In this document: positions 1-50,296 of the stretch, one piece after another | Layout: each line of letters opens with the position of its first letter | Numbering within the stretch: position 1 is the first letter of the stretch | Virus record (IMG/VR): IMGVR_UViG_3300006868_000028 | Span: 1 to 50,296 of that record | Length of the DNA stretch: 50,296 nt | Reading direction: 5' to 3' (one strand) | Source: a virus | Program-made: the position numbers and the translations under genes | The notes under the pieces: model-generated | The model's input: the letters and a program-made list of their open reading frames with translations, nothing else | Databases searched by the model: none | What the model was told of the DNA's origin: nothing

Positions 1-3000
1 CCCTGCTTAGAAATCGAGGTTACTCGACTCTTGTACTGAGTGCCATAAAAGTTGTTTCGTGTGTCGCTTACATTGTGCTTCCACAACTCACCATTCTTAA
101 AGGTAATAAATTGTGTGCCAACACTTTGCATTTGCTCAGGTAAATATGAGTAGAACGTTGTCCATCCCTGCATAGATTCTGAGTAAGCAATCGTCTTAGC
201 CTCACCATCCTCTAATTGATAGTATGATACGCTGAACTCTGAAACTGAGATAGTTATATAATCATCAGGGTGTGGCGTCTGACCACTCGGGTCTTCAATA
301 AAAATCTGTAGTGATGCCGAAGCCTGTGTAGCCTCAAACTCTATATATCCTCCTGTAGTCTCAGTACTTGTATTACCAATGACCGTTCCATCAGAATACT
401 TAATAGTGAAACTATCAAACGGATTATTACCATCAATAAGCAAATCTTCAATCTCCACACGATACTTTCTCCCCGCCTTGACATCTGCAGTTATAGTAAG
501 GGTGACATCAGAGTATGATTGGTCTTGGAAGCCGTCTAAGATATTAGCGTTAGCAATCTCAGATAAGTAATCCTCTAAGTATTCTTGGTCATCATAAGTG
601 ATGGCAGGCAGTGTGAGGATGTATTCGTCCTCCAAGGAATCAAACCCTGCAAAACATCCTGTAGAACCCTCAATGATAATTCTATTACAGCGCTCACGGA
701 AGAACGACTTAACGCCCTTGTCTCCGATTGGCATCAGCCCATTGACATCATACTGAACAACAGTGCCATTGAGTGCATCAAGGAAGTATACTCTGCTATT
801 GTTCTCAACAACACTCTCAGGGTGCATCGTTCCGTAAGAACCTCTTAATACCTGAGCCGAACCAATAACGCCACTCTGAACTGCTAAGAATGCACCGCCG
901 CCGGATGTCTGCAATTGAGCCTCTCCAATATATACTGATGCGGTCTCTGTATTTCCAATAGCCAACATCACGTTACCTGTAGACTCGGTCTTAGAGGTGA
1001 GCAATAGTTTCTGTATCGGACCCATCTCAGATGGTAAGGACTTTTCATCCAAGGAGTTAAACGTACTTAGCCCATTGATAAGGGTACCTATTAATCTGTT
1101 CTCGCTAAACGATATAGAGAAAGGCTTGACAACTTGTTGGAATCGAGTAGTAACAAACCCACGGCCTGTAAGTTGCAACCAATCGTTGGCATTATTAAAG
1201 TTGGCGCTGGCCACCTGCATATGTATATCAGAGCCTGTGCCAAACTGACGAGTCTTTATAACAATGTCGCCATCAAAATATCCTGACGAGGTAGACCACG
1301 TTCTACTTGCAGTACCCGGGCTATTTATAACATAAGTCTCACCGAACTCAAAGTAAGGTTCATTTTCGTTGATTAGTCGTGGTGTAAATATCTCGGCAAA
1401 TGCCGTGTAAGTAGTGACGTTTAATCCGCCAAGGCTTTTTGTCACCAAGGCATATATGTCCGTTTCTGTTTGATTGACTACCTGAAGCGTATACTGATTA
1501 CCCCCAAGGTTGTGTATGGTAATAAGGTCTCCCTCACTAAAGTTGTACCCAAGGTCTTCAATCTGAAGTGATGATATCTCTACCTGAATATACTTATGTA
1601 TGTTCGCTGAATAGTTGTGGCTCTGATTCGCTTTATCAAAGTCAGCAACATAATGCATATCCTTAATTGGAAACTGAACAAAGAAACTTTTATTTAAAGA
1701 CTTTGTCCGTACAAACGAATAAGAGTGTGCCCACTCAGGGATATAATCAAGTGCACTCGTTGTCGGCAATTCCCAATTTACCTTTTGAACTACGTTAGAA
1801 TATGCGCTGCCCCTATCAGGTATCGAAATGCCATTGTTATCAGTAAGTTCTATGACTCTTCCCTGACGGCCATAGCGGTCCATAAATAAAAGAGCAAAGC
1901 GATATGCACTCGCGCTCTTCCATAGACGCAGGTTCTCAGTCAATGTAATCGTTGCCTGCACAAGACCTGCACTTATAGTAACCGATGTGTCAACAGCAAC
2001 GCCTCCCGTGAAAACCTCCGCAGCAAAGCGCACTGTACCACCTGAAGGCACCTGAGTACCTACATATGTTCTGATGGCATTGTATCCACCATCAGCCACC
2101 TTGGTCTGACCCGTAAGGTCCTGAGAGGCAGGGTATCGAGTAAGGTCTAACGAAGGTTGATTTAACCAATCGTCAACCTCATCACTTGCCGCAGGCAATG
2201 GGTTACCGCTACCGGAGAACTCATAGTACCCATCAGCAGCAGAACCCGATACCTTTACAAACCTGAAGTACACACGTTGGTCAATACCACCTGAGTCGGT
2301 ATACTCTAACTTCCACATTACATAGTTGCCAACCATATTACCGGAAGACTGCTGAATGTATGGGTAGATGGAGGCGTTCTCACGAAGGCCTGATTCATTT
2401 ATATTGTCAAGACCCTCTGTAGTATTCCCTAAGAAGACTCTTCCACGTGCAGCCTCAAGGGCCTGAGCCTTAACAGGAACAGCAGAAGAGTAACGCGTCA
2501 CGTCAGTAGTTGGGATTGCAAGTCTTGTTGTATCATTCCTGAAGGCAATGACAAGTTCAATGCCGTCATCGTCGTGCGCTGTAATAGCATTGTAATTACG
2601 CTCGGTGTAGAACACTGAGAAGTCAGCCTCCTGACCATACTTCACCAAGTACTCAACCTCATACACATCACGGCCAATTTCCTGATTTGCAGGTATGGTG
2701 ACAATGATAGTGTTGTTATCGGTCTCAGGAGTAGTTGTATCAGGGTTCGGATAATGAGATATCTCAGAGTATGGAGACAGTGAACTAATCTCACCATCTA
2801 CATAGACGAATCTGTAAGCAAAGGTGTAGGCCTCATCTTTAATAAGGTTGTAGTTTACACTTGTGTCGTTAATCCTAACTTGAGTAGGAGGAAGTATTGG
2901 CGACTGACGAATGATGGTAATCATCGTATCACGCAAGTCTCCGTAGGCAGTAAGATTATCGTAACTCTTTAGTTGTGTGTATGAGCCGTCGTGCTTCTTC

Positions 3001-3452
3001 AACCCACGCTCAACATTGATACGCTTTGGCTCCGTGGCTCCATCTGTGAAAAACAAAAGGTCATCATTCATCGCCACACCTGTGATAAGGTTGGATGTAG
3101 AGAACTCTAATTTATTCTCAGAACCTTCAAAGTCATCGTTCTCCATCACCTTTCTGATTGTGCCCTCCTTGTGGAAGTAGCACAATATCATATGGTCGGC
3201 ATTGGAGTTGTGTATAAAGTAAAAGATGCGATGATTCTCCGCATCCTCAAAAGAACCAATACAGGTGTTAGTACCATTCGGCATTGTAAAGGTAACCTTT
3301 TCGTTACCCTTGATATTAGACAAAGCCCCCTCGGAGCCTTCCTCATTGGAGGAGATTCTAATATTCAGCGCATTGAGATATTGATTCGCTTGTAGGTAAG
3401 CACCATCTCTATCAGTGCTGAGTCCACCGGTAAAGGATTTTCTTTCTATCAT
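1..3452 (-). CDS. Muzzle-like tail protein, C-terminus cut by window edge
   Basis: About 1,150 codons run from the ATG at 3452 to the left edge without a stop, so the protein is incomplete. The N-terminus (FTGGLSTDRDGAYL, then YLNALNIRI and GALSNIKGN) matches the opening of the large 'stabilisation' or muzzle proteins of crAss-like and related Bacteroidota podoviruses, which form the distal tail tube in the manner of P22 gp10. Near the edge LWKHN and RNNFYG are also typical of that family. Most of the protein reads as beta-rich. The ATG overlaps the upstream stop by 4 nt, which fixes the start. It closes a row of four coupled tail genes. The family assignment comes from recalled sequence patterns; the tail role is inferred. 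Confidence 0.72.
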   Translation of the reverse strand, partial: MIERKSFTGGLSTDRDGAYLQANQYLNALNIRISSNEEGSEGALSNIKGNEKVTFTMPNGTNTCIGSFEDAENHRIFYFIHNSNADHMILCYFHKEGTIRKVMENDDFEGSENKLEFSTSNLITGVAMNDDLLFFTDGATEPKRINVERGLKKHDGSYTQLKSYDNLTAYGDLRDTMITIIRQSPILPPTQVRINDTSVNYNLIKDEAYTFAYRFVYVDGEISSLSPYSEISHYPNPDTTTPETDNNTIIVTIPANQEIGRDVYEVEYLVKYGQEADFSVFYTERNYNAITAHDDDGIELVIAFRNDTTRLAIPTTDVTRYSSAVPVKAQALEAARGRVFLGNTTEGLDNINESGLRENASIYPYIQQSSGNMVGNYVMWKLEYTDSGGIDQRVYFRFVKVSGSAADGYYEFSGSGNPLPAASDEVDDWLNQPSLDLTRYPASQDLTGQTKVADGGYNAIRTYVGTQVPSGGTVRFAAEVFTGGVAVDTSVTISAGLVQATITLTENLRLWKSASAYRFALLFMDRYGRQGRVIELTDNNGISIPDRGSAYSNVVQKVNWELPTTSALDYIPEWAHSYSFVRTKSLNKSFFVQFPIKDMHYVADFDKANQSHNYSANIHKYIQVEISSLQIEDLGYNFSEGDLITIHNLGGNQYTLQVVNQTETDIYALVTKSLGGLNVTTYTAFAEIFTPRLINENEPYFEFGETYVINSPGTASRTWSTSSGYFDGDIVIKTRQFGTGSDIHMQVASANFNNANDWLQLTGRGFVTTRFQQVVKPFSISFSENRLIGTLINGLSTFNSLDEKSLPSEMGPIQKLLLTSKTESTGNVMLAIGNTETASVYIGEAQLQTSGGGAFLAVQSGVIGSAQVLRGSYGTMHPESVVENNSRVYFLDALNGTVVQYDVNGLMPIGDKGVKSFFRERCNRIIIEGSTGCFAGFDSLEDEYILTLPAITYDDQEYLEDYLSEIANANILDGFQDQSYSDVTLTITADVKAGRKYRVEIEDLLIDGNNPFDSFTIKYSDGTVIGNTSTETTGGYIEFEATQASASLQIFIEDPSGQTPHPDDYITISVSEFSVSYYQLEDGEAKTIAYSESMQGWTTFYSYLPEQMQSVGTQFITFKNGELWKHNVSDTRNNFYGTQYKSRVTSISKQ

Positions 3453-4204
3453 ATCTTAACAGATTGTCTAAACTCTCCTCTCACAAGTCGTAGTACGTCG
3501 GTCTTGGTTAATCCCATAACTCTTGAGCGCAACTTACGAAGTTGGTTGTAGTATTCTTGTTTAGACTCAGCAGCCTCATTCTTAGTGATGCCGCGGTTGT
3601 GTTCTTTAAACTTGTAAATGATGTACGCTTCAATACACTCAGCAGCATATGGGTTTACGCCGGATGCTGAAGTTGCTGAATGGAAGCCCACATATTCTAA
3701 ATATATTTTTGCTGTAGCGGGAACGCTTGGGGAAACCTTAATGACGCCACGCTCACGGATGAGTTTGTACTCACTGCCCTGTGTATCATTTCCATATCCA
3801 TACATACGTCCCTTGTGCTCACCTTTATCATTGTAGAAGTTGGTGAAGAAGTAACCTCCATAGTTTAATGAAGCCAACACCTCATCAGTAGCAGGTGATA
3901 AGTTATCTCGGTCCACTGCAAGTCGAGCAAAGTTGTCGTTCACTCCAAAGACTTTGATACGATGGTCATTATGAACACGACGTCCAAGTTTAACTATATC
4001 AATAAAATCATTAGGTAGCGACAACTCATTGTTAGAATCAAGGCTTACCTCAATGGTCTTAACCAATGGCAAGGTATCCATATTGAGTTCTTGATTCAAG
4101 CACTTCAGTGCATAGTGCATAAACTGCACGTAATAGTGTATCGGCAGCCCCAAGGTCATCAGGGTACTGCGAACAATTCCGTCTATCGTCGTTGCGTATC
4201 TCAT
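3449..4204 (-). CDS. Tail ring/connector-like protein (251 aa)
   Basis: The protein begins MRYATTIDGIVRS and carries LSLPNDFIDIVKLGRR, a pattern (LP.DF..IVKLG) that recurs in ring or adaptor proteins next to the muzzle gene of crAss-like phages. It has a mixed helical and beta composition and no membrane segment. The ATG at 4204 overlaps the upstream stop (ATGA) and its own stop overlaps the muzzle start, so the genes are translationally coupled. The position between the capsid genes and the muzzle gene supports a role in the portal-to-tail assembly. Which ring it forms cannot be told from sequence alone. Confidence 0.6.
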   Translation of the reverse strand: MRYATTIDGIVRSTLMTLGLPIHYYVQFMHYALKCLNQELNMDTLPLVKTIEVSLDSNNELSLPNDFIDIVKLGRRVHNDHRIKVFGVNDNFARLAVDRDNLSPATDEVLASLNYGGYFFTNFYNDKGEHKGRMYGYGNDTQGSEYKLIRERGVIKVSPSVPATAKIYLEYVGFHSATSASGVNPYAAECIEAYIIYKFKEHNRGITKNEAAESKQEYYNQLRKLRSRVMGLTKTDVLRLVRGEFRQSVKI

Positions 4205-4878
4205 ACTTGTTTATTCGCATTAGCCACCTCATCGGTAACGGTTGGTACTACACCAAGAAGTTGCATAACTTCCTGAATTATCTGCATCTCTTGGTCACTA
4301 CCCACGGGGAGCATATCAGTAGAAGAAACCTTTGCAGGGTCAGCCACCAATAGTTTTATATTCACACTGCTGCCCACCTCAGTTTGAGAATTGTAAAAGA
4401 GCAACTCACTATTCGTACGCAACTCATAAGGAATCACGTTACTAAGCAATACGTCCTTCATTCCGGTGTGTCCAATCCCGGCAACGATGCCTATCTGTCC
4501 GCTCATCATAGGGATGAATGGCTGTTCATAATCGTCAACATACACTCCGCTACCACTCGAGGTTTCTACGCGCTTTGTAATTGACCATACGCCCATACCT
4601 CGAGGAAGGCTTAATGGCTGCGCAGGTAACACTGCAGTACAGAACTCATCGTTCACTGCCGTTACCGATACATTATCATATGATGCTATCGCCGTATGTG
4701 GCGGAAAAGAATCACCAAGAGTATAGTTTACCTGAAGGGTCTCTAACTTCAAGAGTTTGTTAACTACCTGAAGCACAAGCAGTTCTATCTCCTTCTTAGT
4801 AATCTCTTGGTCTGAAGATGCATCCCCTCCATTATAGAGGCGAAATATCTGTTCGGTTATTTTTCCAAGTGTAGTCAT
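4201..4878 (-). CDS. Tail ring/connector-like protein (225 aa)
   Basis: A 225-residue protein with a helical N-terminus (ITEQIFRLYNGGDASSDQEI, then a leucine-rich helix ELLVLQVVNKLLKLETL) followed by beta-rich sequence with IPMMSGQ. The helical start with acidic Asp residues recurs in small tail-connector proteins of Bacteroidota podoviruses. It is coupled to both neighbours: one-base overlap upstream, 4-nt overlap downstream. I infer a structural ring or connector protein from this context and have no catalytic motif to offer. Confidence 0.5.
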   Translation of the reverse strand: MTTLGKITEQIFRLYNGGDASSDQEITKKEIELLVLQVVNKLLKLETLQVNYTLGDSFPPHTAIASYDNVSVTAVNDEFCTAVLPAQPLSLPRGMGVWSITKRVETSSGSGVYVDDYEQPFIPMMSGQIGIVAGIGHTGMKDVLLSNVIPYELRTNSELLFYNSQTEVGSSVNIKLLVADPAKVSSTDMLPVGSDQEMQIIQEVMQLLGVVPTVTDEVANANKQV

Positions 4879-5546
4879 TATGTGCCTTGTTGTATTTTGC
4901 CTTCAGAGTAACTGATGGCTAATTGGTCGTCAAGATTCACGCCAAGGTATTGCACTGCTCGCATAATGATGGCGTTGAGCGCAGGCTCGTTCCACTCCAT
5001 CTGTGTAGAGGTGCCGCTATTGTAAGTGATTGTTCTTCCGCTTTGTGTGTATCCAAACACCGGCTTATCAGGGCGCGATAAATAATCTATTGACAACGTA
5101 GAGTGCGTCTCCTCAGGATAAAATTGAATTCTACCCTTACCATTAATCAACGCTACAGGTTCAGTTGACGAAGGTGCAAAGATGTAAGACTCTAATCGGA
5201 TGCCTAATTCATCTTCACTAATTATAGGGACCATTGAATCATTTTTGCGAATAGCAATAACGTGCATATAGTCACTCGGCAAAGTTGCTATTCCCGAACT
5301 ATTAGAAGCCGAAGTACTTTGTGCCTTAAATGGCGCAAGATGGTCGTGCACAGCAGAGGTCATACCATATGCCACACGCGGGATAGGACGTCCCGGCTGA
5401 TACTCCTCTACGTGTCCTACAAGTTTATTGAAATACCACATCTGCGCGCGGTCAAGCACGGAGTCTATCTCCTCGGGAGTAACATACCCGGTATTATGCT
5501 TGTTAAGCAGCAGTAGTATAAAGTCGTGAATCTCCTGTATTGTCAT
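4878..5546 (-). CDS. Tail ring/connector-like protein (222 aa)
   Basis: This is the first gene of the four-gene tail set. The N-terminus (MTIQEIHDFILLLLNKHNTG, then VTPEEIDSVLDRAQMWYFN) is a compact helical domain like that in ring proteins of Bacteroidota podoviruses. The middle contains LPSDYMHVIAI, related in pattern to LPNDFIDIVKL of the gene two positions downstream, which hints that the two share a fold. A terminator and a Bacteroidota-type -7 box lie just upstream, so the tail set can be transcribed separately from the fibre genes. The exact structural position is unknown. Confidence 0.52.
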   Translation of the reverse strand: MTIQEIHDFILLLLNKHNTGYVTPEEIDSVLDRAQMWYFNKLVGHVEEYQPGRPIPRVAYGMTSAVHDHLAPFKAQSTSASNSSGIATLPSDYMHVIAIRKNDSMVPIISEDELGIRLESYIFAPSSTEPVALINGKGRIQFYPEETHSTLSIDYLSRPDKPVFGYTQSGRTITYNSGTSTQMEWNEPALNAIIMRAVQYLGVNLDDQLAISYSEGKIQQGT

Positions 5547-5569
5547 CTGATTGTACCTTGATGAATGTA

Positions 5570-5577
5570 CAAATATA
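5570..5577 (-). promoter_or_regulatory. Bacteroidota-type -7 box (TATATTTG)
   Basis: A perfect TAnnTTTG box on the minus strand, 24 nt before the ATG of the first tail-ring gene and directly after the terminator at 5601-5632. No good TTG at -33 is visible; a T-rich run occupies that place. Placement after a terminator and before an operon start supports real use. Confidence 0.5.
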
Positions 5578-5600
5578 GGAACGTGTGCTGCCTACTATAT

Positions 5601-5632
5601 AAAAAAGGGGCGCACCTTTACAATACGCCCCT
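5601..5632 (-). terminator. Rho-independent terminator
   Basis: On the minus strand a 7-bp stem (AGGGGCG with CGCCCCT) encloses about 13 nt and is followed by TTTTTT. It sits after the 81-aa coiled-coil gene and before the tail-ring operon. Confidence 0.8.
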
Positions 5633-5656
5633 CAACCAATAAACCCTAAGGTCTGA

Positions 5657-5902
5657 CTATTCTACTTCTTCAGCAGCAGGTTCGTACTCCCCTGTGCTTA
5701 CATCTATATTAATAGAGCCGTACTTCTCTTCCAATGAGTTTTGAACTTTTCTAAATGCATCAGCAAGTTCTAAGACCTGCAACTGAACAGCATATGCCTG
5801 AGAAGTTACCTCTCCTAACAGCATTTTAGATTCGTTAAGTTTCGTGATTGACACCTGTAAAGAGTTCAACTCTTCCTCAGTAAGTTTCTTTTTATCTGAC
5901 AT
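5657..5902 (-). CDS. Small coiled-coil protein (81 aa)
   Basis: A short acidic coiled-coil protein starting MSDKKKLTEEELNSLQ and ending in KYGSINIDVSTGEY. Proteins with the LTEEEL start and a KYG...I...TGEY end are widespread in Bacteroidota phages, including crAss-like ones, and have no assigned function. It has its own upstream -7 box and a downstream terminator, so it looks like a separately expressed single gene, perhaps a minor virion or assembly factor. Confidence 0.65.
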   Translation of the reverse strand: MSDKKKLTEEELNSLQVSITKLNESKMLLGEVTSQAYAVQLQVLELADAFRKVQNSLEEKYGSINIDVSTGEYEPAAEEVE

Positions 5903-5919
5903 AATAAAGTTATTTATAA

Positions 5920-5927
5920 CAAATATA
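5920..5927 (-). promoter_or_regulatory. Bacteroidota-type -7 box (TATATTTG)
   Basis: A perfect TATATTTG on the minus strand 18 nt before the ATG of the 81-aa coiled-coil gene. No clear TTG at -33. Together with the downstream terminator it makes that gene an independent transcription unit. Confidence 0.45.
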
Positions 5928-5932
5928 AGTAA

Positions 5933-6313
5933 TTAAATAATATCTTCAGGTTCAGGTGGATTGCAGTAGAGACTATCAGGAAACAACTCGCAGTATGTTT
6001 GAGCGTATTCATCACGAGATGATGAACTACCGAAACTATGAACTCCCATAGGCGTAGGCCATACGATGTTAGCGTTCCACGATTCTAAAGGCTCTGCTTC
6101 CCAATACACATCAACAGCGAATTTATCGCTCAAGACGGCTGGAGTGATTTCATTACCTTCTTCATCGTAAGTACCTTGTGTTTTCACGATATATCCGAGT
6201 TTAGATATTGCGTGTTTGTAGGTAGGGTTACCTTCCTCATCGTGAGGGAGTGCTGCAATCAAGGCATCTACTGCTGCCTCGTTGTCAAATTCGTACTTTC
6301 TTGTTAGTCTCAT
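5933..6313 (-). CDS. Fibre-associated protein of unknown function (126 aa)
   Basis: The protein has two halves: an N-terminal part with ALPHDEEGNPTYKH and GTYDEEGNEITPAVL, and a C-terminal part ending in CELFPDSLYCNPPEPEDII. No known catalytic motif is visible. It lies two bases downstream of the large fibre gene at 6316-8082 and is the last gene of the fibre block, so it may be a fibre chaperone, a tip protein or a minor tail component. This role is inferred only from position. Confidence 0.45.
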   Translation of the reverse strand: MRLTRKYEFDNEAAVDALIAALPHDEEGNPTYKHAISKLGYIVKTQGTYDEEGNEITPAVLSDKFAVDVYWEAEPLESWNANIVWPTPMGVHSFGSSSSRDEYAQTYCELFPDSLYCNPPEPEDII

Positions 6314-6315
6314 AT

Positions 6316-8082
6316 TTATGGTGTTGTTAATGTTATACAGTCGTCATCGGACAGGGCTGTAGGGAAGTACATTGTTTGCTTTACGGCTCCAGTGTATATT
6401 GAACTTGGGGTATTATAGTATGTATAAAAATTCATTGACGTTAAACTTGTGAATGGCGTGTAAGTGCCTGTATATGCATCTATCTTTTGCCCATTAAAGA
6501 ATGCACTTATGTTACCGTTGTCATATTTTATTGCCACTTTGTAGAAAGAATTTTGAATATTTAATCCACCCGCGCCAGTACCCACATCCACAGAGTAATT
6601 ATTTGACGTTATTAAATATTGACCATTTGGATAAAGTCTAATTCTAATGTGATTAGAAGAACCGGTGTGCAGTGTTATATGCTGCTCATTACTTGGAACA
6701 GAATAATATAAATTTAAATACCAAACTCCTTGGCTTGGATTAAAAAGGGTATTTGAATTAACGCCCCCTAAAATATCCTGTAACCTTTCCTCTATTGTTC
6801 CATACGTTGGGATGTACGATGATGGGTAGGTTGCGTTTTGTTCAACTTGGAAGCCATAGCCATAGAAGTAATTACCTATAGTTGTATTGCCTTGGGCAAA
6901 TCCTGTTGTCCCACTTGATGCCATATATATCCTGTAACTCCCACCGCCTGTATAATTAAATTTTGCAGATACTCTCCACCAACCATTGCCGTAATCTTCT
7001 GCCTTTAAATTAGTTATTGAAGAACCTATATTTGAGCCAAACTCTCCTGTTTGACAATTAAAGTTAAAATAGGAATTTGCATCCCCAGAGTAAATAATGT
7101 TTAACCAAGGATTGTTTCCATATTTAAGAAACGCACTGATAACAGGGTTAGTAGCACCTCCAGAAATATCATAAATACGAGTAAATACTCCTAATGTATT
7201 TGTAGCAGTTGATTTAAAGGCGTTTTGATATCCTTCTGGACTTATAGTGTTATTGTAATCTATAGATGCGTTGCCTGTTACAAATCCATATTCACTCCTC
7301 GGCACAACATTAGTCCTATTCGGTTCAAGCAACAAAGCCGCTGAACCACTTGACCAATCATAGCGAGGCTCATCATCTGTCAATGCATTTATAGCAGTCG
7401 CTGTTGTTGTCTCAAGGTATGGATAGGCAACCAAGCCTTGATTGAGCATTGCATCTTGGATGTAGACAGATGAGCCTAAAACGCTATTAAAACTATTATT
7501 AGCATCAGCAACATAAATTCTAAAATCAGTTATGCTATTATTTGTTGTTACACTACATCTCCACCAATCATTTCCTACGCTTTCTATAGATGATGAAATT
7601 GCTCCAGAACCTTTGCCTCCTGTTGCTCCATTTTGAACATCAAACCAACTATCTAAACTTCCTCCTATTGCATATAAAAGAATCCAGTTGGCTGTATTTG
7701 ATTTAGCGTATACGGAAATTGTTTTTACTCCTGTACGATTTATATCTTGCTTAACAAGAGATGTAAGAGTTCCATCTGTACTTTCTAACAACCAAGCATC
7801 ATTGCTTCCATCATACCCTGCTTGACCACTTGTAATAGATGCTCTTATAGAAGCCCAAGGACTTGTATCAAACTGATTACTACGTAACAAAAAATTCTCG
7901 TACCCCTTCTTAATGTATCCGTCTTTACCAACATACGTTGCCGATAGGTTAGACCCACGAGTAAAAGTAAAGTCACCACTACCATCCGTAGGCTTCATAC
8001 TATAAGCAGTCCCCTCTTTAGCGGATTCAGTAGAGGCAATAAATGCTAATGATGCATCACCAAAAAAACTTTCTACAGGCAT
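6316..8082 (-). CDS. Tail fibre/adhesin-like protein, copy 1 (588 aa)
   Basis: A 588-residue, Tyr-, Ser- and Asn-rich beta protein. Near residues 25-80 it has DGSGDFTFTRGSNLSATYV, then DGYIKKGYENFLL, shared almost word for word with the protein at 9519-11150. Later parts contain IYIQDAMLNQGLVAYPYLET and SYIPTYGT, typical of concanavalin/LamG-like carbohydrate-binding modules in phage tail proteins, and a C-terminal segment reading like a second LamG-like domain (ISAFFNGQKIDAY). The likely role is binding of host surface glycans. It belongs to a tightly packed fibre block and has an evident paralogue three genes upstream. Confidence 0.62.
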   Translation of the reverse strand: MPVESFFGDASLAFIASTESAKEGTAYSMKPTDGSGDFTFTRGSNLSATYVGKDGYIKKGYENFLLRSNQFDTSPWASIRASITSGQAGYDGSNDAWLLESTDGTLTSLVKQDINRTGVKTISVYAKSNTANWILLYAIGGSLDSWFDVQNGATGGKGSGAISSSIESVGNDWWRCSVTTNNSITDFRIYVADANNSFNSVLGSSVYIQDAMLNQGLVAYPYLETTTATAINALTDDEPRYDWSSGSAALLLEPNRTNVVPRSEYGFVTGNASIDYNNTISPEGYQNAFKSTATNTLGVFTRIYDISGGATNPVISAFLKYGNNPWLNIIYSGDANSYFNFNCQTGEFGSNIGSSITNLKAEDYGNGWWRVSAKFNYTGGGSYRIYMASSGTTGFAQGNTTIGNYFYGYGFQVEQNATYPSSYIPTYGTIEERLQDILGGVNSNTLFNPSQGVWYLNLYYSVPSNEQHITLHTGSSNHIRIRLYPNGQYLITSNNYSVDVGTGAGGLNIQNSFYKVAIKYDNGNISAFFNGQKIDAYTGTYTPFTSLTSMNFYTYYNTPSSIYTGAVKQTMYFPTALSDDDCITLTTP

Positions 8083-8083
8083 A

Positions 8084-8293
8084 CTATTCTATTTCGGGGA
8101 ACCAATCCGCTCCCAATGTTTCTAATTCTGTTAACTCGGCTTCATATGCACCATTTTTAAGTATGGCAAAGTCTGTTCCGTTAGGGTGAGGAATAAGGTT
8201 AGCCCATCGGTTAGTTAGACCTGGATAGTTCTTCCCTTCTGTAACCATTTGGTTGTATGCCTCGCATTGCTCTTGTGTTCCTATATAGTACAT
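8084..8293 (-). CDS. Small fibre-block protein (69 aa)
   Basis: A 69-residue protein starting MYYIGTQEQCEAYNQMV with a tail ELETLGADWFPEIE. Short proteins of this kind follow fibre genes in many phages of aquatic Bacteroidota and may assist folding or attachment. The start overlaps the stop of the upstream arabinofuranosidase-like fibre by one base. There is no catalytic motif and the function is unknown. Confidence 0.5.
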   Translation of the reverse strand: MYYIGTQEQCEAYNQMVTEGKNYPGLTNRWANLIPHPNGTDFAILKNGAYEAELTELETLGADWFPEIE

Positions 8294-9519
8294 TAGTAGA
8301 TGTTGTAATGGGTATTAATGTTTTCTTGAATGGCTAAAGAATTATTTGTGTTATTTGTGTTCCAATAAACAAATTCTTGCATTGTGCCCCCTAAATAATT
8401 TATAGTAGTTGTTCTATGTCTACCTAAAGTCAATCCAGTGTGTGAAACACTATTAACTGTTTGTGTTGATGTGTTTGTTCCGTTAAAATAAGATTTTAAC
8501 TGTGTGCTATTAAAGTCAAGTGTTGCTAACACTCTTGATGAAATACCTGTTTGTGATAAATCATATTGAGTATCATTATCAAATCTATACCCGGCGGCGT
8601 CGTCGTATTGTAAAAAGAATTTATTATTTATTTGAGAGTCAAAAACATTTGCATTATTTAAATTGTCGTGTTTATACAATACAGATATTAAAGAATCCTC
8701 ACTACTTAAAGGTAATCCAGTAGCAGTCTGCATAAAAGTTGGGGTACCGAATAGCACAGCAGCCTTGCCGTCTTCCTCCACCAACGCACCCGCATCAATA
8801 ATCTTTGGCTGTGCTGTATCAGTACCTTGAACAGCGTGGTTAGCGTTTGCGCTTTGGTCGTACCAAGTGTGGACGTGACCATCTGCCGTGAGTTGTGTTA
8901 CTCTTATATTTTTTAAATATATAATGTTTCCTGCACCACTTCCTTGGTCTGGATAAATAACTAAATCATCACTAACACCATTAACAACAATAACTTCGTT
9001 AAATGTAGCCCATTGACCAGAGGTATAATATATTTCACCCCAGTTCCCGTTACCGCCTGCACGAAGTCTGTTAAAACCATCTAAATAAAAGTCAAATGAA
9101 AGATTATATGTGGTTCCAATTTCAGTAGGCAGAATATTAAAGTTGAATAACTGTGAAGGAGAGTTTCCGTCCCATACCGCCTTTAAAACTTCTTCTTTAC
9201 CATCGTGTGTTTCGCCAAGAGTGATAGTAAATTGAGAAGAACCTAAAGCAGACCCGTTAAGTGAAAAGTCTGATTCGTATCTAATATACTCCGCATTCAC
9301 CCAATCCAACAAAGCAACAGTATCCAACTCGTTGTCGTAGAAACCAATGTCCCTTTCAGTATCATCACTGCTCCTGCGTACTCTAATGGCATCACCCGTA
9401 TATCCATTGCGTAACTTCCGTAATGAATACGCTGCGGCTGCATCACCATATTGGTCTAACATACCATCAAACTCGTACAAGCGTAACTTATCGCTGATAT
9501 TAAAATAGGTCTTACTCAT
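8293..9519 (-). CDS. Tail fibre with arabinofuranosidase-like N-terminal motif and LamG-like C-terminus
   Basis: Residues about 28-75 (AYSLRKLRNGYTGDAIRVRR, then ERDIGFYDNELD) match the repeated N-terminal motif that phage tail proteins share with alpha-L-arabinofuranosidase B. Around residue 220 the family signature HTWYDQSANANHAVQ is present. The C-terminal part resembles a LamG/concanavalin domain (LGRHRTTTINYLGGTMQEFV). Such proteins bind or trim surface polysaccharides. It overlaps both neighbours by one base. Whether it is catalytic cannot be told; many relatives are only binders. Confidence 0.65.
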   Translation of the reverse strand: MSKTYFNISDKLRLYEFDGMLDQYGDAAAAYSLRKLRNGYTGDAIRVRRSSDDTERDIGFYDNELDTVALLDWVNAEYIRYESDFSLNGSALGSSQFTITLGETHDGKEEVLKAVWDGNSPSQLFNFNILPTEIGTTYNLSFDFYLDGFNRLRAGGNGNWGEIYYTSGQWATFNEVIVVNGVSDDLVIYPDQGSGAGNIIYLKNIRVTQLTADGHVHTWYDQSANANHAVQGTDTAQPKIIDAGALVEEDGKAAVLFGTPTFMQTATGLPLSSEDSLISVLYKHDNLNNANVFDSQINNKFFLQYDDAAGYRFDNDTQYDLSQTGISSRVLATLDFNSTQLKSYFNGTNTSTQTVNSVSHTGLTLGRHRTTTINYLGGTMQEFVYWNTNNTNNSLAIQENINTHYNIY

Positions 9520-11150
9520 TATGCTGTTAATTCATTTAGTTCCGTATCCGTCAAGAAACTGTCAAGCGTGAGGAACTGATTGATAGAATCTGTGGTCTGC
9601 TCAAAGTTATTGCGATGCCCTAATTGTATCTCCGTTAGTGATGAGGTGTCAAAGGCTCTCGCAATGTTTTGAACGATGCTTCCGTTATGGCTAATCTTCA
9701 ACGCTGTTGGTGAGTAGGCTAATGCAATCTTATTCACCCCTTGTGTTACGGATACATTCCCTCCGAGGAAGGTAAGTGTCTTTGCGCTGTCTGCGTTTAT
9801 GTTGATGAATATCGTTCCTGTTGCTGCTACGTTCTTGGTTAGGGTAGCAGTATCTTTTGCACGAGTGGCTGTAGTTCCGTAGGTCGGGATGTAGGATGAT
9901 GCTGAAGATTCATTTTTTTCTGCTTGAGCGTAACCACATAAAAATTCAGAGTTGTCATTATAGTAAGCGTCTACATATATGTTCACTCTATTTGTAGTCA
10001 CAGTTGATGTTTGTATGGAGATTATTTTATATACACCATCTGGATATGTTTCTACATGTATATTTGAAGGAAGCGGTGTTCCGTTAGGGTTCGCAAAAAA
10101 CCCTTCTGTTGAATAGTCATAAACAATAGAAGAACCCTGACCATAGAACTCCATAGATACTTTATTAAAACCATTTGAGCCAGATATAGGCTTGAAGAAG
10201 CAACTAAACGTCCATACATCGCCAACTGACACGTTGGCTCCATTTAATATATGCCCAGCATATTGAGCCAAGGAATTTTTAGTAAAGTGTTGGAGCGGCA
10301 TTCCCTCCCCAATTTTAGTTGTTGATACAGTATATGAGGCTCCGTTAAATGTGTTAAATAATAAAGACGGGACAAAATTTGTCCTGCTTGGTTCAATCAA
10401 CAAAGCACCATTGCCGCTTGTGTAGTCTATGCGAGGTTGGTCTTCAGATATCGTTGCAGCCTTTGCTGTTGTAGTTGTTGTTTCAATGTAAGGATAGGCT
10501 GACAATCCTTGATTAAGCATTGCATCTTGTATGTAAATTCCTTCGCCGAAGGTAGTATTCCCACTATAAGATGTTGTCTCACAAGCGTAAATCCCTGCAA
10601 TACCAGTGCTTGAAGAATTGTGAGTAATAGAAAACCTAAACCATCCGTTTCCTACGCTTTCACCATTAGTATAAACATCGGGATACGCTACGATAGGATT
10701 TTCTACACCTCCATCTATTAATGAAAAAATAACACCGACACCATCACCAGAAAAGTACAAGCCTACATAATCATATTCTCCTTTTTTTGCATAAACACTT
10801 AAAGTAATAACACCTGTTTGGCTTCTTGTTTGACGAATATTTGAAATGTTTGTCGTTGCATTTATTTTCCAAGCGTCATTAGTTCCATCGTATCCGCTTT
10901 GACCACCAATAGGTACATCTACTCCTATTGTAGTCCAAGGAGACAAGTCAAAACTATTACTCTGTAGCAATAGGTTCTCGTAGCCTTTCTCTATATACCC
11001 GTCTTCATTCACCCTCGTGGCTGACAAGTCGCTACCACGGCTAAAGGTAAAGTCACCACTTCCGTCATCGGGTTTTAAACTACCCAATACTCCGTCACTC
11101 CAACCGCTTGGAACTACTAATAGTGATGATGAGTCTGTTACATTTGCCAT
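9519..11150 (-). CDS. Tail fibre/adhesin-like protein, copy 2 (543 aa)
   Basis: This is a paralogue of the protein at 6316-8082. It shares DGSGDFTFSRGSDLSAT, DGYIEKGYENLLLQSN and IYIQDAMLNQGLSAYPYIET with small changes, while the C-terminal thirds differ. The beta-rich composition and SYIPTYGT segment point to carbohydrate-binding modules. Two diverged receptor-binding copies in one phage could broaden host range or bind two glycans. The start ATG lies two bases after the upstream stop. Confidence 0.62.
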   Translation of the reverse strand: MANVTDSSSLLVVPSGWSDGVLGSLKPDDGSGDFTFSRGSDLSATRVNEDGYIEKGYENLLLQSNSFDLSPWTTIGVDVPIGGQSGYDGTNDAWKINATTNISNIRQTRSQTGVITLSVYAKKGEYDYVGLYFSGDGVGVIFSLIDGGVENPIVAYPDVYTNGESVGNGWFRFSITHNSSSTGIAGIYACETTSYSGNTTFGEGIYIQDAMLNQGLSAYPYIETTTTTAKAATISEDQPRIDYTSGNGALLIEPSRTNFVPSLLFNTFNGASYTVSTTKIGEGMPLQHFTKNSLAQYAGHILNGANVSVGDVWTFSCFFKPISGSNGFNKVSMEFYGQGSSIVYDYSTEGFFANPNGTPLPSNIHVETYPDGVYKIISIQTSTVTTNRVNIYVDAYYNDNSEFLCGYAQAEKNESSASSYIPTYGTTATRAKDTATLTKNVAATGTIFININADSAKTLTFLGGNVSVTQGVNKIALAYSPTALKISHNGSIVQNIARAFDTSSLTEIQLGHRNNFEQTTDSINQFLTLDSFLTDTELNELTA

Positions 11151-11152
11151 AC

Positions 11153-12376
11153 TTACGATAATTCTATTGCGTCAAAATCTACTAACGAGTCATACACATA
11201 CGTTTCATTCTCAAAGTTGTCTAACCTTTGAATCATTGCACTAACAAGTAACGATGGGATTACAGCAGCCGTAGATGCACTATTGGCAGTTGCCTGACCA
11301 AGTATATTGGTTTCTATCTGTTGTACCCTTAAAAACTTGTTGGCGTACTCAAGTGGAATCAAATACGATGCACTCGTAGCACCACTAATGTTTGACCATC
11401 CACCTGTTCCTGTATCGCTCACCTGCCATTGGTAGGTTGTGGTAAGCGCAGGAGAACTTGTTACCGATGCTTTCGTTGCTGTTATTGTCTCCGTGATGGC
11501 TACAATCCCACTAATCGTAGGTACGCCATTAATCACAGGGGCAGTAGCATCTAACGCTGTAGCCTCTAACCTTCCGTCATTATCTACAAGGATGCGGTAA
11601 GGTGTGTCATTGCGTGAGCGTATAACCACCCCCGCTAAAGATTCCTTTACCTCAATGTTTCCATCCTTGGTGATTCTAAACTTCTCGGTGACACTCGTTC
11701 CAGTGCTTGTGTAGAACACCATATCACTTGAAGTGTTGAACGGCACACCTGTATATTCAGACTTGATGTGAGCAGTGTCTAATTGATACTTACCCGATAC
11801 CAAGTCACTAATGTCTGTGGTGACATCCGCAAGGATACCATTCACCTCACCACCATCGGCTTCCACTCTTGTGGTAAAGTCGTTGTATAAGGTTTCAATT
11901 AATGATGGCGTGTCGGGGTCAGTAAACTTACGAGAGAAAGTAAGCGTACCCATAACCTCATTTGAGGTAGGGTTTGTTTCACTTGTGGCTTCAAGTTTTA
12001 CAACAGGCGATGAAGTGTCTACAGACTTTATAGTGCCATTAGAGGTAAGGCTTCCTACTTCAACAGCATTGGTTGTTGTGTTCCCTTCTGTTGTTACTGA
12101 ATCAAGTGTCGGGTCCGGGATGGCAGCAATCTGATTAGACACATACGTAGTAAGGTCTGTTTGGTCAGTAATCGTGCCACCTATGTTCCCCCAATCAGGG
12201 TCAGGAGGAACGGGTATCGCTGCAATCTCTGCATCAACGTAATCTACTAAATCAGTTTGATTAGTGATTACTCCGGTCACACTTCCCCAAGTGGCACCAT
12301 CGCCACCACCAACACCACTTGTTTTGATGATGACCGTATTAGGCGTCTTGTGTATTAATGTAACCTTACTTCCCAT
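11153..12376 (-). CDS. Tail fibre with repeated WG.I.G.ITNQ motif and Ig-like domain (407 aa)
   Basis: The N-terminus carries two tandem copies of a short fibre motif (WGSVTGVITNQTDLVDYV and WGNIGGTITDQTDLTTYV), common in long tail fibres of marine phages as coiled or collagen-like linkers. The middle is beta-rich. Residues about 290-370 form a small Ig-like domain with TTYQWQVSDTGTGGWSNI and LRVQQIETN, closely similar to a domain in the protein at 13704-14423. The Ig-like domain probably contacts cell-surface sugars. It is packed within the fibre operon. Confidence 0.6.
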   Translation of the reverse strand: MGSKVTLIHKTPNTVIIKTSGVGGGDGATWGSVTGVITNQTDLVDYVDAEIAAIPVPPDPDWGNIGGTITDQTDLTTYVSNQIAAIPDPTLDSVTTEGNTTTNAVEVGSLTSNGTIKSVDTSSPVVKLEATSETNPTSNEVMGTLTFSRKFTDPDTPSLIETLYNDFTTRVEADGGEVNGILADVTTDISDLVSGKYQLDTAHIKSEYTGVPFNTSSDMVFYTSTGTSVTEKFRITKDGNIEVKESLAGVVIRSRNDTPYRILVDNDGRLEATALDATAPVINGVPTISGIVAITETITATKASVTSSPALTTTYQWQVSDTGTGGWSNISGATSASYLIPLEYANKFLRVQQIETNILGQATANSASTAAVIPSLLVSAMIQRLDNFENETYVYDSLVDFDAIELS

Positions 12377-12385
12377 TGATTTTTA

Positions 12386-13702
12386 TTAGAAGTTAACCCA
12401 ACTCGTTCCGTTGTAGTACGACATTTGGTTTGCATCTGTGTTGTATATCATTAGTCCAGCCGCTGGGGTTGCAATAGCATTCTTTTCAGCATCTGTCATC
12501 CTTGGGGGTAGGAAGCCTTGGGTAGTGGATTGAACATCAAGCAAAGCACTTGCATCATTTGATGGGTTATAACTTTTTGATATAACAAAACTATTTCCAC
12601 TTGATGGCACGATAAAATTTAGATTGGAATTATTGTTAGCATCTACAAATCCCCTAAATTGTGCGCTTGTGGTAAATACGGCTGATTTTATATAGGTAAG
12701 GCCCCCATCAGTTACCTTCATCAACTCCGTCCCCGCTGAATTTTGCACTAACAAGGCGGTTGTTGCAGAGGTTGTGCCCTTTCCTTTAATGTATGCTCTT
12801 ACTGCCGAAGAACCTTGAGTACCTCCAATACCCACATAGTTATCGTTAGCATTTGCAAATATTAAATGGTCAGTACCGTCACCCCTAACTTGAAGTGAAC
12901 CACCCGAACTATTTGTAGGGTTAATGTCTACATATCCACTATCTTTAACTCGGAACATATCAACTCCATCACTATTTTGCACAAGCAGAGCCGTAGTGGT
13001 TGCATCGTTGCCCGAGCCTTTTACTTGAAGCCTTGCAGTTGGGGTGGATTCTCCGATGCCTACTCTTTGTTCACCATCACCCGTGATGCGCATTGCTTCG
13101 CTATAACCAACGCCGTCAAATGTTTTAAAATCAATTCTAAAAAATGAACTTAAGTGCGCTGAACTGCCCAATTTTAATGACCTCCCGCTGTTGTTTTGCG
13201 CTTGGATTATTGGTGTAGCACCGCCCTCCCCTAAATTTATATTACCATCATCAGTTAATTTAAATAACTCATCTCCATCACTATTCTGCACCAATAACGA
13301 GGTAGTACCCGAACTCGCTCCGCTTCCTTTGATGCCCAACTTTGCACCCATTGAAGAAGACTGGCCAATTGATACATCTCTATTTGCTACATTGTAAGCA
13401 AGCCTTACATTTTCTGTGATTCCAGTAGTTACATAATCTATATCTAAATTATTCCCTCCCGAAATATAATGCACTTGTGCGCCCGCTCCATAAAATTGCA
13501 TCGGCACATTTGTTTGACCATCAAAGTTTAAATCAAGCGTACCGCCAATACTCAAGGCACTATTGCTCAACTGCAATATCGTATCCGTACCATCACCCGT
13601 AGAGATAGCCTTTAAGTCTGCGGTCAACGGGTCATTGTCCCCAACCTTTAGTAATCCGTCAAATGTAGTTGCAGGTGTTAAACCGCTTAATGATGTACCC
13701 AT
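12386..13702 (-). CDS. Tail fibre with three internal repeats (438 aa)
   Basis: Three internal repeats share the pattern (I/V)KG.G....T.LLVQNS.G...(F/M)K..D.G, for example TTSLLVQNSDGDELFKLTDD, TTALLVQNSDGVDMFRVKDS and TTALLVQNSAGTELMKVTDG, spaced roughly 85-100 residues. The C-terminus ends NGTSWVNF after GLMIYNTDANQMSYY, the classic end of Bacteroidota long tail fibres. It is probably a trimeric fibre shaft. It lies between the two proteins that share the Ig-like domain. Confidence 0.65.
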   Translation of the reverse strand: MGTSLSGLTPATTFDGLLKVGDNDPLTADLKAISTGDGTDTILQLSNSALSIGGTLDLNFDGQTNVPMQFYGAGAQVHYISGGNNLDIDYVTTGITENVRLAYNVANRDVSIGQSSSMGAKLGIKGSGASSGTTSLLVQNSDGDELFKLTDDGNINLGEGGATPIIQAQNNSGRSLKLGSSAHLSSFFRIDFKTFDGVGYSEAMRITGDGEQRVGIGESTPTARLQVKGSGNDATTTALLVQNSDGVDMFRVKDSGYVDINPTNSSGGSLQVRGDGTDHLIFANANDNYVGIGGTQGSSAVRAYIKGKGTTSATTALLVQNSAGTELMKVTDGGLTYIKSAVFTTSAQFRGFVDANNNSNLNFIVPSSGNSFVISKSYNPSNDASALLDVQSTTQGFLPPRMTDAEKNAIATPAAGLMIYNTDANQMSYYNGTSWVNF

Positions 13703-13703
13703 T

Positions 13704-14423
13704 TTAATTCCAAGTTTGTACTGTTAGTTCACCCCAAGTTACAGGCTGAATATTTGCATATGTTGTTTCAGAGAATATACTCTCTTGTATTAATCCTGTT
13801 GGATTGCTCGCAGCCGTAGCACTCTCCAATACGTTGGTCTCTGTCTGCTGCACTCTAACGTACTTATTCGCATCTTCAGAGGTAAGAGTATAGGTAGCGT
13901 TAGTTGCGCCCGCTATATTGTCCCAATTAAGCCCTGTGGTGCTTCTTTGCCACTGCCACGTTCTAACAGGGGCAGGACTACCTGTAACACCCCCTGCAAT
14001 CGCACCCAATGTGTACCACACCTTCTCGGTTCCTGTAATCACAGGTGGAGATGTAATAGCAGCATCAGTAGAGCCTTCAGGGATGACAAGCAGTTGAGCA
14101 TCATTGCTTACTACGATAGTAAACAAAGAGCCGTCCTCCGACTCCATATCAAACTCAGCCTTCGGTGCGTTTAAATAGTTTATTAAATCAACTTGATTGG
14201 TTATAGTACCGGTAATATCACCCCAAGAGCCACCGCCACCGCTGACGCCACGATTGTTAATTACAACCGATATAGGTGTTATGTTGCTGATACTTACCGC
14301 ATTAACATACGACTTTCTAACGCTTACACTATTAGCCTGTAAATTTGTTAGAGAGACAGAAGGGGATGCAGACTGCTGAATAGCAACCTGATTGTTCTCA
14401 GATATGTTTATGCTTACCGCCAC
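13704..14423 (-). CDS. Fibre protein with Ig-like domain, GTG start (239 aa)
   Basis: The N-terminal half is beta-rich; it then has SWGDITGTITNQVDLINYL, the same linker motif found twice in the protein at 11153-12376. Residues about 160-215 form an Ig-like domain (TWQWQRSTTGLNWDNIAGAT, then YVRVQQTETNVL) nearly parallel to that of the same paralogue. The start is GTG in the context TAATAGTG just after the upstream stop; no ATG is available nearby in frame. Likely a short fibre or fibre tip. Confidence 0.6.
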   Translation of the reverse strand: MAVSINISENNQVAIQQSASPSVSLTNLQANSVSVRKSYVNAVSISNITPISVVINNRGVSGGGGSWGDITGTITNQVDLINYLNAPKAEFDMESEDGSLFTIVVSNDAQLLVIPEGSTDAAITSPPVITGTEKVWYTLGAIAGGVTGSPAPVRTWQWQRSTTGLNWDNIAGATNATYTLTSEDANKYVRVQQTETNVLESATAASNPTGLIQESIFSETTYANIQPVTWGELTVQTWN

Positions 14424-14425
14424 TA

Positions 14426-14788
14426 TTATGCCGTAGTAACATCGTCAACAACAATAAAGTCGCCACCTAACCACGTATGAACCTCACTTGTTGCAGTTTT
14501 AGTTGCCTGAAGGTCATAGGTGTAAGAACCTCCCTTGATGTCCATATTTGCTGCAGCCTTCTCCATTACAAGATTTCCTGCATTGTCTTTGTTAAAGTCT
14601 GCGTCCTCAAACACAAGCACAACCGTTGTTGAGGTTGATGTCTTGCGCACCTGAGCCTTGAACTCATAGGCTGTAAGGTCGATTGCATTACCATTGCTAT
14701 CAAGCCAATCCATATCCAATTTAAACGTATCATTACGTCTACAGGTGATATCAAGTCTTGACGTGGTATCTAAATTTACTGATGCCAT
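14426..14788 (-). CDS. BppU-like baseplate/fibre attachment protein (120 aa)
   Basis: The motif LDITCRRNDTFKLDMDWLDS, then IDLTAYEFKAQVR, resembles the N-terminal domain of baseplate upper proteins (BppU-like), which dock receptor-binding proteins onto the virion. I chose the ATG at 14788 rather than upstream alternatives because a perfect TATATTTG promoter box lies 21 nt before it, which excludes a longer N-terminus. It is the first gene of the fibre operon, a sensible place for the anchor of the fibres that follow. Confidence 0.6.
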   Translation of the reverse strand: MASVNLDTTSRLDITCRRNDTFKLDMDWLDSNGNAIDLTAYEFKAQVRKTSTSTTVVLVFEDADFNKDNAGNLVMEKAAANMDIKGGSYTYDLQATKTATSEVHTWLGGDFIVVDDVTTA

Positions 14789-14808
14789 TATACTTATTCT
14801 ATGATTTA

Positions 14809-14816
14809 CAAATATA
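14809..14816 (-). promoter_or_regulatory. Bacteroidota-type -7 box (TATATTTG)
   Basis: A perfect TATATTTG on the minus strand, 21 nt before the ATG of the BppU-like gene and directly after a strong terminator. It starts the fibre operon. No convincing TTG at -33. Confidence 0.55.
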
Positions 14817-14837
14817 CCCTTGTGGTAGGGCCTAACT

Positions 14838-14872
14838 AAAAAAGTTGGGGCCAACTTGCGTCAACCCCAACC
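14838..14872 (-). terminator. Rho-independent terminator
   Basis: On the minus strand GTTGGGG pairs with CCCCAAC across about 14 nt, followed by TTTTTT. It ends the transcript carrying the 274-aa gene and separates the head genes from the fibre operon. Confidence 0.8.
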
Positions 14873-14913
14873 TACCAACAGAACCACCAAAAAACACTTG
14901 GTCAGTCAAGTGT

Positions 14914-15738
14914 TTACTTTAATGCACTCTGCAAAGTCTTTATAACCTCAGGTCCGTTGGTTGACTCGGTGATGTGAACTACAAGCCCCTCTACCTTATC
15001 AGTACCACGAGCAACGGTACATATTACCTCGTTGCTATCGGCCCATTTCCATCCATTAGAGCGATTATCAAATTTAAGAACACCGGCCTTCTTAGCGCGG
15101 TTAATTAGGGCAGACAATGAGTTCTGCTTGTTCTTACTCTTCTTGATAAACTCAGTGGGGTTATTATCAGCGTAGTCTTCAATAAGGTCTCTAAGGACTA
15201 CCAAGTCTTGCTTGTCGTCCCAACCCATTGTTGCCGCAAAGTCACGAACATCAGCAGCATTCATATCCGCTGCAACGTTCAATGCCTGACGGCGTGTGCT
15301 ACGAGTCTTACGTTTTTCTTCAGCCTGTGCCGTAGGATTAACACGCTCAAAGATTGCTTTCACATCCTGTGAACGATTCTTGTTTGAAGCATTGTAGTTA
15401 CATAGTTCAAGGTACTCGTAAATCTCTGCGTCATCACGGCGTGAGCCATCCAATACCAATACGCCGTTGTATTCCTTTTGGAACCAAACGCTATGGCATT
15501 TCATCTTACCTCCCACACCAACACTCTTGATGTTAGCGATGTCAACGTACTCATCCTTAGACGAGTCATACACGCGGTCCTTGCCGGGTACGTTTACTGC
15601 TGATGGGATTTTAAATGTTTCAGGTCTTGCCGGGTCACCCTTAATTCCTAAGATGCGATATACGGCTTTCTCGCCTCGCTTGAGTTTTGGAGGCATTGAT
15701 TCTTTGGAAATATCATTCCAATCTTGATGCTTTTTCAT
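14914..15738 (-). CDS. Unknown structural-region protein (274 aa)
   Basis: The protein starts MKKHQDWNDISKESMPPKL and contains KAVYRILGIKGDPARPETF, GKMKCHSVWFQKEYNG and a C-terminal helical region. It is bounded by terminators, so it is expressed as its own unit between the capsid gene and the fibre block. The C-terminal half (KAGVLKFDNRSNGWKWAD) reads like a winged or small alpha/beta domain. Proteins in this position are often head-completion or decoration factors, but no motif proves that. The upstream non-ATG start option was rejected in favour of the ATG at 15738. Confidence 0.5.
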   Translation of the reverse strand: MKKHQDWNDISKESMPPKLKRGEKAVYRILGIKGDPARPETFKIPSAVNVPGKDRVYDSSKDEYVDIANIKSVGVGGKMKCHSVWFQKEYNGVLVLDGSRRDDAEIYEYLELCNYNASNKNRSQDVKAIFERVNPTAQAEEKRKTRSTRRQALNVAADMNAADVRDFAATMGWDDKQDLVVLRDLIEDYADNNPTEFIKKSKNKQNSLSALINRAKKAGVLKFDNRSNGWKWADSNEVICTVARGTDKVEGLVVHITESTNGPEVIKTLQSALK

Positions 15739-15764
15739 TTGTTTGTTTTGTTGGTTGTGTGGTA

Positions 15765-15795
15765 TAAAAAGAGGACGGGGCATCGCCCCATCCTC
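15765..15795 (-). terminator. Strong rho-independent terminator after the capsid gene
   Basis: On the minus strand GAGGATGGGGC pairs with GCCCCGTCCTC (11 bp, one G-U) around a GAT loop, followed by TTTTT. It follows the capsid gene by 16 bases and would end or protect the abundant capsid mRNA. Confidence 0.87.
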
Positions 15796-15810
15796 CTGTA
15801 TTCAAATCAA

Positions 15811-17172
15811 TTATGATTGAATGTCAAGTTTTGCGAAGTGCTCAACACCGAGTACCTCCAAGCCTTGTACAGACTCGTAGTGGCACTCAAGAACTGAACG
15901 CTCGTCAGTTGGAGTTGGTGCAAGACCACCCAACATAATTTCGCGGTACTTGAGGTCTGTTCCGTTGCCCGCCATATAGCGTACACGCATACGGTCCAAA
16001 GACTCTCCTGAGCCTGCTGCTTTGATTGTATCGTTCGGTACGAAGTAAGCCTCGTGCTGAAGACCTGCAGAACCTGTGAAGTTAACCACTTGTTGGTGGT
16101 CAATCATTGGCAAGTACTTCTTCACGTAAGAACGTCCGTATAGACGGAACTTATCTACGCCCAAGTCGATGTCACGTCCGTCGATAGAGAAACGTGCGTT
16201 AGCAGACAAGTCAGTGTTACCCAACGAGTTCAAGTAGTTGTCGAACGCAACCTCACCGCTTGTACCTGTGAAAATCATATATTCACGTGGTGCACGCTTT
16301 TGGTTCAACGTACGAGTCAACTCTTCCATATCGTCATTATCGACAGTGCCTGAAGTATCAGTAGACTGAGTGATACCACCATCAACGATGTTTGCACGCA
16401 AACCTTTAGTAGTCTGTACAGGGTTGCCCTCTGCATCAACCAAAGAAGGAGTAGCGTCAGTAAACAAAGAAGTTGAAGCGTCACCGAACATAAGTGCGAA
16501 TGCGATATCGCCACGGAAGCGCATCAATGCTTCGTGCTGACCTTTCAAGAAGTAGTAAGGCTGACCTTTAAATTCGAACTCAATCTTAGATGCGTTCTGA
16601 ATGTCAGTGATTACGTACTTCTCTTTGAAGATTTGCACTTGGTTAACTTGCTTAACCGGAGCAATCTTGCGAGCCTTAGGAGAGTTAGAACCTTCACCTG
16701 CAGCGTTAGAGAATGCTACCAACTTGATGGCATTAAGTTCAGTTGCAGCAGAAGCGTACAAGTTGTCGCTCACCTTAGTGATAGTCAACTCGTCATATCC
16801 TGAATTGATAGACTTAACGTAAGCGATAACACCGCTATCCAACATAACCAAGTCTCCTGCACGTACGTGCTCTGCATCAGTTGCAGCAGCCAACGTTAGG
16901 ACACCTTCAGTTTGGTTACCTGCGAATGCACTTGCAGCAGCAGAAGTTACTGCGCCACCATACAATTCTTGGTTTACAAAAGTGTGGTACTGAGGAACAG
17001 CAGTCTCGATAGAGCGTCCCATCAATTCCATTACATCGAGGAATGAGTACTCCTCGTTAGTTACGTTAAGTAACTTGTTCAAAATTTCGCGTTGGTCCAA
17101 GAAGTTTACAGAAGAAATGTATGACTTATGGACTGCGTTTGCGCCACCAAAGGCGGTAGATGCTAATGCCAT
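15811..17172 (-). CDS. Major capsid protein, HK97-fold-like (453 aa)
   Basis: A 453-residue protein after the scaffold-like gene and portal. The N-terminus (MALASTAFGGANAVHKSYIS) and the segment NKLLNVTNEEYSFLDVMELM fit capsid proteins of Bacteroidota podoviruses. YMIFTGTSGEVAFDNYL followed by YGRSYVKKYLPMIDH resembles the spine-helix and P-domain arrangement of HK97-type capsids. The composition is neutral, without low-complexity stretches, and the gene has the strongest terminator of the region. It is the only gene in the module of suitable size and position. The fold itself is inferred. Confidence 0.78.
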   Translation of the reverse strand: MALASTAFGGANAVHKSYISSVNFLDQREILNKLLNVTNEEYSFLDVMELMGRSIETAVPQYHTFVNQELYGGAVTSAAASAFAGNQTEGVLTLAAATDAEHVRAGDLVMLDSGVIAYVKSINSGYDELTITKVSDNLYASAATELNAIKLVAFSNAAGEGSNSPKARKIAPVKQVNQVQIFKEKYVITDIQNASKIEFEFKGQPYYFLKGQHEALMRFRGDIAFALMFGDASTSLFTDATPSLVDAEGNPVQTTKGLRANIVDGGITQSTDTSGTVDNDDMEELTRTLNQKRAPREYMIFTGTSGEVAFDNYLNSLGNTDLSANARFSIDGRDIDLGVDKFRLYGRSYVKKYLPMIDHQQVVNFTGSAGLQHEAYFVPNDTIKAAGSGESLDRMRVRYMAGNGTDLKYREIMLGGLAPTPTDERSVLECHYESVQGLEVLGVEHFAKLDIQS

Positions 17173-17195
17173 TGTTTTAAATTTTTAGCGTTAAA

Positions 17196-18377
17196 CTATT
17201 TTCCCATCGCTCGCAACGCCGCCTTGAGGAAATCCTCTTTGCTGTCTCCACCTGAAGACACCATAGACTTTGTTGGTCGTGATGGATTCTTTATTTCACT
17301 TACCACCTCTTTGCCACCAAGGTTCTTGCCGTGCAAGATTAGTGAACGCTCAAAAGTATTTGGGTCCAAAGCATAGTTCATCACCTTATACCACTTAGAG
17401 TAGTCCACCTGACCTCCCTCGTTTTGAAAGAGTTGGAAAAACTTGTTGTTGTCGACGGTCATATCAACAACGCTTTGAGGATTATCGATTTCGTACGCAA
17501 AAGGCTCTCCTCCATATTCAATGATAACTCTCCCATCATTGAGTATACTTTGAGTTTCAGCAGCAGACTTCACGGTACTCTCCCATTGGGCTAACACCTC
17601 TTGGGCTTGTGCAGTGCTGTCTACTTGCGGTTGTGCCTCACGCTCGGGTGCTTTGAATCGCTTCTGATTTTCGATTAGGTCTTCCCTTAGTTTACTTGCT
17701 TCTGTCTTCAGAAGTTCTTCACCAAGTTCTACCTCTTCGTCGTCATAGCGAGAAGCATCCAATTGATACTTATCTACAACCTCACGGCGAAATAAACGCT
17801 CGAAGTTCTTCTCACTCATATCTGAGTATTGACGGCGCATATTGTGTCTCACAACATCCAAGTCACTCATTGAAGAGAAGTCGACGTTTTTCGCCTCTAT
17901 ATACGCAGAGACATCACCTGTCTCATTGTAATATTCTACTAATCCTTTGATAAAGTCGTCCATCTCTTGGCTTCCTGAAGCAGCAGTTTCGCCGCCCTCG
18001 AGTCGAGCCTTGAGTTCTTCGACTTGGTCATACAGAGTGTCGTGTGCTTCAATAAGCGTATTGATGTCTTCATAATTCCCTGCAGTGTATTGTGACACCG
18101 CTCCATTAAATGAAGTCATCTCCTCCTCAGAAAACATTGGAGTCTCTAACTCCTTAACATTCTCATTGGACTCGACCTCTCCGTCAAATGACTCTGCTGA
18201 TTCTATATCGGCATTGTCATCAAAGGTTTCCTCTTGAGCCGATTCCACATCGGGTTGCGACTCATCTTGTACCGGTTCTTGAGCCGTATCAACGGTCTCT
18301 TGAGCCGTATCCGCAGATTCCTCAGTAAGTGGCGTACCACCTACACTGAAATCTGATAGATTCATTTCTTCTGACAT
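17196..18377 (-). CDS. Scaffold-like protein (393 aa)
   Basis: The first about 120 residues are highly acidic and repetitive (TAQETVDTAQEPVQDESQPD), then predicted coiled coil (TLYDQVEELKARLEGGE) and helical sequence, with a basic C-terminus (GDSKEDFLKAALRAMGK). This composition and the place between portal and capsid genes are typical of internal scaffolding proteins. No protease triad is recognisable, so a scaffold/protease fusion is not supported. Confidence 0.66.
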   Translation of the reverse strand: MSEEMNLSDFSVGGTPLTEESADTAQETVDTAQEPVQDESQPDVESAQEETFDDNADIESAESFDGEVESNENVKELETPMFSEEEMTSFNGAVSQYTAGNYEDINTLIEAHDTLYDQVEELKARLEGGETAASGSQEMDDFIKGLVEYYNETGDVSAYIEAKNVDFSSMSDLDVVRHNMRRQYSDMSEKNFERLFRREVVDKYQLDASRYDDEEVELGEELLKTEASKLREDLIENQKRFKAPEREAQPQVDSTAQAQEVLAQWESTVKSAAETQSILNDGRVIIEYGGEPFAYEIDNPQSVVDMTVDNNKFFQLFQNEGGQVDYSKWYKVMNYALDPNTFERSLILHGKNLGGKEVVSEIKNPSRPTKSMVSSGGDSKEDFLKAALRAMGK

Positions 18378-18406
18378 AATTGTGGTTGTTGTTTGCGTTC
18401 GCTAAT

Positions 18407-20728
18407 TTATTGTACGTTTTGGGCAGTTTCCATATTTTCAGGGGGCATTTGTTGCATCATATCCTTTTCTGCTAACTCCATACCCATTTTCAAGCCTTCG
18501 GTTTCTTCCTTCTCAGCCTGAAGAGCCTTCTTCATTTGGGTCTCCAATTCGTACTTCTGTTGTTGTATCTGCATCTGTAGTTGCGCCTTGAGTTGCTCAA
18601 GTTCCATCTCAGCCTTAGCCTGCAGTTGCATTGTTTGCTGCTTGGCTTGTTCTGACGCCTGAGCACTCTGCATTTGAATCTGACCATTCTGCTGCTGCTG
18701 ACGCATAGCCTTAGCCTCAAGTTCTTCTTTACGCTTACGTATCTTATAAGCAAGAACCTGCTGCGCTACTTTTAAATTATCTGTGGTTTCAATCAAGATG
18801 GCATCCTCCATCTCAATAAGTCCCTGCTGCAAGTTAGCCTGCATAAAGGCAAGTAACCTCGCGCGAGATTCATCGTCCGGTTTATCCTCAATACGAATGC
18901 CATACTCGTGGATGTTCATATTTGGGTTTGCCTTAAAGAACTCTATTGTGTTGGAACCCAAGGATTTACGATACCCTTCGATGTTACCTCCGTTTTCTAA
19001 CACGTCCTGAATGCGAAGTATAATGGCTCCACATAATTTATTAAGAAGGAGTTTCTCTGCCTCAGAGACAGACGCTAAGGAATTGTTAGTGCTCTCCACG
19101 GCTAACTTGGCCGTTGTAGTAAGCGCACGTCCATCAGGAGTACTACCATCGGTAAATTCATTCAGACCTGTGATGTCACGAATCATCTGAATGTTATTCT
19201 GAATAATCTGATAGTAATTCAAAACATCTTGACCAAGTCCATTCTGCAACTCTTCGATTGGTCGGTAATTAGTTGGACGTCCCTGTATATCTACTTTGCG
19301 ATATACCAAGACACCTTTCTTATTGAACAAGTCAATAACCTCCATAGGAGTCATTTGATTTCCGCTTGCACCTAAAGGAATGTCCTCCAATGCTCCCATC
19401 TCAATCATAATCCCCTTAGGGCGAGCCTCAGCAATTGCCTGTTGCAATCGGTAATATGCAATCTGAATATTATCAGCAATTGGAATCAACTGCTCCATAA
19501 TGCCCAATGAACGCATATTATGGAAGTCAGGAGAGTACAAGTGATAAGACATCTCAGTGTCCATCATTGCATTCTTCTGACGCTTCATATTTGTTTTTAG
19601 ACCGTAGTCAAAGATAAAGTCAGTATCGAGAATCCACTTAGCGGTATAAACCACTTTGTATTCCGTCTTCTCATACTTGTTCTTCTGACGTTGGCGATAA
19701 TCTGTTGGTACTTTTTTAAAGACTTTGTTGCCTCGCTTGTCCACGCGAGTCTCGTGCATCATTTTATTTACACTATAAAACTCGATATCCAAAACACGAA
19801 TCTTCATATCGTCGTAGTTACGAGCGTATGGAGTATTCATTGGCATAGACATATTAGAGTTTCCATACTTGCCCTTTACAGAGTTAGCGATGGTCTCGTA
19901 TTCTTTATCGGAGAACTGACCCTGAGCCATCTCCTTTAGTTCAGCAATGGTAAGTTCAAGAACCTCACCCACGTGAGTCTTATCCTTGAAGTCATTCTCT
20001 GAACATACATTAATGATAACCTGAGAAGGGTTTACACGACGGATGTTTATCTTTCCATTGTCGTCAATGTCCTCCTTTATAACAGCGATGCCGTCATCGA
20101 ATAAATCTTCAATCAACCTACGGCGTACTTCTTCATAATTGTTTTGGTACAGAACGAGGTCGATAGCCTGCTCCATCTCAATACTCATCTGATGCTTATA
20201 GGTGTAGCGACGCTGCATCTCGAGTTCATCCAAGTCCATTGGGTCACCCGGTAAGCGGTCTACGCCTACACGCTGAGGTAATTCAGGGTCAACCTTAGAT
20301 AGTCCATCGTGAAGGATGATACGCTTCTTTGTAGCCTCGAAGTATCTTTCTTTATCCTCCTGAGCAAGAGAGTCAATAGCAGTGGCTGCAATGTTGTAAT
20401 CACGCTTTACCAACTTGCTAATAGCGATACGTCTGAATTTAGGAATGATAGGAAGTACAGACCAATCGATATTTAACCAACTCTCATTGGTATCTTCTGT
20501 TACACCAAGTACCGGTTTGTATTTATTAATAGGCTGATTACCCATTGCATACTCTTTGGTGCGGTGATGCTTCCATCGAGCGTGATAGAAACTCGAAGCA
20601 TTGACGCCCTGATATTCTTGCCAAGCGGCCTTACAATATTGAAGAATCCAAGAACGGTTCTTCTCCTCGTTTGACACAAGGTGTGATGGGTAGTTACGAC
20701 CACCCGTGCTATCTTTAAATATGCTCAT
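18407..20728 (-). CDS. Portal protein, P22/crAss-like size (773 aa)
   Basis: A 773-residue protein immediately after TerL, the expected place and size for a large podovirus portal. The N-terminal region has WLNIDWSVLPIIPKFRRIAI, the core holds IRRVNPSQVIINV and NIQMIRDITGLNEFTDGSTP, segments shared with portals of Bacteroidota phages. The last about 110 residues are a Gln-rich coiled coil (QQQQNGQIQMQSAQASEQAK), consistent with the long barrel that extends into the capsid in P22-like portals. The start overlaps the TerL stop by 4 nt. Confidence 0.83.
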   Translation of the reverse strand: MSIFKDSTGGRNYPSHLVSNEEKNRSWILQYCKAAWQEYQGVNASSFYHARWKHHRTKEYAMGNQPINKYKPVLGVTEDTNESWLNIDWSVLPIIPKFRRIAISKLVKRDYNIAATAIDSLAQEDKERYFEATKKRIILHDGLSKVDPELPQRVGVDRLPGDPMDLDELEMQRRYTYKHQMSIEMEQAIDLVLYQNNYEEVRRRLIEDLFDDGIAVIKEDIDDNGKINIRRVNPSQVIINVCSENDFKDKTHVGEVLELTIAELKEMAQGQFSDKEYETIANSVKGKYGNSNMSMPMNTPYARNYDDMKIRVLDIEFYSVNKMMHETRVDKRGNKVFKKVPTDYRQRQKNKYEKTEYKVVYTAKWILDTDFIFDYGLKTNMKRQKNAMMDTEMSYHLYSPDFHNMRSLGIMEQLIPIADNIQIAYYRLQQAIAEARPKGIMIEMGALEDIPLGASGNQMTPMEVIDLFNKKGVLVYRKVDIQGRPTNYRPIEELQNGLGQDVLNYYQIIQNNIQMIRDITGLNEFTDGSTPDGRALTTTAKLAVESTNNSLASVSEAEKLLLNKLCGAIILRIQDVLENGGNIEGYRKSLGSNTIEFFKANPNMNIHEYGIRIEDKPDDESRARLLAFMQANLQQGLIEMEDAILIETTDNLKVAQQVLAYKIRKRKEELEAKAMRQQQQNGQIQMQSAQASEQAKQQTMQLQAKAEMELEQLKAQLQMQIQQQKYELETQMKKALQAEKEETEGLKMGMELAEKDMMQQMPPENMETAQNVQ

Positions 20729-22731
20729 CCTATCTTACGTTTCCTAAACAACGAACTAACCTCAACAAGTTTCTCAGCCTTAGCGTAAGCATCTCTTACG
20801 AGTCCCTTATCTGCTATGAGCGTATATCCTGCTGCCATAGCGGCATCAAACTTAGTAGTGTTATTAATGTCAAAATTAAGCCAATCCAAAACCAACTCCT
20901 TAAAAACCACACCATCAATGTGATTGACAATGTAATCTTCTGTAACTTCTGCAATCTGTTGATGCGTTTTTTGGCTTCCTGACATCCCGGGTTTATTGCT
21001 TCCCGGCAGCCACATCAAAAACTGAGAATACCCTCGGTCCTCAAAGTAATGCATAATACCAATCTTGTTGTCCTCAAACAGCATCTGACATCCATAATAT
21101 ACACACATCTTCAGCATATCCTCATAGAATATCTTGGCCGTCGGTGGACGATGGATGTACTGACAGACAAAGGTATTGGTAAAATCAGGGCTTGTAATAT
21201 CGTGTTTCATAAACACATATGCCGCACCATCCGAACGTCTGTAGTCCGTTGTAATGTTATGGTCAAATGGGTCACACCCTGCTACAAACTTTAAGTTGTT
21301 TAGCGGCACATATGATGAAGACTTCTTGGATACCCTGTTAGACTTTTCAGGGTCATCAAAAAGATAGGACACCTCAAACTTACCATTTGCACGAGGCACA
21401 AATACTACCTCAGAATCCCGCTCGCCATTCTTCCATTCAAAGTTTCCTGTTGTAGTTAGGTTCTCCTGCCACGATATCTTATCAAGTTGGTCGTTGAGTT
21501 TAATAGCGTCATATAAACATCGGTCCGCATCTATCCTGAAAGCCTCATCAGGAGTCATCGGGAACTTACGAATAAAACTGCTTAGTCCCTTTTGGTCTTG
21601 ACGAAGACCTTCTCGCTCATTGAGTAAGTATGTTGTGGCTTTGTCCACATTACATATCCCGTATTTGTCGAACTCCAACGACTCTTGTGCCGCAGTGAAG
21701 TATCGGTATAAACCGCTCTTTGTTCTTCCATTCGCATTCTTTTTAGAGTGGTCTGAATATTCCCACAACATTCTATACTTGTCCATCTGACCCTCAATCT
21801 CTTCGACCGTGGAAGTCAACAGGGCCTTGCCTATAATCTTACCATCAACCTCAAGACAGAACTTATGGGCATCCCAACGCTCCATAACATCTACCTCAAC
21901 GGTTTTGAAGACCTCGTCCTGTACAAACCTTTTTAGTTTGTATCCATCATATGCAAAGACATCAGAGGATTTAAAGTCAATAGTTGATTCAAGTTCTTCG
22001 CTATTGAACTCATCCATTGCCTGAGCACCCTTCTTCACTGTTTTAAAGAAGCGAAGTTCGCTCGATGGGTTTACACCCTTAGCCATATCAAATATCGGGC
22101 GAAAGAAATCAGGCAGTTTACGGAAGGGCGCCACGATAGTCTCTCTAAATACTTTCTTAGCATCTTGATTTGTTTTACTCTGTATACCGCCGTTGGAATA
22201 CTTCATACGACTAAGTCCTTCAAGTAGGAAGCACCCTGCCTTATATGTCTTACCGGCACGGCGGCGGGTAACGTTAAGCATCCCATAGCAGTTGGGGTCC
22301 TCAATACAATACTGCAAGAAGTAGAACTCCCGGCGGTCGGTATCCCTGTAACTCGGTCTACCAATATCAATCATATAATGAGTGAGGTAGTAGTAGTGCA
22401 TCCCGGTAATGTAGGTTGGCTCACCATTGTTCATAAACCAACACCCATTAATTCTACGATGCCACTCTACTCTACGTATCTGCTCCAACTCAGGATTAAA
22501 GAAATCCGGGTCGTCTTCCTGCCTGCTGACTTCCTGCTTACGCTTTCTGTTCCAGTCAACTGGAAGTTCTGTGGGTTCCCACCATTGGTCCTTAGCGCGA
22601 GGGGAACGTTGTATAATCTCAACCTTCTCTATCTCCTTGGTGAAGTGATTGTATACGTGACCTACAGGAGGCACCCAACAATCAAGGCCCTGAACATTTA
22701 CCTTCCTAAAACCCTTTCTTTTAGTATACAT
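20725..22731 (-). CDS. terL: Terminase large subunit (668 aa)
   Basis: The DNA-packaging motor. Around residues 153-163 NVTRRRAGKTYKAG is a variant Walker A loop in the ATPase half; near residue 470 FVAGCDPFDH and near 530 MLFEDNKIG match the RNase H-like nuclease half, with acidic residues positioned for metal binding. The length fits the large terminases of crAss-like and related phages. I take the ATG at 22731; a GTG one codon earlier is possible. The start overlaps the end of the upstream 202-aa gene by 11 nt, and the stop overlaps the portal start. Confidence 0.87.
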   Translation of the reverse strand: MYTKRKGFRKVNVQGLDCWVPPVGHVYNHFTKEIEKVEIIQRSPRAKDQWWEPTELPVDWNRKRKQEVSRQEDDPDFFNPELEQIRRVEWHRRINGCWFMNNGEPTYITGMHYYYLTHYMIDIGRPSYRDTDRREFYFLQYCIEDPNCYGMLNVTRRRAGKTYKAGCFLLEGLSRMKYSNGGIQSKTNQDAKKVFRETIVAPFRKLPDFFRPIFDMAKGVNPSSELRFFKTVKKGAQAMDEFNSEELESTIDFKSSDVFAYDGYKLKRFVQDEVFKTVEVDVMERWDAHKFCLEVDGKIIGKALLTSTVEEIEGQMDKYRMLWEYSDHSKKNANGRTKSGLYRYFTAAQESLEFDKYGICNVDKATTYLLNEREGLRQDQKGLSSFIRKFPMTPDEAFRIDADRCLYDAIKLNDQLDKISWQENLTTTGNFEWKNGERDSEVVFVPRANGKFEVSYLFDDPEKSNRVSKKSSSYVPLNNLKFVAGCDPFDHNITTDYRRSDGAAYVFMKHDITSPDFTNTFVCQYIHRPPTAKIFYEDMLKMCVYYGCQMLFEDNKIGIMHYFEDRGYSQFLMWLPGSNKPGMSGSQKTHQQIAEVTEDYIVNHIDGVVFKELVLDWLNFDINNTTKFDAAMAAGYTLIADKGLVRDAYAKAEKLVEVSSLFRKRKIG

Positions 22732-23329
22732 CACCTAAGTTCTCCGGTGTTATCGTTCTTCGCGTGGTAATGGTCTTAACCAAGTCTTCATCACCGGCAT
22801 ATAATTTAAGATAATATTTCTCAAGTCGCTCATTGATGTTGTCAAGGTCCTCCATAATCTTACCCTTAATCTGTAATGCCTGCAACAAATCTTTATCTCG
22901 TTCAGCCTCTACGCTGCGCAGCAGTTTACTTTGATACTCATAGAAGGTTTCCTCATTTGACACTATCATCGACCACGTACGGCTGTTAACGAAACGTAAG
23001 TATTCATCAATCATTGAAAGTACCCCCTTGTTTTTGAGGGACATCACACCCTCAATAATATCTTTGGTCCTGTTATCCTCAAGGTCAAAACCGGAAAGGA
23101 TAGCGGCTTGTTCTTTACGTCGAAGCATATCCGGGAAAAACTCCTTTAATGGAGAGTTCGGGTCGTACAAGTAGCAGATGTATTTTATTATTCTGTCCTT
23201 GAAATCGCCCTTGTAATTCTTAAATGAAGGAATCAATTCAAGTCGAGGAACCTTGTTGATAAGGTCCTTATCGACATTGTGAATAGGGAATGTTAGAGAC
23301 GCAAAGTCTGAGTCTGAGAATAGTTTCAT
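22721..23329 (-). CDS. Protein upstream of terL, small-terminase position (202 aa)
   Basis: The reading frame is open further upstream, but that extension overlaps the divergent plus-strand gene and its composition is unlike protein, so I start at the ATG at 23329 (MKLFSDSDFASLTFPIHNVD). The sequence is helical, with DRIIKYICYLYDPNSPL and RRKEQAAILSGFDLED, and a coiled coil near the C-terminus. Homologous-looking proteins stand before terL in several Bacteroidota phages. The position suggests a small-terminase or packaging role, but no HTH is obvious and the function is not proven. Confidence 0.55.
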   Translation of the reverse strand: MKLFSDSDFASLTFPIHNVDKDLINKVPRLELIPSFKNYKGDFKDRIIKYICYLYDPNSPLKEFFPDMLRRKEQAAILSGFDLEDNRTKDIIEGVMSLKNKGVLSMIDEYLRFVNSRTWSMIVSNEETFYEYQSKLLRSVEAERDKDLLQALQIKGKIMEDLDNINERLEKYYLKLYAGDEDLVKTITTRRTITPENLGDVY

Positions 23330-23342
23330 AATTGGAGGTTCT

Positions 23343-23630
23343 ATGGCAAAAGTAGAAAGATTACCGAGTGGTAAGTTAAAATATAGAGGTGAAATATTCC
23401 CGGGATACAATAAACCCAAGCGCGCACCCAAAGGGTCTAAGAAGAAATATCGCGTCCTTGCCAAGCAGGGAGAGAAGATTCGCATCGTAGAATTTGGTGC
23501 TCGCGGGTACTCTGACTTTCTACAGCATAAAGACTCCAAACGCCGTGCCAACTTTAAGTCTCGACACAACTGCTCAACCGCAAAGGATAAACTCACGGCT
23601 CGTTACTGGGCTTGTAATTATAACTGGTAA
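23343..23630 (+). CDS. Small basic DUF5754-like protein (95 aa)
   Basis: A basic 95-residue protein with GYSDFLQHKDSKRRANFKSR followed by TARYWACNYNW. The pattern GY.D...HKD.KRR..F..RH...K..TARYW is seen in a small family (which I recall as DUF5754) found in phages of aquatic bacteria and in giant algal viruses, of unknown function but probably nucleic-acid or virion associated. It starts 13 nt from the divergent minus-strand start and is coupled downstream by TAATG to the next gene. Confidence 0.62.
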   Translation: MAKVERLPSGKLKYRGEIFPGYNKPKRAPKGSKKKYRVLAKQGEKIRIVEFGARGYSDFLQHKDSKRRANFKSRHNCSTAKDKLTARYWACNYNW

Positions 23631-23788
23631 TGGATTTAACAGACGTGAAAGTTTACGGATTTAATGCCGTGTCATTGATGATTACAATGACAGACGTAGA
23701 AGACACGTTAAAAATCATTTTGCTTATTGCCTCAATCGGATATACCGCACAGAGGTGGTACATAATGAATAAAAACCAAGAAGAATGA
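23630..23788 (+). CDS. Small single-pass membrane protein (52 aa)
   Basis: Starts at an ATG overlapping the preceding stop (TAATG) and ends at a TGA overlapping the next ATG. One hydrophobic helix (LKIILLIASIGYTAQRWY) follows a short polar N-terminus DLTDVKVYG; the tail is charged (MNKNQEE). Small proteins with this YG...S....T..E..LKI.LL..SIGYT..KWY pattern occur in several Bacteroidota phages near lysis or tail genes. A holin-like or membrane-anchor role is possible but not shown. Confidence 0.6.
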   Translation: MDLTDVKVYGFNAVSLMITMTDVEDTLKIILLIASIGYTAQRWYIMNKNQEE

Positions 23789-25020
23789 AACTCTCCTTAG
23801 CCTCAAAGATTTCACTTAGCATCGCTATATTTATTATGCTCGGGTTCTTTGCAATGCAAACTTCATTGGTCATAGGCTACGCAGAGGTTGATTATAACAA
23901 AATAGTTATAGGGTGGTTTTCAGTAGTACTGTTTATGCCCTTTTTCTTTTTTACGCTCATTGAGTTTGTACGCAGAATACGATACAAGTTTCAAACCATA
24001 AACGATACACTCGGGGCAATCAATGAGTCAAACATATTAGTAGAGTTTGATGTAGACGGAACTATTCTCTCCTGCAACGAAATATTCTGTAACGCCTTAG
24101 GGTACACTGAAGAGGAGATAGTAGGCAAGCACCACAAAACGTTGCTTCCAAAAGATATTGATGTTGACGGATACAAAGACTTTTGGTTTCAACTAAAGAA
24201 AGGCAAAACAAAAAGCGGTGAGTTTAGAAGGATAACAAAATCCGGGGAGACTATATGGATATACGGAAACTACAATCCAATCAGAAACCCATATGGAGAG
24301 ACCTACAGAGTTTTAAAGATTGCCTCAGACATCACCGATAAGAAAAACATTGAACTTGAGGTCGGCAAAAAGAACGCATACTTAGAGCACGCCGCCAAGA
24401 TACTACGCCACGATATGCACAGCGGTATTAACACATACATACCACGCGGGCTAAGTTCACTAAAGAGAAGGGTAAAAGCAGATAAGATAAAAGAATTAAA
24501 GATTGAGTCTCCATTAAAAATGATTGAAGAGGGACTCATACACACCCAACGAGTATACAAGGGTGTGAAGGAATTTACCAACTTGGTAAAAGCAGACAGT
24601 CAGTTAGAAAAGGTTTCTTGTGATTTAAAAGAAATACTAAAGACCTACCTATATTCAACGGCATACATAAGTCAGGTATCAATCGATGAGTTGGTTACCT
24701 GTGAGGTAAACGAATCGTTGTTTTGCACCGCCGTTGATAACCTGATACGGAACGGATTGAAGTATAATGATTCATCCACTAAAATGGTATCCGTATATAT
24801 GGAGTCAGAGACAACGCTTGTTATTGAAGACAACGGGCGTGGTATGTCTCAGGAAGACTTTGATTTATTATCGCAGCCATACACACGACGTGATGGTCAA
24901 AAAGAAAATGGCACCGGACTCGGACTCAACATCTGTGTCGCTATAATCAAAGAGCACGGCTTTAGTATAACATCTGAAAAATTAACGCAAGGAACTAAAA
25001 TAAGAATAGAACTAAAATGA
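23785..25020 (+). CDS. Phage-encoded PAS-domain sensor histidine kinase (411 aa)
   Basis: Two membrane helices (about 9-32 and 41-61) are followed by a PAS domain (about 70-187, with NEIFCNALGYTEEEIVGK and IASDITDKKN), a dimerisation/phosphotransfer helix with His209 in LRHDMHSGINTY, and a GHKL ATPase: N box with Asn319 and Asn323, G1 IEDNGRGMS (Asp349), G2 NGTGLGLNI (376-383). All key catalytic residues are present, so it should be an active kinase in the host membrane. It overlaps the stand-alone receiver gene by 4 nt. Sensor kinases are rare in phages; the signal it reads is unknown. It may sense host or cell-density cues, or feed into a host regulon. Confidence 0.9.
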   Translation: MKLSLASKISLSIAIFIMLGFFAMQTSLVIGYAEVDYNKIVIGWFSVVLFMPFFFFTLIEFVRRIRYKFQTINDTLGAINESNILVEFDVDGTILSCNEIFCNALGYTEEEIVGKHHKTLLPKDIDVDGYKDFWFQLKKGKTKSGEFRRITKSGETIWIYGNYNPIRNPYGETYRVLKIASDITDKKNIELEVGKKNAYLEHAAKILRHDMHSGINTYIPRGLSSLKRRVKADKIKELKIESPLKMIEEGLIHTQRVYKGVKEFTNLVKADSQLEKVSCDLKEILKTYLYSTAYISQVSIDELVTCEVNESLFCTAVDNLIRNGLKYNDSSTKMVSVYMESETTLVIEDNGRGMSQEDFDLLSQPYTRRDGQKENGTGLGLNICVAIIKEHGFSITSEKLTQGTKIRIELK

Positions 25021-25454
25021 TTAAATCAATATTACTTGTAGACGACGAAGACCTCTTCCACTTGGTATTTGAAGACGCTTGTAGCCTTTTAGATATGACG
25101 CTATCACTCGAGGCGCTAAACTCCTCTGACGAGGCTGACAGGATGTTTAAAAAGTGGTTTGAGGAAAGACCTTCAGACGACAAGCCTGAGTGTGTATTCG
25201 TCGACCTCAACATCATTGGCTCATCCTTTGATGGGATTGAACTTATTAGAAAGGTAAACTCAGACTACGGCAATGGTGTGGTCATCGGTATTATATCGTC
25301 ATCTGATGATAATAAAGAGATTGACAAGGCTAAAGCAGTAGGTGCGCAGTTTTGGATTATTAAAAGTGACGAGATTGAACCACGCTTGGAAGAGTTTGTA
25401 AAGGACTATCAAGGATACGTGGATAAGACCGCTCCATTTAAAGTATACAAATGA
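25017..25454 (+). CDS. Stand-alone response-regulator receiver domain (145 aa)
   Basis: A single receiver domain with all expected residues: acidic pair Asp9-Asp10 (LLVDDED), phosphoacceptor Asp63 (CVFVDLN), Ser94/95 (IGIISSS) and Lys116 (FWIIKSD). No DNA-binding or other output domain follows; the last about 25 residues are a short tail. It is translationally coupled to the kinase (ATGA overlap) and to the coiled-coil membrane protein downstream, its most likely partner. It could also relay phosphate to a host protein. Confidence 0.9.
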   Translation: MIKSILLVDDEDLFHLVFEDACSLLDMTLSLEALNSSDEADRMFKKWFEERPSDDKPECVFVDLNIIGSSFDGIELIRKVNSDYGNGVVIGIISSSDDNKEIDKAKAVGAQFWIIKSDEIEPRLEEFVKDYQGYVDKTAPFKVYK

Positions 25455-25999
25455 TATCAGGAAAAGACACGGTAGAAGAGGCACTGCGTAAAGCAAAAGC
25501 CAAGAAGGTTTACATAGAAGGAAACTTTGTAAAGATTCTACCAAAGTCTTTACCTAACGACATCAAGGAATATTTAGCGGAGTGTAAGGAGCGAGATATA
25601 AAAGCCCGACGCAAAAGGCTCGAGGTAACCAAGCAGGTTCAAAAGCAAAATAAAGAACTTGAAGAGGCTGCGGTAATCAAAGAGGCTTTAGTCTTGGAGT
25701 TGCAAAACGAAAAGGATGAAGCAGAGAAGTTGCGGGACGAGGCTGTAGAAGACTTAGATATCCTGCAAAAGAGGACGCAGTTTGAACTTATCGGACTGAT
25801 TGTAAAGGTAGCCTTAGTAATTATAATAGGCGTTGGAGCAGTGACAACATTGATGTACATCACAGCGTTACTGGCTAACAAGGACACTACTATACTGGGA
25901 AACGCTTGGAGCAATCTCTTTGGTATCTTACTAACGAATAGTTTTTCTATTATAGGAACGATAATGGGGGTGAAGTATGCCACAGAAAAGAACGAGTAA
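25451..25999 (+). CDS. Coiled-coil membrane protein, possible two-component output (182 aa)
   Basis: The first about 45 residues are a small globular part; about 50-115 is a long charged coiled coil (KRLEVTKQVQKQNKELEEAA); then two membrane helices (LIGLIVKVALVIIIGVGAV and WSNLFGILLTNSFSIIGTIM) with a short charged end. It starts by a 4-nt overlap with the receiver gene, so the three are made together. The two-helix C-terminus with a cytosolic coiled coil would suit a regulated holin-like or scaffold protein. No family is recognised with certainty. Confidence 0.68.
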   Translation: MISGKDTVEEALRKAKAKKVYIEGNFVKILPKSLPNDIKEYLAECKERDIKARRKRLEVTKQVQKQNKELEEAAVIKEALVLELQNEKDEAEKLRDEAVEDLDILQKRTQFELIGLIVKVALVIIIGVGAVTTLMYITALLANKDTTILGNAWSNLFGILLTNSFSIIGTIMGVKYATEKNE

Positions 26000-26321
26000 C
26001 TGGGATTACGATAGCGTCAAAGCACACTACGCTAAGTACAAGGATAGCGTGGCTGTTGACTGGGTTTATAGTGAAGAAACCGGCAACTTTGAAACTGTGT
26101 ATATACACAAGGATGCGGACTATAATAACTCGGTCAAATCCTCTGATTTCAATGAACTCTCACACGAATTACAATATTACATAGTACCGGGATTCTTCGC
26201 TCTGATTATAGCCTTCTTTATCTTTGGTTCATTAGTGATGAGAGACAACAGAGCGGCGATGGTAAGAAAGGATAAGGACTCTATTTTAAGTATGATGAAA
26301 AATGACGCCAAAAAGAATTAA
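25977..26321 (+). CDS. Single-pass membrane protein (114 aa)
   Basis: A polar N-terminus (NWDYDSVKAHYAKYKDSVAV, then VDWVYSEETGNFETVYI) is followed by one strong membrane helix (YYIVPGFFALIIAFFIFGS) and a short basic tail. It overlaps the previous gene by 23 nt and the next by 20 nt, so it belongs to the same coupled series. No known domain. It could be a partner of the two-helix membrane protein before it. Confidence 0.6.
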   Translation: MPQKRTSNWDYDSVKAHYAKYKDSVAVDWVYSEETGNFETVYIHKDADYNNSVKSSDFNELSHELQYYIVPGFFALIIAFFIFGSLVMRDNRAAMVRKDKDSILSMMKNDAKKN

Positions 26322-26496
26322 AAAAAAATCAAAGGTTAACGAAGCGGGAAACTATACAAAGCCCGGAATGCGTAAACGATTATTCAAGCGTATCTTAGCG
26401 AGCAGCAACGGCGGACGTGCAGGGCAATGGTCAGCACGAAAAGCACAACAGTTAGCCTTGCAATACAAAAAGAACGGAGGAGGGTATACATCGTAA
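26302..26496 (+). CDS. Small basic protein with GGRAGQWSARKAQ motif (64 aa)
   Basis: A 64-residue basic protein. After the leader MTPKRIKKK it has KPGMRKRLFKRILASSNGGR and AGQWSARKAQQLALQYKKN, ending GGGYTS. The KPG.R..L..RI..S..GGK.GQWSARKAQ..A..YK..GGGY pattern belongs to a short family shared by aquatic phages and giant viruses, of unknown function and possibly DNA- or virion-associated. The leader MTPKRIKKK recurs at the gene starting at 27025. Confidence 0.68.
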   Translation: MTPKRIKKKSKVNEAGNYTKPGMRKRLFKRILASSNGGRAGQWSARKAQQLALQYKKNGGGYTS

Positions 26497-26741
26497 TGGC
26501 AATGAAGAAAACACAGAAGTCTCTGAAGAATTGGACTAAGGAAGAATGGACCACAGGGAGCGGCAAGCCTTCGTTGGAAACCGGTGAGGCATATCGTCCA
26601 AAGAAAGAAATCAAGAGGCTAAGAAAAAAAGGCCTTTTAAAAGTAGCCAACAGAATTAAACGTGCTGCTATCAAAGCAGGTAAGCAGTTTGCTGAATACA
26701 CCAACGCCACTAAGATTAGAGGCAGAATAAGACAAAAGTAA
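26496..26741 (+). CDS. Small basic protein (81 aa)
   Basis: The ATG overlaps the preceding stop (TAATG) and is preferred over an upstream non-ATG start. The protein is strongly basic: KKTQKSLKNWTKEEWTTGSG, KPSLETGEAYRPKKEIK and a C-terminus rich in Lys and Arg (KAGKQFAEYTNATKIRGRIR). The SL..W....W.T.SGKPS..TGE.Y.P pattern recurs in small proteins of phages and large DNA viruses of algae. Function unknown; a DNA-binding virion protein is plausible. Confidence 0.63.
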   Translation: MAMKKTQKSLKNWTKEEWTTGSGKPSLETGEAYRPKKEIKRLRKKGLLKVANRIKRAAIKAGKQFAEYTNATKIRGRIRQK

Positions 26742-27025
26742 TGTTTCCTTGTACCGGATGTGGCGCCTGTTGTCGTCGTATAGGCTGGATGCCTGAAGAA
26801 GAATTAAGTAAACACGGACTTGTTGCTGATGCTACAGGAGCGTGTACCAACCTTTTACCTGACAATTCTTGCGAAATTTATGAAGACCGTCCGGATATTT
26901 GTAGAGTAGACGTTCAGGCTAAACAATCAGATGTTGATGTTGACACTTATTATCGTGAGAATATCAGACTCTGTAATGATTGGATGGACGAAGATGGAAT
27001 GTCAAATTTAAAAATAGAACTATAA
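26741..27025 (+). CDS. YkgJ-like Cys-cluster metal-binding protein (94 aa)
   Basis: The sequence PCTGCGACCRRIG, then GACTNLLPDNSCEIYEDRPD and ICRVD, is the CxxCGxCC...C...C.IY..RP..CR signature of the YkgJ family, whose cysteines are thought to chelate zinc or iron-sulphur. Copies are common in aquatic phages. It is coupled by TAATG to the genes on both sides. The substrate or partner is unknown. Confidence 0.8.
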   Translation: MFPCTGCGACCRRIGWMPEEELSKHGLVADATGACTNLLPDNSCEIYEDRPDICRVDVQAKQSDVDVDTYYRENIRLCNDWMDEDGMSNLKIEL

Positions 27026-27351
27026 TGACTCCTAAGAGAATTAAGAAGAAAGGTGGCAGTGCATCTTACACAGCACCTATGAAGAATGAAACTGCATCAA
27101 AGAAAAAGCCTGCTGTTGTTATCAAGAAAGACGCTCGTGAAGAGATTGTTGAGTTGAACTCTGCAAAGTTGAAGAAAGATATGACAGAGATGTACAACGA
27201 AATGAAAGCAAAAGGCATTGACGGCAATAGCGGAGTTGCCGGATTCTTAAAGAACCGAATGGAACTTGATTCCTTTATCGAAGACGCTAAGAAAGATGGA
27301 CTAACTAACGCTCAAGCGTTGGCTCGATTCAAGAAACAATATAAAATGTAG
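27025..27351 (+). CDS. Small basic protein with shared N-terminal leader (108 aa)
   Basis: I choose the ATG at 27025, which overlaps the previous stop, over an upstream non-ATG start. The protein opens MTPKRIKKKGGSASYTAP, the first nine residues identical to those of the gene at 26302, then a Lys-rich linker and a helical domain (LKKDMTEMYNEMKAKGIDG, NAQALARFKKQYKM). No known family. The leader suggests a shared address or packaging tag within this gene set. Confidence 0.6.
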   Translation: MTPKRIKKKGGSASYTAPMKNETASKKKPAVVIKKDAREEIVELNSAKLKKDMTEMYNEMKAKGIDGNSGVAGFLKNRMELDSFIEDAKKDGLTNAQALARFKKQYKM

Positions 27352-27356
27352 AAAGT

Positions 27357-27923
27357 ATGAATCCTGTTGCTATTAAAAAAGTCAAAGATGGCGTAGACCC
27401 TATATCACAGACGATGATAGACTTTCAGAAGTCTGACCCGCAAATGTACTCACAATTGTTTGCAGCAACGTCGTCAAGGTTTCATCAGATGAGTGGTTCT
27501 GCACCAAGTTCTCAAGTAAACAAGGCCGGGTTTGTACAATATCAAAACGACCTTAGCGATGAGTTCCGAAATATTTTAAGTCAATTTATAGGCGCAGACG
27601 GGAAAGTTGATAAAACGAAAGCGGCGGCGATGATTAAAAAGTACAACACAAGTGGCGTACGCGACCAAAAAAGTTTCACAAAAACAATGAACGCTTTTCA
27701 GCAAAAGTATGATGTGAACCCAAAGTACTATGATAAGTCATTGCCTTCTGCAAAGAATAGACTCAAGCACTCGGCCGCGGGTGGCTTTGAAGTTATGGGT
27801 AATAGTACTACCGACCAATACTTCCCGGATTTTCCCGGCAAGATGGAGAAAGAAGCAAAGGAAAGGTTTGTGAGAGAAGGCGGTACTCTTCCAAGCGGGA
27901 GCACTATTAGAAGAATTAGATAA
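27357..27923 (+). CDS. Unknown protein, last gene of the coupled run (188 aa)
   Basis: It starts MNPVAIKKVKDGVDP, a looser version of the M(T/N)P...IKK leader of two upstream genes. The body is helical with Gln- and Ser-rich segments (FQKSDPQMYSQLFAATSSRF) and a C-terminus with YFPDFPGKMEKEAKERF. No motif is recognised. It ends at a bidirectional terminator. Small, basic-leader proteins in this place may be packed into the virion, but this is inference. Confidence 0.58.
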   Translation: MNPVAIKKVKDGVDPISQTMIDFQKSDPQMYSQLFAATSSRFHQMSGSAPSSQVNKAGFVQYQNDLSDEFRNILSQFIGADGKVDKTKAAAMIKKYNTSGVRDQKSFTKTMNAFQQKYDVNPKYYDKSLPSAKNRLKHSAAGGFEVMGNSTTDQYFPDFPGKMEKEAKERFVREGGTLPSGSTIRRIR

Positions 27924-27952
27924 AAAAAAAAGAGGGCATCGCCCTCTTTTTT
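27922..27952. terminator. Bidirectional rho-independent terminator
   Basis: GAGGGC pairs with GCCCTC around ATC, flanked by a run of A on the left and T on the right, so it works for plus-strand transcripts from the kinase operon and minus-strand transcripts from the 99-aa gene. The stop codons of both convergent genes lie at its edges. Confidence 0.87.
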
Positions 27953-28250
27953 AGTACATCTTGGTTACCATCGTTACCCTCACCTCTAAAGTTGATGGGT
28001 GGTAGTATGTCGTTACAAGTAGACCACTAAACTCTCTGACGTCTGTCTGAGTTCCATTGTCGTTGTAGATGGTTGACTCTACCGGGTTCTTGTACAACTC
28101 TTGGTAGAAGTCCTCGTCATTCTCCAACACGGCCCAACAATATCCCATATCCAAGACTTCAACGTCCTGTAATATCTCAGGTAATTCAGATTGGGCGTTT
28201 GAAAATAACGGAGCGGCGAACAGGCATAAAGCAATAAATAACTTTCTCAT
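27951..28250 (-). CDS. Secreted/periplasmic small protein (99 aa)
   Basis: A clear Sec signal peptide MRKLFIALCLFAAPLFSNAQ with likely cleavage after Asn-Ala. The mature part is acidic (ILQDVEVLDMGYCWAVLEN) and ends TLEVRVTMVTKMY. No lipobox. It lies on the strand opposite to the surrounding genes, with the shared terminator at its end. A host-envelope or superinfection-exclusion role would fit a small exported phage protein, but nothing proves it. Confidence 0.62.
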   Translation of the reverse strand: MRKLFIALCLFAAPLFSNAQSELPEILQDVEVLDMGYCWAVLENDEDFYQELYKNPVESTIYNDNGTQTDVREFSGLLVTTYYHPSTLEVRVTMVTKMY

Positions 28251-28289
28251 AAGGCAATAATTTTTGGTTACTATTGCAAGATACTGTAA

Positions 28290-28463
28290 TTATTCGTTAC
28301 AATCCAAATCTTTCTGTAATTTTATTTCTTCGAGGGCCTGACCTACTCGCTTGTATTTTTTATAATCCCAAGCAGTATGCGCAGTGTGCATCAGCGTATC
28401 AGCGGTACGTATAGCCTTATCGAGAGAGCCTACTCTCTGCAATATCCTTGTTGCTATTTCCAT
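28290..28463 (-). CDS. Small helical protein (57 aa, or 66 from 28490)
   Basis: A helical protein MEIATRILQRVGSLDKAIRT, then WDYKKYKRVGQALEEIKL, ending DLDCNE. The ATG at 28463 reads naturally; another at 28490 would add nine residues. It overlaps the end of the 67-aa coiled-coil gene in a different frame, so the two probably form one small operon. Function unknown. Confidence 0.45.
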   Translation of the reverse strand: MEIATRILQRVGSLDKAIRTADTLMHTAHTAWDYKKYKRVGQALEEIKLQKDLDCNE

Positions 28464-28620
28464 CACGTTCTCCACTTTCCAACGATACAAGTAGTTTAAA
28501 CTGCGTCTTTAAAATCTCAAGGTCTCGCGACATACAACGTAGTTCGTTCTGTAATTTTGTTATTCTTCTGTCATTCTCGGCAATCAACCTTAGTCGTGCC
28601 TCTCGCAATCTTTGTTCCAT
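28417..28620 (-). CDS. Small coiled-coil protein (67 aa)
   Basis: Almost entirely coiled coil (EQRLREARLRLIAENDRRIT, then LQNELRCMSRDLEILKTQFK) with a polar end. No membrane or signal segment. It is followed by and overlaps the 57-aa helical gene, and is divergent from the transglycosylase gene. It could be an assembly or lysis-timing factor; no family is recognised. Confidence 0.45.
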   Translation of the reverse strand: MEQRLREARLRLIAENDRRITKLQNELRCMSRDLEILKTQFKLLVSLESGERDGNSNKDIAESRLSR

Positions 28621-28657
28621 AATAGTAAGTTTTAGTTGTCACTAATATAGTTAAAAT

Positions 28658-28690
28658 TTGCAACGAAAAATAAACATCAGTGTAACTTAG
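28658..28690 (+). promoter_or_regulatory. Predicted promoter (TTG-N22-TAACTTAG)
   Basis: TTG at 28658-28660, then 22 nt, then TAACTTAG at 28683-28690, one mismatch from TAnnTTTG. The core GTAACTTAGC matches two other plus-strand promoters (33894 and 39283). The ATG of the transglycosylase gene begins only 5 nt later, so the mRNA would be almost leaderless. Confidence 0.45.
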
Positions 28691-28694
28691 CGCT

Positions 28695-29318
28695 ATGGTA
28701 CCAATCATAATACAAATAGAAGGAGCGAAACTATGGAGCAGTCTGCGCAGTGCGGCCAAGCAAACTGACGTTCCCCCACAGGCTCCGGTGGAACCTACGG
28801 ACACACTCAACCTTCAGGAAAAAAAAGAACAGCCCTTTGTCTTTGACGCAGAGGCATTTAAATATGGTATTCTCTTCCCTGAGAACTCAGGTAAGCGAAA
28901 CTACGGGGCAATGAACCCGCAGTCTACGGCTACGGGTGCCTATCAGATTCTTTACTCACAGGCTAAGGATTGGCTTCCAACACACGGATTTGAGAACATA
29001 AAGACGCGCAGTGACTTCGCTAACTCCCCTAAAGCACAGGAGGCTTATATGGATGCTCGTATGAACACCTATGTAGAGAAGGATGCTGCAGACCTTACAA
29101 AACGATACAAGCCACAACTCGGTGACAAATGGGAATACAATACAGCCGACGTAGCGGCCCTTGTTCACTTTATGGGACGAAGAGGTACTATGGAGTATTT
29201 CGCGGCCATACGCGACGGCAGAGACCCAATGACAGTGCTCCCGTCACACGTTAAGAACCTGCCACCGGAGAAGTACTTGAAGTTGTTTAGAGAAGGATAT
29301 AACTCCTATCAAAAATAA
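28695..29318 (+). CDS. Lytic transglycosylase/lysozyme-like endolysin (207 aa)
   Basis: The catalytic signature is around residues 62-85: Glu63 in PENSGKRNYGAMNPQ followed by STATGAYQI, as in goose-type lysozymes and soluble lytic transglycosylases (E...S...N.GA.NP.S.A.G.YQI). A downstream helical part (VAALVHFMGRRGTMEYF) fits the fold. The first about 45 residues are a Pro/Glu-rich linker with no signal peptide, so it would need a holin to reach the wall, or act from the virion. The DUF5675 gene follows by 14 nt. Confidence 0.75.
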   Translation: MVPIIIQIEGAKLWSSLRSAAKQTDVPPQAPVEPTDTLNLQEKKEQPFVFDAEAFKYGILFPENSGKRNYGAMNPQSTATGAYQILYSQAKDWLPTHGFENIKTRSDFANSPKAQEAYMDARMNTYVEKDAADLTKRYKPQLGDKWEYNTADVAALVHFMGRRGTMEYFAAIRDGRDPMTVLPSHVKNLPPEKYLKLFREGYNSYQK

Positions 29319-29332
29319 AAAACAGAATAACA

Positions 29333-29782
29333 ATGGAATTAAGGGTAATTAGATATTGCAGCCGTGAGGACTTCACCCTCGGTATGTTGATGGAGGACCG
29401 CACATTCTTATGCTATACCCTTGAGGATGAGCACCGAGAAGAGAAGGTAATGTCTGAAACACGTATCCCCGCAGGACGATACCGAGTCAGTCTCAGAAAG
29501 GTTGGTGGGTTCCACACACGCTACAGCGAGAAGTTCCCTAATATGCACAAAGGGATGTTATGGGTCAGAGACGTACCGGGGTTTGAGTACATCCTAATTC
29601 ACATTGGAAACACCGACGAGCACACTGCAGGATGCTTACTTACGGGATTAACCTCAGACTCTAACAAAGGAGTTATAGGGCGTAGCACTGACGCTTACAA
29701 GATGATTTACCCTCGTATAGCCGAGGCATTAGAAAACGGTGAAGATGTCTTCATCACATATGAAAACTACGATGAGTTATAA
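29333..29782 (+). CDS. DUF5675 family protein, possibly peptidoglycan-related (149 aa)
   Basis: Signature residues of DUF5675: TRIPAGRYRVSLRK, then FHTRYSEKF, GMLWVRDVPGFEYILIHIGN and HTAGCLLTGL. The H.GN...(D/E)HTAGC block resembles the His/Cys site of YkuD-type L,D-transpeptidases, so a peptidoglycan-acting enzyme is possible; this is inference. It is paired with the transglycosylase-like gene, which supports a wall-degrading cassette. Confidence 0.75.
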   Translation: MELRVIRYCSREDFTLGMLMEDRTFLCYTLEDEHREEKVMSETRIPAGRYRVSLRKVGGFHTRYSEKFPNMHKGMLWVRDVPGFEYILIHIGNTDEHTAGCLLTGLTSDSNKGVIGRSTDAYKMIYPRIAEALENGEDVFITYENYDEL

Positions 29783-29864
29783 AAAGATTAAGCGCATAAA
29801 GAAAAAGCCCGCTAAACAGCAGGCCGCAATCGCTATCGCTAAGAAAGCAAAGGGAGGCTATTAA
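29772..29864 (+). CDS. Tiny basic protein (30 aa)
   Basis: The gene overlaps the end of the DUF5675 gene by 11 nt and encodes MSYKKIKRIKKKPAKQQAAI and a short AIAKKAKGGY end. An ATG at 29760 would add MKTT. The N-terminal KKIKRIKKK echoes the IKKK leader of the proteins at 26302 and 27025. Ten bases separate its stop from the convergent minus-strand gene. Confidence 0.5.
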   Translation: MSYKKIKRIKKKPAKQQAAIAIAKKAKGGY

Positions 29865-29873
29865 GTAGTTCCG

Positions 29874-30068
29874 CTATAGTTTAAGCCATCTACGTCTACG
29901 TTCGTATTTACGTACAAGGAATCCTAAGTTCTCAAGGTGTGTATCAGTAGCCTCGTTAAATCCTGTGTGAGAGGAGGATACTACGGTGTTGATTATCTCC
30001 CAACGCACATCATTTAAATAGGCGTTGACATATCGTTTATGGCGGAGTTTTCTAAGGTAGTTCTTCAT
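29874..30068 (-). CDS. Small basic protein (64 aa)
   Basis: Encodes MKNYLRKLRHKRYVNAYLND and VRWEIINTVVSSSHTGFNEA, ending in a strongly basic RKYERRRRWLKL. I use the ATG at 30068, which follows the stop of the tiny upstream gene, rather than earlier starts. It is the last gene of a chain of very small minus-strand genes. Function unknown; basic early phage proteins often bind nucleic acid or host polymerases. Confidence 0.5.
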   Translation of the reverse strand: MKNYLRKLRHKRYVNAYLNDVRWEIINTVVSSSHTGFNEATDTHLENLGFLVRKYERRRRWLKL

Positions 30069-30069
30069 A

Positions 30070-30132
30070 TTAATTCTGCTCGATGCCATATTCATCTTTG
30101 TCTCGGTTGCATAATGCTATTATGTCTTTCAT
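30070..30132 (-). CDS. Putative 20-residue peptide
   Basis: A 20-codon frame (MKDIIALCNRDKDEYGIEQN) with an ATG preceded by AACACCAACGAGAG, nearly the same leader that precedes two other genes in this chain. The shared leader is the main reason to believe that it is translated. It could also be a leader peptide or decayed remnant. Confidence 0.33.
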   Translation of the reverse strand: MKDIIALCNRDKDEYGIEQN

Positions 30133-30144
30133 CTCTCGTTGGTG

Positions 30145-30324
30145 TTAAAGGTTATAGGCTTTTACCTCATCTTCAGTTAATGGTCTTACCCAATCTTTAT
30201 CCGCATACAAAGGCATTGCTTTATATCCGTGTGGCTCTACTACAATCTCATCATTGTCGCAGTTTGCTTGGAAGGCATCATTTTCCACTGATGCTACAAT
30301 CCATACTAATGTTCCTTCTTTCAT
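30145..30324 (-). CDS. Small acidic protein (59 aa)
   Basis: Encodes MKEGTLVWIVASVENDAFQA and NCDNDEIVVEPHGYK, ending PLTEDEVKAYNL. The ATG overlaps the upstream stop (ATGA) and follows the repeated AACACCAAAGAGAG leader. The V(A/V)SV.ND.....N.DE pattern with RPLTEDEVKAY suggests a compact beta domain. Function unknown; likely early. Confidence 0.5.
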   Translation of the reverse strand: MKEGTLVWIVASVENDAFQANCDNDEIVVEPHGYKAMPLYADKDWVRPLTEDEVKAYNL

Positions 30325-30539
30325 CTCTCTTTGGTGTTAAAGGTTGCGTTGTAGTAATTATCAAATCGTGGTTGAGGTAATGATTCCCAATCTCCGCCTT
30401 CCATATATGCATCCATAATCTGCTCCTTCTCTTTCTTAAGCATTGATTCAATCTTCTGCTCAATCATTTGTGGTGTATCTAAATCCATTGGTAGGGTTGC
30501 TCTAACCCATTCCAATAGTTCTTGCATTGATGTTTTCAT
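30321..30539 (-). CDS. Small helical protein (72 aa)
   Basis: Encodes MKTSMQELLEWVRATLPMDL and a charged helix (IEQKIESMLKKEKEQIMDAY), then YMEGGDWESLPQPRFDNYY. This end, an acidic helix followed by aromatic residues, is common in tiny phage proteins of Bacteroidota. The stop overlaps the start of the 59-aa gene. Function unknown. Confidence 0.5.
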   Translation of the reverse strand: MKTSMQELLEWVRATLPMDLDTPQMIEQKIESMLKKEKEQIMDAYMEGGDWESLPQPRFDNYYNATFNTKER

Positions 30540-30546
30540 TTCTCTT

Positions 30547-30813
30547 TTACTTAAGTTCGTATTCTACTCCATCCACTATAACCTTCTTCCCTACACAAGG
30601 TCTATTCAGATTATTGGTAAAGGCTTCAAACTCTTCTTTAGTGACTCTCTTACCTTTGATTACATAAAGACCATCTGAATTTTCAAAGGTTAATTCACTG
30701 CCTTCATCATCATAGGTGTATTCATACCAATAACCATTTGTTAACTCTTCTCTTTCATAGGCTACTATATCTGATTTCTTGTGGTAATACTTTGTTACTT
30801 TTGTTCCTTTCAT
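30547..30813 (-). CDS. Small protein (88 aa)
   Basis: First gene of this short chain, MKGTKVTKYYHKKSDIVAYE, with YEYTYDDEGSELTFEN and a C-terminal RPCVGKKVIVDGVEYELK. Mixed beta composition; no known family. It is preceded by the AACACCAAAGAGAG leader and by a 200-nt region with palindromes that could hold its promoter. Confidence 0.52.
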   Translation of the reverse strand: MKGTKVTKYYHKKSDIVAYEREELTNGYWYEYTYDDEGSELTFENSDGLYVIKGKRVTKEEFEAFTNNLNRPCVGKKVIVDGVEYELK

Positions 30814-30830
30814 CTCTCTTTGGTGTTAAT
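30811..30830 (-). repeat. Repeated 5' leader AACACCAAAGAGAGATG (three copies)
   Basis: The same 17-nt leader, including the ATG, precedes the 88-aa gene (here) and the 59-aa gene (30322-30338), and with one change (AACACCAACGAGAGATG) the 20-codon frame (30130-30146). The purine stretch AGAGAG next to the ATG may help ribosome binding; the A/C-rich part upstream could bind a regulator. Confidence 0.65.
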
Positions 30831-30831
30831 G

Positions 30832-31032
30832 TTCTATTAAATACACAAAACCCTATTGTTCTGTATCATTATTGATTATATGCTTTTGCACATGAATTGA
30901 TGCATAACGCCCATTTTTATATGCTTTGGCATTTGTAAGGTTATAGCCTTACCGAAATCAAATCTCGTGAGGTTTTACCCTTACTTTGCAATTCGCGAAT
31001 TACGAATGTGTACCACTTTGGGCACGTACATT
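30832..31032. promoter_or_regulatory. Gene-free control region with palindromes
   Basis: About 200 nt without a convincing gene. It holds a 12-nt perfect palindrome AATTCGCGAATT (30990-31001) and an inverted repeat GTAAGG...CCTTAC (30935-30952), good candidates for operator sites upstream of the 88-aa gene. No perfect TAnnTTTG box was found on the minus strand here. Confidence 0.4.
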
Positions 31033-31182
31033 CTATGGCCATCCCCATTGCTTTCTATAGTTCTCCAAACACCTTGTTGTAATCCCTAAGGCTGCGGCTG
31101 CTTCCTTCTTGAGTTTGAATCTTCTAAGTGCGATACTCACTAACTTCTTTCTGTTGTAATCTATATTTAAGTTTTCTTTCAT
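31033..31182 (-). CDS. Small helix-turn-helix protein (49 aa)
   Basis: Encodes MKENLNIDYNRKKLVSIALR and RFKLKKEAAAALGITTRCLE, ending NYRKQWGWP. The segment KLKKEAAAALGITTRCLENYRK has the spacing of a Fis- or MerR-like HTH (helix, AAALGI turn, recognition helix). It lies directly after a terminator-like hairpin, so its expression may depend on read-through. A candidate regulator of the small-gene cluster or of the palindromes just downstream. Confidence 0.6.
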   Translation of the reverse strand: MKENLNIDYNRKKLVSIALRRFKLKKEAAAALGITTRCLENYRKQWGWP

Positions 31183-31188
31183 ACAAGT

Positions 31189-31255
31189 AAAAAACCGGGG
31201 GGAGGGAAACCCAATGTAACCAAACCAAAAAGAGAAATATCCCCTCGCCCCCGGT
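31189..31255 (-). terminator. Terminator/attenuator hairpin
   Basis: On the minus strand ACCGGGGG-CGAGGG pairs with CCCTC-CCCCCGGT (about 13 bp, one mismatch), a loop of about 35 nt, then TTTTTT. It follows the 51-aa gene and sits right before the HTH gene, so it may act as an attenuator. Confidence 0.68.
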
Positions 31256-31273
31256 AGTCTAACATCTAAACCG

Positions 31274-31429
31274 TTAACGAATCTCTTCTAAATACTTGAT
31301 TACGTCATTCCAATATTCTACATCCTTGGAAAGCAATGAGAGCCACTTAATCTGAGTGGCGTGCTTAATGGCATCATCATATCCTTTCTCTCGGATTAAT
31401 CGTGCTGCTGTGTACTCAGGTTCGACCAT
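31274..31429 (-). CDS. Small protein (51 aa)
   Basis: From the ATG at 31429: MVEPEYTAARLIREKGYDDA and IKHATQIKWLSLLSKDVEYW, ending NDVIKYLEEIR. The pattern (helical, with Y.DAI.HA, W and VIKYLEEI) is common in tiny proteins of Bacteroidota phages and their hosts, without known function. Longer starts upstream run into a terminator and are unlikely. Confidence 0.5.
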   Translation of the reverse strand: MVEPEYTAARLIREKGYDDAIKHATQIKWLSLLSKDVEYWNDVIKYLEEIR

Positions 31430-31463
31430 TATTGTAATCTTTGGGCTAATATAGTAATAATAT

Positions 31464-31501
31464 TTAAAAAAAGAAAGGCCCGAGAAAAATCCCGAGCCTT
31501 T
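31464..31501 (-). terminator. Probable terminator
   Basis: On the minus strand AAAGGC and GCCTTT pair, with two more paired positions interrupted by mismatches, and the hairpin is followed by TTTTTTT. It lies between the 138-aa gene and the 51-aa gene. Confidence 0.55.
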
Positions 31502-31560
31502 CGCTACCAAAACTTACCTAATGTGTGTTGCACAGAAAGATGTATAAATATACGCAACTT

Positions 31561-31977
31561 CTACATACCAAGCGTAGATTTAGGTGAGAAGTCGTAATCG
31601 TCCAAAAGCGCACGCTCAAAGTGGTTGTTCACGTGAGTGAGCAGGTAATCTCCAATATTGGTTGTTACAAAGGCCTGAGGCTTACCAATGCGTGAGCGCT
31701 TGGCCACCTTCTCAAGGACATTCATTCGCTCTAACTTTGCCACATAGTTATATATGATGGGGCGTTTATACTCCATACTGAAATATTTTAGGGCGCGATA
31801 TATCTCCATCGTCTTCACAAAGGGATAGGGGTCCCCTTTCTTTTTCTTCTCCTCTAATATGAAGTGTATACATAGTATGAAGGTAAACATCTTACGTTGT
31901 ATACGCACCTCTTCAAAATCAAAGTCGTCAGCGGCGTCCTTTAACGCCTTGTGAAATAGTAGATACTTTCTGTACAT
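31561..31977 (-). CDS. Winged-helix-like protein (138 aa)
   Basis: I use the ATG at 31977 (MYRKYLLFHKALKDAADDFD) instead of an earlier TTG. The middle (RALKYFSMEYKRPIIYNYVA, then KLERMNVLEKVAKRSRIGKP) resembles a winged helix: a helix pair, a recognition helix and a basic wing, followed by AFVTTNIGDYLL. A DNA-binding regulator or initiator role is therefore plausible. It overlaps the end of the Cys-rich 45-aa gene by 50 nt in another frame. Confidence 0.55.
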   Translation of the reverse strand: MYRKYLLFHKALKDAADDFDFEEVRIQRKMFTFILCIHFILEEKKKKGDPYPFVKTMEIYRALKYFSMEYKRPIIYNYVAKLERMNVLEKVAKRSRIGKPQAFVTTNIGDYLLTHVNNHFERALLDDYDFSPKSTLGM

Positions 31978-32065
31978 TACATCCTCCGCAACCGCAGTCG
32001 CATTCTTTTGGTTCGATAGCGCACCATTTACGCACCACCTCAATTAATTTCTTTCTTTTGGGCAT
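31928..32065 (-). CDS. Tiny Cys-rich protein (45 aa)
   Basis: Encodes MPKRKKLIEVVRKWCAIEPK and a cysteine cluster ECDCGCGGCN, then VQKVSTISQGVKGRR. Five cysteines in a short stretch suggest metal binding. It overlaps genes on both sides in different frames. No known family. Its existence rests on composition and gene packing. Confidence 0.45.
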   Translation of the reverse strand: MPKRKKLIEVVRKWCAIEPKECDCGCGGCNVQKVSTISQGVKGRR

Positions 32066-32183
32066 AGGGTTCAATCTCTCGTTTAAGAATTTCTTGTTGC
32101 CATTCTTTAAGGATGAGATTGTTAACTGCCGCAGGCTTCACATTCTTCCGGCGAATCGATGTTACACGTAGGTTGTTGAGCAT
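32040..32183 (-). CDS. Tiny basic helical protein (47 aa)
   Basis: Encodes MLNNLRVTSIRRKNVKPAAV and a helix NNLILKEWQQEILKREIEPY, ending AQKKEIN. The end of its helix reads naturally, but it overlaps the 33-aa gene by 62 nt and the Cys-rich gene by 26 nt. Small overlapping genes like this are usual in early regions; translation is unproven. Confidence 0.4.
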   Translation of the reverse strand: MLNNLRVTSIRRKNVKPAAVNNLILKEWQQEILKREIEPYAQKKEIN

Positions 32184-32223
32184 CTTCTAATTGGTTTACG
32201 AATGATTCAAAAGAGTCGTCCAT
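32122..32223 (-). CDS. Tiny acidic Cys protein (33 aa)
   Basis: Encodes MDDSFESFVNQLEDAQQPTC and NIDSPEECEACGS. The end C.ID.PEECEACGS, with three cysteines, has a metal-knuckle look. First gene of a stack of four overlapping small genes. Function unknown. Confidence 0.43.
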   Translation of the reverse strand: MDDSFESFVNQLEDAQQPTCNIDSPEECEACGS

Positions 32224-32250
32224 TGTTAAATAAAAAAAATAGTGTTAGAC

Positions 32251-32279
32251 AAAAAAGCACCGCCCCACAGGGGAGATGC
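32251..32279 (-). terminator. Rho-independent terminator
   Basis: On the minus strand GCATCTCCCC pairs with GGGGCGGTGC (10 positions, one G-U, one mismatch) around TGT, followed by TTTTTT. It ends the 97-aa gene's transcript. Confidence 0.78.
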
Positions 32280-32303
32280 CTGTAATAAATTCCGTTGCAT
32301 AAG

Positions 32304-32597
32304 TTATCTACGGATGAATGCCGGAGTGTGAGGACCTTCCCAAGCGGAAATGATGTTATACTCGACGTAGTCGATAGCATCCGTAAATTCTGTTTCCTCA
32401 CCGTGTTCCTCCTCGAGGCTTTTGTATATGATGTCAACGACCTTCCAATAGTCATAGGCGAGGTATGGTACATCATTACCGCGCTGTATGATTCCTACGA
32501 ATGCATCGTCGAGGTTGTCAGCGATGAGTATCGGGTACTCGTCACCAAACATATCATATACTAATTCTTCGATTTCTTCTCGTGACACCTTATGCAT
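32304..32597 (-). CDS. Small acidic protein (97 aa)
   Basis: A strongly acidic protein (MHKVSREEIEELVYDMFGDE, then LADNLDDAFVGIIQ-like core, EEEHGEETEFTDAIDYVEYN). Acidic early proteins of phages sometimes mimic DNA or block host nucleases; that is only a suggestion. It has its own promoter and terminator, so it is an independent unit. No family recognised. Confidence 0.52.
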   Translation of the reverse strand: MHKVSREEIEELVYDMFGDEYPILIADNLDDAFVGIIQRGNDVPYLAYDYWKVVDIIYKSLEEEHGEETEFTDAIDYVEYNIISAWEGPHTPAFIRR

Positions 32598-32607
32598 TTT
32601 TGTTATT

Positions 32608-32631
32608 CAAATATATTACCGCGTTAGCGGT
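32608..32631 (-). promoter_or_regulatory. Promoter with inverted-repeat spacer
   Basis: A perfect TATATTTG (32608-32615) lies only 10 nt before the ATG of the acidic 97-aa gene. Directly upstream is an inverted repeat ACCGC-N4-GCGGT (32618-32631), which overlaps the spacer of the promoter and looks like an operator. Confidence 0.52.
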
Positions 32632-32651
32632 CGACTTTAAAAATTAGCGGG

Positions 32652-33191
32652 CTATACGTTTAAATTATAGTAGGGTGAGTAGGCGTGCTTAACCTCCCAC
32701 GATTGTATCTGCCTCTGACTGAACTTATAAGGGATAAACTGCGATGGCGATATGAATCTAATAAATATGTAGATGTCAGAATCGCCGATGTCTACCGCTC
32801 GTTTATTGGCCTTTAGGGACCCTTCCCCGGCTTTGACGTTGATGGAGAGTTCATCACTATCGCCGACCATCATCACCTGAATGTCGGAGCCGTCACTACC
32901 ACGCGTTTGAATCATCGTCTCTGAGGCGTACCACTTAAATCGTGGGTCTATCTCAAAGTAGCGCCGCACGATGAGTTCTCCTAAGATGCCTACATAGTCA
33001 GTGTAGTAGTCGCGGTCCACCTCACCTAAGAGCACACTCTTCTTTTTTCCGGTGCGCACCTTTGAGGGCTTGCCACGGTAATTTTCTCTGTTGGCTTCAA
33101 GACGAAGGTTTACAACGTCTTCGGCATAGTGCCTAAGATAAAATGGTATCACGCCATACTCCTGACCATCTACGCAAAGTTCTTTAAACAT
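32652..33191 (-). CDS. Putative PD-(D/E)XK nuclease-like protein (179 aa)
   Basis: The segments YVGILGELIVRRYFEIDPRF, then GSDGSDIQVMMVG and ELSINVKAGEGSLKANK, fit the order of a PD-(D/E)XK nuclease (Glu in the first helix, Asp in SDIQV, x-V-K in INVK). The usual Glu before the Lys is Asn here, so catalysis is uncertain. The end (FISPSQFIPYKFSQRQIQSW) resembles restriction-like endonucleases. Overlaps the GroES-like gene's end by 22 nt. Confidence 0.45.
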   Translation of the reverse strand: MFKELCVDGQEYGVIPFYLRHYAEDVVNLRLEANRENYRGKPSKVRTGKKKSVLLGEVDRDYYTDYVGILGELIVRRYFEIDPRFKWYASETMIQTRGSDGSDIQVMMVGDSDELSINVKAGEGSLKANKRAVDIGDSDIYIFIRFISPSQFIPYKFSQRQIQSWEVKHAYSPYYNLNV

Positions 33192-33805
33192 TCTTCTTGG
33201 ATTACGGCGAATAGGTCTTTCTGTCTCATCGTATACATAACCTCACCCTCAATCTCATTGGCAAAGTCTGCATTTTTTGCATACACCACATAATCCCCCT
33301 CACTAACCTGAAGGGCTGGCTCATTACGCTGCGGTGTTCCGATATGGCGCAAGCGGCCAATCTTATAGTTCTTTTTCTTTCTATATGCCTGCGGGATGAT
33401 AATGGAGGAGTTCCCATAATGGGAACTTACCTCCTCCTCTAACGGCTCGACGAATACCCACGAGTTGGTCATATGCATCTTGCCGTCACGGATATAACAG
33501 AAAATATTAAAGTATTCCACCTGATAATACTCCTTGTCCTCGTGCCATACAAGGTTGTCAGGGTGGATGGTTAGATAATTGAAATACACCTTGTCGCCCA
33601 CCTGCAAGTCCATCGTGGAGTTGCCGTGTGCATAGTGTGATGGCGATAACAATCCGGGGACCGCCTCAACAATGCCGCTGATGGACACGTGGTGAAGGGG
33701 CTTAAAGGACGTATCTAACCATAGAACGGTGCCACCTGAAATCTCAATCTGATTGTTGTACTTCTGTGGCGTGCTGATTAACACAATGTCTTTAGTAGTT
33801 TTCAT
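33170..33805 (-). CDS. GroES-like co-chaperonin candidate (211 aa)
   Basis: I start at the ATG at 33805 (MKTTKDIVLISTPQK); earlier starts would overlap the promoter. The middle GDKVYFNYLTIHPDNLVW and the end VSEGDYVVYAKNADFANEIE with YTMRQKDLFAVI match the beta-barrel pattern (GD.V.Y.... and ...KDL.AVI) of phage GroES/gp31-like proteins, including WVFVEPL near the mobile-loop/roof boundary. It would help the host GroEL fold the capsid protein. A second reading, a plain beta-barrel virion protein, remains possible. Confidence 0.55.
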   Translation of the reverse strand: MKTTKDIVLISTPQKYNNQIEISGGTVLWLDTSFKPLHHVSISGIVEAVPGLLSPSHYAHGNSTMDLQVGDKVYFNYLTIHPDNLVWHEDKEYYQVEYFNIFCYIRDGKMHMTNSWVFVEPLEEEVSSHYGNSSIIIPQAYRKKKNYKIGRLRHIGTPQRNEPALQVSEGDYVVYAKNADFANEIEGEVMYTMRQKDLFAVIQEECLKNFA

Positions 33806-33812
33806 AGTGAGA

Positions 33813-33844
33813 TAAATATACTGAAAATATTTTGAACCTTTCAA
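33813..33844 (-). promoter_or_regulatory. Predicted promoter (TTG-N21-TATATTTA)
   Basis: On the minus strand TTG at 33842-33844, 21 nt spacing, and TATATTTA at 33813-33820, one mismatch from the consensus, 8 nt before the ATG of the GroES-like gene. It is the leftward promoter of the divergent region. Confidence 0.6.
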
Positions 33845-33870
33845 GAGGTAAAATAAAATTTGTTCAGGGC

Positions 33871-33901
33871 TTGACTATTCCAAAAATATCTTGTAACTTC
33901 G
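33871..33901 (+). promoter_or_regulatory. Predicted promoter (TTG-N20-TAACTTCG)
   Basis: TTG at 33871-33873 and TAACTTCG at 33894-33901 with 20 nt between, one mismatch from the Bacteroidota consensus. It is nearly identical to the perfect promoter at 39260-39290 (both GTAACTT-Y-GC). It would start a transcript at about 33907 with no gene near, supporting a non-coding RNA. Confidence 0.6.
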
Positions 33902-33906
33902 CTTTG

Positions 33907-34060
33907 TAGCAACGCTACCGGTAATGCTGAGATATCCCGAGTAACCCGTAATGCTTCCGTAGCCTCAGAGGCGGAAGCCTAAAAAAACATTAAGGGCTAC
34001 GAAATAGCAACACTACCGAACAAACCTCGTAATTATGAGGCGCTCTATATACCTACTCCA
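33907..34060 (+). ncRNA. Candidate small structured RNA
   Basis: Downstream of the predicted promoter there is no gene on the plus strand but several hairpins: GTAGC-AAC-GCTAC at the 5' end, GCTTCCG...CGGAAGC with an inner GCCTC-A-GAGGC followed by AAAAAAA, and CCTCGTAATTATGAGG, almost a perfect palindrome. TAGCAACGCTACCG and TAGCAACACTACCG form direct repeats about 100 nt apart. It could be a small RNA or part of an origin. Expression is unproven. Confidence 0.42.
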
Positions 34061-34560
34061 AGGTACCGGTTAAACACCTCGTGGCATAATAAAAATTATA
34101 CCCCCTCTTTTTTTTAACCTCTCCATCCCTCTAAAATCCCATAACACACTTTCCACAACCGGGTACCCCCATTCCCCGTTTGAAAAAAAATTGTGTAGTC
34201 GTATGACGTGGGGATAATGCATATGTATGGTGGGCTGCTCTGCCAATGGGAAACGCAGAACCAAAACCGGGTACCCCACACCTGCTCAGGACCACTTCCA
34301 CTGCCCTGAAAACCCACCCCCTCATATCCTTACTTTTGGGCGATGAAAAAGGAAACCTTAAGGGTCTATCTCTCTCTCGAAGTGATAAGCCCTCTGACCT
34401 CTTCCCTACCACCTCTACACCCGTGTTTGGGGAACCCTTTGACCCTGCCCTGTTGTATTTCTGTTATATATATATAAGACCTGCGTGTGTGGGGATTTGC
34501 TCTGAAAAAACTTTCGCTCTGTATCCCCCGTAAACACTGAGGTTCTAAAAAAAGATTGGT
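34061..34560. other. Gene-free divergent region, possible replication origin
   Basis: About 500 nt between leftward and rightward gene blocks without convincing coding sequence. It has a pyrimidine-rich tract (34103-34139), an alternating TA run (34468-34480) and repeats of AACCGGGTACCCC. The transcription divergence, repeats and the DnaA-like gene in the adjacent module fit an origin, but no classic DnaA boxes were seen. Confidence 0.38.
34157..34277. repeat. Direct repeats AACCGGGTACCCC
   Basis: Two identical 13-nt copies at 34157-34169 and 34265-34277, each containing the palindrome GGGTACCC. A shorter related copy, AACCGGTACC in inverted orientation, is at 34062-34071. These could be iterons or protein-binding sites. 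Confidence 0.6.
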
Positions 34561-34563
34561 ACA

Positions 34564-34599
34564 TTGTTAGGAATTACCAACAATTTATGTTTACCTTTG
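34564..34599 (+). promoter_or_regulatory. Predicted promoter of the structured RNA (TACCTTTG)
   Basis: A perfect TAnnTTTG box (TACCTTTG, 34592-34599). The best upstream element is TTG at 34564-34566 (25 nt spacing) or TTA three bases on (22 nt). Transcription would start at about 34604, exactly at the first hairpin of the structured RNA. Confidence 0.55.
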
Positions 34600-34603
34600 T
34601 AAT

Positions 34604-35161
34604 GTCCAACGGGACGAACGCTTTTTGACTTAATGGAAATTGAATGCGAGAGTAGCGGCGTGAGCCGTACCGCACAATGGATAGCCGCGCTGAAAGTCAG
34701 ACGGGCTTGTGGGAGCACTGAGGGCCAAGGACCTCACCCACTCGTAAGCCACCTGACAGGTCCAAGGGAGTAGTAAGCACCGCGATGTCATTGTGTAGGA
34801 CGGGGTAGCGCACCGAGGTTGGTTGACTAACTGACGGAGGGTGAGGGTAACATTCGACAACACTTGAGGCGGTGCTTCGTTTGTTGGTTTGCTGAGGGAG
34901 GGTCGCGAGACTGCTCCTCGCACTTGTTTCAGGATGTAGCCTTGGCTGCGTGATGGTGACGGGTGAGTACGAGGTTCAGGCCGGACGGATGGACTTCAGC
35001 AACTGCGAAAGCAGAATGGATGCAACCCCGTACTACATTGGCCGTGTCGGGGGTCGTTAGGTTGCATCAGGTCTACCGGTTTGACACGCCATTGCTTTCC
35101 AATAACATATCAACGCTGCTCAGGTTCTTGCCTGAGGCCTGAGGTCGTGCTCGGGGCGTTG
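34604..35161 (+). ncRNA. Large structured non-coding RNA (about 560 nt)
   Basis: No plausible protein is encoded here on either strand, and the sequence is rich in paired segments. It opens with GTCC-AACG-GGAC. Then come CGGC-GTGA-GCCG, a nested stem GCTT/AAGC + GTGGG/CCCAC + GAGG/CCTC (34705-34749), a perfect 9-bp long-range helix AAGCACCGC/GCGGTGCTT (34775-34783 with 34869-34877), GTACGAGGTT/AACCCCGTAC (34967-34976 with 35024-35033), hairpin CTGC-GAAA-GCAG (35003-35014), GATGCAACC/GGTTGCATC (35019-35027 with 35060-35068) crossed by CGTGTC/GACACG (35043-35048 with 35083-35088), and a closing three-way junction (35111-35161). Size, phage location and style recall the large RNA classes GOLLD and ROOL, but I cannot assign it to either. 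Confidence 0.68.
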
Positions 35162-35164
35162 TCT

Positions 35165-35206
35165 ACGGCTATGCTGCGAGGCCGTTCTATCGCAGTCTAC
35201 CAAAAC
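35165..35206 (+). promoter_or_regulatory. H-type pseudoknot leader, copy 1
   Basis: Stem 1 ACGGC (35165-35169) pairs with GCCGT (35181-35185); stem 2 CTGCGA (35174-35179) pairs with TCGCAG (35190-35195). The stems interleave, giving an H-type pseudoknot with loops TATG and TCTA, followed by TCTACCAAAAC. It lies 9 nt before the ATG of the 97-aa gene. Confidence 0.68.
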
Positions 35207-35214
35207 TACGTTCT

Positions 35215-35508
35215 ATGTTATCAATCATTGATGTGCACTTGGTCACCACATCCGGTGACAATGACTACCACGTCAGTCCGTACTATGTGACGGCTATCAA
35301 AAATGCTTCCAAGGTCAGCCTCAATCGGCTGCCTCATATCATCTACCACGCGGTCAAGTTTTGGCCTGTTGGTGAGTTCGATATCATCTTCAAGTTGCCT
35401 GAGGCAACGGACACTATTTCCTTGGCTATTGAGACCACGGGTGAGCCGCTGACGTCACCTGAGGATGCCAAGGCAAAGTTGCTTACACTCTTCAGCAGTT
35501 TGGTGTGA
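35215..35508 (+). CDS. Unknown protein in the RNA island (97 aa)
   Basis: Encodes MLSIIDVHLVTTSGDNDYHV and SPYYVTAIKNASKVSLNRLP, then FWPVGEFDIIFKLPEATDTI, ending KAKLLTLFSSLV. The first two thirds look like a small alpha/beta domain. It is preceded by pseudoknot copy 1 and its stop codon TGA lies within the 5' strand of tRNA-like minihelix A. No family recognised; the neighbouring amidoligase suggests that it belongs to the same pathway. Confidence 0.62.
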   Translation: MLSIIDVHLVTTSGDNDYHVSPYYVTAIKNASKVSLNRLPHIIYHAVKFWPVGEFDIIFKLPEATDTISLAIETTGEPLTSPEDAKAKLLTLFSSLV

Positions 35509-35542
35509 TGGTCCACGGGGAGGTTCGAGTCCTCCCACATCA
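35501..35542 (+). ncRNA. tRNA-like minihelix A (acceptor-like stem plus T-arm)
   Basis: A 7-bp acceptor-like stem TGGTGTG (35501-35507) with CACATCA (35536-35542, one G-U) stacks directly on a 5-bp T-stem GGAGG/CCTCC with loop TTCGAGT (35524-35530), exactly tRNA dimensions. The D and anticodon arms are replaced by an 11-nt linker starting ATGGT. The 3' flank TCTA is close to NCCA. The stop of the 97-aa gene lies in the 5' strand. Confidence 0.68.
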
Positions 35543-35547
35543 TCTAC

Positions 35548-35588
35548 GAGCGATGCGTTCACGCTCTTCTATGGACGTCTACCAAAAC
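35548..35588 (+). promoter_or_regulatory. H-type pseudoknot leader, copy 2 (amidoligase)
   Basis: Stem 1 GAGCG (35548-35552) with CGCTC (35562-35566); stem 2 CGTTCA (35556-35561) with TGGACG (35572-35577, one G-U). Loops ATG and TTCTA, followed by TCTACCAAAAC as in copy 1. The stem sequences differ completely from copy 1 while pairing is kept. It ends 11 nt before the amidoligase ATG. Confidence 0.68.
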
Positions 35589-35598
35589 TTTATGTGTT

Positions 35599-37281
35599 AT
35601 GCCTACTAATGTCATCACAGGTCGCAGTATCAGCGACAACAATGCAACTTTCAGCGAGTACCACAACGGATACATTCGCTCTGACCAAGCGCGTTACTTG
35701 CGCTACACCAATGCCGATGGTGAGAGCACTACCGGCTACGTTCACGAATCCGCCGTTGCTGCCTCTGAGCAGTTCATCGTTGGCGGCACTACTTGCCTTG
35801 CATCTGAGGCTGTAGGAATCCCAAATTTGCCGCTCGGCCTGCGGTTGTTCTACAAGGCTGACACCACCCGTGACCACGACCTGATGGAGTGTACTTCCGA
35901 TGCTGATGTTCCGGTGTTGCGCTTGGATGAGGAGTTACTCAACCTTGGCTTTACGTTCCGTACTGAGGGTGCGTTCCGCAATGACGGCGGAGTCATCCGT
36001 GCTACGGAGGGTGAGAATCGTGGCCGTGAGTACTCTTTCGTACACATCCCGATGATTGTTGGTGATGAGTTGAAAATTGTTAAGACGCCATTCTTGGCTA
36101 CCACTATTTTCCGCTCTCGTTTCATCAAGTTCGGGGGTCAGTCTTACTTCACTTCCAAGGCTGTGTTTGAGCAGTTGATTGCCAATCAGCAGTGTGTTCA
36201 GTCAGACCGCGAGGTTTACCTGAGCATTGACGATGCTATCGCTGATGGCAACGTGCCAACGTGCTACGCTTGTGACTACCACGCCTCACACTACGACGAG
36301 GCTTTCAACGACCGCAATAGAGAGCAATTGAACAACGAGAACATCAAGTTCCGTGTAGGCTTTGAGATTGAAAAAGTCGACAAGGTTGCTAAGTTCAAGT
36401 TGGGCAATATGAACTACAAGAAGACGCTGCCAAGTGGTACGCGCATCATCGTTGAGCAGGACTCATCCTTGAGCGGCGTTGGCGCCAATCGCGGCGGAGG
36501 CTTCGAGGCGGTGACTACCATCTTCGATTTGTTTGGTGACGATATCATCAACGACTGCGACCACCCGTACTTCAACCTGTTGCTCGACGCCAAGGCTACG
36601 AGCGTCAACCCGAGCGGTACGAATGGTGAGTACAACTTCGAGGCCGGAGGCCACGTGAACCTCTCGGTTAGTGGTATGACTACTGACGAATTGAACAAGG
36701 CCCTTGAGCCGTTCTCAGGACTGCTCTACGCTTGTCACGCTCGCAACTTGCGTCGCTACGCCAACTTCCAAGACAAGTCACGCTTCAACCGCGGCTCAGT
36801 CTACGACGGAACACCGGCGTTCGAGAACAAGTACAACGGCCTGATGGAGATTCGCCTGTTCGGACCTGTCCGCAGCGTTGAGGGCTTCAAGGCACGTGTT
36901 GAGTTGCTTCGTGCTATCTGCACGTTGATTGAGGCAGGTAACGTCAAGAACTACCTCGACGTGAACCGCATCTTGCGTGACCGGAACACGCCATTGGCCA
37001 AGGCTGCTGCTGCTGAGTTGGCTCACGTGGAGCAGATGTTCAATGAGGCCCTCGGTGAGGACCTGACTCCTGAGGCTGATTTGGTTGATACCATCCGCAA
37101 GCGTGCGATGCTTTTCTCTGCTGCGATGGATGCTCAGAACTTCGGACTCAGCAAGGCTAAGTTCGGTGTGTTTGCTGACCGCGCTCAGAAGCAGTTGGCT
37201 GACGTGTACGATTCGCTACACGAAACTACCAAGCGTCGTATGAGAGACAACTTGGTGAGCCGCGAGACTCTCTTCTCGTAG
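35599..37281 (+). CDS. Amidoligase (glutamine-synthetase-like COOH-NH2 ligase; 560 aa)
   Basis: The core matches the amidoligase family, an ATP-dependent COOH-NH2 ligase with a glutamine-synthetase-like fold: FRVGFEIEKVDK (about 248-259) with metal-binding Glu, IIVEQDSSLSGVG, GGGFEAVTTIFDL, the GGHVNLSVSG block (about 350) and KYNGLMEIRLFGPVRSVEGF (about 412-431). The first about 240 residues, with paired cysteines (CYACDYHASHYD), may be a separate zinc or substrate domain. Families of this type work with class II amidotransferases and cyclotransferases in phage and bacterial operons to add or trim amide-linked amino acids. The start ATG follows pseudoknot copy 2. Confidence 0.76.
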   Translation: MPTNVITGRSISDNNATFSEYHNGYIRSDQARYLRYTNADGESTTGYVHESAVAASEQFIVGGTTCLASEAVGIPNLPLGLRLFYKADTTRDHDLMECTSDADVPVLRLDEELLNLGFTFRTEGAFRNDGGVIRATEGENRGREYSFVHIPMIVGDELKIVKTPFLATTIFRSRFIKFGGQSYFTSKAVFEQLIANQQCVQSDREVYLSIDDAIADGNVPTCYACDYHASHYDEAFNDRNREQLNNENIKFRVGFEIEKVDKVAKFKLGNMNYKKTLPSGTRIIVEQDSSLSGVGANRGGGFEAVTTIFDLFGDDIINDCDHPYFNLLLDAKATSVNPSGTNGEYNFEAGGHVNLSVSGMTTDELNKALEPFSGLLYACHARNLRRYANFQDKSRFNRGSVYDGTPAFENKYNGLMEIRLFGPVRSVEGFKARVELLRAICTLIEAGNVKNYLDVNRILRDRNTPLAKAAAAELAHVEQMFNEALGEDLTPEADLVDTIRKRAMLFSAAMDAQNFGLSKAKFGVFADRAQKQLADVYDSLHETTKRRMRDNLVSRETLFS

Positions 37282-37321
37282 GGTGTATGGTGCACGGAGG
37301 GGTTCGATTCCCCTCCCATCC
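37281..37321 (+). ncRNA. tRNA-like minihelix B
   Basis: An acceptor-like stem GGGTG (37281-37285) with CATCC (37317-37321, one G-U) plus a 7-bp T-stem GGAGGGG/CCCCTCC with loop TTCGATT (37303-37309): 12 bp in total, as in a tRNA acceptor/T arm. The linker TATGGTGCAC replaces the D and anticodon arms and shares ATGGT with minihelices A and C. It directly follows the amidoligase stop. Confidence 0.68.
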
Positions 37322-37326
37322 ACAAT

Positions 37327-37366
37327 GCCGATGTCCTGACGGCTTTCTCTCAGGACCTATCAAAAG
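37327..37366 (+). promoter_or_regulatory. H-type pseudoknot leader, copy 3
   Basis: Stem 1 GCCG (37327-37330) with CGGC (37340-37343); stem 2 GTCCTGA (37333-37339) with TCAGGAC (37350-37356). Loops AT and TTTCTC, followed by CTATCAAAAG, a variant of the CTACCAAAAC tail of copies 1 and 2. It is followed by a conserved hairpin leader and then the 273-aa gene. Confidence 0.68.
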
Positions 37367-37394
37367 TGAGTCACCTTAGTCGGTGCATAATGCC
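37363..37394 (+). promoter_or_regulatory. Repeated hairpin leader, copy 1
   Basis: AAAGTGAGTCACC, a short variable loop, GGTGCATAATGCC, then two bases and the ATG. CACC and GGTG form a small hairpin. The same leader with a different loop precedes the gene starting at 38307, which shows that it is a regulatory or translation element. Confidence 0.65.
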
Positions 37395-37396
37395 TT

Positions 37397-38218
37397 ATGA
37401 AAACTTCAGTTGTTTTCACTTACAACAATCAGGTGGGTGTAGCCAAAAACACGCTACATCCACAGGCCAATGTAAACGCTAACCTCATCATCAAAGCGAT
37501 TGAGAAAGCCAACGAGAAATTCATTGATGAGGTCAAGACCATTCTCATCAACGTGCGTCAATCCGGCGTTGCCCCGGATGGGTTTTCACACTACGCCGAT
37601 ATCAAGGTTTCGTTCCTGTTCAAGTCTGAGTTCACCGATAAGTTGGAGGGCATCAGAATGTATGACGCGAGGTTGGATAGTGATACGGGAGTTGTCTTCC
37701 CGAAATTCTACCACCCCAACACGCACATCACCAAGCGTGGCGTGTACATCAACGAGGTGTCGGGTCGTAAACTTGTGAGTGAAGAAGCCATCTTCAAGAA
37801 TGTTGTCAAGTCTTGGGCCGGTTACATTGTGACGTCATTGCTCTACAAGGTTCAGCAAGACGCCGCGCGATTGGAGCGTGAGCAGCAAAGAGCAGAGGCC
37901 AAACAAAAATGGGCTGACAAAGTTGGCTCATTGGTCGACCTGTCTTTGGCTCAGATGAAAGCCGAGATTGCTGCTTCTCTTGATGTCAATGAGATACTCA
38001 TTGAGACTGCCTTAGCAAGTGTGGACAAGGTCCGTATGGAGGCTGAGGTTTTGGTTGAGCACACCAAGAACAACGTCAAGGTTAGGCTGTACAAATCAAT
38101 CAGAGGTAATTGGGAAACCGGTGCTGTGATTGCCGACGAGGCTAAGTTAGAGTTGACTGCCTCACAGGCGGTGACCAAGAATGCCTTGGCTAAGTTCGCG
38201 GGATTGAGCATCCTATAA
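37397..38218 (+). CDS. Unknown protein in the RNA island (273 aa)
   Basis: An alpha/beta N-terminal half (MKTSVVFTYNNQVGVAKNTL, KTILINVRQSGVAPDGF, YADIKVSFLFKSEF, IRMYDARLDSDTGVVFPKFY) followed by a coiled coil (AARLEREQQRAEAKQKWADK) and a helical C-terminus. No family recognised. It sits between the amidoligase and small genes with shared leader elements, so a role in the same pathway is likely. The ATG at 37397 is fixed by the leader; an upstream ATG (37390) is out of frame. Confidence 0.62.
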   Translation: MKTSVVFTYNNQVGVAKNTLHPQANVNANLIIKAIEKANEKFIDEVKTILINVRQSGVAPDGFSHYADIKVSFLFKSEFTDKLEGIRMYDARLDSDTGVVFPKFYHPNTHITKRGVYINEVSGRKLVSEEAIFKNVVKSWAGYIVTSLLYKVQQDAARLEREQQRAEAKQKWADKVGSLVDLSLAQMKAEIAASLDVNEILIETALASVDKVRMEAEVLVEHTKNNVKVRLYKSIRGNWETGAVIADEAKLELTASQAVTKNALAKFAGLSIL

Positions 38219-38228
38219 TTGTTCGGAC

Positions 38229-38267
38229 AGGGCGAATGGTTTCTGCGGGTTCGATTCCCGCCGCTCT
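38229..38267 (+). ncRNA. tRNA-like minihelix C
   Basis: AGGGCG (38229-38234) pairs with CGCTCT (38262-38267, one G-U) and stacks on a 5-bp T-stem GCGGG/CCCGC with loop TTCGATT (38250-38256). The 10-nt linker AATGGTTTCT again holds ATGGT. The 3' flank TCTAA follows. The T-arm CGGGTTCGATTCCCG with nearby GGAC recalls the 3' end of tmRNA. No pseudoknot follows this copy; a repeated hairpin leader does. Confidence 0.66.
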
Positions 38268-38275
38268 TCTAATTT

Positions 38276-38305
38276 AAAGTGAGTCACCTGAGGGTGCATA
38301 ATGCC
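38276..38305 (+). promoter_or_regulatory. Repeated hairpin leader, copy 2
   Basis: AAAGTGAGTCACC, a 4-nt loop, GGTGCATAATGCC, then one base and the ATG at 38307. Flanks match copy 1 (37363-37394) while the loop differs, which supports a conserved small hairpin in the 5' leader. Confidence 0.65.
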
Positions 38306-38306
38306 A

Positions 38307-38561
38307 ATGAAAGAGTACGTAATGGAAAGGGTCGAGGCATACCTATTGACCAACGCTAAGGAGCAGTTCCTGAGCGATAAGTTTACTTGGACCGAGTTCA
38401 ATCGCCGGACCAAGCAGTTCGATACGCTCGAGGAGTGTATAGAAATCAAGTCTCAGCGACCGAGCGCAAAGGTCGTGGAAATTGTGCATCGCTACACTTC
38501 GACCATCAACTATGGTCTGACGAAGATGGAGCGCATTGAACGTTTAATTGAAATTGAATAG
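38307..38561 (+). CDS. Small protein (84 aa)
   Basis: Encodes MKEYVMERVEAYLLTNAKEQ and FLSDKFTWTEFNRRTKQFDT, ending ERIERLIEIE. The leader comparison with the 273-aa gene supports the ATG at 38307 over the one two codons earlier. The middle (TWTEFNRRTKQFDTLEEC) suggests a small alpha/beta domain. Function unknown. Confidence 0.55.
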   Translation: MKEYVMERVEAYLLTNAKEQFLSDKFTWTEFNRRTKQFDTLEECIEIKSQRPSAKVVEIVHRYTSTINYGLTKMERIERLIEIE

Positions 38562-38565
38562 ACCT

Positions 38566-38973
38566 ATGAGAAAAACACCTTACGAGGTACGTGTGCAGAT
38601 TGCTGATGCGGACGTGCCAACCCTGTTTAGGGATTGCCTGTGCTCAGGCTCAATCGGGTTCGGTGCACTGCGCATCGAGTTCGCTGATGACGATTACCAA
38701 GAAGCCAAGGATTCATTGCGTCAAGCAAGACCTGAGGAGACCTTGTGTTGGGAGGATGTCATCACTGAGATATTGAAAATTGGGAGAGCGCTCACTTTTG
38801 TGGACGTAGAAGATTGCGATAGCACCTACAAAGTGAACCTCGATACGATACGCAAGAACGCTGCGATGATTCAGTTCAGAGATTTGAACGCGATGATGAA
38901 TGAACAAGACGATGCCATCACTCACGACAGCATCCTGCAAACACTAATCTTAGGAGATATAATTTATGGATAA
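38566..38973 (+). CDS. Unknown acidic protein (135 aa)
   Basis: From the ATG at 38566 (MRKTPYEVRVQIADADVPTL), with two cysteines in FRDCLCSGSIGFGALRIEFA, then SLRQARPEETLCWEDVITEI and a helical end. The central CSGSIGFGAL loop is unusual. It starts 5 nt after the preceding stop and overlaps the next gene by 8 nt. It may be an early or accessory protein of the amidoligase set. Confidence 0.55.
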   Translation: MRKTPYEVRVQIADADVPTLFRDCLCSGSIGFGALRIEFADDDYQEAKDSLRQARPEETLCWEDVITEILKIGRALTFVDVEDCDSTYKVNLDTIRKNAAMIQFRDLNAMMNEQDDAITHDSILQTLILGDIIYG

Positions 38974-39265
38974 TCTTAGAATGAACCCACGGATAAAGTC
39001 CCTTTGGGAGATACTCAATGCGATTGGGTGTGACCTTGAGGGCAGCGTTGGTCCTGTTCCACGCGCTTCGTTTTGGTCCAATGACCAAGGCGAGAAAGCC
39101 TCAGGGTTTTACCTGTACCGCAACACCAAGGACAACTTCAGTGATGAGGAAGTCGACACCATCCGAAAGGTGGCTGACTCAGTTGGATTTAAACTGCGTT
39201 CAGTCAGTGAGTACGAGGATGTCGATGACCGCGAATACAAACCATCACTAACCTTTGACTTGTAA
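38966..39265 (+). CDS. Unknown protein (99 aa)
   Basis: Encodes MDNLRMNPRIKSLWEILNAI and GCDLEGSVGPVPRASFWSND, then FSDEEVDTIRKVADSVGFKL. A small alpha/beta domain. Ends just before the promoter of the glutamine-amidotransferase unit, so it closes the first half of the island. No family recognised. Confidence 0.55.
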   Translation: MDNLRMNPRIKSLWEILNAIGCDLEGSVGPVPRASFWSNDQGEKASGFYLYRNTKDNFSDEEVDTIRKVADSVGFKLRSVSEYEDVDDREYKPSLTFDL

Positions 39266-39290
39266 TGTTTCGTAATAATGCGTAACTTTG
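39260..39290 (+). promoter_or_regulatory. Strong Bacteroidota-type promoter (TTG-N20-TAACTTTG)
   Basis: TTG at 39260-39262 and a perfect TAACTTTG at 39283-39290 with 20 nt between. Transcription from about 39297 would start just before a short palindrome (ATTGTAACAAT) and pseudoknot copy 4, and then read the glutamine-amidotransferase gene. The promoter overlaps the end of the 99-aa gene. Confidence 0.72.
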
Positions 39291-39310
39291 CATATCGTTA
39301 TTGTAACAAT

Positions 39311-39338
39311 GCCCAAGCCGACAGGGCTTTGATGTCGG
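39311..39338 (+). promoter_or_regulatory. H-type pseudoknot leader, copy 4 (glutamine amidotransferase)
   Basis: Stem 1 GCCC (39311-39314) with GGGC (39324-39327); stem 2 CCGACA (39318-39323) with TGTCGG (39333-39338). Loops AAG and TTTGA. Both stems are perfect and differ from copies 1-3. The tail is TCAGAAC, and the sequence CACCAAATAC just before the ATG may be the counterpart of the CTAYCAAAA tail of the other copies. It lies 45 nt before the gene. Confidence 0.6.
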
Positions 39339-39383
39339 TCAGAACTCACGAGCGCAAGAGTCTAACACTGCGCACCAAATACT

Positions 39384-40463
39384 ATGTGTGTTATCATCGT
39401 AAACAAAGACGGCAAGAAACTCCCCAACGGAGTTGTCGCAAAAGCAATGGCCATCAATCCGGATGGCTTTGGTATCGCCTACCTTGATGGCGATAAAGAA
39501 GTAATCAAAACCATGGACTACACTGAGGCCTTCGAGCACATTCAGTCACAACGTCCATACGTCGCGCACTTCCGCTACACCACGCGAGGTGCAACCAACA
39601 TCGACAACTGCCACCCTTTCCCATCAGGTGAGGGTGTGCTCTTCCACAACGGAACTATCCGCATCGAGACTGCTGAGAATCAAGTTGACTCTGAAGTTGT
39701 CGCGGACCTTGTTGGCGATATGGACCCTGTCAAACGTCGCAAGGTTTTGGAACTCACCGACTCGCGCTTCGTGCGTGTGGCCAATGGTGAGGTCGAGATA
39801 TTCAACGAGGATTTATTTGTCAATCACCACGGCGTATTGTACTCTAAAAACAATGTGCTCACGGGAAACTTAATCGCAGTGTACGGAACACTGCGCAAGG
39901 GCTTTGGCAACAATCACTACCTTGGTAACTCAAAGTTCATCGCATCAGGTGAAACCTTTGACCGCTATCGTATGACCGGCAGCGGCATTCCGTACTTGCT
40001 TCAGGGCAAGAATGCCAAGGGTGCTAACCACGTACGCGTTGAGGTGTACTCCGTTGATGAATACCAACTCAAAAACATTGACCGCCTCGAGGGACACCCG
40101 ACGTGGTACAAGCGTGAGAAGATTGGTATCCGCCTTGACAACGGCATCGTCATCGGTGCTGAGGCGTACATCATCAACGACACTGCGCCATACGATGACG
40201 GCAAGTACTACGCTGACTTCGCTGAGATTCGCAAGCCCGTCAAGTACGGCTACTCCACATACCAATACGGAGGTTCTAACGTCACCATCTTCGACTCAGT
40301 TCAGGAGACCATTGACGATTCTATTGAGAATGTGATGAGCATCGAGGAAACCATCGATTGTCCAACGTGTGATTCCATTGCGAACTACGATGACTTCGAG
40401 GATGCATATTGGTGCTACTCTTGCGGATGTTACAAGCAACCTAAAGCCAAGGTGATATGCTAA
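39384..40463 (+). CDS. Class II glutamine amidotransferase fused to gamma-glutamylcyclotransferase-like domain and zinc ribbon (359 aa)
   Basis: The Cys2 nucleophile of an N-terminal nucleophile hydrolase is exposed once Met1 is removed (MCVIIVNKDG). AINPDGFGIAYL, the HFRYTTRGATNIDNCHPF block and VLFHNGTI complete the amidotransferase (about 2-130). From about residue 165, LIAVYGTLRKGFGNNHYL and DRYRMTGSGIPYLLQGK match GGCT/AIG2-like gamma-glutamylcyclotransferases, with Glu-containing LEGHPTWYKREKI. The C-terminal CPTCDS...CYSCGC is a zinc ribbon. Such fusions work with amidoligases. Pseudoknot copy 4 precedes it. Confidence 0.8.
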   Translation: MCVIIVNKDGKKLPNGVVAKAMAINPDGFGIAYLDGDKEVIKTMDYTEAFEHIQSQRPYVAHFRYTTRGATNIDNCHPFPSGEGVLFHNGTIRIETAENQVDSEVVADLVGDMDPVKRRKVLELTDSRFVRVANGEVEIFNEDLFVNHHGVLYSKNNVLTGNLIAVYGTLRKGFGNNHYLGNSKFIASGETFDRYRMTGSGIPYLLQGKNAKGANHVRVEVYSVDEYQLKNIDRLEGHPTWYKREKIGIRLDNGIVIGAEAYIINDTAPYDDGKYYADFAEIRKPVKYGYSTYQYGGSNVTIFDSVQETIDDSIENVMSIEETIDCPTCDSIANYDDFEDAYWCYSCGCYKQPKAKVIC

Positions 40464-40687
40464 GAGTAAAGTTCTTTCGTGGAGGCTTCGGTGGATGGAC
40501 CAACAAGGCCGTCCGAACGCCACGTGGCAATTGGATTCCGCGCATCTACGTCCTGAATTGGATGGGGATGCGCGCTCCTGATGTCGTGATGGCTGACATT
40601 CCGAAGTGGCTTTGGGACAAGGTCCTCCACGCGGATGATTCAATAAAGATTATTAACCCTGAAAATGATGGACAATGGATAGACTGA
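40457..40687 (+). CDS. Unknown protein (76 aa)
   Basis: Encodes MLRVKFFRGGFGGWTNKAVR and PRIYVLNWMGMRAPDVVMAD, ending DSIKIINPENDGQWID. Rich in Trp and Gly near the start (GGFGGWTNK), with a VMADIPKWLWDKVL helix. It overlaps the glutamine-amidotransferase gene by 7 nt and the next by 13, so it belongs to the same transcript. Function unknown. Confidence 0.5.
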   Translation: MLRVKFFRGGFGGWTNKAVRTPRGNWIPRIYVLNWMGMRAPDVVMADIPKWLWDKVLHADDSIKIINPENDGQWID

Positions 40688-41022
40688 CCGCCATTCAAAG
40701 AGTATTCGATGACCTGAGAACTCGGGTCTCGGTGCTCTCTCGCTTACGTCACAAAGCGATGCAAGAAGAACTAAACAATGTGACAATAATCATCAATCAG
40801 TTGGAGCGTGCTTTCATTAGCCACCTTGCTGCAGATGCTGATGAGGATGAGAGGCTCGGTATCATCGAGAAGACGATACGCCAACTCGCTACGCCGGATA
40901 CGGCAGAGAGTGAAGTTGAAAGAATCAGGATGCATCTGAAGAGAAACTTCAGCATTGCAATTACGAAACGTGCTTTACTAAAGAGAATTAAAAACTTTAT
41001 CAATGCCAATAGAGATAGTTAA
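40675..41022 (+). CDS. Helical protein (115 aa)
   Basis: An all-helical protein (MDRLTAIQRVFDDLRTRVSV, then LRHKAMQEELNNVTIIINQL, ADEDERLGIIEKTIRQLATP) with a basic end (ITKRALLKRIKNFINANRDS). It overlaps both neighbours and is the last gene before the replication module. No recognisable family; it may be a DNA-binding helper. Confidence 0.5.
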   Translation: MDRLTAIQRVFDDLRTRVSVLSRLRHKAMQEELNNVTIIINQLERAFISHLAADADEDERLGIIEKTIRQLATPDTAESEVERIRMHLKRNFSIAITKRALLKRIKNFINANRDS

Positions 41023-41407
41023 ACTATTACCGGCCAACGAAAATAATATCCGCAAGGTTATCGAAAGCGTTTGCGCAATTACAGGTGTTCGTGAAGTTGA
41101 TATGATGTCCAAGTCTCGACTCAGAGATAATGTATCAGCACGCAATATGTGCTTCAGTATCTTGCGGTCGGGTCTTGGTATGACCTATATGAGCATCGGT
41201 GCTTACTTCGGGAAGCATCACGCAACGATAATGTACGCCATAAAGGCCAACGATAACGATGTGGATTCCAACATCGCGTACCGCAGTAGGTTCGAGCAGA
41301 TACTTTCATTCGTTGGGATTAATTATGCCGAGCAAATCACACACGGAGATGCCATCACGCTCATCGTTGAGAATATGTTTAGAAGAGAACCTATTGTAAT
41401 TGATTGA
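41003..41407 (+). CDS. DnaA domain IV-like DNA-binding protein (134 aa)
   Basis: Residues about 15-80 match the DNA-binding domain IV of DnaA: SKSRLRDNVSARNMCFSILR and GMTYMSIGAYFGKHHATIMY, with the recognition-helix pattern IG..FG..HATI. No AAA+ part is present, so it cannot be a complete initiator. Similar stand-alone domains occur in phages and may bind DnaA boxes in an origin, or be a regulator. It opens the replication block. Confidence 0.75.
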   Translation: MPIEIVKLLPANENNIRKVIESVCAITGVREVDMMSKSRLRDNVSARNMCFSILRSGLGMTYMSIGAYFGKHHATIMYAIKANDNDVDSNIAYRSRFEQILSFVGINYAEQITHGDAITLIVENMFRREPIVID

Positions 41408-41425
41408 TATTATTTGTTATATTTG
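41394..41425 (+). promoter_or_regulatory. Bacteroidota-type promoter (TTG-N21-TATATTTG)
   Basis: TTG at 41394-41396, 21 nt, perfect TATATTTG at 41418-41425. It overlaps the end of the DnaA-like gene and stands 16 nt before the ATG of the 74-aa gene, so a replication transcript can start here. Confidence 0.66.
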
Positions 41426-41440
41426 AAAAACAAAACGCCA

Positions 41441-41665
41441 ATGAGAATAGACGCCGACAATCAGTTAATACGTGGCAAAGGATATGTCATCACCTTCAAG
41501 GAGGCCAAGGCATTTATCATTAAGAACTTTGCTGATATCCTTGAGGACCATGTCGTAGGGCACAGGACCAAGTGGGTGATTGATTGGATGAGCGTGTTCA
41601 AGTTCGCGGAAGAAACCAAAATTTTAAATGCAGTTGTATGGCAGAAACTAACAAGCAAAAACTAA
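41441..41665 (+). CDS. Small unknown protein (74 aa)
   Basis: I start at the ATG at 41441 (MRIDADNQLIRGKGYVITFK) because an upstream TTG start would lie inside the promoter. The protein continues KEAKAFIIKNFADILEDHVV and ends FAEETKILNAVVWQKLT. A small alpha/beta domain. It overlaps the annealing-type gene by 28 nt in another frame. Function unknown. Confidence 0.55.
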   Translation: MRIDADNQLIRGKGYVITFKEAKAFIIKNFADILEDHVVGHRTKWVIDWMSVFKFAEETKILNAVVWQKLTSKN

Positions 41666-42222
41666 ACAGGTTGTACTCGGAGTACAACTTGAGTTCCGAC
41701 GATGTGTTCAAGCACAAGTTGGGATTCAGTATTATTACCCGAACCGGTATTGAAAAGATTCAGGCCGGTATTGGACTAAGCGTACGATACGAGATGGTAC
41801 GTATGAGTGATGACCACAAGTTCGTGGTAGTCAAAGGGATTGGAACGATGGATGGAACCATTGTTGAATCATACGGAGAGGCCACGCCGGAGAACAACCG
41901 AATGAGTTATCCTGTAGCGATGGCAGAGAAGAGAGCATTGTCTCGTGTGGTCCTCAAGGCTGCAGGGTTCTATGCGCTCGGAGTGTATGGTGAGGATGAG
42001 GCTGACGACTTCAAGGATAGAAAGGGAAGCACTCCCGCTATCGAAGCGCCTGCCCCAAAGAAACCTAACAACATCGATGAAATCCTGAAAGCAACTAAGA
42101 TTAAGTTGGAGAAAGGAGAGGTCAACCCAATTCAAGTAAAAGATTGGATGAGTAAAAACAAGACTCATATGACCGAGGCTCAACTGAGTTGGGCCACTGA
42201 GATAATCACACCATACATATAA
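41638..42222 (+). CDS. Putative ssDNA-annealing/recombination protein (194 aa)
   Basis: The core has the pattern FKHKLGFSIITRTGIEKIQA, then RYEMVRMSDDHKFVVVKGIG, GEATPENNRMSYPVAMAEKR and ALSRVVLKAAGFYALGVYGE, which is found in a family that stands next to RecE-like nucleases in Bacteroidota phages and resembles ERF/Rad52-type annealing proteins in pattern (SYPVAMAEKRALSR). I start at the ATG at 41638. The neighbouring RecE-like nuclease supports an annealing role. The fold is inferred. Confidence 0.55.
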   Translation: MAETNKQKLNRLYSEYNLSSDDVFKHKLGFSIITRTGIEKIQAGIGLSVRYEMVRMSDDHKFVVVKGIGTMDGTIVESYGEATPENNRMSYPVAMAEKRALSRVVLKAAGFYALGVYGEDEADDFKDRKGSTPAIEAPAPKKPNNIDEILKATKIKLEKGEVNPIQVKDWMSKNKTHMTEAQLSWATEIITPYI

Positions 42223-42232
42223 CCACCAACAC

Positions 42233-42300
42233 GGGAGGGGCAACTACCACCACTATCAGCCCTGTTTTTTGATATACCAACAGGTTGCTCCTCCCATTTT
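42233..42300 (+). terminator. Long hairpin, terminator or attenuator before the RecE-like gene
   Basis: GGGAGGGGCAAC (42233-42244) pairs with GTTGCTCCTCCC (42284-42295): 12 bp with one G-U, loop of 39 nt with an inner CTGTT/AACAG hairpin, followed by ATTTTT. The next ATG starts 11 nt after the stem, so it may limit expression of the RecE-like gene. Confidence 0.7.
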
Positions 42301-42305
42301 TATCT

Positions 42306-43103
42306 ATGAAAAATATTACACTTCTTGACGGCACCACGTGGGACGTGGCTGAACTTGAGGCCAAGATGCTTGACGATGATTTCTACTACGGATATCTCGG
42401 CAAGGCGGCCCTATCTTCTTCGTCGGCTAAAGACCTTGTCGACTCCCCTAAAACATATTACAACTACCGCGAGTATGGTAGTGAAACAAACACACCGGCC
42501 CTTTTGAAAGGGAGAATGCTACACCATATGGTCCTTGAGCCTGAGCGCTACGATGAAATCTATGAGGTTGTCAACGTGCAAAGCAGAAACTCCAAGGCAT
42601 TCAAGGAGCAGCGCGATGAGTCAGATAAAGAGTGTGTTACTCTAAAAGAGCAGAACGACACTGAGCGATTGGCTGATGCCCTTACAAAGAACAAGCACGT
42701 GATGGCTCACCTGCGTGGAGCAAAGACGGAGATACCAAAAATTGGTATGCTGCACGACATTCCTTTCAGATGTAAGGCCGACATTCTCGTACCGGGATAC
42801 GGCATTTTTGATTTGAAAACAACCTCAGATTTGAGGGCCTTCAGGTACTCAGCAAAGAAGTACAAATACAATATGCAGAGTTACATCTACTGCACCTTGT
42901 TTGGACTGCCGTACAACACCTTTAAGTTTATCGTCATCGATAAGGCTTCGTGTGATATCGGCATCTACGATTTGGATGAAAGTTTTTTCTCATCAGGAGA
43001 GGAACTTCTTCAGATAGCGATTCAGAACTATAACGATTTCTTCGGACCCAACGCGACCGAGGAAGTCCACGAATATGTAATTAAAGAAACCCTATTTGCG
43101 TAA
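42306..43103 (+). CDS. RecE-like PD-(D/E)XK exonuclease (265 aa)
   Basis: Signature elements of the RecE/exonuclease VIII-type PD-(D/E)XK nuclease: ALSSSSAKDLVDSPKTYYNY at the start, LKGRMLHHMVLEPERYDEIY, then the metal site IPFRCKADILVPGYGIFDLK with TTSD, and QSYIYCTLFGLPY. The catalytic Asp and Lys are present (KADI...FDLK). It degrades one DNA strand and pairs with the annealing protein before it for recombination. The ATG at 42306 follows the hairpin. Confidence 0.77.
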   Translation: MKNITLLDGTTWDVAELEAKMLDDDFYYGYLGKAALSSSSAKDLVDSPKTYYNYREYGSETNTPALLKGRMLHHMVLEPERYDEIYEVVNVQSRNSKAFKEQRDESDKECVTLKEQNDTERLADALTKNKHVMAHLRGAKTEIPKIGMLHDIPFRCKADILVPGYGIFDLKTTSDLRAFRYSAKKYKYNMQSYIYCTLFGLPYNTFKFIVIDKASCDIGIYDLDESFFSSGEELLQIAIQNYNDFFGPNATEEVHEYVIKETLFA

Positions 43104-43276
43104 TGGAAATTCAAGAACAATATCTTACAACTGAAAAGGTGATGGAGTACTTCAATATCAAGTCGAAGTCTACCCTCAACCGCTACCACAAATTAGGATT
43201 GCGATACATCAAGGGGCGACCGAACAGGTATCGCCGTGAGGAGATTGACCGGTTCTTTAAATCGATGGAGAGATGA
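43103..43276 (+). CDS. MerR/excisionase-like helix-turn-helix protein (57 aa)
   Basis: The ATG overlaps the previous stop and the TGA overlaps the next ATG, a tight coupling that supports this short gene. MEIQEQYLTTEKVMEYFNIK and SKSTLNRYHKLGLRYIKGRP, then NRYRREEIDRFFKS, is a classic HTH_17/MerR-like domain (a helix, a recognition helix S.STL.RY and a wing with R..REEI..F). A DNA-binding adaptor for replication is plausible. Confidence 0.77.
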   Translation: MEIQEQYLTTEKVMEYFNIKSKSTLNRYHKLGLRYIKGRPNRYRREEIDRFFKSMER

Positions 43277-43668
43277 TAGACTTGATTGCACACTCTATAC
43301 GCAATCATTTTATCCTCGACCCAAAACGAGCCGATAAACTGATGAGTGATGATAACTACGAAGACTCTTCGTTACTCTCGGTTATTATATTTGTCGGCCT
43401 CTGCCACCAACACGCCATTCCTGAGGAGGAAGTTAAGGTGTACCTTGGTATGGAGGACGCTGAATATTTGGGCAAGATTTCTAAGTTTATGAATATGTCC
43501 GACCGAGCATTGAAGAGAGCCAATGAGGGTACGCTTCGCAAGAGGTCAGACATTTACTACCGATTCTATTCAAAGTATATGATGTGCAGTAGGTTTATTA
43601 CAAACAACGCTACACGTACACGAGGAAAGAAACTCTACGTATGGCGCAACCTCCTTGCCAATGATTGA
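43273..43668 (+). CDS. Helical protein (131 aa)
   Basis: Encodes MIDLIAHSIRNHFILDPKRA, a region LLSVIIFVGLCHQHAIPEEE, then LGMEDAEYLGKISKFMNMSD and a basic end (NATRTRGKKLYVWRNLLAND). Helical, probably DNA-associated as its neighbours are. It overlaps the HTH gene and the primase-helicase gene. No family recognised. Confidence 0.55.
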   Translation: MIDLIAHSIRNHFILDPKRADKLMSDDNYEDSSLLSVIIFVGLCHQHAIPEEEVKVYLGMEDAEYLGKISKFMNMSDRALKRANEGTLRKRSDIYYRFYSKYMMCSRFITNNATRTRGKKLYVWRNLLAND

Positions 43669-45385
43669 CTTTAAAGAGATAGGTGTATACCTAACGCCAA
43701 ATCAAGCCAAGCAGGAGGTGACCAAGGTTGCTTGTCCCTTCTGCAGTTCCGAAAGAAAGAAGAAGAGAGACCCGTCTATGAGCGTGTGGCCGAGTGATGG
43801 TACTTACCATTGTCATCACTGCGGAGTAAAAGGAAAAGTGTTGCAAATGAAAGATTATAAAAAGCCTGAACTAAAGAGCCAAGTGCTCAGTGACAAGGTG
43901 ATACGATGGTTCTCTGATAAGAGGAAGATATCACCCGAATCATTGGAGTACTATGGCGTTACCGAATCCACGGAGTGGATGCCTCAGACCCAAGCGGAGA
44001 TGAGGGTGATTAACTTTAACTACTTCGATATAAATCAGGAGTTAGTTAACATCAAGTACCGCTCGAGTGATAAGAAGTTTAAGATGTTCTCCGGAGGCAA
44101 GCCCATACTGTATGGACTCAACCGCGTTCGAGACCTTGAGCACATCATCATCACCGAGGGTGAGATGGACTGCCTTGCGATTCATACCGCAGGGATTATG
44201 GGTGCTACAAGTGTACCCTCAGGGGCGAACAAAGGGAGTAACAACCTGAACTACATCGAGAACTCTTGGGATATCATCAATGCCAAGCGAAAGATTATAC
44301 TTGCCCTCGATAATGACGAGGCCGGTAAAGGCCTTCAGGACGAGTTACTCAGACGATTGGGTACTAAGCCTAACATCTACTTAGTTACGTGGCCGGAGGG
44401 CTGTAAGGACGCTAATGACGTGCTGATACAACACGGCGAGGTAGAACTAAAGAAGTGCATACGAGGAGCCAAGCAGGTTCCTGCTGAGGGCATCGTCTCT
44501 TTGGATGATGTGATGGACAAACTCATCCGCCTGAAGAAAGGTGGTATCCCTCGAGGTGATTTGCTTGGATACCCTGAGTTCGATAGGATATTCTCGTGGA
44601 AGAAAGATGAGATGACCATCGTAACCGGAGCACCTAACTCAGGGAAGTCAGCCTTCCTTGACCAATGCATCTCCCTTCTTGCGCGTGACTCCGAGTGGAA
44701 GTTCGGAATCATATCAATGGAGAAGCCCAACATTGAGTTGCACATTGCAGAATTGATGCAGCGCACCTTCGGCAAAACCTTTTGGGAGGAGATGTCCTTG
44801 GAGGAGATTCACGCACATCGAGAATACTTTGCTGACAGGTTCAAGTTTTTGGAAGTTGATAAGAATGAACTTACTGTGGACCACCTCATCAAAAAGGCGG
44901 AGGAAATGGTTGGTCGATACGGCATCGATTGTTTCGTTGTAGACAATTGGTCCTTCGTGGAATTGAAGATGCCAAAGTATGGTGACTCACGCACAAACCA
45001 CATCGGGGATAGTCTTACCAAGTTTAAGATATTCAAAGAGAAGTTCAAGTGTGCTGTAATCATAGTGGCACACACACGTAAACTTGCTAAGGATTCTCAA
45101 GGCAATGTGGATGTTGCAGGTATGTACGACATTGCTGAATCAGCACACTTTGCAAACAAAGCGGATAACGTAATCGTTGTGTACCGAAACTTCACCACCG
45201 GACTCGTAGATATCTACACCAAAAAGGTTCGATGGATTTACACAGGTACACAGGGAGTGTCGCACTTTGAGTACCACATACCTACCGGTGTGTACACCGA
45301 GGTCAGCGAGAATGAAACATCCTTAGAGCAAATCTTGGAACGTCAACGTCAGCAATTCAGAAACCAATTGGAAGATGAAGATTAA
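43661..45385 (+). CDS. Primase-helicase, T7 gp4/Twinkle type (574 aa)
   Basis: The Zn ribbon at the start (CPFCSSERKKK, then CHHCGVKGK), the TOPRIM signature IIITEGEMDCLAIHTAG (about 160) with ILALDNDEAGKGL (about 210), and the helicase Walker A VTGAPNSGKSAF (about 320) with CFVVDNWSF (Walker B) make a full primase-helicase. It primes and unwinds DNA at the phage fork. I start at the ATG at 43661 (MIDFKEIGVYL); one at 43655 would add two residues. No DNA polymerase gene is within this window. Confidence 0.88.
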   Translation: MIDFKEIGVYLTPNQAKQEVTKVACPFCSSERKKKRDPSMSVWPSDGTYHCHHCGVKGKVLQMKDYKKPELKSQVLSDKVIRWFSDKRKISPESLEYYGVTESTEWMPQTQAEMRVINFNYFDINQELVNIKYRSSDKKFKMFSGGKPILYGLNRVRDLEHIIITEGEMDCLAIHTAGIMGATSVPSGANKGSNNLNYIENSWDIINAKRKIILALDNDEAGKGLQDELLRRLGTKPNIYLVTWPEGCKDANDVLIQHGEVELKKCIRGAKQVPAEGIVSLDDVMDKLIRLKKGGIPRGDLLGYPEFDRIFSWKKDEMTIVTGAPNSGKSAFLDQCISLLARDSEWKFGIISMEKPNIELHIAELMQRTFGKTFWEEMSLEEIHAHREYFADRFKFLEVDKNELTVDHLIKKAEEMVGRYGIDCFVVDNWSFVELKMPKYGDSRTNHIGDSLTKFKIFKEKFKCAVIIVAHTRKLAKDSQGNVDVAGMYDIAESAHFANKADNVIVVYRNFTTGLVDIYTKKVRWIYTGTQGVSHFEYHIPTGVYTEVSENETSLEQILERQRQQFRNQLEDED

Positions 45386-45647
45386 GCAAGGCGAGCAAGT
45401 GGTATACAAGAACGTCCTGAGAAAGAATAAATCAGGAGGAGGGATATACATCCGAGAGATTGAGAGTGTCGGTAAAGGTTTGTTACGGCCTCTCAGTCTC
45501 AAGGAACTCAAGCCCGAGGGTTGGTATTACATCAGACCCAACGGCGTAGGACACAACTATTACCCTGTACAGATATCTCATATGGCAGATTATCAAGACC
45601 TCAAGTCATTCATCCGCAGGGGAATGCTTTTCGTAAAGGCCGAATAG
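45375..45647 (+). CDS. Unknown protein (90 aa)
   Basis: Encodes MKIKQGEQVVYKNVLRKNKS and a beta-like middle (GIYIREIESVGKGLLRPLSL), then KPEGWYYIRPNGVGHNYYPV. A small beta-barrel or SH3-like domain, perhaps a primase or helicase accessory. It overlaps the primase-helicase by 11 nt. No family recognised. Confidence 0.5.
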   Translation: MKIKQGEQVVYKNVLRKNKSGGGIYIREIESVGKGLLRPLSLKELKPEGWYYIRPNGVGHNYYPVQISHMADYQDLKSFIRRGMLFVKAE

Positions 45648-45687
45648 TTACAATTATTTATAGTATATTGCAGTAAGATTATAAGTT

Positions 45688-46029
45688 ATGTCAGGTTCAG
45701 CAAGTAGAAGAAAGGGTCACGCATATGAGCGTGAGTTGGTAAAGAAGTTTAAGGAACTTGGATGGGATGATGCCGTGACCTCACGCTATGCCTCCAAGAT
45801 GATGGACGATATGAAAGTTGATTTGGTAAACACCGAGCCGTTCTACGTTCAGGCAAAGTGTACCAAGCGTGCGCCGAACATCCGAAACATCCTGAGCGAA
45901 ATGCCGCAGACCGAGAACTACAATATCATTGCGTGGAAAGTTCCTAAGGACAACGACCAATACGTGATGATGAATCTTGACGACTTCTTTGAACTGCTTC
46001 AAATGTTAAAAGCAAACAAGGTGATATGA
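45688..46029 (+). CDS. Holliday-junction-resolvase-like PD-(D/E)XK nuclease (113 aa)
   Basis: Pattern of archaeal-type Holliday junction resolvases: RRKGHAYERELVKKFKELGW, then SRYASKMMDDMKVDLV and EPFYVQAKCTKRAPNIRNIL, with Glu in YEREL, Asp in KVDLV and the Q-x-K of VQAK. It would resolve branched replication or packaging intermediates. Coupled to the next gene by overlap. Confidence 0.72.
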   Translation: MSGSASRRKGHAYERELVKKFKELGWDDAVTSRYASKMMDDMKVDLVNTEPFYVQAKCTKRAPNIRNILSEMPQTENYNIIAWKVPKDNDQYVMMNLDDFFELLQMLKANKVI

Positions 46030-46250
46030 AAGTGTGTAAAGCAACATCACGTGGAGCAATGTGCGCACGTGTAAGGAAAGAAACTGATTCTCGATTGGAG
46101 GAGATGGCCCTGCTTGTTGCCTGTTTTAAAACGGGCAGTATGTATGACCTCAAGACTAAGAAAGAATTGAACGCTCGCTTGAGCGTGTTGAATCGGGAGA
46201 TACGAGAGATAGCACCCGAGTACTACAAACAAATCAAGCAAAACGATTAA
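46026..46250 (+). CDS. Small protein (74 aa)
   Basis: Encodes MKVCKATSRGAMCARVRKET, then MALLVACFKTGSMYDLKTKK and ending PEYYKQIKQND. Two cysteines near the start, helical later. The ATG overlaps the nuclease stop. Function unknown; position suggests replication or recombination. Confidence 0.48.
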   Translation: MKVCKATSRGAMCARVRKETDSRLEEMALLVACFKTGSMYDLKTKKELNARLSVLNREIREIAPEYYKQIKQND

Positions 46251-46268
46251 TTTTAAAGTGTTAAAGCG

Positions 46269-46628
46269 ATGAGCGAACAACTATCCGTAACAGGAACCGT
46301 GAAGAGTATCGGTCAGTTACAATCAATTCAAACTCGTGATGGAAAGACCATCACCAAACAAGAAGTTTTACTATCAGTTGGAGACAAGTATCCTCAGGAT
46401 ATTCCATTCGAGTTCTTCAATGACAAGACTGAGTTAGTAAGTAAGATTTCTCAGGGCAAGCAAGCACAATTCTACTTCAACCTGAAGTCATTTGTGTACA
46501 ACGACAAAGTACGAATGGGTTCACCACAAGTATGGCGTGTTGATGCATCAGATTCCCAACCTACCACGAACCAAGCAGCCACTCCGCAGTTCCAAAATGT
46601 GGATGGCTCTAACGACCTGCCATTCTAA
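46269..46628 (+). CDS. Single-stranded DNA-binding-like OB-fold protein, DUF3127 type (119 aa)
   Basis: The pattern SVTGTVKSIGQLQSIQTRDG, then QEVLLSVGDKYPQDIPFEFF and a C-terminal DGSNDLPF matches the DUF3127 SSB-like family of Bacteroidota and their phages: an OB fold with YPQ...FEF.NDK, a disordered Gln/Thr linker, and an acidic DLPF end like the SSB protein-binding tail. It coats ssDNA during replication. One-base overlap with the next gene. Confidence 0.8.
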   Translation: MSEQLSVTGTVKSIGQLQSIQTRDGKTITKQEVLLSVGDKYPQDIPFEFFNDKTELVSKISQGKQAQFYFNLKSFVYNDKVRMGSPQVWRVDASDSQPTTNQAATPQFQNVDGSNDLPF

Positions 46629-47023
46629 TGACCCTGAAAGAGTTCTTAGATGTTAAGAAAGAATTGTTGGAGTATGCCGATGAGGTAGCCGCACCAAAGC
46701 GTGAGGAGTATACCGGGCAATCGGAAGATGTTCTAAACAATTTCAAGCGAATCGCAAACCGGTTGGGGCTAACGCCTCTTCAGGTTTGGGCCGTGTACTT
46801 TAACAAGCACGTGGATTCGGTTAATACGTTTATCAAAGGCACTGACTCCGTTAGCGAGTCAATGGGTTCACGCTTCGCGGATATGCTCAACTATCTATTC
46901 TTAGGGATATCCCTTATAATAGAAGAAGAAGAGTCAAAACTCCCGAGCCAAAGCCCGAAAGAAGAGAGCCAAGCGTTCTCTTTTTCAACTGCTTTCGATG
47001 AGCACTCTGAGTTAGGGATTTGA
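46628..47023 (+). CDS. Helical protein of a phage family (131 aa)
   Basis: NNFKRIANRLGLTPLQVWAV, then YFNKHVDSVNTFIKGTDSVS, SRFADMLNYLFLGISLIIEE is a helical pattern (FKR....LG.TPLQVW.VYF.KH) found in many marine phage proteins of unknown function. The C-terminal third is low complexity. Its 3' end overlaps the convergent spanin-like gene by 110 nt. It is the last plus-strand gene of the replication block. Confidence 0.57.
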   Translation: MTLKEFLDVKKELLEYADEVAAPKREEYTGQSEDVLNNFKRIANRLGLTPLQVWAVYFNKHVDSVNTFIKGTDSVSESMGSRFADMLNYLFLGISLIIEEEESKLPSQSPKEESQAFSFSTAFDEHSELGI

Positions 47024-47255
47024 TATCCCTTTCATAAGTAATCACGCTATCTCTCACAAGTATCTGAGCCTCGAGGTTGACTATCAAGTCTTCCTTGAGG
47101 CTTAGTCTTTCATAGCAATGTTCACCACGCTCAATGTCCTGTACTATCGACTTGAGTTGTGTCGGTGTGAAGCACGTTAACGAATCCATAGCGACTTGCG
47201 AAATAGCCGCGTAAGGAATCGATAGAAAGAGTATCAATGCTAAGTATTTCTTCAT
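46914..47255 (-). CDS. Spanin-like exported coiled-coil protein (113 aa)
   Basis: A signal sequence MKKYLALILFLSIPYAAISQ, a coiled coil (LKEDLIVNLEAQILVRDSVI) and a C-terminal hydrophobic segment (LGSLLSGFGSGVLTLLLLL). No lipobox Cys follows the signal. With the TM/coiled-coil partner immediately upstream it resembles a spanin component joining the inner and outer membranes at lysis. Its start lies inside the partner gene (125-nt overlap) in another frame, as in Rz/Rz1 pairs. Confidence 0.57.
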   Translation of the reverse strand: MKKYLALILFLSIPYAAISQVAMDSLTCFTPTQLKSIVQDIERGEHCYERLSLKEDLIVNLEAQILVRDSVITYERDIKSLTQSAHRKQLKKRTLGSLLSGFGSGVLTLLLLL

Positions 47256-47472
47256 CGTGTCTTTGAATTAATTCTATTTCTTCTACAAGCAGACTGTCAT
47301 ACGCATTCCCAAGTAAGACAATATAATCTTCGTAATCTGCAATCTTCTGCTCCAATCTTTTGATGTCGTTCAAGTGCTCAGTGTGCTCAACACCTAAGGC
47401 TTGAATCAAAAGGATGATGGCCAAGCCTCCGGCTATGGCCCATCCTAATGCAGTGTTATTCGGCGCTGTCAT
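47131..47472 (-). CDS. Inner-membrane spanin-like protein (113 aa)
   Basis: An N-terminal membrane helix (LGWAIAGGLAIILLIQALGV) and a long coiled coil (HTEHLNDIKRLEQKIADYED), then a polar end with HTDTTQVDSTGH. The single N-terminal anchor plus periplasmic coiled coil is the plan of Rz-type inner spanins. The second spanin-like gene is nested at its 3' end. The holin-like gene precedes it (17-nt overlap), making a lysis cassette. Confidence 0.6.
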   Translation of the reverse strand: MTAPNNTALGWAIAGGLAIILLIQALGVEHTEHLNDIKRLEQKIADYEDYIVLLGNAYDSLLVEEIELIQRHDEEILSIDTLSIDSLRGYFASRYGFVNVLHTDTTQVDSTGH

Positions 47473-47707
47473 CCTCTTTCTTTTTAGAGAATTTATCTAC
47501 CGATGCCAATCCCAAACACCCGAATGCTAATGCAGCCACTGCATTGACAAGCGTAGGTGATGGTGCTACGTGCTCCTCACTGAATGCATTCTGATACATC
47601 GTAATACACAATGTGATTGCACATAGGATACCCATAATGCGTTTGCTTGATGGGTTGCCACTCTCGTCTGAGAGCACGCCGTTAATCCAACCGATTACCT
47701 TTTTCAT
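47456..47707 (-). CDS. Holin-like protein with two membrane segments (83 aa)
   Basis: MKKVIGWINGVLSDESGNPS, then SSKRIMGILCAITLCITMYQ and LVNAVAALAFGCLGLASVDK followed by KKKEDDSAE. Two membrane segments, the pattern GNPSSKR..G.LCA..LC.TM and VAALA.GCLGL.SVDKF, and the charged end are typical of a class II holin found in Bacteroidota phages. It would permit release of the wall enzyme. It lies three bases after the large virion gene. Confidence 0.75.
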   Translation of the reverse strand: MKKVIGWINGVLSDESGNPSSKRIMGILCAITLCITMYQNAFSEEHVAPSPTLVNAVAALAFGCLGLASVDKFSKKKEDDSAE

Positions 47708-47709
47708 AA

Positions 47710-50296
47710 TTATCGCTTTTTAAATAATTCATCTCTATATGGAGCGTCGTTCTCAATGTACTCAGGAAGAACAAGTGCATCTCCATTGCTATCCGTAGGC
47801 CAAGCATCATCAAACTTGATGTGACGGATGTAACCTTCAGTCAAGTCATTGGCGTTGGTAACAATCTTACTCATCTCAGCACGCAAGTTTTTCTTGACAT
47901 CTTTCTGCTCCGCCTTTCTACGAACCTCTTCCGTAGCGTCAGGATACTTCTCATCAAACTCACTCATATCAGCGTTCAACACCTCGTCATCAGCACCTGA
48001 TTCAAAGTCGTACATCAATTGCTCAAGGCCATCGTAGATAAGTGCGCCGCGTAGTGCGAAGTAAGTCATCTCCTCCTGTGGCGTCATCTCAATCTGCTCA
48101 CCAAGTTCATTCACCATATTTGGGAACTGATGCTTCGGAACAAAGATGTTGTTGTCAAGGAAGTACTCTCTGAAGAACTTGTGTACACCTTCCTCAGTCT
48201 TCGCAGGCTGAACAAGTACCGGCAAGTAGTTGTCGTAACTCGGAACTACAGGACGACCGAATTGGTCCATAATAGGGAAGTCAGGGTCAACCATATGCAT
48301 ATCACGCATCAAGTCTTTGAAGTATCCTTCAGGATTTTCTGACGAGCCAATCTTCTGTTGAATGGCACGGCCCGACATTCCTCTACCGGTACGGGTAACC
48401 TGACGCACAATGTTAGGCGTAAGCAATCCGCTACCAATATTCTCAAAGAACTGATATAACTTATCCGTAGTCTTCTTCAACTTGGTGTCTACCTGTGCCT
48501 GAGAAGATTGGAATCCACTCGGCTGAATCTCCTTGAACAAGTCACTCAATCCCTTCACAAGTGTGGTCTCATTCATTGACGCCAACATTGAGGTGACATA
48601 CGTAGCAGCAGTAGACAATGCTCTGTTAGCCTGAGCGTCAGAGTTATCACCGAAACGTTCGTGGTCACGGATGGTTCCCACTGCGGCCAAGGTCATAAAC
48701 ACCATACTATCACGATAGTCAATGCGCTTACGCTTGCTCACCGGCAACACCTCGCCAAAATTATCAGGAGAGAATGAGCGGTTGATTGTAATAGTGAACG
48801 GCTTGTACACATTGTTGGACGACAACTGATATCTCTTGGCGTAGTCCGATGGACCTGCACCCGTGATGCTCATCCAAGGTAGTTGCTCGTCATCATCATC
48901 ACCTCCCATTGTCATACCATACAAGAACATTGTAATCATCGTACCAATCGTAGCACGCGAACGAGCCAATGCTTTCTCGTAATCATTCACTTCAGTCCAA
49001 GTGCCACCACGTCCTAACTTACGAGCATTCTTGCCTAAAAGTTTTGTTGTTATTCCTGCGCTCTGCTTGAAGAAACCAAGTGGGCTGTAAGCATATCCTC
49101 GGTTAGCAACGTTCACAAGGATACGAGCAAACGGAATGAACAATGCTTTAGTACCCTGAATTACAGGACCCATTGGCTTGTCCTTTGTTTGCTTTATCGT
49201 ACCGACAAACAAACTGTAGAGTTGACCCATAAATCCTTCAGGCTCGTAGTTGTAAGTATACTCCTGACCTTTTCGGTAGGCACGCTCACCCATCTTCTCA
49301 GTCACCTCAGCGGCACGAGCAAGTTCGAATACTCTGATGCGATGTGCAGGAGTACCCTTCTTGTACCCTTCCGCTACAGCCTTGTCGGCATATCCTTTGT
49401 ATCTCGCCTCACGTTCAGGGTCAGTGCCAAACACTAACTCACGAGCCTTGTCAGTGAGTTGCTCATCCGTAGCAAACTTGTGCTCACGCTTCAGGCGAGA
49501 CTTCATAAGTTCAAGTTGCGCCGACTGACCCATCGTAGAGAACGCCACGTCAGTACCAATCAAGGTACGTCCGAAGTATTTCATAATACTCGGGTTGAAT
49601 ATCGTAAGCATCACACGACCGATGGCAGTTGATATCTTGTTGCTGCCCTCAAAAATTCCACGACCATCCTTCTGAGTAATCTGAGCAAGACCGCCCTTCA
49701 TATATTCGTAGATAGGCAACCCTTCGGTGAGTTTCGTATCATCAAACTTACCTGTAGATAATCCCGGAACGTTAGTGTTAAATCCGTACTGAACACCCGT
49801 AGACATAATGTATCGGAAGATATCAAAGGCAGGGAGCATACCCTTTAGCATACCCCAATAGTATGCACCAAAGTCTCTCACACTTCGTCCTGCTAAAGCC
49901 TCAGTACTACCTTCAAATATCATTTGTTGGAACGAGCCGTAGATGTTCTTGAGGTTGGTACCATAACCTGAAAGCAGGTTACTGTAGTATTGATTCTCAA
50001 GAATCTCGTACAATGATACCGGCAAGGTCTCGCTCACAAAGCGTAGCAATGCCGCTTCAGCCTCAATCTTTGGAAGACCCTCTTCAGCATTCTTCATCGC
50101 AGCGTGTAGCCTGCGTACCATTGCTGCATCCTCCTCACTCAACGGCTCCTCACCCTTGGCACGAAGTCTATTGTTGATGTGCTGAACGTAGTAACTTCCC
50201 GAACCTTTCGATAAGATAGATGCCGCTTGAATGAACCTACCTTTCTGGGTAAGTTCTGGAAGCAGCACATCCATAAGTTGATGAGAGTACCCTCGG
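47710..50296 (-). CDS. Large virion/ejection-like protein, N-terminus cut by window edge
   Basis: At least 861 codons open to the right edge; the frame continues upstream of the first ATG (50274) without a stop, so the start is outside. The composition mixes amphipathic and hydrophobic helices (GMLPAFDIFRYIMSTGVQYG, LFIPFARILVNVANRGYAYS, IGTMITMFLYGMTMGG) with basic segments. The order of features resembles the C-terminal part of large polyvalent proteins (LPD38-type) and internal or ejection proteins of podoviruses, which enter the cell with the DNA. The C-terminus is acidic and helical. Confidence 0.6.
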   Translation of the reverse strand, partial: RGYSHQLMDVLLPELTQKGRFIQAASILSKGSGSYYVQHINNRLRAKGEEPLSEEDAAMVRRLHAAMKNAEEGLPKIEAEAALLRFVSETLPVSLYEILENQYYSNLLSGYGTNLKNIYGSFQQMIFEGSTEALAGRSVRDFGAYYWGMLKGMLPAFDIFRYIMSTGVQYGFNTNVPGLSTGKFDDTKLTEGLPIYEYMKGGLAQITQKDGRGIFEGSNKISTAIGRVMLTIFNPSIMKYFGRTLIGTDVAFSTMGQSAQLELMKSRLKREHKFATDEQLTDKARELVFGTDPEREARYKGYADKAVAEGYKKGTPAHRIRVFELARAAEVTEKMGERAYRKGQEYTYNYEPEGFMGQLYSLFVGTIKQTKDKPMGPVIQGTKALFIPFARILVNVANRGYAYSPLGFFKQSAGITTKLLGKNARKLGRGGTWTEVNDYEKALARSRATIGTMITMFLYGMTMGGDDDDEQLPWMSITGAGPSDYAKRYQLSSNNVYKPFTITINRSFSPDNFGEVLPVSKRKRIDYRDSMVFMTLAAVGTIRDHERFGDNSDAQANRALSTAATYVTSMLASMNETTLVKGLSDLFKEIQPSGFQSSQAQVDTKLKKTTDKLYQFFENIGSGLLTPNIVRQVTRTGRGMSGRAIQQKIGSSENPEGYFKDLMRDMHMVDPDFPIMDQFGRPVVPSYDNYLPVLVQPAKTEEGVHKFFREYFLDNNIFVPKHQFPNMVNELGEQIEMTPQEEMTYFALRGALIYDGLEQLMYDFESGADDEVLNADMSEFDEKYPDATEEVRRKAEQKDVKKNLRAEMSKIVTNANDLTEGYIRHIKFDDAWPTDSNGDALVLPEYIENDAPYRDELFKKR

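Follow-up and report, generated by a model that had tools for sequence, protein, structure and literature searches.

The intergenic gaps of this phage very likely carry a recurring composite RNA element, in which a tRNA-like fold is followed after 3-4 nt by an H-type pseudoknot, the whole lying between a stop codon and the start of the next gene. The window analyzed is the complete 50,296-nt stretch of IMG/VR record IMGVR_UViG_3300006868_000028, a podophage-like genome with relatives among Flavobacteriia phages (portal phrog_6547, terminase phrog_6681). Three of the four pseudoknots of the window form the second half of a composite. The distance between the two parts is 3 nt in window composites 1-3 and in the related contig L132, and 3-4 nt in the related contig L134. 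The starts of tRNA-like elements 2-4 range from 4 nt upstream to 11 nt downstream of the last base of a stop codon, and the pseudoknots end 18-44 nt upstream of a start codon. The parts are separable: pseudoknot 4 has no tRNA-like partner, and tRNA-like element 4 has no pseudoknot. An earlier note on this DNA described a recurring small structured RNA before start codons, and such an element is indeed present and is conserved in the related phages L132/L133 and L134. The tRNA-like elements upstream of the pseudoknots were absent from that note.

All four interleaved helix pairs that had been reported are present, on the + strand, and they share a layout. Pseudoknot 1 (35165-35196) is ACGGC(T)-AT-GCTGCGA-(G)GCCGT-TCTA-TCGCAGT, and pseudoknot 2 (35548-35578) is GAGCG-AT-GCGTTCA-CGCTC-TTCTA-TGGACGT. 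Pseudoknot 3 (37327-37356) is GCCG-AT-GTCCTGA-CGGC-TTTCTC-TCAGGAC, and pseudoknot 4 (39311-39339) is GCCC-AA-GCCGACA-GGGC-TTTGA-TGTCGGT. In each, stem 1 has 4-6 bp, L1 2 nt, stem 2 7 bp, L2 is zero and L3 has 4-6 nt. L1 is AT in the first three copies and AA in the fourth, and every copy has G as the first and A as the last base of stem 2. The crossing stems and short loops described before stand, with two corrections: L1 is 2 nt, and stem 2 extends to 7 bp. The copies differ in stem sequence while pairing is kept, as was claimed: when strands are exchanged between copies, 20 swaps per stem, pairing survives in 0 for stem 2 and in 2 for stem 1. Calling this covariation within one genome was mistaken, as it is similarity of unrelated sequences and not covariation among homologues. 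Six copies in all have two crossing helices, short loops and differing sequences and are H-type pseudoknots.

A tail of the form CTAYCAAAA follows copies 1-3, in agreement with the earlier description. Read from the sequence on the + strand, CTACCAAAA (35197-35205) abuts stem 2 of pseudoknot 1, CTACCAAAA (35579-35587) abuts the last stem base of pseudoknot 2, and CTATCAAAA (37357-37365) abuts that of pseudoknot 3. The tail of pseudoknot 4, CAGAACTC, is looser. Another leader repeat, AAAGTGAGTCACC-N4..6-GGTGCATAATGCC, is found at 37363-37394 and 38276-38305, immediately 5' of two start codons, and ATGCCGTATG occurs at gene starts in L132 also.

The shared layout, and not the mere existence of crossing helices, carries the weight. 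The loose description given originally (loops of 0-4 nt, optional gap) finds seven matches on the + strand and five on the - strand of the window versus 1.75 expected per shuffled strand, so that it barely exceeds chance and is weak by itself. Both strands were re-scored without preset positions for the tight layout (S1 4-6 bp, L1 2 nt, S2 6-8 bp, no gap, L3 4-6 nt). The four pseudoknots are the top + strand matches of the 50 kb, and at a score of at least 28 there are four matches on + and one on - versus 0.15 expected per shuffled strand. This layout was derived from the four window copies themselves, and the independent evidence is thus its return in relatives. It selected the conserved element as the best + strand match in both L132 and L134, loci that lie outside its definition.

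The upstream partners of pseudoknots 2 and 3 resemble tRNAs reduced to an acceptor stem and a T-arm, GGTTCGANTCC, with the anticodon arm absent. Element 2 (35505-35544) has the acceptor GATG../CATC.. and a T-arm at 35519-35535, and it overlaps the preceding stop codon. Element 3 (37283-37323) begins 1 nt past a stop codon and has the acceptor GTGTATGG/CCATCCAC and a T-arm at 37298-37314. Element 4 (38230-38266), the one that lacks a pseudoknot downstream, has the acceptor GGGCG/CGCTC and a T-arm at 38245-38261. All three are on the + strand, and in all three the acceptor and T-arm are joined by ATGGT, a linker similar to the GG of the tRNA D-loop. The partner of pseudoknot 1 is a tRNA-sized three-way junction, module 1 (35111-35161, + strand), composed of the stem CAACGC/GCGTTG and two hairpins, with a non-canonical T-loop and a fold z of -3.24. 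Elements 2 and 3 each end 3 nt before their pseudoknots. A T-arm with a TTCRANY loop on an acceptor stem is found in elements 2-4, at L132:6441 and at L134:749, while module 1 is without this T-loop.

Perfect T-arms, with a TTCRANY loop and five Watson-Crick pairs, are concentrated in these gaps. The window contains three (at 35519, 37298 and 38245) versus a chance expectation of 0.145 on both strands of the shuffled window, and all three are on the + coding strand inside the gene gaps of this operon. Folded as single sequences, the mini elements exceed shuffles in stability by a modest margin only (z -1.05 to -1.69), and for element 3 folded alone the MFE structure sometimes leaves the acceptor unclosed. 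With cmscan, element 4 matches the tRNA domain of tmRNA (E 7.6e-05) and element 2 gives a tRNA-Sec-like match (E 0.67), both under the Rfam gathering score. Identity as a tmRNA was rejected, since the match is to the tRNA-like domain only, covering 0 of 328 inner positions, and is under the gathering score. ARAGORN calls no functional tRNA, with full cloverleaf and anticodon, in the window, L132 or L134. No 3' CCA is encoded beside any of the acceptors, the spacers of the five composites being TCT, TAC, AAT, CAA and CAA, and this weakens RNase P recognition.

The composite is conserved in two independent relatives. Searches with the primase led to the IMG/VR contigs L132 and L133, a near-identical pair counted as one kind, and L134; the primases are 69-71% identical. 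In the corresponding gene block of these contigs, a tRNA-like element of about 92 nt is followed by the pseudoknot GCCC-AC/AA-ACCGGA-GGGC-ATGT-TCCGGT, approximately 15-20 nt upstream of the start of a 130-aa protein for which no family was found. The T-arm in L132 and L134 has four pairs. One acceptor pair is altered on both sides among the relatives, GGGTGGG/CCCACCC becoming GGGTGAG/CTCACCC, a change from G-C to A-T. A further tRNA-like element in L132 (3289-3346; acceptor GCCACAC/GTGTGGC, loop TTCGCGA) precedes the first small gene and has no pseudoknot.

Pattern searches extended the survey to other genomes. Among viral contigs, a DNA pattern for the L132-type composite matches only the known three, and a single Planctomycetota contig that matches it reads as chance. 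The pattern of T-arm plus CTAYCAAAA found 110 stretches in IMG/VR, with no composite among the top-ranked ones, which are ordinary tRNA genes or chance. The relative with an 87% portal (L014/G001) has no match to 34.5-40.5 kb of the window, and a GTDB search with the RusA-like protein gave no matches. A pseudoknot-like match in L168 is antisense to a long ORF, and scattered pseudoknot matches in more remote loci lack a tRNA-like element nearby; all were taken as chance. tRNA-like sequences that ARAGORN does not call were seen at two places elsewhere. One lies between two genes of a remote relative (L144, 4986-5063), and the other is a tandem array on the minus strand of L006 (about 960-600), in which the separating hairpins have loops with CAGTATAAATA.

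The element is tied to gene boundaries, not to one gene. Pseudoknots 1-4 precede, all on the + strand, a 97-aa ORF (35215-35508), a 560-aa ORF (35599-37281), a 273-aa ORF (37397-38218) and a 359-aa fusion of glutamine amidotransferase-like and gamma-glutamyl cyclotransferase domains, GATase-GGACT (39384-40463). Only the last has a confirmed enzyme family (PF06094, 1.2e-20), and no family was found for the 97-aa and 273-aa ORFs. The earlier note placed two copies before functionally matching enzymes, which holds for this fusion; the other gene, the 560-aa ORF read as an amidoligase, is unconfirmed. It has no match in Pfam, PHROG or PDB, a profile comparison with the true Amidoligase_2 of phage C75C1 was negative, and it is only weakly related to an unannotated protein of MW202828 (24%, pairwise E 3e-06). 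Searches with this ORF gave no relatives in IMG/VR or phages. The composite copies in L132 and L134 precede a different gene from the four in the window, and the L132 gene block shows no recognisable amidoligase.

These observations make it extremely unlikely that the element is a riboswitch or metabolite-controlled leader coordinating a glutamine/amidoligase pathway, as was first proposed. The proposal could point to one copy before the GATase-GGACT gene and one before a possible amidoligase. However, different genes stand behind the copies, in the window and again in the relatives, and C75C1 and MW202828 have amidoligase and GATase-GGACT genes that lack the element; together these argue against a pathway riboswitch. 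The stems have no conserved ligand-pocket sequence. Rfam gives no riboswitch match, with nothing at the gathering score in the window and nothing at E 5 in 33800-40000. In MW202828 (MW202828.1, L016) a 16-bp palindrome, GTGTCGTTAACGACAC, recurs at about 5700-9700 in many leaders of successive early genes and looks, from its sequence, like an operator or hairpin series.

The operon has promoter-like sites at its head and before pseudoknot 4. A putative -7 element, TACCTTTG (34592-34599, + strand), lies at the operon head and has no clear -33 element. A second, TAACTTTG (39283-39290, + strand), has TTG 20 nt upstream (39260-39262), giving TTG-N20-TAACTTTG, and pseudoknot 4 is about 20 nt downstream of it. 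Both sites were found by regular expression and named for TAnnTTTG, the Bacteroidota -7 promoter consensus. The 1.3 kb preceding the operon (33845-35164) has no clear gene, and the 560 nt immediately upstream of pseudoknot 1 fold with no unusual stability (z -0.81). Elsewhere in this phage genome, at 23785-25454, there is a two-component pair. A PAS-domain histidine kinase (23785-25020; HATPase_c 2.1e-16, PAS_3 2.7e-14) is directly followed by a response-regulator receiver protein (25017-25454; PF00072 7.9e-07, slightly under the cut-off).

The relatives also have hammerhead ribozymes in their gene gaps. With a descriptor (CUGANGA / GAAA core with three stems), L132 has three with intact cores, at 3708-3763, 4005-4062 and 4216-4273, between successive small ORFs near the start of the gene block, and the near-identical L133 shares them. 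The remote relative L147 has one with a complete core at 5477-5536, immediately after a stop codon. These assignments rest on the descriptor, as Rfam reports none at its gathering score and lists L132:3708 at E 0.084. The same descriptor finds no hammerhead in the window. In L132 the hammerheads and the composite lie in different gaps of one gene block. That related viruses carry a hammerhead in one gap and a tRNA-like fold in another suggests that both serve to separate neighbouring cistrons.

The composite may well punctuate a polycistronic phage transcript, with the tRNA-like part cut by host enzymes and the pseudoknot capping the new 5' end. Host RNase P, and possibly RNase Z, would cut at the tRNA-like part, the cut positions being guesses from the tRNA analogy. 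RNase P can act on a substrate reduced to the acceptor stem and T-arm, and it is known to cut model hairpins of acceptor and T-stem-loop, pre-tmRNA, phage RNAs and some mRNAs (PMC11143913). The downstream mRNA would then start a few nucleotides before the pseudoknot and have no free 5' single strand. The spacing of 3-4 nt would place the pseudoknot at the very 5' end of this mRNA. An end sealed in this way should resist 5'-end-dependent decay, and the pseudoknot may keep the A/C-rich leader accessible to the ribosome. Pseudoknot 4 is near a predicted transcription start, which fits a role at the 5' end, and it would act in the same way on a primary transcript begun at the putative promoter (39283). 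In L132, the hammerheads in the other gaps of the block would do the cutting themselves, as proposed for hammerheads that flank single genes in prophages (PMC3088659).

The strongest rival is translational control without cutting, which is possible although rather doubtful. Here the pseudoknot, with or without the tRNA-like part, would govern ribosome access, as a protein operator or as a tRNA mimic that recruits ribosomes. The pseudoknots end 18-44 nt before starts, with unpaired A/C-rich leaders behind them, and pseudoknot 4 stands without a tRNA-like element. A precedent among phages is the pseudoknot of T4 gene 32 (PMC3014915). On the other hand, the genes behind the copies are unrelated, none of them is the ssDNA-binding protein gene (46269-46625), and the hammerheads in other gaps of the L132 block point to cutting. 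A counterpart in bacterial viruses of intergenic tRNA-mimicking entry sites is highly unlikely. Such a site would capture a free 30S subunit, or the ribosome as it completes the upstream gene, and bring it to the next start codon in hosts that make little use of Shine-Dalgarno sequences.

Two other explanations treat the tRNA-like element and the pseudoknot as separate. The element might protect or define the 3' end of the upstream mRNA, the pseudoknot being an independent leader structure. Elements 2-4 start within a few nucleotides of stop codons, and element 4 and L132:3289 are without a pseudoknot. However, the constant 3-4 nt spacing in five composites suggests one unit, and this explanation appears unlikely. 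It is very improbable that the elements are captured remnants of tRNA genes or attachment sites beside coincidental pseudoknots. Integrases that target tRNA genes do leave a T-arm and the 3' strand of the acceptor, and element 3 has distant blastn matches, short ones that fall at least in part within tRNA genes. Yet every element includes a matching 5' strand for its acceptor, the elements are unlike one another in sequence, and no integrase is present among the ORFs scanned. Three copies plus those of the relatives are at the same kind of site, the spacing to the pseudoknot is constant, and one paired sequence change with pairing kept is already seen in the relatives.

Transcript cutting at tRNA-like folds has a close parallel in concept. 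In mitochondrial transcripts, tRNA folds between genes are cut sites, an arrangement known as tRNA punctuation. The window elements differ in that they are degenerate, phage-borne and tRNA-like, not functional tRNAs, and no report of tRNA punctuation in phages was found in open-access full texts. The prophage hammerheads (Perreault et al. 2011, PMC3088659) are likewise small RNA elements between phage genes that are proposed to cut transcripts into gene-length mRNAs. Hammerheads are present in L132 and L147, while the gaps of the window instead contain tRNA-like folds and pseudoknots, and these would depend on host enzymes. Minimal RNase P substrates (model hairpins, pre-tmRNA, and the phage C4 and M3 RNAs; PMC11143913) similarly stack an acceptor on a T-arm without an anticodon arm, and the ATGGT linker of the mini elements, resembling a D-loop, adds to the likeness. 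In contrast to these substrates, the window elements have no encoded CCA, lie in mRNA gaps at a fixed spacing to a pseudoknot, and are only putatively cleaved. The T4/T2 gene 32 mRNA also has an H-type pseudoknot in a phage leader upstream of the start codon (PMC3014915), whereas the window pseudoknot recurs before unrelated genes and is paired with a tRNA-like element. The layout scan found no pseudoknot of the gene 32 operator type before the SSB gene of the window.

Open-access full texts on tRNA-like elements, pseudoknots, RNase P and phage mRNA describe the separate parts, and no tRNA-like fold joined to a pseudoknot between phage genes was found in them. If the proposed cutting is correct, related phages would divide neighbouring genes by different RNA devices, either self-cleaving ribozymes or tRNA mimics with a protective knot. 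The phage would use the tRNA-processing enzymes of its host as a tool for cutting mRNA. Transcript cutting would then be a selected trait, and it would explain how the dose of each gene could be set from one long message.
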